Shown here in pieces: positions 1-30,145 of a DNA stretch of 30,145 nt. Positions within the stretch are counted from its first letter, which is position 1; each line of letters starts with the position of its first letter. Below the pieces are notes generated by a model, which was given only the letters and a program-made list of their open reading frames with translations, made no database searches and was not told the origin of the DNA. Both the position numbers and the translations under genes were made by a program. The DNA comes from a virus, in the IMG/VR virus record IMGVR_UViG_3300025030_002108, positions 1 through 30,145 of that record. One strand, written 5' to 3'.

Positions 1-1
1 C

Positions 2-1030
2 CCCTATGATTGTAAACGTGATTTAATTCCTGCAATGTATGTCTATAATCATAGGGGGCAAAGAATTTATCTTTTTGAAGATGAGATGATACATACTTCA
101 AAGTTTTCTGCCTCAGAGTCTTACGGGTATTCTCCTCTCTTAACTGTGATGCAGAAAGTATTAACTATATCTGGTATGGATAGATTTTTATATAGATATT
201 TCTTTGAACGAAAAACACCAACTCAGTTAATTTTGACTAATACAGATGACCCACAATCTTTAGAAATAGAGAGGGCTAGAATAGAATCTAAGATGATGGA
301 GGACCCTACTTACACCCCCTGGATTGCAGTTAATAATAGGACAGGGCGCGGAAGAACAGATGTAGTTAGACTATTTCATACTCTTCAAGAAATGGATTAT
401 TTAAATGTTCGTAATGAAATCAGAGATCGAATTAGTGCTATTTATGGTGTTCCGCAACTTTATATGAACGTGATGGAAGGTGTTGGGGGTATTTCAGGAC
501 AGACTCAGCAAATTAAAATGATGGCTAATGTTGTTTCTTCTGATCAAAGAATGTATAATGAAAAGATACTTCCAATAATTTTAAAATCATTTGGTATTAC
601 AGATTGGTCTATTGTTCTTAGATCACCTGAAGAAAAGATTGAGGGTCAAGTTATACAATTAGCTCAACAGAAAGTTATGATAGCAACTCAAATGAGAGGA
701 ATGGGTTTTGATGTAGAATTGAAACCAAATGCGGTAGATATAGATACTCTTGACTTTGTTTTTGGTGGTAAGGCAATGAGTATGCAAGATCAGATGAGTG
801 GGCTTGGCAGCGGAATGCCTGCTCCCGGTCAAGAAGGAATGGAAGGAGAACAACAAGAGTCATCTGAAGGACTTCTACAAGAAGGACAAAAACAAGAAAA
901 CCCAGAAGAACAAGTTGAAGAATTTGCTCCAGATAAAAATAGACTAGAAGAATCTGTATATGCTAATAAGACACCAGAAGAAGAAGAGGAAGACGAAGAA
1001 GATAGTGAAGAAGAAGAAGTCTGGAATTAA
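2..1030 (+). CDS. Phage portal protein, 5'-truncated (C-terminal part)
   Basis: The reading frame is open to the left edge (codons from base 2 have no stop), so the first ATG at 35 is internal and the gene begins upstream of the window. The portal dodecamer sits at the capsid vertex, admits DNA and joins the tail. Family-typical features are the stretch of about 150 residues after the first ATG covering a helical stem/clip-like region, the segment RDRISAIYGVPQLYMNV (portal-type 'I..aFgVP...lg') and the following GISGQTQQ segment. The C-terminus (last ~75 residues) is Gln/Glu-rich and ends in an almost purely acidic run before VWN, which is low complexity and probably disordered. A metallophosphoesterase and a ClpP-like protease follow, the usual head-gene setting. 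The family call is made by eye from motif and context; the exact subfamily is not assigned. Confidence 0.82.
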   Translation, partial: PYDCKRDLIPAMYVYNHRGQRIYLFEDEMIHTSKFSASESYGYSPLLTVMQKVLTISGMDRFLYRYFFERKTPTQLILTNTDDPQSLEIERARIESKMMEDPTYTPWIAVNNRTGRGRTDVVRLFHTLQEMDYLNVRNEIRDRISAIYGVPQLYMNVMEGVGGISGQTQQIKMMANVVSSDQRMYNEKILPIILKSFGITDWSIVLRSPEEKIEGQVIQLAQQKVMIATQMRGMGFDVELKPNAVDIDTLDFVFGGKAMSMQDQMSGLGSGMPAPGQEGMEGEQQESSEGLLQEGQKQENPEEQVEEFAPDKNRLEESVYANKTPEEEEEDEEDSEEEEVWN

Positions 1031-1165
1031 ATGTTGTATGTAAGATGTCAGTATTGTCAATATTATGGGCATGTTTCAACATTTTTAAGAAAAAGTGTTC
1101 TCAAAATTACTATTTTAATTTGTCCAGTTTGTCATAAAGAGTTTTTATTTAAATTTGATATTTAG
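1031..1165 (+). CDS. Small zinc-ribbon protein (44 aa)
   Basis: This short gene starts at the base after the portal stop codon and has no strong ribosome-binding site, so it is probably translated by coupling to the portal gene. The 44-residue product has two CxxC knuckles (C6/C9 in CQYC and C31/C34 in CPVC) separated by 21 residues, a minimal zinc ribbon. Its TAG stop codon is embedded in the AGGAGG that serves the next gene, so the two are tightly packed. Function is unknown. Small zinc ribbons are common in phage operons and may bind nucleic acid or protein. The tight fit between neighbours and the intact Cys pairs argue that it is a real gene. Confidence 0.6.
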   Translation: MLYVRCQYCQYYGHVSTFLRKSVLKITILICPVCHKEFLFKFDI

Positions 1166-1170
1166 GAGGG
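1164..1170 (+). promoter_or_regulatory. Ribosome-binding site that selects a TTG start
   Basis: AGGAGGG lies 8 bases upstream of TTG at 1179. It falls downstream of the earlier possible TTG at 1155, so that upstream start has no site. The first A and G also belong to the TAG stop of the preceding zinc-ribbon gene. Confidence 0.75.
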
Positions 1171-1178
1171 AAGAAAGC

Positions 1179-2270
1179 TTGCCAAAATTTCAATACAGTG
1201 ATGATAAAGAATTCTGGAAAGAAGCAAGTAATAAATATGTAAGTGCTCGTGAAGCAGCCAGAGATTTAAATTGTGATCCTGGGACAATATTAAAATATTT
1301 AAGAAAATTTGGATTTTCATTTAGTCAAGATTTGAAATTAAAAAGAGGAAAGAAAGAAGAGAATCCTCTTATTGTTAATCTTCCTCCAGTCAATATTAAA
1401 GAATATCTTACCCCACAAATTGAAGGTGATGAAGAAATAATTGTACTACATGCGAGTGATGGTCATGCTGGTAAACAGACAAAAAGTTATAATGGTTTAG
1501 AATTTAAAGAGAGAATGTATAAATTATACGAATCAACAATGACTATTACTGAATTACATAGAAAAATGTATCCAATTAGAAAATTACATATTGTAAATAC
1601 AGGAGATAATTGTCAAGGAGAGAATCCATTTCAAGGTTCAGTTATTGGATCTGTGGAAATGGGGGCTAGAGATCAAGTTACTAAATTAGCTGTTCCTGTT
1701 TGGAATGATGTAATAGGGTCATTAAAGCAACATTTTGATGAAATTATATTTGATGGTTTTGCTGGAAATCATGGTCATGATAAATTAGCTCCGGCTACAT
1801 CTAGTTTAGATTTATTATTTTATGACATTTTAAGATCAGGCATTGGACAACAAAAAGGAATAACTATTAATATTCATGAACAGTTTGCAGACATTGTATA
1901 TATAAATAACTTTAAATTTTTTGTATTTCATGGTGATGGAATTCCGTGCCAACAAGGTGTTCCCTTTTTTGCGTTAGATAAAAAATTAAAATCTTGGTAT
2001 ATTCAATGGGGTGGTTTTAATTATGCTTTAGGTGGACATTTTCATAAAAGACATTCAGATGAAGTAGCTTCTAAATTCGAATATTTTATGTGCGGAACAC
2101 TTGTGAGTGATGATGAATGGGCCCTTAATAAACTTGGTATTAGTTCAAATCCAAGCCAAGGAATATTTGGAGTTCATCCTAGAAAAGGAGTAACCTGGAG
2201 ATATCCGGTAGTTGTTGATGATGAATTCCTTCCTCAGAGTGATAAGAAAGAAATAAAGGAGAAAGAGTAA
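1179..2270 (+). CDS. HTH-metallophosphoesterase (calcineurin-like fold)
   Basis: The start is TTG at 1179, chosen because AGGAGGG is placed 8 bases before it. Counting from there, residues ~20-45 form a helix-turn-helix-like segment (YVSAREAARDLNCDPGTILK). It is followed by a dinuclear-metal phosphoesterase core: D94-x-H96 (ASDGH), G142-D143 (TGDN), N197-H198 (AGNHGH), H251 (FHGDG) and the closing H287-x-H289 (GGHFH). All metal-ligand positions are present, so the enzyme should be active on a phosphodiester or phosphomonoester; the substrate is unknown. Related phage proteins often sit beside head genes, and here it lies between portal and protease. The HTH suggests DNA or nucleic-acid contact (inference). 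Its stop overlaps the next ATG by one base (TAATG). Confidence 0.85.
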   Translation: MPKFQYSDDKEFWKEASNKYVSAREAARDLNCDPGTILKYLRKFGFSFSQDLKLKRGKKEENPLIVNLPPVNIKEYLTPQIEGDEEIIVLHASDGHAGKQTKSYNGLEFKERMYKLYESTMTITELHRKMYPIRKLHIVNTGDNCQGENPFQGSVIGSVEMGARDQVTKLAVPVWNDVIGSLKQHFDEIIFDGFAGNHGHDKLAPATSSLDLLFYDILRSGIGQQKGITINIHEQFADIVYINNFKFFVFHGDGIPCQQGVPFFALDKKLKSWYIQWGGFNYALGGHFHKRHSDEVASKFEYFMCGTLVSDDEWALNKLGISSNPSQGIFGVHPRKGVTWRYPVVVDDEFLPQSDKKEIKEKE

Positions 2271-2875
2271 TGTTAGGGCAATATTTTAAAAGATCTAATA
2301 AAATTAAAAATGATCAGTTAATGGGGCCTGAAGAATATCTTGCTTCAAAAAGGATACTTTGTTTATACGGAACAATGGATGAATACATTAGAAGATTTGA
2401 TGCATTTGGACCGACTCTTATAATGGATTTACTTCTTACTCTTGACCAAGAAAGTAATGATCCAATAAAATTGATTATTGATAGCCCTGGAGGTTTTATG
2501 GATGTCGGATTTTCTTTATATGATACAATAAAAAGTCTTAAATCTCCAGTGTGGACATATGGTAGAAGTTGTCAAAGCATGGCTACTTTAATTTTAGCTT
2601 CAGGTGAAAAAGAGCATAGACATGTTTATCCAAATTCTAGAACAATGATTCATCTTCCATTTGCTCAAATATCTGGAAATACTGAAGATGTGAAAGTTCA
2701 GCAAAAAGAAATTGAAAAATTAAAAGAAATGATGGTTGATTCTCTAATTGATTGTGGGGCAGTTAAAAATAAGAAACAAATTCTTAAAGATATGGATAGA
2801 GAATATTGGATGTCTGCAAACGAAGCTTGTGAATATGGAATTGTCGATCAAGTAGTAAAGAGAGGAGATATTTAA
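2270..2875 (+). CDS. ClpP-like serine protease (probable head maturation protease)
   Basis: This is an S14/ClpP-fold peptidase of 201 aa. The triad is visible: nucleophile Ser103 in CQSMAT (compare AASMG in ClpP), His128 in MIHLP, and Asp176 in MDREYWMSANEACEYG (matching the ClpP DR..SA.EA.EYG segment). The oxyanion strand motif is DSPGG at 71-75. Many tailed phages use ClpP-like enzymes to cleave scaffold and capsid proteins during head maturation, and the position two genes after the portal fits that role. AAAGGAG at 2255-2261 lies 8 bases before the ATG. The unusual point is that no recognisable major capsid gene follows it. A host-directed ClpP role cannot be excluded but is less likely given the context. 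Confidence 0.88.
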   Translation: MLGQYFKRSNKIKNDQLMGPEEYLASKRILCLYGTMDEYIRRFDAFGPTLIMDLLLTLDQESNDPIKLIIDSPGGFMDVGFSLYDTIKSLKSPVWTYGRSCQSMATLILASGEKEHRHVYPNSRTMIHLPFAQISGNTEDVKVQQKEIEKLKEMMVDSLIDCGAVKNKKQILKDMDREYWMSANEACEYGIVDQVVKRGDI

Positions 2876-2877
2876 AA

Positions 2878-3327
2878 ATGGCAACTATATCCACTACATC
2901 AACTACTAATGTTACATATCATGGAATACCAATTATTCCTAGTGAAGATTTAGAAGAAGATATATTTATTAAAATAGTTTCTGTTTTAGGTTTGAAAATA
3001 TCTAATATTAACTTTACAAAAGATGAAATTACTTTAACTTGTAAGAGAAAAAGAAGTATTTTTGTTATACGAATTACAAATCATGGTAAAATGACTGTAG
3101 AAAATAGTAAGGGAAAGATTATTTCTACATTTGATTTACCAAAAAAAGAAACTTACTCTTATCCAAATGGTAATCCTTACATTTATCCAGGAACTGTAAC
3201 AACAACGCCTACTATAAATCCTTGGCCAATGTATACTACTGGCACTGGAGATTATTGGAAGTTAACAGATACTACATTTACAGATAATATTTATACACAA
3301 GAAGATATTGATAAAATTAAGCCTTAA
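2878..3327 (+). CDS. Hypothetical protein, beta-rich with Thr/Pro/Tyr-rich tail
   Basis: The 149-aa product has no recognised family. Residues 1-15 are Thr/Ser-rich. The centre (~20-95) alternates hydrophobic and charged residues as expected for a small beta or alpha/beta domain. The C-terminal third is rich in Tyr, Pro, Thr and Gly (for example YPNGNPYIYPG) and looks extended. AGAGGAG at 2861-2867 precedes the ATG by 10 bases. It lies between the maturation protease and the HK97-gp10-like gene, the usual place for head-completion or connector proteins, so a structural role is plausible but unproven. Confidence 0.6.
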   Translation: MATISTTSTTNVTYHGIPIIPSEDLEEDIFIKIVSVLGLKISNINFTKDEITLTCKRKRSIFVIRITNHGKMTVENSKGKIISTFDLPKKETYSYPNGNPYIYPGTVTTTPTINPWPMYTTGTGDYWKLTDTTFTDNIYTQEDIDKIKP

Positions 3328-3329
3328 TA

Positions 3330-3758
3330 ATGAATAAACAACAAGTTAAAAATTTAATTAAAAGTTCTATTATTGAAGCTATGACTGAGAGTGGAAGAAG
3401 TTCTTTTAATCAGAGTCAAGTAGTTGTACCAGTAAAAACAGGCAACTTAAAGCGGTCTGGAAATATTACTGAATCTAATGATTCTGTTATTATAGAATAT
3501 AAAGCTGAGTATAGTTCTGAAGTAGAGAGAGGTACTAAAGGGGGTTTAGTTAATGTAAAAGCTTATAGAAGGAAAGATGGTGTTTTTGTTAGACCACATA
3601 AAATGAATCAAAAGCCAAGACAGGGAAGACATTATATAGAAAATTCATTAAATCTATTCTTTAAAGATAGATTAGGGATGAAGACTTTTTTTCAACAAAA
3701 TGTATTGAATAATTTAAAGAAAAACTTTCCCGGAAAGAAAATAACTAGTAATTATTAA
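3330..3758 (+). CDS. HK97-gp10-like tail/neck protein
   Basis: The 142-aa protein has the layout of the HK97-gp10-like family: an N-terminal helix, then VPVKTGNLKRS at 33-43 (family 'vPvdTG.L..s'), a beta segment, and YSSEVERGTKGG at 61-71 (family 'Ya..vEyGT'). A basic stretch GRHYIENSL then precedes a terminal helix. Family members act in head-tail joining or tail completion. The start ATG follows two bases after the previous stop with no clear ribosome-binding site, which suggests translational coupling. The family call rests on these two motifs plus context. Confidence 0.72.
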   Translation: MNKQQVKNLIKSSIIEAMTESGRSSFNQSQVVVPVKTGNLKRSGNITESNDSVIIEYKAEYSSEVERGTKGGLVNVKAYRRKDGVFVRPHKMNQKPRQGRHYIENSLNLFFKDRLGMKTFFQQNVLNNLKKNFPGKKITSNY

Positions 3759-3820
3759 AAGTTTTTATTTAGCTTATATTTTATATTAAAATTATATAGA
3801 ATTAGTGCAGAGGAGGAAGA

Positions 3821-4126
3821 ATGACTGAAAAAGATCTTTTTGATCATTTGCAAGATAGATTATTAGAGCTGATAGCTTTACCTATAGATAAAGAAAAACT
3901 TAAATCAATTGAAAATCTTGTTTGTAGATATACTTCAGAACTGAGAGAAAAAGTGAAAAAGGCTGATAAGATAGAGGCAATAGAACAAGAATTTAAACAT
4001 TATGTTAAGAATATTTTATCTATTGTAGAAACATTAATATCAGGAGAAAGTTACAAATCTCTCCGACGACTTTTACAAAATGAGATATATTCATGTTGCG
4101 AAGTTTTGATTAAAGGAAAAAAGTGA
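3821..4126 (+). CDS. Small helical hypothetical protein (101 aa)
   Basis: This short, charged, mostly helical protein is Lys/Glu/Leu-rich with hydrophobics in heptad-like spacing, and has no recognised domain. It follows the largest non-coding gap of the window (3759-3820, 62 bp, extremely AT-rich). That gap could hold a promoter, but no convincing -35/-10 pair was found. GAGGAGG lies a few bases before the ATG, giving a strong translation start. The stop codon overlaps a GTG at 4123. Confidence 0.6.
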   Translation: MTEKDLFDHLQDRLLELIALPIDKEKLKSIENLVCRYTSELREKVKKADKIEAIEQEFKHYVKNILSIVETLISGESYKSLRRLLQNEIYSCCEVLIKGKK

Positions 4127-4165
4127 TAAAAAATAAAGTAAACTTTATAAGAGAGATTCAAGAAG

Positions 4166-4402
4166 ATGACCCTCCAAGTAAAATGTTCAATACTAAAGAG
4201 GATAGTTTATATTTTAGACTATCTATGGTTAATCTTAGTAGGCGGTGGTCTTTATTCTGTTGGAGCCGAGGAGATAAGAAACAGTATAGTATTATTCCTA
4301 CTTTCAGCACTGTTTTTCATAGGTAGTTACGAAGTTGGGTATATTGTAACTACCTATATAATAAGAATTGAATTAGGTAAAGACAAAAGTAAAAATGAGT
4401 AA
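4166..4402 (+). CDS. Probable two-helix membrane protein (78 aa)
   Basis: The ATG-initiated frame encodes two hydrophobic segments, roughly residues 12-32 and 44-66, separated by a short polar loop (GAEEIRNS). It ends in a charged tail (GKDKSKNE). Size and topology resemble small phage holins or other membrane proteins, but no family motif is seen, so holin is only a possibility. The start is weakly supported because only a loose AAGAGAG stands upstream. Its end overlaps the next small ORF by 8 bases, which suggests coupling. A competing frame from GTG 4123 to 4326 has the better ribosome-binding site (AAAGG, 6 bases away) but a less protein-like sequence, so the true product here is uncertain. 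Confidence 0.45.
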   Translation: MTLQVKCSILKRIVYILDYLWLILVGGGLYSVGAEEIRNSIVLFLLSALFFIGSYEVGYIVTTYIIRIELGKDKSKNE

Positions 4403-4544
4403 TTTTTGTGAATGTGGTTGTGGACAATTATGTAATAAAAGATTTATTTTGGGGCATAATATAAGAATTTATCCAGTTTTACCTAATGGGAATACAGATA
4501 AAACTAAAAGAAAAACATATGATTATACATTTAGAATTAAATAA
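4395..4544 (+). CDS. Orphan CxCGCG finger (49 aa), possible homing-endonuclease remnant
   Basis: This ORF encodes FCECGCGQLC near its N-terminus, then RFILGHNIR. That is the same arrangement as the N-terminus of the free-standing endonuclease at 25634 (LCSCGCGQQTIRPSAKWLVGHHLR). The 'CxCGCGq...f..GHn.r' segment is a metal-binding N-terminal element often seen on phage HNH/homing endonucleases. Here it is followed by only ~25 polar residues and a stop, with no nuclease domain. It is either a degraded endonuclease gene or a free-standing finger. It overlaps the preceding membrane-protein gene by 8 bases and ends just before the ribosome-binding site of the next gene. Confidence 0.55.
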   Translation: MSNFCECGCGQLCNKRFILGHNIRIYPVLPNGNTDKTKRKTYDYTFRIK

Positions 4545-4551
4545 AAACTTT

Positions 4552-4558
4552 GGAGGTG
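4552..4558 (+). promoter_or_regulatory. Ribosome-binding site choosing ATG 4562
   Basis: GGAGGTG ends three bases before ATG 4562. The longer reading from TTG 4550 would lie upstream of this site and is therefore not the start. Confidence 0.7.
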
Positions 4559-4561
4559 AAG

Positions 4562-6661
4562 ATGTCACCAAGTAGTAGTGAAAAACAGAGAAAATTTATG
4601 AGATCTGATCTTGGACGTTTGAGAGAGGGTAAGAAAACTGTTACTGGGATGTCTGAATCTCAACTTTCAGATTATGCAAGTAAACCAATAGAAAAATCTA
4701 CAAAAACTTCATGGAAAAATGCAAAAATAAAAATGCAACCGGGTGAATTTGGTGAGTCTACTTTTAGGCCAAAATTTAGTACTTTACCTCCTTCAGAAAA
4801 AGAAAGGCATCATTTTGAAATAGATAAAATAGTTTCACAGAGATTACACAAAAATCCAAAATATCAATCATTAATGAAAGTAGAACGTCAACATCAAAAA
4901 GATAGACCTGGAATATTGGGTTCTCATTCTAAAGAATATGGCCAATCTATAGATATGTATACTAAAAAATTTGAACAAGAACATAAAAAAAGATTTAGTG
5001 ATTGGACAGGTGATGAGAGAGATAAAGATATATTTTCTCAAAAATCTCTTTCTAATAGAATAGATAATTTTATAGAAAAAGGAAAAAGGCCATATGTTGG
5101 GCATAAATCAGATCATACTCGTGAAGTTTTTTATCATCATGAAACTCCAACACAGCAATCTCATGGGGATAAGTACAAATATACTATAGGACCCTTTCAA
5201 ACACGAGGTGGTGCTGATGTAATGGCTCAACATGGTTTAAATAATCCACATCTTCAAACAGTGTCTGATGCTAAAAAGAATTCTGCTAAATATAGAAAAT
5301 CAGAATTACAATCTGCAAAGGCTTCACAGGATAGACCTAAGATTAAAACTATTCAGAAACAATCAATTTGGGCTACTGATAAGCAAGGCAATCTACTAGG
5401 TAGAAAACATGGAAGAGAGCTCTCTCGAGCCGAAGTTGAATTTAGGAATAAGATTGATACAAGAGGAATGATTGACCCTCGTAATTTGAAAGGGCCTTCT
5501 TCAGCAGATATGAGGTCTGCACCAGTATCTAAATCAGAACAACTAAAGAAATCTGTGAGGCCTTCTTTTGAACATCCTGAATATGGTGAAATGAAAAATT
5601 CTGGTTATTATAGTAAAGATCCAAATAATGCAAAAAGATATGCTAATTTATTAAGATCTACTGGAATTAAAACCCATATCCAAAATGTTGAAGGAATGAA
5701 TACTGTATTTGTTAAAGCGCATCCTCTTAGCGGAACTTCTTATCGTGGACCTATTGAAGCAGGTATAAAATTAAGGGATATTGGGGCTAAGAGGGTGAAA
5801 TCAATTCCAGTTAGTGAATTTCATCCTAATCATGTTAATGTATATAAGCATCCTTCAGGAACTTTTACTGTTGTGGATAATGGTAAAAAATCTAAAATAT
5901 TACATTATCCTATGAGTAAAAGTGAAGATATAATTAAAGATTTAGAAAAAGGCTTTAAACCTAATTTTGCTAGAATAACTGGTGAAGAAGGATTAGAAGT
6001 TCAGTCAAAAGAAGAAAATGAGAAGTGGCATAAAGAACATGACTATCCAGATGAACCAAGAGTAGATTGGTCAAAGACGAAACAAGTTGGTCATTATGTT
6101 CCTAAAGTAGAAGATACATCAAAGAAAGATGTAAAGAAGTCTATTACTGATTTTATAGAAAAGAAACACGGTTATATTACACCAGAAAAAGGTACTCCTG
6201 TTGAAAGACAAATAGAAGGAGAAAAACCTATTGAACGTGAAAAAACTAATTGGAGAGAATTTACTGGTGGTAGAGCTGAAACTAGGCCAGGTTCACCAAC
6301 ACCAAAAGGGGCTAAAATACGTGTTGGTTCTAAGGGTGGAACATCAAGACATACTGGGGAACCTTGGGGTTTTATAACTCATCATGTTAGGAAAGAAATT
6401 GATGATTTTATAAAAAAGAATGAAAATAAACTAACACAAAATCAAGTTGAAAGAATTGCTCAACGAGATTATACAAAAGCTGAAAATAAAAAGAAATCGC
6501 CTACTAAAAAACAACAAGTTCAAATTATTAGAAGAAATGAAAGAAATATTAGAGATACGAGAAGAGATAAACTTGTTAGACCAGAATATCCAAAAAGATA
6601 TACTGGGCCAGATTTAGAGACAGAATTAACTAAAAGAGGACAATTACATTCAAGGATATAG
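4562..6661 (+). CDS. Large basic phage protein with KQRKFM/SESQL N-terminal motif (polyvalent-type, function unknown)
   Basis: The product has 699 residues, is highly hydrophilic and rich in Lys/Arg/His. Residues 1-42 carry a motif (SEKQRKFM, GKKT.TGMSESQL.DYASKP) resembling DUF3008-like segments that recur at the N-termini of phage and conjugative-element proteins. A middle segment (~345-385) reads as a small conserved alpha/beta unit (SGYYSKDPNNAKRYANLLR then MNTVFVKA). A short GHYVP element is at 510-514, a GSKGGTSRHTGEPWGF segment follows, and the C-terminus is Lys/Arg-rich and helical. Three short 'I-x-(D/N)-F-I-(E/K)-K' helices recur. GHYxP and the GG..TG segment also occur in the 1664-aa protein encoded downstream, hinting at related architecture. 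No catalytic site is evident. It could be a virion-carried effector or internal head protein (inference). Confidence 0.65.
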   Translation: MSPSSSEKQRKFMRSDLGRLREGKKTVTGMSESQLSDYASKPIEKSTKTSWKNAKIKMQPGEFGESTFRPKFSTLPPSEKERHHFEIDKIVSQRLHKNPKYQSLMKVERQHQKDRPGILGSHSKEYGQSIDMYTKKFEQEHKKRFSDWTGDERDKDIFSQKSLSNRIDNFIEKGKRPYVGHKSDHTREVFYHHETPTQQSHGDKYKYTIGPFQTRGGADVMAQHGLNNPHLQTVSDAKKNSAKYRKSELQSAKASQDRPKIKTIQKQSIWATDKQGNLLGRKHGRELSRAEVEFRNKIDTRGMIDPRNLKGPSSADMRSAPVSKSEQLKKSVRPSFEHPEYGEMKNSGYYSKDPNNAKRYANLLRSTGIKTHIQNVEGMNTVFVKAHPLSGTSYRGPIEAGIKLRDIGAKRVKSIPVSEFHPNHVNVYKHPSGTFTVVDNGKKSKILHYPMSKSEDIIKDLEKGFKPNFARITGEEGLEVQSKEENEKWHKEHDYPDEPRVDWSKTKQVGHYVPKVEDTSKKDVKKSITDFIEKKHGYITPEKGTPVERQIEGEKPIEREKTNWREFTGGRAETRPGSPTPKGAKIRVGSKGGTSRHTGEPWGFITHHVRKEIDDFIKKNENKLTQNQVERIAQRDYTKAENKKKSPTKKQQVQIIRRNERNIRDTRRDKLVRPEYPKRYTGPDLETELTKRGQLHSRI

Positions 6662-6676
6662 GAGGATTAAAATAAT

Positions 6677-7924
6677 ATGACAGAAAACATAGAATATATT
6701 AATGAGGATGGAAGTATCTTAGAGATTGATGTTAGTAAAGGAAGTAAAGTTCCTGGAGTAAAACACACTATTCCAAAGGCAAAAGAAACTAAGGTTCCAG
6801 GAGTAAATTCTTCTAGAAGTAACCCTCCTGTAAAGAATATAAATAGTACAATAAAGAAAGCCTTAGAAATGATGATTCCGGCTATAGAAGAAGAAATTAG
6901 GAAAGGGAGAAGCCGAAGATTATTGCCGGCTGAAATGAGAAGTAATGAGGAATATCGGCAATTATTAGCTTCAAAAAAATATATTCCACCAAAGGAAAGA
7001 ATTAAAAAACCTAGAATTAAGAAAGAACAAGTAATTGGTGATAAAGGACCTAGAGAAGTCCCTAAGAATTTAAAAGATAGTTTAGAAAAAGGTATTGGTA
7101 GAACTATTGCTGGAGGGGCTTTAGGAGCGGGCGTTGGCACCTTGACGGGTCTTAACCCATTAGCTACAGGAGCTGCTGGAGCTGGGGCAGGTTATTTGAC
7201 TGGTGGAGATAAAGAAGAGAAAGCCTTACCAAGTAAGAAAGTTAAAAAAGGTGTTGGTGGAATGGCCTTAGCCTCTCAAGCATTAAGAGATCCTAAAGCT
7301 ACTGGTGAAGGAATTAGAGAAGCTGGAAAAGGTATAAAATCTGCGGCTGAAGGTATTTCTTCTTTAAAGTCATCTGTATTAAAGAAAACAGATCCTATAT
7401 TATCTACTGCTAAACCAAAAGTAGACAAAGAACTTCTAAAAGCAAAAAGTCAAGCTTCATTAAGAATAAAGAAAGCTATTTCTGTTCTTGAAGGCTATGA
7501 ACCTATGAATGATACTATTGTAATGAAATCATTTGGGGGAGAAATACCTAATATAATGAAAGAAGTAGAATTAAGACCACCTGAGACTTGGTGGAATGAT
7601 GCTGTTCAGAAAGCTTCTCAATTTGAAGATTATCCCGCTAAATATTCAATGGAGCTATGGTATAATATTCAAAAGGCAAATCTTGAGGAATCAGATGAAG
7701 AAGATAAAATAATAAATGATTCAGCAAATAGAGATGTGGATGAAATAATTAATCAAGAAGTTAAGAAAAAAGAAAATATTAATAAAGCTGTTGCAGCTTC
7801 TTCATCTGATGAAGTTTTACAACCAAAAAAGAGAGGGGAAAATAAAGCTTTAAGTGATGGTTCTAAAGTAGATGTTTCTGATATTTCTGGGCCTGGCAAG
7901 TCTGAGCAAGAAAGTTCATATTAG
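6677..7924 (+). CDS. Glycine-zipper phage protein (415 aa), function unknown
   Basis: Residues 139-177 form an Ala/Gly-rich glycine-zipper hairpin (GALGAGVGTLTG, then ATGAAGAGAGYLTGG), the type that packs into membranes or pores. The N-terminal third is basic and contains two copies of KVPGV (24-28 and 39-43). A conserved-looking patch PPETWWNDAVQKA followed by a Tyr/Trp-rich helix lies around 300-335, and the tail is acidic then Ser/Lys-rich. AGGAGG at 6660-6666 overlaps the upstream stop codon (TAGGAGG). It sits between two large unknown proteins and ahead of the polyvalent helicase protein. A membrane-active or internal virion role is possible, but no family was recognised. Confidence 0.65.
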   Translation: MTENIEYINEDGSILEIDVSKGSKVPGVKHTIPKAKETKVPGVNSSRSNPPVKNINSTIKKALEMMIPAIEEEIRKGRSRRLLPAEMRSNEEYRQLLASKKYIPPKERIKKPRIKKEQVIGDKGPREVPKNLKDSLEKGIGRTIAGGALGAGVGTLTGLNPLATGAAGAGAGYLTGGDKEEKALPSKKVKKGVGGMALASQALRDPKATGEGIREAGKGIKSAAEGISSLKSSVLKKTDPILSTAKPKVDKELLKAKSQASLRIKKAISVLEGYEPMNDTIVMKSFGGEIPNIMKEVELRPPETWWNDAVQKASQFEDYPAKYSMELWYNIQKANLEESDEEDKIINDSANRDVDEIINQEVKKKENINKAVAASSSDEVLQPKKRGENKALSDGSKVDVSDISGPGKSEQESSY

Positions 7925-7945
7925 AAAGAAAGGAGAAGACTTAAA

Positions 7946-9154
7946 ATGACAATGACTTCTCTACAACCAAACCTCAAAAAAGGCCAATGGCAAGATATTA
8001 CTCCTAACAAAATCCCTATAAAGGTTAGTTACTCTGTTGATGAGAAGAAAAGACGTAGTCGTGCTTTAAGAATTGGTGATAAAAAAACAACTAAACTTCA
8101 GAGTGAAAGAAGTTATAATGTAACTAGAGTTGCATGGGTTCTTCCTCAAAATGCACTTTCTGGTGATTATGAAATTGATTTTGCTCGTATAGACGAAAAT
8201 AAAATCAAATTTCCAACTCCTGATGATACTTCTCGTATGCATCTTCATGAAGGTATAAACAATAAAAGAGAATCTCTTGAAGAGCATCTTGTTTCTGAAC
8301 TTCATTCTGATTTTAATACTAGAGAAGATCATAAAGATGAACGTATTTTGTATGAAAGAAATTATTATAAATTACAGCAAAAACAAGATGAAGCCGAAGT
8401 AAAAACTGAGAGAGAAAGCAGAAAGTTAGAACGAGAACGTAACCAATTACTGAAGAAAAAGAATGTCATTAGTAGAACACAAAATAAATTAGAAAAAATA
8501 GAAGAACAATTAAAAAAATTAGAAAAGAAGAAGACACCAAAAAATAAGATAAAAAGAAAAGAATTAAAAGAAGAATCTTCTCAATTACAGAAAAAAGTTA
8601 AGAAAGTTCCGGTTGTTGTTCAAGCAAGACTTGATGAATTAGAAGAAGAACTATCTGGTATTAAACAGGAAAAAACTCAAAAGAAAGAAACTGAGTCAAG
8701 ACATTGGCTTGATAAATATAGAGTTAAGAGAGGATCTAATGAAAATATTACTGTTAATGGAAAACCAAATAAAGCAGAAACCTATTCTCTTGGAAATGCT
8801 GATTTTAAGATTTTCTTATTTCAGCTAAGAGACTCATTTTATATCTCTTCAAAAAAGCTAAAATCTGAGAAATTTGCTTCTGAGCAGTTAGCTTTAAAAA
8901 GAATTGAAGAGATATTTGAGACAAAAAGACTCAGAGAAAATATTTTATTTAAATCTTTAGAATTGCAGAAAAGTGATATATTCAATCAAATAAATGAAAT
9001 ATTAACTAAGAAACTATCACCTACTGATATTGAAGATAGCCCTGATTCATTCAGAGTGTTCTCAGAATATCAAGCAGGTGACAATAAGGTTGTCTTAGAG
9101 GGCAATGAGAATGGAAAATATTTAGTAAAATGGGAAATCAATGAAAAAATATAA
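7946..9154 (+). CDS. Coiled-coil hypothetical protein (402 aa)
   Basis: Residues ~1-95 look like a small beta-rich domain. Residues ~130-245 are almost entirely charged heptads (Lys/Glu/Leu/Gln), a long coiled coil. The C-terminal part (~255-402) contains a segment DFKIFLFQLRDSFYISSKK and ends with a beta-like GNENGKYLVKWEI. No family was recognised. A GGAG-type site lies about a dozen bases before the ATG. Its last 14 bases overlap the start of the free-standing endonuclease gene at 9141. The coiled coil suggests oligomerisation or a scaffold-like job in the virion (inference). It is too short for a tape measure of a long tail. Confidence 0.62.
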   Translation: MTMTSLQPNLKKGQWQDITPNKIPIKVSYSVDEKKRRSRALRIGDKKTTKLQSERSYNVTRVAWVLPQNALSGDYEIDFARIDENKIKFPTPDDTSRMHLHEGINNKRESLEEHLVSELHSDFNTREDHKDERILYERNYYKLQQKQDEAEVKTERESRKLERERNQLLKKKNVISRTQNKLEKIEEQLKKLEKKKTPKNKIKRKELKEESSQLQKKVKKVPVVVQARLDELEEELSGIKQEKTQKKETESRHWLDKYRVKRGSNENITVNGKPNKAETYSLGNADFKIFLFQLRDSFYISSKKLKSEKFASEQLALKRIEEIFETKRLRENILFKSLELQKSDIFNQINEILTKKLSPTDIEDSPDSFRVFSEYQAGDNKVVLEGNENGKYLVKWEINEKI

Positions 9155-9959
9155 TTGTAGTTATTGTAAAAAAGATTTTACAAGTAAAAGATATAAAAAA
9201 TATTGTTCTAAAGAATGTTATAAATTAGGAATTCGGACAGAAAATTCTTGTATTAATACTTGTATAGTTTGTAAAAAATCTTTTTCTGTTTTAAAATGTT
9301 ATTCATATAGAAAATATTGTTCAAAGTCTTGTTCTACCAAAAATAGATGGAATAATGAATTATTGAAAAATGATAAAGTTCAAACTAAAGAATCAAATAT
9401 AAAAAGAAGTGAGACTTTAAAGGGAAGAAAACCTTGGAATAAAGGATTAACAAAAGAAATAGATTCCCGAATAAATTCTAAACCAAAAACAGATGAAAAA
9501 AGATTAAATATCTCCAAAGGTATGATTAAAAAATGGAAAGACCCAGTATATGCCGAGTCACAATTAACTTTAATTAGAAACAACCATAATTTTGGAAATA
9601 AAAATAGAGGAAAGTTTGGTTTTAGAGAAGATATTAGAATTTTTGTTCGTTCAAGATGGGAAGCAAACTATATTCGATACTTAAATTATGTTGGAATAAC
9701 TTGGGAATACGAGCCAAAAAGATTCCGATTATCAAATGGAAAAATATATATACCAGATTTTCATTTACTTAAAAATAGGAATGGTCGTGTGTTAGATGTT
9801 TGGATAGAAGTTTTTGGATATGATAATAAAGAAAAAAGAAAGAAAATTGCCATGTGTATTTTAGAATATAATTTTCTTCCTTTAATGATTGTAGAAGAAA
9901 AAACTTATAAAGAAATAGAAAAAGAGTATTCTTCAAAAATTATTGGTTGGGAAAAATGA
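9141..9959 (+). CDS. Free-standing homing endonuclease: two zinc fingers, NUMOD3, PD-(D/E)XK-like nuclease
   Basis: The 272-aa protein is a mobile DNA endonuclease of modular type. Two zinc fingers open it: C6/C9/C22/C26 and C41/C44/C60/C64, both of the form CxxC...KYCSxxC. A NUMOD3-like DNA-binding motif (KGRKPWNKG, 94-102) follows. The C-terminal domain resembles PD-(D/E)XK restriction-fold nucleases: RSRWE (E174), YIPDF (D206), and WIEVFGY, where E223-V-F225-G takes the place of the usual E-x-K. The missing Lys may be supplied by a neighbouring residue or may weaken activity. The ATG lies inside the end of the previous gene, and its TGA overlaps the next ATG (ATGA), so it is inserted without breaking translation of either neighbour. 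Its A/T-rich codon use is more extreme than theirs. Confidence 0.8.
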   Translation: MKKYNCSYCKKDFTSKRYKKYCSKECYKLGIRTENSCINTCIVCKKSFSVLKCYSYRKYCSKSCSTKNRWNNELLKNDKVQTKESNIKRSETLKGRKPWNKGLTKEIDSRINSKPKTDEKRLNISKGMIKKWKDPVYAESQLTLIRNNHNFGNKNRGKFGFREDIRIFVRSRWEANYIRYLNYVGITWEYEPKRFRLSNGKIYIPDFHLLKNRNGRVLDVWIEVFGYDNKEKRKKIAMCILEYNFLPLMIVEEKTYKEIEKEYSSKIIGWEK

Positions 9960-10564
9960 ATACTTATGAATATTCAAACATAAGAGAAGCCTTAGCTAAA
10001 TATTATTCTATTATTGGAAAAATTATTACTTCACAAAGCGAGGATAAAGATTCTAGTTTAGAAGCTTTTGGTGAAGAAATTATACTTAGAAATAGAAATG
10101 TTAGAAGACAAATGGATGAATTAAATAAATCTGAAGAAGTAGAATTTTTGAAAGATCTTGATTTTTCTACTCTAACTTTGCCATTTTTAGAAGATTTTAT
10201 ATTAAAATATCAGCCTTCTAGTGTTCTAGGAACTTTGCCTATATATACTGAATCAAATGCTGGGACAAATGAAAGAGGAGAGTCACCTAGTCGTAAAGAT
10301 TTAACTACAGAAGATTATCATAAAAAAGAAAAATCTAAGTTAATGCAGATGCCTATAAAAGGAGAACCTTCAAAAGCCATCACTCCAGCTTTAATTACTA
10401 ACAGTATTTCAAAAGATGGAATAGAAGTAAGGCAAGAAGAGAATAAATCCCCGAAAGACAAGTATCAAATTCCAATTAAAGTAACTGGGTTATATCAAGT
10501 AAAAAATCCTGAACAAAAAGAAATCGAGATGGGAAATAATGTTATTGAGAAACTATGGAATTAA
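9956..10564 (+). CDS. Hypothetical protein (202 aa) preceding the polyvalent protein
   Basis: The start is ATG 9956 (overlapping the endonuclease stop as ATGA) rather than TTG 9947, which lacks support. The N-terminal half is helical and charged. The second half is Pro/Ser/Lys-rich and probably flexible. No family was recognised. The end overlaps the ATG of the 1664-aa gene by 10 bases, so the two are likely co-translated and may act together. Before the endonuclease gene arrived, this gene would have followed directly after the coiled-coil protein gene. Confidence 0.6.
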   Translation: MNTYEYSNIREALAKYYSIIGKIITSQSEDKDSSLEAFGEEIILRNRNVRRQMDELNKSEEVEFLKDLDFSTLTLPFLEDFILKYQPSSVLGTLPIYTESNAGTNERGESPSRKDLTTEDYHKKEKSKLMQMPIKGEPSKAITPALITNSISKDGIEVRQEENKSPKDKYQIPIKVTGLYQVKNPEQKEIEMGNNVIEKLWN

Positions 10565-13500
10565 AAGAATTATTATTTAATATAAATAATATAGTTAAAC
10601 AAGAAAGAACTTATGTTAGTTCAGTTGACGAAGCCCCAGAAGGTGTAAATGTTCAGCGTGGTAGAAGAGGTGGACTATTTTTTACTGGTGCTGGAGAGAA
10701 AAATCAACAAGAACAACCTACTTCTAAAGGGCCTTACTTTAATGTAACTTCAGTAAAAGATCTTGAAAAGTCTATTCCAAAGTTTAAAACAAATATATCA
10801 GAAATTTTCAATCAACTACCAAATTGGCATGTTCAAGGGACTGAATTTTATTTAGTAAAAAAAGAAGATTTAACTGATCCTAATGATAATGAAAAAGGAT
10901 TTGTTGTTGGCCAATATGATTGGACATCTAGAACTATAAGTATTTCTTCTATAGCTAATAATATTGATTTAAGCCAAGATGAATATGGAGAAACTATTAA
11001 TGTCGAGAAAAAATCAGTATGGAAATTAGTAGTTATTCATGAGCTTGGTCATAGGGTTATGGATGACCCGGGAGTTAAAAAGAAATATAAGAAAATGATT
11101 CAAAATGAAGATGATAGTACACTAGGAAGTCCAAGTAAATTTGGTTGTACAAAATATGCTAAATCAAATCAAGTAGAACGATTTGCGGAAGCTTATTTAT
11201 ATTATCTACAAAATCCTAGATTTCTAGAGTCTACTGATAAAAGTATGTTTGATTTCTTAAAGAGTGATGTTTTTGATGAGCAAGAGTATTCTGAAGCATT
11301 AATTAAACAACAAGAAGATTCTAATATTCCGGAAGGTAGTTATTGGATGGAAGATTATGAATATCTTAAAAAGTTAATTAGTGATTCTGATAATCAAAAA
11401 AATCCTGATAGTATCTCTAAAGCACAGGTTCATCCAAGTATAAAATATTCTGGACACTATATTCCCATTAGAACTATTATTAGGTCAAAGAACGGATTAA
11501 TTAGGTCTGCTATTAGGTGGAAGAAATTTGCTTCTGCCGGTTTAGAAAAAATTAAATCTAATAAAAATTTAAAGGGTGTAGTTCATGTTTCACAAACTCC
11601 AACATATACTCAACAAAGTTTAGTCAAACAGACTCTATTCTTTGTGTCTGATGAAGCTAGTGTTGCTGAGATAAAGAATGATAACTATATTCCTTTAGCG
11701 GAATATAAAACATTGGGTTTAGGAATTTATCTTCATGGTGATATTGATGAAGCTACAAAGAAATCTGAAGAAGAAGAAAAAGAAGTTCTTCCAGTGAAAG
11801 TTAATCTTCAAAAATTATTCCAGTCAACAATGAAAGACGTTGAATCACAAAATATAGAAGGATTAAAAGAACAAGGATATGATGCTATTGTCTTGATGAA
11901 AGAGGGGCCATATCAATTTGACTTATTTGTATTTGATAATTCTAAAATTGTTGTTATTGGTGATGATGAATTAAGTGATAAAATTGCAAAAGATATTTCT
12001 GAAACAGAATGTGAAGATTGCTTAGATGCAAAAGATTTTTCATTTAACTCTTTTATGCCTGGAATAATAGATAAAATAGAAAAAGCCGTTATAGCTACTC
12101 CAAGTAATCCAGATGGGTCTGTTGCGTATGATAAGGTTCCAATTGGGTCTGCTATTTGGGTAACTGTTACAAAAGAAGGGCCTCTTCATGGAAGACATGT
12201 ACTTATCACGAAGAGGCCAGATGGGCTTTTCGCTATAACTGGTGGTGCGGGGCACAGACAAATGAAAGATAAATATGGGCTTGAAACTAGAACTGATGCT
12301 TTAAGACATTTAGTTATGGCAGGTAAACCTGAAAAAACTAAAGCGGATGTGGAACTAGATAAAATAAATGAAGAGAGACAAAAGGAAAATGAGCCTTTAA
12401 TTGAAAGACGAAGAGAATTAGCTAAATATGGTAAAGAAGAAATAGAACAAGCTTTCAATAAATTTAATGATGCGGTTCAAATAAAATCAATGGATGCCAC
12501 CCAGGTTAGAAAACATAGGGAAGAAATTTCAAAATATGCTCAAGACAATGGTTTAGATGAAGAAAAAGCAGATGATTATGCCTCAGCTATAGTTAGGCAT
12601 TATTCAATGGCGGAAAAACAGATTGCTGAAAAACGACGTAGAGATGTTGGATTAAACTTATATAATAAACTTCGTAAAATGAAAGAAGGATCCAATATTG
12701 AAGAAGTAACAAGAGAATTAAATGAAGAATTAGACTTTAGACCAATATCAGTAGATTTACCTAATCCAGAGTCTTATAAAGATTTAACTAAAGAAGATAT
12801 TGATGGAAAAATTGGTGATATAATTAATGAAAAAGTGGCTGAGATATTTAATCCCAATCCTTTAGATAAAAGAATAGATTCTGAATTAAAAACTGAAGGA
12901 ATAGAATTATCAGACACTGAAAAATCTAAAGATATTATGTCTATTAATTTAGGCGAAACTATTAAACCATTAGAAATTAAAGATGAGGAATCTTTAAAAA
13001 GTTCTTTTGAAAAATTTAAATCTTATTATGCTTTAAAGAAAGAAATTAATGAAGTTAAAAAACTTATAAAACCAGCAGATTTAAAGAAAGTAACTCCAGC
13101 TTTATTAGAAAAGATGAGGATGGATATTAAAGGAATATTTAGGGAAGGAATCTCTGATGAAGAATTAATGGAAATTCAAACAAGTTATGATGAACAGTGG
13201 CAGAATAATAATTCAGCTTTATCTTTTTATAAAGCTATATCTGATATTTGGAACGATAAAAAATCAATAAAAGAAAAGTTATCTAGAATAGATAATGGAT
13301 TTGGTGGATATGTAAATTCTGGAGCCAATAGTGCACTATCTGCTTTAACTGGAAAATATGTTGGTGAAAGAACTGATGCCGCTCAATTAATTGATAAAAC
13401 TAATGTTGAAACAGCTAGTATGATTACAGCATTTCAACTTAGAGATAAGTTTAAAGGAAATGTAGAACAATTTAATTCAATTATACAAAAAGTTGAAGAG

Positions 13501-15549
13501 TTTAATAATACAAATCAGATAAAGACGGAACAAGAAGCTTTATCTAGACACAAGGATTTACAATCTAAGTATCAAACGATACAAAGTGCAAAACAAACTG
13601 GAACATTATCTTCAAAATTATTTTCTACTGAATCTGAAATAAATAATTTAATTGAACAGAAAAAGAATCTTGGTACAGCATTAGGGTCAATGCAGGCTTC
13701 AGCAGCATTTTTGAATGCTTTACAAATAGCTAGAGACGCTAAAGACAATATGATTTCAGTTGATTTTGGAAATGATTCTAACGGGGCTGAATCAAGATTA
13801 TTAGAATTAAACCTTGGGAATAAGGGGTTTATTGATGCAAGTGATCCTAATCATGTTAAATTACTTACTAGTGCTAAAGCATTAAATAAATATGTTAAAA
13901 GTCTTGATGTGATAAAAGAAAATCATGATGAAAATGAAAGAATTAAAACCAATATGAACGGAGCCTTTGAAGATGAAGAAGGAAAAGTTTATGTAAAAGA
14001 TTATAAAGTCCCCATGTGGAAAGATACATATAAAGATGAAGAAGGAAAAGAACAAAAATATCAACATAGAATAGAACAAAGAAATGATATTGAATTTTTA
14101 AAGAAAACTGGAAATGGAGTAATTACAAGGGTTACAGGAGCAGGCAAAACTAACGTGGCTTTAGGTTTTTTTGCCAATAAAATAGATGAAACAAAAAATT
14201 ATTCCGGGCTTACAATTGTTCCTAAAGGAAGAGTAAAGCAATGGGTTGAAGAAGCTAAAAAATTCTCAAATCTTGATGTAGTTGAAATTCCTGAAGGAAT
14301 AAATAAAGATGAAAGGGCAAAGATGATTGCAGGATTAAAAAAGAACCAGATTGCAGTAATGTCTCAAAAAGATGCTATTGTTTCTTACTATCCTCTTGAA
14401 GGAGCTTTTATGAGTGGACAAATTAAAGGAATGGTATTAGATGAACCACAAGAAATAGCTTCTAGAAGTATTAGTGGTAATATGTCTGCTTCTATTAGAA
14501 AATTAACTAAACTACCTTCAGAAAATAGAATTGTATTGACTGCTACACCAGCTAGAGATAATTTAATAGAAGCATATGATTTAGTAAATTGGGTATCTCA
14601 TCATGATAAAAGTTTAGGACCTAGAACTAGATTCCAAAGAATTTATGGTGGATATGGAAGTGGAACAAATGCTCAAGATACGACTTTACAACAAATGATA
14701 TTTAAAGAAATATCTCCATATATTAGTGGTGATAGATTAACTAATCCTAATTTTAAGATTAAAAGAAATAATATTTCAGTTAAAAAGACAGATATTCAGA
14801 ATACTAATATGAAAAAACTTGAGGCTAATGCAGATAAATATATTGAAGATGAAAAGATTACCTTTTTAAATAATATTTCAAATAATCCTGAAGAACTAAA
14901 AAAATGGGAAAATAAATATGGAAGAGCGTGGAAGACTCAAGCATCATTACAATCAAATAAAGTAGCCAGACAAAAATTACTAGAGGACCATGGTGATAAT
15001 TTGGATGGTATTTCTGGTCAAATGACTTGGAAAGATAATCCTAAAATTAGTGGTTTTATTAATAATTTTACTGCAGAAAAGAATAAAAAACATGTAGTAT
15101 TTTTAGATAATGATAAACAAAGAAGGGCAATAGTTGAAGGACTTTCTTCAACTGGGTTAAAACAGAACCAAATAAAAAATATTGCTTCTTCCACAATTTC
15201 TGGTGGAATTAAAGGTTCTGAAATGTCAAACAGAGTAAAAGAATTTAAAACTGATAAAAATGTAAAAGTAATTTTTATTGATAAAAACTCAAGTTCTGGA
15301 TATAATTTACAAGAAGGTGATGTTTTACAAGTTTTAGGAACACCCTCTGATGCAGCTTCATACTTGCAAGCACAGGGGCGGGTGGCAAGAATGCCGAGAA
15401 AAGGAGATGTTGAAATAAATACTTATAAATATTCAGATAATCCTTTTGATGATGAGAAATGGACAAAGTTAGATCATCAAACTAAAATCCTTCAAGCCAC
15501 TAGTCCTGGACTTTTTGTAGAGGGAAAAGGAGTAAAGAGAAATGAATGA
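10555..15549 (+). CDS. Giant polyvalent protein: zincin metalloprotease, ART-like domain and SF2 helicase
   Basis: This 1664-aa multi-domain protein fits the 'polyvalent protein' theme of phages and conjugative elements. Domains in order: an EAPEGVNVQRGRRGG segment at 26-40, typical of phage head-associated proteins; a zincin metallopeptidase with HELGH at 162-166 and a likely third ligand E212 in RFAEAY; a GHYIP element at 300-304; and an ADP-ribosyltransferase-like domain (~343-475) with GYDAIV at 441-446 and a closing FVFDNSKI strand. A conserved-looking HGRHVLI/GLFAITGGAG unit at ~545-575 and long helical regions (~600-1150) follow. The C-terminus is an SF2 helicase: TGAGKT 1194-1199, DEPQ 1296-1299, TATP 1329-1332 and QAQGRVAR 1605-1612. 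Such proteins are thought to be delivered with the DNA and act on host targets; that role is inferred. Confidence 0.82.
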   Translation: MELKELLFNINNIVKQERTYVSSVDEAPEGVNVQRGRRGGLFFTGAGEKNQQEQPTSKGPYFNVTSVKDLEKSIPKFKTNISEIFNQLPNWHVQGTEFYLVKKEDLTDPNDNEKGFVVGQYDWTSRTISISSIANNIDLSQDEYGETINVEKKSVWKLVVIHELGHRVMDDPGVKKKYKKMIQNEDDSTLGSPSKFGCTKYAKSNQVERFAEAYLYYLQNPRFLESTDKSMFDFLKSDVFDEQEYSEALIKQQEDSNIPEGSYWMEDYEYLKKLISDSDNQKNPDSISKAQVHPSIKYSGHYIPIRTIIRSKNGLIRSAIRWKKFASAGLEKIKSNKNLKGVVHVSQTPTYTQQSLVKQTLFFVSDEASVAEIKNDNYIPLAEYKTLGLGIYLHGDIDEATKKSEEEEKEVLPVKVNLQKLFQSTMKDVESQNIEGLKEQGYDAIVLMKEGPYQFDLFVFDNSKIVVIGDDELSDKIAKDISETECEDCLDAKDFSFNSFMPGIIDKIEKAVIATPSNPDGSVAYDKVPIGSAIWVTVTKEGPLHGRHVLITKRPDGLFAITGGAGHRQMKDKYGLETRTDALRHLVMAGKPEKTKADVELDKINEERQKENEPLIERRRELAKYGKEEIEQAFNKFNDAVQIKSMDATQVRKHREEISKYAQDNGLDEEKADDYASAIVRHYSMAEKQIAEKRRRDVGLNLYNKLRKMKEGSNIEEVTRELNEELDFRPISVDLPNPESYKDLTKEDIDGKIGDIINEKVAEIFNPNPLDKRIDSELKTEGIELSDTEKSKDIMSINLGETIKPLEIKDEESLKSSFEKFKSYYALKKEINEVKKLIKPADLKKVTPALLEKMRMDIKGIFREGISDEELMEIQTSYDEQWQNNNSALSFYKAISDIWNDKKSIKEKLSRIDNGFGGYVNSGANSALSALTGKYVGERTDAAQLIDKTNVETASMITAFQLRDKFKGNVEQFNSIIQKVEEFNNTNQIKTEQEALSRHKDLQSKYQTIQSAKQTGTLSSKLFSTESEINNLIEQKKNLGTALGSMQASAAFLNALQIARDAKDNMISVDFGNDSNGAESRLLELNLGNKGFIDASDPNHVKLLTSAKALNKYVKSLDVIKENHDENERIKTNMNGAFEDEEGKVYVKDYKVPMWKDTYKDEEGKEQKYQHRIEQRNDIEFLKKTGNGVITRVTGAGKTNVALGFFANKIDETKNYSGLTIVPKGRVKQWVEEAKKFSNLDVVEIPEGINKDERAKMIAGLKKNQIAVMSQKDAIVSYYPLEGAFMSGQIKGMVLDEPQEIASRSISGNMSASIRKLTKLPSENRIVLTATPARDNLIEAYDLVNWVSHHDKSLGPRTRFQRIYGGYGSGTNAQDTTLQQMIFKEISPYISGDRLTNPNFKIKRNNISVKKTDIQNTNMKKLEANADKYIEDEKITFLNNISNNPEELKKWENKYGRAWKTQASLQSNKVARQKLLEDHGDNLDGISGQMTWKDNPKISGFINNFTAEKNKKHVVFLDNDKQRRAIVEGLSSTGLKQNQIKNIASSTISGGIKGSEMSNRVKEFKTDKNVKVIFIDKNSSSGYNLQEGDVLQVLGTPSDAASYLQAQGRVARMPRKGDVEINTYKYSDNPFDDEKWTKLDHQTKILQATSPGLFVEGKGVKRNE

Positions 15550-15787
15550 GCTTTCAGCTCAAGGAATGATGGTAGATGTTGAAGTTAGAAAGAAATTAAA
15601 TGAACTAATTGACCTAAAAGACGAACTAGAAAAAGAAATTAAAAATTCTAATCCAATTAAAGCCCAAGAATTAAAAGATGGTTTAAATAAAGTCAATGAT
15701 TTAATTGGTAAAATTAGGTATCATTCTTTAGACGAAATGAATGTTTTAAGTGAGGAAAAGACAGATGAGAATAATGCTGAAAAGTAA
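15542..15787 (+). CDS. Small helical protein (81 aa)
   Basis: The ATG overlaps the stop of the polyvalent gene by 8 bases (ATGAATGA), so translation is probably coupled. The product is predicted to be a helical hairpin: heptad-like stretches ~12-35 and 40-60, rich in Lys/Glu/Leu, with a charged tail. No domain was recognised. Its last codons contain the ribosome-binding site and start of the panD gene. It could be a partner or chaperone of the polyvalent protein (inference from coupling only). Confidence 0.6.
   Translation: MNELSAQGMMVDVEVRKKLNELIDLKDELEKEIKNSNPIKAQELKDGLNKVNDLIGKIRYHSLDEMNVLSEEKTDENNAEK
15752..15756 (+). promoter_or_regulatory. Ribosome-binding site choosing ATG 15765 of panD
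   Basis: GAGGA lies 8 bases before ATG 15765. The earlier in-frame GTG at 15750 overlaps this site and cannot use it. The resulting N-terminus MRIMLKSKIH aligns well with that of cellular PanD. Confidence 0.7.
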
Positions 15788-16103
15788 AATACATGGTATT
15801 AAAGTAACAGATGTAAATCCTAATTATTGCGGAAGTATTACAATAGATTCTAATCTAATGAAAAAAGTAAATATTTTAGAATATGAGCAAGTTCATGTAT
15901 TAGATGTCACTAATGGAGCAAGATTTATAACATATGCAATGGAAGGAAACAAAGATGAAATTTGTGTTAATGGGGCTGCAGCTAAATTAGTAGAATTTGG
16001 AGATATAATAATTATTTTGGTTTATGGTATTTATAATGATCTTTGGCCTGTGTATAGAAAACCTAAAATAATATATTGTAACAAAGAGAATGAGCAGTAT
16101 TAA
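15765..16103 (+). CDS. panD: Aspartate 1-decarboxylase (pyruvoyl-dependent), phage-borne
   Basis: The 112-aa product aligns end to end with bacterial PanD, which decarboxylates L-aspartate to beta-alanine for pantothenate and CoA synthesis. The self-cleavage site is intact: Gly23-Ser24 in NYCGSITID (Gly24-Ser25 in E. coli); cleavage would leave the pyruvoyl group on the new N-terminus. Other active-site positions are kept one to three residues out of register: K8, H10, Y21, R53, T56 and Y57 in NGARFITYA, and N69 in VNGAAA. The protein is slightly shorter than the usual ~115-130 aa. The start overlaps the upstream gene and its end overlaps the next gene, so it is built into the phage operon and is not a stray host fragment. 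No other pantothenate gene is visible. Catalysis is inferred from the complete site. Confidence 0.9.
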   Translation: MRIMLKSKIHGIKVTDVNPNYCGSITIDSNLMKKVNILEYEQVHVLDVTNGARFITYAMEGNKDEICVNGAAAKLVEFGDIIIILVYGIYNDLWPVYRKPKIIYCNKENEQY

Positions 16104-16431
16104 AGTATTTGAATTAATTAAAGATGGTACTTGGAAAGAAGGCATAAATTTTGATTTTGTTCCGGTGGGGAAATCATTTACTACTAAAACAGTGTGTTTC
16201 TCTCCTGAGGGAGTTAATATTGCTGATTTAAAGGTAATGATAGAAAACAAAGATGATTTTATTTTTACAAAATCCAATGATCATTTAATGACTGAGTGGA
16301 AAAGTCTTACACCATTTAAGATACTAGATGGAGAGATGAGCAATCCAATTAAAATAGAGTTTTTAGTTAAGTCTGGTCCAGTAAGAATGGATAACCTTCA
16401 TTTAGTATTTGAATATTTAGAAATTCCTTAA
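16090..16431 (+). CDS. Hypothetical protein (113 aa), beta-rich
   Basis: The ATG overlaps the end of panD by 14 bases. The sequence alternates hydrophobic and polar residues with few helical runs, consistent with a small beta-sandwich. A segment FVPVGKSFTTKTVCFSPEG and a terminal MDNLHLVFEYLEI strand stand out. No family was recognised. Its look (small, beta, no catalytic residues) would suit a virion decoration or adaptor protein, but that is a guess. The 38-bp gap that follows contains a strong ribosome-binding site for the next gene. Confidence 0.6.
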   Translation: MSSIKVFELIKDGTWKEGINFDFVPVGKSFTTKTVCFSPEGVNIADLKVMIENKDDFIFTKSNDHLMTEWKSLTPFKILDGEMSNPIKIEFLVKSGPVRMDNLHLVFEYLEIP

Positions 16432-16469
16432 GATACTAAGATATAAAATAATAAAGAAAGGTAGAAAGT

Positions 16470-18257
16470 ATGGTTTGGAATAAAACAGCTTCAATAGTAC
16501 AAAATTCCTCATTACAAAGAATAGTAATTGGTGTTCCTTATGAAGTTAAAGTAACTATGATGTGGGCTATGAAAACAATGGCTCCATTACTATTTACTTC
16601 TACAAATTGGTGTGAAAAAATTCCTCAAATGGCCAGGGGAGTTCCACAAAGTGTAGCCAGAGATCAAATTGTTGACCAAGCTTTATTAGACCCTTTAGTG
16701 ACACATATTCTTTGGGTTGATTCTGATTCTATTTGTGAATCTCCTGAAGATCCAAATGTAGCTTTAAATATGTTATACCAATGTAATGTTCCTATAGTTT
16801 CAGGATTATATCGTGCTAAACAAAAACAAGGATTTAATTATGCTGCTTGGATGGATGCTAAACTTCCAGATAATAAACCTGGATTTGTTCCAATAGAATC
16901 TTATACTGGCAATTTCTTTCAAGTTGATACTGTTGGAATGGGGTTTTGCTTAGTTAAAAGAGAAGTTTATGAGAGATTATCAAAGCCTTGGTATCCTTGG
17001 CCGACACATTCTCCAAGTGAAGATTTTAATTTTTGTGTTTTAAAAGATACTTTGGTGTATGGAAATAATATTGTTCCAATAGAGACTTTAAATATTGGTG
17101 ATACTGTTTTAACTTGTGAAGGTTTAATTAAAACTGTTACTAACATAATGCATCATGAATATCAGGGAATTCTTAAACGATTAAAAACTTTTGGAAGTGA
17201 TGCTACATTTACTCCAAATCATCCAATATTAATTAGAAGGGATAAAAATATTTCTTGGGTTAAGTCTGAAAATGTATGTAGAGGAGATTACATTTTTATT
17301 CCTAAGATTCAACGTGACGTGGTGCCATTTTATTCCTTAAGTTTACCTGATTATGTAGATATTTCCAAATGTTCAATAACTAATGATGGGAAAGTTTATT
17401 ACAAGAAAACACATACTAAGGCTCCAAGAATATTGCCTGATATTAAAATAACTAAAGATTTAATGCGATTATTTGGTTATTATATTGCTGAAGGATGTAC
17501 TGGTTCTAAAAATAATTGTATTATTTTTGTATTTAATAAGTCTGAAACGGAATATTGTAATGATGTTATTAATTTATTAACAAATTTATTTGGGGCCACC
17601 TCCACCATATCCTATAATGGCAATGTTATTAGAATTACTTGTAGTTCAAAAATTATTGCAGAATTATTTACTTATTTATTTGGTCATTTAGCAAGAAATA
17701 AGCATTTACCTTGGTTTTTTAATAGACTCGATAATGAATGTTTATCAGAACTCATAAAAGGGTGCTGGAGAGGGGATGGAAATAAAAATGGTTTTGGATA
17801 TCATACTGTTTCAAAAATATTGGCTCATCAAATAAGAATGTCATTATTAAGATTAGGGATTCTTGCCTCTGTTAAAGGTAATTCTAATAGAGGCCGTGGA
17901 TATAGCATTAATGTTAGTACTAAATATCATGGAGATTTTTCAAGAATAATAGGAATTGGTAAAGGGGTTAATAGCTCCTATCATAGTTATCCTTGGAGAA
18001 ATTATATTGTTTCAGATTCTCCTCAAGGTTTTTGGTTGAAAGTTAAAAATATAGAAGACGTTCAATATGAGGGTTTGGTTTATAATATTTCAGTAAATAA
18101 TAGTGAGTCCTATATCGCCGATGGAATAGGTGTTCATAATTGTATTCAAGCAAAAAAATATGGCTATGATATAAATGTTTTTACAGATGTAAAAATCTCA
18201 CATATTGGAGATCTTATCGTAAAAACAGATGGCTCTGTTTCTGTATTGGAGATTTAA
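16470..18257 (+). CDS. GT-A glycosyltransferase precursor interrupted by an intein
   Basis: The 595-aa precursor consists of a 226-aa glycosyltransferase split by a 369-aa intein. The host enzyme shows a GT-A fold: ARDQIVDQAL then WVDSDS, whose D84-x-D86 would bind the metal and nucleotide-sugar, then SGLYRA, and the acceptor-side SEDFNF (residues 183-188). That last motif is where the intein sits; it resumes as CIQAKKYGYDINVFTDVKISHIG, the expected continuation with a conserved His. The activated sugar and acceptor are unknown. AAAGG lies 8 bases before the ATG. It opens the sugar-gene cluster. Without splicing the catalytic ED motif is separated from the rest of the fold, so activity should depend on splicing (inference). 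Confidence 0.85.
   Translation: MVWNKTASIVQNSSLQRIVIGVPYEVKVTMMWAMKTMAPLLFTSTNWCEKIPQMARGVPQSVARDQIVDQALLDPLVTHILWVDSDSICESPEDPNVALNMLYQCNVPIVSGLYRAKQKQGFNYAAWMDAKLPDNKPGFVPIESYTGNFFQVDTVGMGFCLVKREVYERLSKPWYPWPTHSPSEDFNFCVLKDTLVYGNNIVPIETLNIGDTVLTCEGLIKTVTNIMHHEYQGILKRLKTFGSDATFTPNHPILIRRDKNISWVKSENVCRGDYIFIPKIQRDVVPFYSLSLPDYVDISKCSITNDGKVYYKKTHTKAPRILPDIKITKDLMRLFGYYIAEGCTGSKNNCIIFVFNKSETEYCNDVINLLTNLFGATSTISYNGNVIRITCSSKIIAELFTYLFGHLARNKHLPWFFNRLDNECLSELIKGCWRGDGNKNGFGYHTVSKILAHQIRMSLLRLGILASVKGNSNRGRGYSINVSTKYHGDFSRIIGIGKGVNSSYHSYPWRNYIVSDSPQGFWLKVKNIEDVQYEGLVYNISVNNSESYIADGIGVHNCIQAKKYGYDINVFTDVKISHIGDLIVKTDGSVSVLEI
17034..18140 (+). mobile_element. Intein with LAGLIDADG homing endonuclease
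   Basis: This in-frame element of 369 codons runs from Cys189 to Asn557 of the precursor, with Cys558 as the +1 extein residue. Block A begins CVLKDTLVYG. Block B contains TFTPNHPILI with T248-x-x-H251. Two LAGLIDADG-type motifs follow (LFGYYIAEGC at 334-343 and LIKGCWRGDG at 428-437). Block F reads VYNISVNNSESYIADG, and block G ends GVHN before C. All residues required for class 1 splicing (N-terminal Cys, block-B His, penultimate His, terminal Asn, +1 Cys) are present. The LAGLIDADG acidic residues (E341 and D436) are retained, so homing activity is plausible. Confidence 0.92.
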
Positions 18258-18274
18258 AAGTTAAGGAGAGAAAG

Positions 18275-19330
18275 ATGCTTTATTCAGTATATTGTACTTT
18301 TGATGATATTAAGAAAACTTCTGGGGCTGGATTAGTTTGTTATCATGAAACTCAGGCTTTATCAAAAGTTACTGACTTAAAAAAAGTTATACAGAGAAAA
18401 GATTTTCCTCAAAACTATGAATTTAATCCCTTTCTTTATGATTATTTTGCTGCTAGAATGTCATTTCCTGAACATGTAAATCTTCTCCATCTTAGTTGTT
18501 CACCAGGATTAGCAATTTTAGAAACAGTTAAACCAAAACATTATGTAGTAAATATAGTTGCCCATGATTTAAATATAAGTATTGAAGAGCATGAAAGATA
18601 TTATGGTATAAGAACTTATCCATTTAAACATAATACAGATTTATATCTTCATGAATTATTGTTAAAGCACTCTGAAAATGCTGATTGTGTAATATGTCCT
18701 TCAACTTCAGCTGAAAAATGGATTAAAAATAATCTTAAGATAAAAAGAGTAAAAGTAATTTCACATGGTTGTGATATACCTGAAACAATTTCTTCAATAC
18801 CGAATGAATTTAAAGTAGGGTATTTGGGAGCATTTGGTCCAGATAAAGGCCTGATTTATTTATTGATGGCTTGGGATCATTTTAATAAAGACTCTGAACT
18901 TATATTTGCTGGAAATTGCAGTAAACCAATTGAACAATTAGCTAAAGACATTATTAAACATAATCAAACTTATAAAACTTTAGGTTGGGTTAAAGATATT
19001 GCTGATTTTTATAACCAAATTAGTGTTTATGTTCAGCCATCAGTAACGGAAGGATTTGGAATAGAAATACTTGAAGCAATGTCATACGGAAGACCTGTCA
19101 TTTCTTCTTCAGGGGCAGGTGGGGTTGATGTTATTAGAGATGGAATTGATGGATTTATTGTTCCACCTAGAAATCCACAAGCTATTTTAGATAAATTGTT
19201 TTATTTTAAAAATAATCCACAAGAAATAATTAAAATGGGTTTAGCGGCAAGAGAACAATCAAAACTTTTTTCTTGGGATAAGATTGAAGAAAAGTATGTG
19301 AATTTATATAAGGAGATTATTAATGCCTGA
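18275..19330 (+). CDS. GT4-family (GT-B) glycosyltransferase
   Basis: The 351-aa protein has a GT-B fold of family 4 (Glycos_transf_1 type). The C-terminal half has the donor-binding signature E259-x7-E267 (EGFGIEILE) followed by AMSYGRPVISSSGAGGVDVIRDG; the N-terminal half is the acceptor domain. Family 4 enzymes are retaining and use NDP-sugars; the specific sugar is not deducible. AAGGAG lies 7 bases before the ATG. The stop overlaps the next gene's ATG by 8 bases. It belongs to a five-gene run of sugar enzymes following the intein-bearing glycosyltransferase, which points to a shared glycan product attached to virion or host surface (inference). Confidence 0.88.
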   Translation: MLYSVYCTFDDIKKTSGAGLVCYHETQALSKVTDLKKVIQRKDFPQNYEFNPFLYDYFAARMSFPEHVNLLHLSCSPGLAILETVKPKHYVVNIVAHDLNISIEEHERYYGIRTYPFKHNTDLYLHELLLKHSENADCVICPSTSAEKWIKNNLKIKRVKVISHGCDIPETISSIPNEFKVGYLGAFGPDKGLIYLLMAWDHFNKDSELIFAGNCSKPIEQLAKDIIKHNQTYKTLGWVKDIADFYNQISVYVQPSVTEGFGIEILEAMSYGRPVISSSGAGGVDVIRDGIDGFIVPPRNPQAILDKLFYFKNNPQEIIKMGLAAREQSKLFSWDKIEEKYVNLYKEIINA

Positions 19331-20579
19331 AGCTCAAGTAGTTCTCCCATTCAAACAGGGTCAAAAAATTCTTGAAGTTGGCGGTGGTGATATTCCAGTA
19401 TTTCGCCCAAATTTAGATTTTAGAAAACTTCCAACTGTTGATTACGTTGGAGATCTTGAAGAGGTGTGGCCTATTGAAGATACCTCTTTTGATGGGATAT
19501 TTGGTAAATTTTGTATAGAACATGTTTCATGGCGAAAAACACAACATTTTGCTAATGAATGTTTTAGAATACTATCTCCTGGTGGTATTGCTATAATGAT
19601 TAGCCCCAATACTTTAGAACAATGTAAAGAAGTAGCAAGGACTGGTAGAATAGATATTGAAGAAAGTGCAATGTTATTTGGGGGACAAGAAGAACATGGT
19701 TGGAATGAGCATAAAGCGGCATTTAGTCCTGAATACGCCACTAAACTATTTAAAAATGCAGGATTTGAAAATGTTGAAATAGAAACTTGGCCCGGTCAGA
19801 TATGGACTGGTGCTAGAACAGATATGATTATAAAAGCTTTTAAAAGAGAAAATAAAACAGAATCTGGCTTTACAAATCAAAAATGGTATCAAGATCTAAA
19901 TAATAATTTAAATAGTCAAGTTGAAAAAGTCAAGCTTAATATCGGGTCCTTTACAGTTATGTCAAAAGATAATTGGGTTAATGCAGATATTTTAGATTTA
20001 AGTTCTTATGCTGGTCAAAATGGATATAAATTTAAACAATTTGATGCTACTAAAGGAATCCCATATAAAAATAATGAAGTAGATTTAATAATTACAAGCC
20101 ATTTTATGGAGCATATCACTCGTCAAGAAGGAACACAATTTCTTAAAGAATGCTTTAGGGTAATGAAACCCAATGGAATTATAAGAATTGCTGTTCCTAA
20201 TATGAAGTTAATTACTCAATATTATTTAGAAGATGCTTCATTCAAAAATACTTTCAAAGAAAATGAAGGAGTTAAAAATTCTGAAGATATTACAGAAGCT
20301 TATTGGAATTTTATTACTGCAGGGCATAAGACAGCTTATGATGAAGACTCTTTAGGAAAGAAAATGAAAGAAGTTGGATTCATTGAAGTAAATAAATCTT
20401 TATTTGGTCAATCAAGGAGTCCTGAAATTAAATCTGAAACTAAGGATATGTTTGAAGACCATAGTCTATATATGGAAGCTGTTAAACCTAACATAGAAAT
20501 TCATTCTAGTGCGTCTGATAATCGTGTAGAACTATATCAGCAATATCTATTGGGACTTATAAATGAAGGAAAACAATAA
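19323..20579 (+). CDS. Tandem SAM-dependent methyltransferase protein
   Basis: The 418 residues hold two class I methyltransferase-like domains in series. Domain 1 (~1-170) has the SAM loop LEVGGGDIP at 17-25 and the motif GKFCIEHV at 61-68, then a post-II RILSPGG turn at 82-88. Domain 2 (~200-395) has LNIGSF at 205-210 in place of the usual GxGxG, SHFMEHI at 259-265, and a similar RVMKPNG turn. The second G-loop is reduced, so it may bind SAM weakly or serve a structural role. Paired domains suggest methylation or related modification of a sugar or lipid-linked glycan, given the flanking glycosyltransferases. The start overlaps the preceding stop by 8 bases. Confidence 0.82.
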   Translation: MPEAQVVLPFKQGQKILEVGGGDIPVFRPNLDFRKLPTVDYVGDLEEVWPIEDTSFDGIFGKFCIEHVSWRKTQHFANECFRILSPGGIAIMISPNTLEQCKEVARTGRIDIEESAMLFGGQEEHGWNEHKAAFSPEYATKLFKNAGFENVEIETWPGQIWTGARTDMIIKAFKRENKTESGFTNQKWYQDLNNNLNSQVEKVKLNIGSFTVMSKDNWVNADILDLSSYAGQNGYKFKQFDATKGIPYKNNEVDLIITSHFMEHITRQEGTQFLKECFRVMKPNGIIRIAVPNMKLITQYYLEDASFKNTFKENEGVKNSEDITEAYWNFITAGHKTAYDEDSLGKKMKEVGFIEVNKSLFGQSRSPEIKSETKDMFEDHSLYMEAVKPNIEIHSSASDNRVELYQQYLLGLINEGKQ

Positions 20580-21614
20580 ATGAATATAGCTTTAATATCT
20601 TCACCTTTTTTTACAGTGCCGCCTTCTAAATATGGTGGGTTAGAAATGATAGTTTGGGATTTAGCCCATGGATTAATTAAATTAGGGCATAAAGTAGTAA
20701 TATTTGCTCCTAAAGGAAGTCAAGTTCCTTCAAATGGTTTTGTTTATGAAACAGGCGAACCTATAGACACAGTTAATGTTGATTGGTTAAAAGCAGAAGA
20801 AGATATGTGGAAAGTTTACAAAGATAAACTAAAAGATTTTGATATTGTTCATGGTCATAACTGGTTTGGTTTCGAATATGCTTTCAAACTTGAAAATATT
20901 AAATATAAAGTATTACATACTCATCATGGGCATATTAATCAAGATTGGTGGTGTAAAACTAAGCCTCCCTATAAATTAAATTTTATAACTCTTTCTAAGT
21001 TTATGCAGGCAGAAGCTAAAACACAAGGAATTGAAAGTCAATATGTCTATAATGGAATTGATTTAAATAAATATCCTTATCAAGAAAATAAAGGAGATAG
21101 ATTATTATTTGTTGGTAGATTAGACTCTCTAAAAAGACCTCATATTGCTATTGAAATAGCTAAGAAAATGAACTTAGGTTTAGATATTGTTGGTGGAAGT
21201 TTTGTTAATGATCTAAATTATTTAAATCAAATAAAACAACAATGTGATGGAAATCAAATTAAATTATATTTAAATGCTACTCAAGAAGAAAAAGTTAAAT
21301 TGTATCAGAATGCTAAATGTGTAATATTTCCAAGCAAGATGGATGAACCATTTGGTTTAATTGTTCCTGAGGGAAGTGCCTGTGGAACAGCTATTATTGG
21401 TTCAAGAGATGGGGCAATTCCAGAAACAATAGAAAATGGAATCAATGGTTTTGTGTGTGATACAGTTGATGAAATGTGTTTTGCAGTTGAAAGAATAAAT
21501 GAAATCAAACCTGAAAATTGTAGAAAAAGAGTTGAACAAAATTTTACTTTAGAAATCATGACTAAAAATTATGAAAGATTTTACAGAGAAGCTTTAGAAG
21601 GAAAGGAGTGGTAA
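20580..21614 (+). CDS. GT4-family glycosyltransferase (second copy of the type)
   Basis: The 344-aa GT-B enzyme opens with a Rossmann-like MNIALISSPFF and a glycine-rich YGGLEMI loop. It carries LLFVGRLDSLKRPHIAI in the middle and the E256-x7-E264 signature (EPFGLIVPE) with GSACGTAIIGSRDGAIPE in the donor domain. It shares the fold but is not a close duplicate of the 18275 enzyme: loops and the N-terminal half differ. The ATG immediately follows the previous stop codon, with GAAGGA nine bases upstream. It is likely a second transferase for successive sugars in the same glycan (inference). Confidence 0.88.
   Translation: MNIALISSPFFTVPPSKYGGLEMIVWDLAHGLIKLGHKVVIFAPKGSQVPSNGFVYETGEPIDTVNVDWLKAEEDMWKVYKDKLKDFDIVHGHNWFGFEYAFKLENIKYKVLHTHHGHINQDWWCKTKPPYKLNFITLSKFMQAEAKTQGIESQYVYNGIDLNKYPYQENKGDRLLFVGRLDSLKRPHIAIEIAKKMNLGLDIVGGSFVNDLNYLNQIKQQCDGNQIKLYLNATQEEKVKLYQNAKCVIFPSKMDEPFGLIVPEGSACGTAIIGSRDGAIPETIENGINGFVCDTVDEMCFAVERINEIKPENCRKRVEQNFTLEIMTKNYERFYREALEGKEW
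21602..21608 (+). promoter_or_regulatory. Ribosome-binding site choosing ATG 21617
   Basis: AAAGGAG lies 8 bases before ATG 21617 at the end of the preceding gene. It overlaps the alternative GTG 21608, which is therefore not the start. Confidence 0.7.
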
Positions 21615-21616
21615 TA

Positions 21617-22522
21617 ATGAGTTTTTATTTAGTTACTGGAGGGGCTGGATTTATTGGGTCTAATTTAGCTAGAAAATTACTCTGTGATGGGCATGAGGTT
21701 TTGCTTCTTGATAATTTATCAACAGGTAGTTTAAAAAATATTCCTAAAGAGTCTATTTGTATTCAAGGATCTTTAGTTGGAGAAATTAATAGTATTAAAA
21801 TAAAAGCCCCTGATGGAATATTTCATTTAGGAATTCCTTCAAGTACTCCATTATATAGATCAAATAGATATTTAGTTGGAAAAGCTATATCTGAATTTAT
21901 CTCTCTTTTTGAATATGCTAAACAGAATAATGTAAAAGTTGTCTATGCTTCATCTTCTTCAGTTTATAATGGTTGTTCTGTTCCTTGGAAAGAAGGTATT
22001 GAACTTTTACCAACAGATTTTTATAGTGAAGTTAGAATTTCTTTTGAAAGATTGACTAAAGTATATTATGACTTATATAATGTTAAATCTATAGGATTAA
22101 GAATGTTTTCTGTTTATGGCCCGCATGAAGAATATAAAAAACAATATGCTAATTTAATTACTCAACTTCTTTGGGCAAAGTTAAAAGATGAAACTTTTGA
22201 AATTTATGGCAATGGTGAACAGAGAAGAGATGTGGTTTATGTAGATGATATTATAAAGGCTTTTATTATGTCTATGAATTCAAATATTGAATATGGTATT
22301 TTTAATATAGGAACGGGAATTAATTATAATATAAATGCAATAGCTAAAAAAATTGGAACAAAAATAAAATATATTCCAGTTCCATTTAAGAATTATGTTG
22401 ATGTAACACTCGCAGACACCTCTAAAACAAAAAAAGAGTTAGGATTTAGTACTCCAATTTCTTTAGATGAAGGTTTAGAAAAACTTAAAAAATATTATGA
22501 AGAAGAGATATCATGGAAATAA
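21617..22522 (+). CDS. NAD-dependent epimerase/dehydratase (extended SDR)
   Basis: Counting from ATG 21617, the 301-aa product shows the NAD-binding TGGAGFIG (G8-x-x-G11-x-x-G14), a following acidic DN at 32-33 that favours NAD over NADP, the VVYASSSSVY segment carrying the catalytic Ser/Thr region, LRMFSVYGPHE, and RRDVVYVDD. It is related to UDP-glucose 4-epimerase/4,6-dehydratase-type sugar enzymes. A deviation is visible: in the YxxxK catalytic motif, Tyr136 is kept but the Lys position is Arg140 (YSEVR). Activity may be altered. It ends ten bases past the next ATG. It likely supplies or modifies an NDP-sugar for the neighbouring transferases. Confidence 0.88.
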   Translation: MSFYLVTGGAGFIGSNLARKLLCDGHEVLLLDNLSTGSLKNIPKESICIQGSLVGEINSIKIKAPDGIFHLGIPSSTPLYRSNRYLVGKAISEFISLFEYAKQNNVKVVYASSSSVYNGCSVPWKEGIELLPTDFYSEVRISFERLTKVYYDLYNVKSIGLRMFSVYGPHEEYKKQYANLITQLLWAKLKDETFEIYGNGEQRRDVVYVDDIIKAFIMSMNSNIEYGIFNIGTGINYNINAIAKKIGTKIKYIPVPFKNYVDVTLADTSKTKKELGFSTPISLDEGLEKLKKYYEEEISWK

Positions 22523-22965
22523 TTCAAGGGCAAGCTATTACCAGATATGATAATAATATTTCTAGTGATGGAAGTTCTTTTCCTCAATCTTATAAAACAT
22601 TGGTAAAAATTTTAGACGGTAAATTTGCTATATTAGAACAATTTGAAGAAGAAATTGATGGAAAGATGTGTGAGGGTTGCGAAGCTCCTTGCGAGAAAGG
22701 GGAATTCATGGTTTTATTAACCGAAGCTGAATTTCGATCTGGAAAATACCCATTTAGAATTGTACAAATGCCAGATTTAGAAAAGAATTTTTCTACACAA
22801 AAAGCTATTGGGATGGCTCTAGGTGAATGTGGTTGTTTTTTCTTAAAAGATAATAAATGCACAATTTATAAAGATAGGCCAAAAGCTTGTCGAATGTACA
22901 ATTGCAAAACAGATCCAAGAGCAAAAATTATAGAATTTGTAAAGAAAAGATTTGGTACTAAATGA
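22513..22965 (+). CDS. YkgJ-type CxxCxxxC metal-binding protein (copy 1)
   Basis: The 150-aa protein matches the YkgJ/UPF0153 zinc- or iron-chelating cysteine-cluster family. It has C53-x2-C56-x3-C60 in MCEGCEAPC, then C106/C108 in ECGCFFL, C116 in KCTIY, RP.AC (C126) and NC at 131. In the usual motif the third Cys is doubled (CC). Here the second of the pair is Glu61, so one ligand is missing. The family's biochemical role is poorly defined, though members occur near sugar and surface-polysaccharide genes. It overlaps the epimerase by 10 bases and the second copy by an ATGA junction. Confidence 0.78.
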   Translation: MEIIQGQAITRYDNNISSDGSSFPQSYKTLVKILDGKFAILEQFEEEIDGKMCEGCEAPCEKGEFMVLLTEAEFRSGKYPFRIVQMPDLEKNFSTQKAIGMALGECGCFFLKDNKCTIYKDRPKACRMYNCKTDPRAKIIEFVKKRFGTK

Positions 22966-23333
22966 AATCACCAAATTACACTATTAAATCACCAATTCAA
23001 TTTTGGGATATAAAAGTAGCTACAATTGAACATTATGGTAATGAATATGGAAATGAATTTTGTAATGGTTGTGAAGCTCCTTGTTGTGGAAAATTAGGTG
23101 TCCCATTATTAACTGAATCAGAATTTCATTCTAATAAGTATCCAATTAAAATTGTAAGTATCAAAGAATTAAATACTGAAAATATGATTGGACTGGCTAT
23201 AGAAAATGAGAACTGTGTTTTCTTAAAAGGTAATTTATGTACAATTTATAATGATAGACCTCAAGCATGTAAAAATTATAATTGTAAAGAAGACCCAAAA
23301 GCTAAAGATTTTGTAAAAAAGAGGTTTGGATAG
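22962..23333 (+). CDS. YkgJ-type metal-binding protein (copy 2)
   Basis: This 123-aa paralogue of the preceding protein shares the order C34-x2-C37-x3-C41-C42 (CNGCEAPCC), C85 in NCVFL, C93 in LCTIY, C103 in RPQACKNY and C108 in NC. It keeps the complete ligand set that copy 1 has lost in part. Both end in KKRFG, so they arose by tandem duplication. The shared ATGA overlap shows they are translated together. It marks the end of the sugar cluster; a large structural gene follows. Confidence 0.8.
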   Translation: MKSPNYTIKSPIQFWDIKVATIEHYGNEYGNEFCNGCEAPCCGKLGVPLLTESEFHSNKYPIKIVSIKELNTENMIGLAIENENCVFLKGNLCTIYNDRPQACKNYNCKEDPKAKDFVKKRFG

Positions 23334-23336
23334 CTT

Positions 23337-25370
23337 ATGGCAACCCCAGCATATACAACGGATTTAACAAATATTAACTTAGGTGTAGGAACCTGGGTGG
23401 AGTTAACTGGTGCTTTAAAAGGCGGCGGTCCAGCTGCTGAAGGGGATTATTTCATTGAAGGATCTGGATGTATCTCTCAAGCAACAACAGTAGCTAGTAC
23501 TTCAGGAAATACTGCTAGTATGGCAATTGATTTAGGTACTCCAGTTACTATAAACTCTGGGGATGCTTCATTTCATTGGATATACTTTGGTGCTCCAAAT
23601 GCTATTGCCATGTTAAATAGTGGTGGATATAGAATTGTTATTGGTGGTAGTGGAATAGTAAATTATAAAATGTGGTACGTTTTAGGTAGTGACACATATA
23701 CTTATGGTGGATGGCAGAATATTCCAATTGATCCACGAATTCCAGCGGATCAACTTGCTGGGGTTTCAACTGCTGGGACACAAGTTTTTGGGTCATCTGC
23801 CAATATATCTAATGCTGTATCTAAAGGTAGCCCTTATGGTAATGATGCAATAAGATATGGAAGGACACTACAAATTATTAACGGAGTATCTGGGGACTCT
23901 GCAACTTTTGCTGGAACTGCTGCTGTAAATGATACAAATTATCCAACAACTGGCAGTGGAAATAGATGGGGGCTATTTCAAGGAACAACTGGAGGTTATC
24001 TTCATAAAGGGCTTTTATTAATGGGAACAACTGCAACAGCAGTTGATTTTAGAGACACAAATAGAAATATACTTATCCAAGACACCATAAAAGTTTGGCC
24101 TGGATTTAATGCTTTTGAAGTAAGAAATGCTGCTAGTGTAGTTCATTGGACAGGTATTAGTATTTCATCTCTTGGAACAACTTCAAAAGGAAGATTTATA
24201 ACTACAAATAATGCTGAAGTAAACTTTGATACTTGTTCATTTACAGATATGGATTCTTTTGACTTTTTGCTATCAGGATATGTTACTACAACGACTTTTA
24301 GAAGATGTGGAATAGTTACTCAGAGTGGGGCAACTATTATAAATAGTAAATTTGATAATGCTACTGGAACAAAAGCTCTTCAAGTAGCTGATCAAATTGC
24401 TAAGGTTACAAACACTACATTTATTAGTGATGGCACCGGTTATGCCGTTGAAGGATTTACTGCCGCAGGGTCGTATAACCTTACAAATTTAACTTGGACT
24501 AATTATGCAGCAAGTGATGGTGCTACTGGAAATGAAGCTATTCATGTTTTAGCAACTACTGGGGTAGTCAATCTCAATATCTCTGGTGGAACTACTCCAT
24601 CTGTTCATAGTGAAGGGGCTACTGTTAATAAACTTACTCCAGTATCATTAGCTGTATCTGTGAAAAATGAAGGTGGAACAGCTTTGGCTGGAGCTCAAGT
24701 TTATATCCAAAAACCAACTCCAGGTTCTTTAACTTCAGATGCTGGGAATAATGTTGGCGATGGTGATTTTGTAGTAAATGAAGTTGTAGACACAGATATT
24801 CCACAATCTGGGTGGATAATAATTTGGAATAAAGTTAATAATGGAATTACCCCATATAGGTATGTTAGTTGGGCAGCAAAAACATTTACTTTAAGAAGCG
24901 CTGTTACTGGGACTTGCTCTTCTTTAGGTACAGAAACACAATTATTAGATACTGGGTCTGATTTTGGCGGAGTGACTGACTTAGTTGAAGGAGATACTAT
25001 TTATAATACTACTGATCTTAGCTGGGCAGTAGTTGATGAAATAGTAAGTGCCACTGAATTATCAACTACGCAATTACAGGGGGGATCTGATAATATTTGG
25101 CAAAGCGGCGATGGTTGGAGAGTAAATAGATTAGCTTTAAGTTATACTGATACGGATGATATTGTTGATGTTCCAATTATAAATGAACAAACAAATACAA
25201 CGTCTGGAATGGTGGTAGGTAATTATAATGGAAGTCCTGCCGCGATTAATGTAAGAATACGAAAAAATCAAGGAACTCCAAAGTATTTACCTTATAACAC
25301 AAGTGGAAATATTGGTGCAAATGGGTATACTTTAACTGCTGTGATGACTCAAGATGATGTGGCAGTATAG
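23337..25370 (+). CDS. Large beta-rich phage structural protein (677 aa), beta-helix core
   Basis: The product is Gly/Thr/Ser/Asn-rich with few charges, typical of exposed virion fibres, with repeated short beta strands. The N-terminus carries a jelly-roll-like sugar- or particle-attachment segment (~30-150). Residues ~170-430 show beta-helix-like turns (for example NAEVNFDTCSF, ATIINSKFDNA). Residues ~435-470 include an Ig-like segment (VSLAVSVKNEGGTALAGAQVY). The last ~175 residues form a module that also ends the 929-aa protein downstream (start of module near base 24849). A fibre or baseplate-type virion protein is likely; the exact part is not recognised. Its position directly after the sugar cluster is suggestive. 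Confidence 0.72.
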   Translation: MATPAYTTDLTNINLGVGTWVELTGALKGGGPAAEGDYFIEGSGCISQATTVASTSGNTASMAIDLGTPVTINSGDASFHWIYFGAPNAIAMLNSGGYRIVIGGSGIVNYKMWYVLGSDTYTYGGWQNIPIDPRIPADQLAGVSTAGTQVFGSSANISNAVSKGSPYGNDAIRYGRTLQIINGVSGDSATFAGTAAVNDTNYPTTGSGNRWGLFQGTTGGYLHKGLLLMGTTATAVDFRDTNRNILIQDTIKVWPGFNAFEVRNAASVVHWTGISISSLGTTSKGRFITTNNAEVNFDTCSFTDMDSFDFLLSGYVTTTTFRRCGIVTQSGATIINSKFDNATGTKALQVADQIAKVTNTTFISDGTGYAVEGFTAAGSYNLTNLTWTNYAASDGATGNEAIHVLATTGVVNLNISGGTTPSVHSEGATVNKLTPVSLAVSVKNEGGTALAGAQVYIQKPTPGSLTSDAGNNVGDGDFVVNEVVDTDIPQSGWIIIWNKVNNGITPYRYVSWAAKTFTLRSAVTGTCSSLGTETQLLDTGSDFGGVTDLVEGDTIYNTTDLSWAVVDEIVSATELSTTQLQGGSDNIWQSGDGWRVNRLALSYTDTDDIVDVPIINEQTNTTSGMVVGNYNGSPAAINVRIRKNQGTPKYLPYNTSGNIGANGYTLTAVMTQDDVAV

Positions 25371-25372
25371 TT

Positions 25373-25401
25373 TTAAATTTATAAGAATAAAAATATATAA
25401 T
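25373..25401 (+). promoter_or_regulatory. Weak candidate promoter in AT-rich gap
   Basis: In the 54-bp gap after the structural gene there is a perfect TATAAT (25396-25401) with a poor TTAAAT at the -35 place (17-bp spacing). The gap is so AT-rich that a chance match is quite likely; this is a marker for testing only. Confidence 0.18.
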
Positions 25402-25424
25402 AAATATTGTAAGGAGTATTAATA

Positions 25425-25625
25425 ATGAATTGGAAATGTTGTAAATTAAAATTTAGTAATCAAACTTTTCTTATTGCAACAGATGGAAATTTACTAAGAG
25501 TACGAAGTAATGGAGCTATTCCAGAAGAATGTAGGCTAGAAGATTGTGATAGTGATAATATACAAGAGATAAATATGACTCTTGATGAAATTGTTCTACA
25601 AAGAAAACAAATGACGGAGGTATGA
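25425..25625 (+). CDS. Small hypothetical protein (66 aa)
   Basis: The ATG has AAGGAG at a suitable distance (TAAGGAGTATTAATAATG). The 66-residue product carries a CC pair at 5-6, a CRLEDCDSD segment and an amphipathic C-terminal helix. The layout (short beta-like start, central acidic loop, helix) does not match a family I recognise. It is sandwiched between two structural genes, the second separated from it by the inserted endonuclease gene. It is most likely a small chaperone or virion component (inference). Confidence 0.55.
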   Translation: MNWKCCKLKFSNQTFLIATDGNLLRVRSNGAIPEECRLEDCDSDNIQEINMTLDEIVLQRKQMTEV

Positions 25626-25633
25626 TAAATTAA

Positions 25634-26413
25634 ATGGCCCTTTGTTCTTGTGGTTGCGGGCAACAAACTATAAGACCCTCCGCAAAATGGCTAGTTGGAC
25701 ATCATTTGAGAAATAAGAAATTATCCACAGAACATAGAAAAGCTATTTCTGATGGAAATAAAGGAAAGAAGATGTCTGTAGAGACTATTGAGAAAAGGCG
25801 TCTTAAGATGATAGGACAAATTCGTTCTCAAACAGCAAGAAAAAATATGAGTCTAAGCCATGTAGGTAAACCTTCATCAAACAAAGGTAGAAAGCATCTT
25901 CCAGAATTTGGACGAAGAATATCAGAAAGACAAAAAGGACAAAAAAAATCAGAAGAAACCAAAAGAAGAATGAGAAAAAGTCATTCAAATATAACTGAAG
26001 AAACTAGAAGAATATTACGTGAAAAAGCAACAATATCATGGAATGATCCAAAACAAAAAGACAGTCAAGTAAAAGCGATATTAAAAGCGGTAAATAAAAA
26101 ACCTAATAAGGCGGAACAAAAAGTCCTCTCTATATTAGAAAAAACATATCCCAATGAATGGAAGTATGTTGGTGATGGACAGCTTATAATCGGGGGTAAA
26201 TGCCCAGATTATACTAATGATAATAAACAATTAATTGAATTATATGGGGATTATTGGCATAAAGGACAAGATCCTCAAGATAGAATAGATCATTTCAAAG
26301 GATATGGTTATGACACTTTAATTATTTGGGAAAATGAATTAAAAAATGAAAAATCTGTTTTAACAAAAATAACAAACTTTATAGGAGGAAATTTCCGTGG
26401 CTATTCAGAATGA
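25634..26413 (+). CDS. Free-standing homing endonuclease: CxCGCG finger, NUMOD3 repeats, Vsr-like nuclease
   Basis: The 259-aa protein begins with a metal-binding finger (C4/C6/C8 in CSCGCGQ, H23/H24 in VGHH). Lys/Arg-rich NUMOD3-like repeats follow (GNKGKKMS, SNKGRKH, RQKGQKKS), then a C-terminal Vsr/EDxHD-like nuclease: E161 in AEQK, D192 in CPDY, E202 in IELYGDYWH with D206 and H209, and WENEL, as in very-short-patch repair enzymes. It lies between a small protein gene and a large structural gene and overlaps the latter's start by 17 bases. It carries that gene's AGGAGG within its own 3' end. The spacing from the upstream GGAGG to its own ATG is long (13 bases), so its own translation may be weak. 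Confidence 0.82.
   Translation: MALCSCGCGQQTIRPSAKWLVGHHLRNKKLSTEHRKAISDGNKGKKMSVETIEKRRLKMIGQIRSQTARKNMSLSHVGKPSSNKGRKHLPEFGRRISERQKGQKKSEETKRRMRKSHSNITEETRRILREKATISWNDPKQKDSQVKAILKAVNKKPNKAEQKVLSILEKTYPNEWKYVGDGQLIIGGKCPDYTNDNKQLIELYGDYWHKGQDPQDRIDHFKGYGYDTLIIWENELKNEKSVLTKITNFIGGNFRGYSE
26383..26388 (+). promoter_or_regulatory. Ribosome-binding site for GTG 26397 inside the endonuclease gene
   Basis: AGGAGG is 8 bases before GTG 26397, which begins the 929-aa structural protein. It lies in the 3' end of the inserted endonuclease gene, so the insertion has kept or rebuilt the downstream gene's start signal. Confidence 0.75.
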
Positions 26414-29186
26414 TTTTACAATTTATCCAGCAACAAAGGTAGTTCGCCATACTGCAAATAATAATGTTTATCAAGTATCAGCATTTTATTCTTGGTTAAT
26501 GAATACTTTTGATGAGCCAGGTTATTTAACATATCCCACTCCTATGAAGTATAGCACGCCTACAAGCTATACAATGCTTAATGGCTGGTTTCTTGATAAT
26601 GGAGATGGAAGTAATATTCTTCAGTATCTAACAGGCGGTTCAATTCTTACTTCTGGTTATGGGACTGCTTCTGATCCTATTAGAATGGTTGAACTTGATA
26701 ATGGTGGAACAAACTATGTAGACTGTGTTGCCGGTGATAAAGATAAACCAGTTACAGCGGATGGCACTACAATTGGTCCTTTACTAGCTTATAAAAATGA
26801 TTATCCAACTGATGGCACTACAGGAAGATGGTGGATTAGGGATACTAGAGGCACTCCAGCAGCTCTTGAAGATAATGATATTATGGATGTTACTGGTGGC
26901 ACTGGTGGTGGCGATTCAGTCGGAGTAGATGATTCTGGAGACGAAATTTATTGTAATATTTATACAATTGCCTCATTTCCTGGATCGCCGAATCCTCAAG
27001 TGTATATTTATCAAAATCATCCGGTTTCAGGAACACCTGTCCGCATTTCAGAATGGTCGGCATTTACAAACTGGGATAGAGGTTCAATTGATGTCCTAAT
27101 CCCAGTCCAATTAGGTGGTGATTTAATTAACTCCGGTCTTGTTGATGCTTTTGTAAGACAATCCGGAGATTCTTTTACTTATGTTAATGCAGATTTAAGT
27201 TCTGGAGCTAGAACTCCTATAGCTACAGAAACTGCAAGAGATGAAGTCAATATTACTAAAGGTGAACATTATCTTTTATATGATGCCGAAGCTGGAGGTG
27301 GTTTTGCTGTAGGAGATGTTATTCAAAATGTGGCAACAAATTCTGGAACAGTCCCATCTTGGTATGCAGAAGTTGTCTCTAATAATGATTATGGCAGTGA
27401 GGGGTGTCTGACATTACGCGGATTAAGAGGAACTATTACTAACAATGCGGATATTTATGTTTCTACTACAATAAGAGGTGTTGCTAATGGTACTCCTGGA
27501 GATACTTACGGAACTTGGGATGGAGAAGTTGGCAGTCCAATAGCTGGAGATCTTGGTAAAATTCTAATTGGTGGAACTACTGGCGCAAAAAGAATTTTAA
27601 GGGGATTTCAAGATGATGGTACTACTGGTAAATATGTTTGTGATGCTAATCATGCTGCTGGAGTAACTGGAGATAGTAGAAATACTTATTATAGAGCATT
27701 TAATGCCACTGAGGCCATCTCAGCAGTAGGTGATGGTGGCACTATGAATGTTACTTCTAATTTAGCAAGTACTACTCTTATATCAGGATATAGTGATATA
27801 ACTATTGGGCACATTAACGGAACTGTTGCGGCAGGAACTTTTTCGGGAGATTTTATTATTGGTGAAAAGGTAACCTGGGATGCTGGTGCTTCTAGCGGAA
27901 TATTAGTTAAAACAAACAATTCAACTTCTTTAACTCTTGCAAATGTAACTAGCCCAGATACAATAACGGGTGATACAATTACAGGTCAAAGTTCAGCAAA
28001 AACGTGTGTAGCTTCTGGAAATCTTGTAGACGCTAATACTGCGACGTTTGCTTTCACACAACAAGCTCTTTTCACATATACTACTTTTATTGAAGGTGGG
28101 AGCATATATGAAGGCGGTAGAAGTTTAAGTGATATTTATGCGTATCTTCAATTTATTTGTAGAGATGGAAATACAGATGATTTTTATATCAGCAATGGCG
28201 CAACAATAACTACTACAGATAAACAAGCTTACTTAAGAGCTGACTCAACACATGCTATTTCTAAAGTAGCCCCATTTGGAACTCTTGCCGGCGTGGTGTT
28301 CTTTGGTGCTCAAGGTGTTTGGATTCAAGGAATGTCTTCTTCTGATACTAATAATATTAAATTAACTGATCATACTACTAATGCTAGACAACCGTATGCT
28401 TCAATAAATATTATTGTAAGTAATACAAGGCAATATGATACTATTGCAGTTTATCTTGAAGACGGGGCTACTACTCTTCCAGATAAAAATACTTATTGGT
28501 CTCATAATTCAGAAAATATTCAAGGTGATAGTCTTTTTACAATGATCTCTGGAGATGCCCCCATAAACTTTCCTATTGATACTCCTAGTGATGGAGCCTT
28601 TATTGCTGTAGATACTTCAGCTAATGAAGAACATAGGTATAGGTATGCCTCATGGTTAGGAAGTGGTTTAACATTAGTAACGGCGCATAGTGGAATAGGC
28701 GTTACTGGAACCTCTGGAACAATTCTTGTAGACGAATCAGCCCTATTTTATACTTGGGGTATTAAAAGAGGTGATATTATTAGAAATGTTACTTATTCTG
28801 GTTGGGGATATGTAACAAATACTCCTACAGCGGCTTCAGGTGATGAAGTAGCAATAACTACTACTCAATTAACTACCGCTACTAAAATGTGGGCTGTAAG
28901 TGATAATTATGAATTAAATACATTAGTGGTAACATATACTAGTAGTGATACTTTCTTTGTGCCGTATGTTGATGATCGTGAGGTTACTGGAACAGATGCT
29001 TCACCTGGATCAGTAACAGTTAATATTCTTTATGATGTAGATAGGCCAGTAGTAATTGTAGCAAGAGATGTTATTGATACAAGTGGGTATACTCCAATTC
29101 AGCCTTTTAAGACTACATCAGATATAACTTCAGCTGGAATGAATGTGTCTGTTATTAGAACTGAAGACGAGGTTTATAGCTCATAA
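26397..29186 (+). CDS. Large beta-rich phage structural protein (929 aa)
   Basis: Translation starts at a GTG. Composition is Thr/Ser/Gly/Asn-rich with few Lys/Arg, as for external virion fibres or baseplate wedges. The N-terminal third contains PFAM-like but unrecognised beta domains (for example TYPTPMKYS then MLNGWFLDNGDGSN at ~45-70) and a Gly-rich loop. The middle has many strand-turn repeats. The C-terminal module (~residues 745-929) resembles the C-terminus of the 677-aa protein: YRYxSW, L-T/R-L, W-x-V, D-x-V-x-V-P, closing with a V...DEV-type end. A tail or receptor-side structural role is inferred; function is not known. Confidence 0.72.
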   Translation: MAIQNDFTIYPATKVVRHTANNNVYQVSAFYSWLMNTFDEPGYLTYPTPMKYSTPTSYTMLNGWFLDNGDGSNILQYLTGGSILTSGYGTASDPIRMVELDNGGTNYVDCVAGDKDKPVTADGTTIGPLLAYKNDYPTDGTTGRWWIRDTRGTPAALEDNDIMDVTGGTGGGDSVGVDDSGDEIYCNIYTIASFPGSPNPQVYIYQNHPVSGTPVRISEWSAFTNWDRGSIDVLIPVQLGGDLINSGLVDAFVRQSGDSFTYVNADLSSGARTPIATETARDEVNITKGEHYLLYDAEAGGGFAVGDVIQNVATNSGTVPSWYAEVVSNNDYGSEGCLTLRGLRGTITNNADIYVSTTIRGVANGTPGDTYGTWDGEVGSPIAGDLGKILIGGTTGAKRILRGFQDDGTTGKYVCDANHAAGVTGDSRNTYYRAFNATEAISAVGDGGTMNVTSNLASTTLISGYSDITIGHINGTVAAGTFSGDFIIGEKVTWDAGASSGILVKTNNSTSLTLANVTSPDTITGDTITGQSSAKTCVASGNLVDANTATFAFTQQALFTYTTFIEGGSIYEGGRSLSDIYAYLQFICRDGNTDDFYISNGATITTTDKQAYLRADSTHAISKVAPFGTLAGVVFFGAQGVWIQGMSSSDTNNIKLTDHTTNARQPYASINIIVSNTRQYDTIAVYLEDGATTLPDKNTYWSHNSENIQGDSLFTMISGDAPINFPIDTPSDGAFIAVDTSANEEHRYRYASWLGSGLTLVTAHSGIGVTGTSGTILVDESALFYTWGIKRGDIIRNVTYSGWGYVTNTPTAASGDEVAITTTQLTTATKMWAVSDNYELNTLVVTYTSSDTFFVPYVDDREVTGTDASPGSVTVNILYDVDRPVVIVARDVIDTSGYTPIQPFKTTSDITSAGMNVSVIRTEDEVYSS

Positions 29187-29200
29187 GAAAGAGGTAGTTA

Positions 29201-30145
29201 ATGCCCACATCGATAGAAATAAATCCTCGAGTAAGCCCGAGAATAATAACAGTATTCTCTCCTGCTACTATGATTACTGTTCAAGAATTAGTTAATCTTG
29301 TCATGGACTGGGAAGATGAACCTTGGAATATGACTTATGAAAGAGTAATTAAAGCAACAGGTAAGCAAGAATTAGGCGGAGGAGTCCTTGTTGGAATAAC
29401 TGCGACATTATTAAATGCAAAATTGAAATTCGAGGATAGAGGGTCACCAACAATTTGTAATGTTACTGGGGGTAATCTTGTTGCAGTAGATTCTAACGGA
29501 GCTTCAGTATATCCACTTGAATACTCTACTAATGTAATGGCAACTATTACTGCGTCATCTTCAGCTACTTTACAAGAACAAGTAGATATACAATATGCTT
29601 CTTTTAATAATGAAGTTACTATTAATATTGTTACCGGAGTATCTGGAACATCTTTCCCTATAGGAACTCGTAGACAACCTGTAAATAACTTAAATGATGC
29701 AAAAGCTATTGCTAATGAGAGGGGGTTTAATGCTCTTTGTATTATAGGTGAATTTACTTTAAATTCCGGTGAAAGCTTCTCAAATTATACAATTCGCGGT
29801 GAAGGTGCCACTTTTAATGTTTTTAGGACTAACATCACACTTGCCCTAGGATGTATAACATCAAATACATTCTATGAAGATCTTTACATAGCGGGGGTAC
29901 AGGGAGGAGAAAGTACTTATAGTAACTGTATTATTGGTGATCTAGAGAATACACACTGTCATTACGAGTACTGTGGTTTAATCGGCCCACTTCAAGTTTC
30001 AAATACCGGAGGTTTCTTGCTTACACACAATGCTACTATAAATGATTGTTATACTACTCATGAATGGGTTGAATGTGATTATAATAATTCTCCACTAAAC
30101 ACAACATACAATAATTTAAATGGGAGAATAAAATTTTCTAATATT
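29201..30145 (+). CDS. Tail spike/fibre-like beta-helix protein, 3'-truncated
   Basis: ATG 29201 follows AAAGAGG and opens a frame with no stop through the last base (315 codons). The N-terminal part (EELVNLVMDWEDE-like helix at 28-41) is followed by beta-sheet. A segment IVTGVSGTSFPIGTRRQPVNNLNDAKAIANERG (in pieces: TSFPIGTRRQPVNNL and AKAIANERG) is typical of phage proteins whose beta-helix follows a 'G..yPiGt...PV.nl.da..ia..rg' entry. Further on are Asn/Thr/Cys-rich turns typical of a right-handed beta-helix. A receptor-facing tail protein is likely; the rest lies outside the window. Confidence 0.75.
   Translation, partial: MPTSIEINPRVSPRIITVFSPATMITVQELVNLVMDWEDEPWNMTYERVIKATGKQELGGGVLVGITATLLNAKLKFEDRGSPTICNVTGGNLVAVDSNGASVYPLEYSTNVMATITASSSATLQEQVDIQYASFNNEVTINIVTGVSGTSFPIGTRRQPVNNLNDAKAIANERGFNALCIIGEFTLNSGESFSNYTIRGEGATFNVFRTNITLALGCITSNTFYEDLYIAGVQGGESTYSNCIIGDLENTHCHYEYCGLIGPLQVSNTGGFLLTHNATINDCYTTHEWVECDYNNSPLNTTYNNLNGRIKFSNI

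Follow-up and report, generated by a model that had tools for sequence, protein, structure and literature searches.

A virus-encoded aspartate decarboxylase gene, panD, belonging to a virus-only lineage nested among Dehalococcoidia PanDs

A complete panD gene lies among virus genes in the window, by which we mean the whole stretch of DNA that was analyzed; it is 30,145 bases long and makes up an entire IMG/VR virus record. Its product groups with three other viral proteins in a virus-only clade nested among the PanDs of Dehalococcoidia. PanD is a self-activating enzyme whose product, beta-alanine, leads to vitamin B5 (pantothenate) and coenzyme A (CoA). Our results make it fairly likely that the virus carries an active PanD, derived from a Dehalococcoidia-type panD, that would feed the pantothenate and CoA supply of its host during infection.

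Virus genes for a pantoate transferase and a pantothenate kinase have been reported from the marine ETNP oxygen minimum zone, and the same benefit through pantothenate and CoA was proposed for them (PMC8940887). These genes share the pathway and the proposed benefit with the panD of the window, but they encode other enzymes, and the main text of that report is without PanD (PMC8940887). As panD is also annotated in two isolated phages, CoA-pathway genes of viruses and phage panD annotations are already on record, and the suggestion from a first, sequence-only reading of this DNA, that the pathway is an unusual target for a phage, was only half true. No description of PanD in phages was found in the literature searched, and within the papers and libraries covered, the recurrence of panD in viruses and its virus-only lineage seem to be undescribed before. 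The formation of beta-alanine by PanD joins the cofactor and vitamin steps already seen in viruses. Its presence is not a one-off: viruses acquired panD more than once, and one lineage persists in viruses that differ widely in gene content. PanD is a short enzyme with an easily measured self-cleavage, so that the activity of a virus metabolic gene can here be tested directly.

RESULTS AND DISCUSSION

A full-length panD gene inside a virus genome

The panD gene (positions 15765 to 16103, plus strand, as are the portal, protease, neck, helicase, and glycan-block genes described below) encodes a pyruvoyl-type aspartate 1-decarboxylase of 112 amino acids, identified by family match and fold model. 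The protein matches Pfam PF02261 (Asp_decarbox) over its whole length (130.6 bits, E 3.3e-38) and the NCBIfam equivalog TIGR00223 (panD) with 116.9 bits, against a cutoff of 106; curated cutoffs are thus exceeded by a full-length match. PHROGs v4 gave no match to this protein, and phage annotation relying on that library would miss the gene. The reading frame is intact and overlaps the frames on both sides, by 23 nt at its start with an open reading frame (ORF) for a small protein of 81 amino acids (15542 to 15787, plus strand) and by 14 nt at its end with an ORF for a protein of 113 amino acids (16090 to 16431, plus strand). Both the full-length PanD and the two overlaps proposed in the sequence-only reading were borne out. 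Family searches with the 81-residue protein gave no convincing match, and no relatives of the 113-residue protein were found in family and homologue searches; a single-sequence model of the latter was unusable (pLDDT 39). A Shine-Dalgarno-like GAGG (15752 to 15755, plus strand) precedes the panD ATG by 9 nt. The codons GGA AGT (15831 to 15836, plus strand) encode Gly23-Ser24, which corresponds to Gly24-Ser25 of Escherichia coli PanD and is the predicted self-cleavage site, where Ser24 would become the pyruvoyl group.

The panD gene is situated inside a genuine tailed-virus contig, among virus genes and away from any host boundary, as expected of a viral auxiliary metabolic gene (AMG). Upstream are the 3' part of a portal protein gene (35 to 1030; family match and overlap with a second record, L135, which holds the full gene at 5307 to 6842), a ClpP-type head maturation protease gene (2270 to 2875; family match), and a tail completion/neck protein gene (3330 to 3758; family match). 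To this extent the description of the locus as a structural operon holds, but the immediate neighbors of panD are a 1,664-residue protein with SNF2/DEAD helicase domains (10555 to 15549; domain match), the two small proteins, and a glycan block (16470 to 22522; Pfam) consisting of an intein-split ORF, two GT4 glycosyltransferases, a double methyltransferase, and an NAD-dependent sugar epimerase; large fiber-like proteins follow this block. A search with the 1,664-residue protein found no relatives of the window virus.

L135 (IMGVR_UViG_3300025012_001073) overlaps the window at 7 to 1267, with 100% identity over 1,261 bases and zero mismatches, and extends the virus upstream through a terminase gene and the start of the portal gene. 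Because L135 ends short of panD, it supports the assembly of the virus and not the panD junctions, which rest on the overlapping frames.

Active site and predicted structure

With E. coli/Salmonella numbering, the window PanD retains each of the 14 active-site positions checked, namely, K9, H11, Y22, G24-S25, R54, T57, Y58, G73, A74, A75, I86, and N112, which are listed as strictly conserved in aspartate decarboxylases (PMC3314653), and also N72. The earlier claim that the Gly-Ser pair and the Lys, His, Tyr, Arg, Thr, Tyr, and Asn positions are conserved is confirmed by this comparison. An AlphaFold model of the protein, made with a 30-row alignment, had a pLDDT of 94.6 and is predicted to adopt the double-psi beta-barrel fold of PanD. 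Its best PDB matches were all PanDs, with E. coli PanD at a TM score of 0.96 and an rmsd of 1.0 Å. The stretch between Tyr58 and Asn72 is short (11 residues) in the window PanD. We rejected this short loop as a virus signature, as the same is found in 24 of the 81 cellular PanDs looked at.

These positions have been kept through heavy divergence. The nearest cellular relative of the window PanD, L152, is separated from it by approximately 1.1 changes per site, and outside the 14 sites the two are 54% identical. At the rate of the remainder of the protein, the odds of keeping 14 of 14 sites would be roughly 2e-4, a rough figure based on a protein-wide rate, while active sites are always more conserved. 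The estimate argues against decay and does not exclude uses other than the canonical one. Small genes can be passively carried, and panD could in principle be a decaying, functionless relic, but the intact frame, the complete active site, and the ribosome-binding-like site make this very unlikely.

Phylogeny and origin

The best 80 cellular relatives of the window PanD, from approximately 85,000 species, are mostly from Chloroflexota, chiefly Dehalococcoidia. Among 393 genomes of the class Dehalococcoidia, to which L049 belongs, the best match is the protein of G347 (L152), with 61% identity by search and 60% when aligned; the L049 protein is 57% identical. The window PanD and those of the IMG/VR records L002, L003, and L008 form a clade made up of viruses only, with support of 99/97 in a tree of 55 rows and 100/95 in one of 66 rows. 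This clade is nested in the Dehalococcoidia PanDs, adjoining L152 and L049, and its join with L152 has support of 97/84; the trees are based on 111 columns, which leaves their deep branching order uncertain, and in the larger one the bootstrap values were not fully settled. The IMG/VR scan found no members of this clade beyond L002, L003, and L008.

The Dehalococcoidia PanDs (L152/G347 and L049) resemble that of the window in sequence, in active site, and in the 11-residue stretch between Tyr58 and Asn72. Their genes, however, have pan genes as neighbors, as is normal for this pathway: panD is flanked by a panE-like gene and panB in both L152 and L049, and L049 also has panC. The viruses carry panD alone, and that of the window is AT-rich, with a GC content of 27% and a GC3 of 15%, compared to a GC3 of 13 to 23% for its virus neighbors and a GC content of 49% for the L152 locus. 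As this composition is that of the virus neighbors, panD has probably long been resident in an AT-rich virus. The origin of panD is thus cellular, with subsequent retention by viruses, as in viral AMGs. For the lineage of the window, a Dehalococcoidia-type (Chloroflexota) panD probably entered viruses once and would then have been inherited or exchanged among unrelated viruses.

The gene might be taken for contaminating host DNA, an assembly chimera, or something recently picked up by chance, as several "phage" PanD database matches are indeed host DNA, with panC-panD or pth-panD neighborhoods. For the window this is extremely improbable. The frames overlap on both sides of panD, its composition is that of the virus, and its clade mates are in clear virus contigs. 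When window positions 1 to 20000 were compared with the 393 Dehalococcoidia-class genomes, meaningful DNA matches were confined to panD, the rest being chance-level short pieces. Phylogeny had been proposed as the means of detecting contamination, and with the virus-only clade recovered, none was seen. The retention of panD looks selected rather than a chance pickup: the clade, the virus-like composition, and an active site kept through heavy divergence favor the phage selection proposed earlier, while the translational overlap cited for it says little by itself.

PanD in other viruses

We scanned IMG/VR for PanD by protein/alignment and DNA-pattern searches. Many virus records have PanD, some of which are host edges or unclear, such as L038, which has a strong PanC match in the same record; the DNA-pattern matches in L031 and L033 were due to chance. 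L003 is a clear virus with a DNA polymerase A gene close to panD; L002 and L008 are clear viruses with approximately 30 tRNAs each, L008 also having a bacterial-type CCA-adding enzyme; and L029 is a clear virus with a RecA-like gene. A second virus with panD at the position found in the window was not seen, and as there is no close panD pair for the window, purifying selection is not measurable in close relatives.

In both L002 and L008, panD is flanked by tRNA-His(gtg) and tRNA-Gly(gcc) within the tRNA array, although the two PanDs are only 50% identical. The shared site despite this divergence indicates that panD has long been inherited along one line of viruses. The two arrays have nearly the same order, with many interleaved small proteins carrying a CxxCxxRFxCxT-type motif. 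In L004, a 324-kb virus contig, ARAGORN identifies a stop-codon tRNA (anticodon tta; 7906 to 7978) directly 5' of panD. The panD of the window is in neither a tRNA array nor the vicinity of DNA polymerase A.

The PanDs of L002, L003, and L008 are 48 to 60% identical to the window copy. They differ from it in having lost His11, which is Tyr in L002, Asn in L003, and Arg in L008 and is His in 80 of 81 cellular PanDs; L002 also lacks Tyr22. The Gly-Ser pair, Lys9, Arg54, Thr57, and Tyr58 are kept in all three. The PDB entry for the H11A variant of E. coli PanD (1pt1) is titled "unprocessed," and the loss of His11 makes decarboxylase activity of these three proteins doubtful. The virus PanD clade may be drifting from standard chemistry. 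We give a small but real chance to the view that this lineage is partly off that chemistry, through another maturation, another substrate, or a pyruvoyl-free function, with the window copy still canonical.

These losses, together with the R54H and N72H replacements in the PanD of Achromobacter phage 2-1 and the setting of the window panD amid overlapping late virus genes, are also what would be seen if the fold were kept for a noncatalytic job, as a virion part or a binding or regulatory protein, the active site being a leftover. We consider this unlikely for the window copy, which holds every catalytic position at its distance from cellular PanDs, and whose sister genes accompany tRNA genes or a DNA polymerase gene rather than virion genes.

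A phage collection gave 15 PanD matches, of which 12 were set aside: two Acinetobacter records (one of the two was looked at and shows a bacterial pth-panD neighborhood), one contig of a Salmonella chromosome carrying panC-panD, and nine unannotated draft fragments, which we did not count as support. Some "phage" records, e.g., CAKLQH020000007.1 and AFYI01000001.1, are bacterial chromosome segments with panD, and PanD counts from phage databases call for curation. The matches kept were Gordonia/Rhodococcus phage Jace (two records) and Achromobacter phage 2-1, in which an annotated panD lies inside phage gene blocks. Like the window, these isolated phages have PanD without PanC, but their PanDs are on a separate, distant branch, and that of Jace (gp87) has Gly at both 74 and 75. 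In the tree, the branch of Jace is clearly distinct from that of the window; panD has, on this topology, entered viruses more than once, other viruses having acquired it separately. The tree requires at least three viral/cellular changes with contigs taken as labeled, but because some "viral" contigs are host edges, this gives only a rough idea of how many acquisitions are real.

Proposed function

By analogy with its family, the window PanD would cleave itself between Gly23 and Ser24, generating the pyruvoyl cofactor, and would form an oligomer, with its active sites at the subunit interfaces, that converts L-aspartate to beta-alanine. PanM occurs only in Gammaproteobacteria, and class II PanDs self-cleave without it (PMC4537548). 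The tree places the window PanD with the class II-type PanDs of Dehalococcoidia, outside the Gammaproteobacteria; it may likewise cleave by itself, and the virus would then need no helper. No PanC was found in the window, L002, L003, L008, Jace, or Achromobacter phage 2-1. Since the virus contig has no PanC, we infer that the extra beta-alanine formed in infection would pass to the PanC of the host, or an equivalent, and from there to pantothenate and CoA.

That a single enzyme of the pathway is found in the window virus counts against this reading. An active decarboxylase could instead serve a use other than CoA, such as glycan decoration, osmolyte formation, or a change in aspartate flow, and both the absence of PanC nearby and the glycosyltransferase/epimerase/methyltransferase block directly downstream would fit. 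On the other hand, no known beta-alanine-using enzyme was recognized in the window, and other viral panDs are, as a rule, away from glycan genes, so that we regard such a use as improbable. The earlier alternative of a virion or sugar-pathway factor found no positive support for the window copy. Supply of host pantothenate and CoA remains our preferred reading.

Host and other features of the virus

The window PanD points to Dehalococcoidia as a candidate host lineage. A search with the portal protein found L135, plus distant haloarchaeal viruses and others at 23 to 27% identity; its only relatives among isolates are haloarchaeal tailed viruses, which at 26% are too distant to decide the host. 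The portal suggests an archaeal host, as does, weakly, a phosphoesterase, although the best match of the latter is from an Actinomycetia phage. In the 393 Dehalococcoidia-class genomes, which the window DNA matched mainly in panD, there was no near portal, the best being 19 to 22% identical. Cys-rich stretches are present in the L135 portal and likewise in haloviral portals. The L135 terminase is perhaps in two adjacent ORFs (281 to 1291 and 1294 to 2079), with a family match in the first only.

Homing-endonuclease-like genes, with zinc-finger or repeated N termini, are present in the window at 9141 to 9959 and 25634 to 26413, and a third such gene is in L135 at 4334 to 5086; none had a firm family match. 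An intein that contains a LAGLIDADG domain interrupts the glycosyltransferase-like ORF at 16470 to 18257 (Pfam Intein_splicing, 4e-13). Beside the sugar epimerase, at 22513 to 23333, are two neighboring CxxCxxCC paralogues that are putatively metal chelating.
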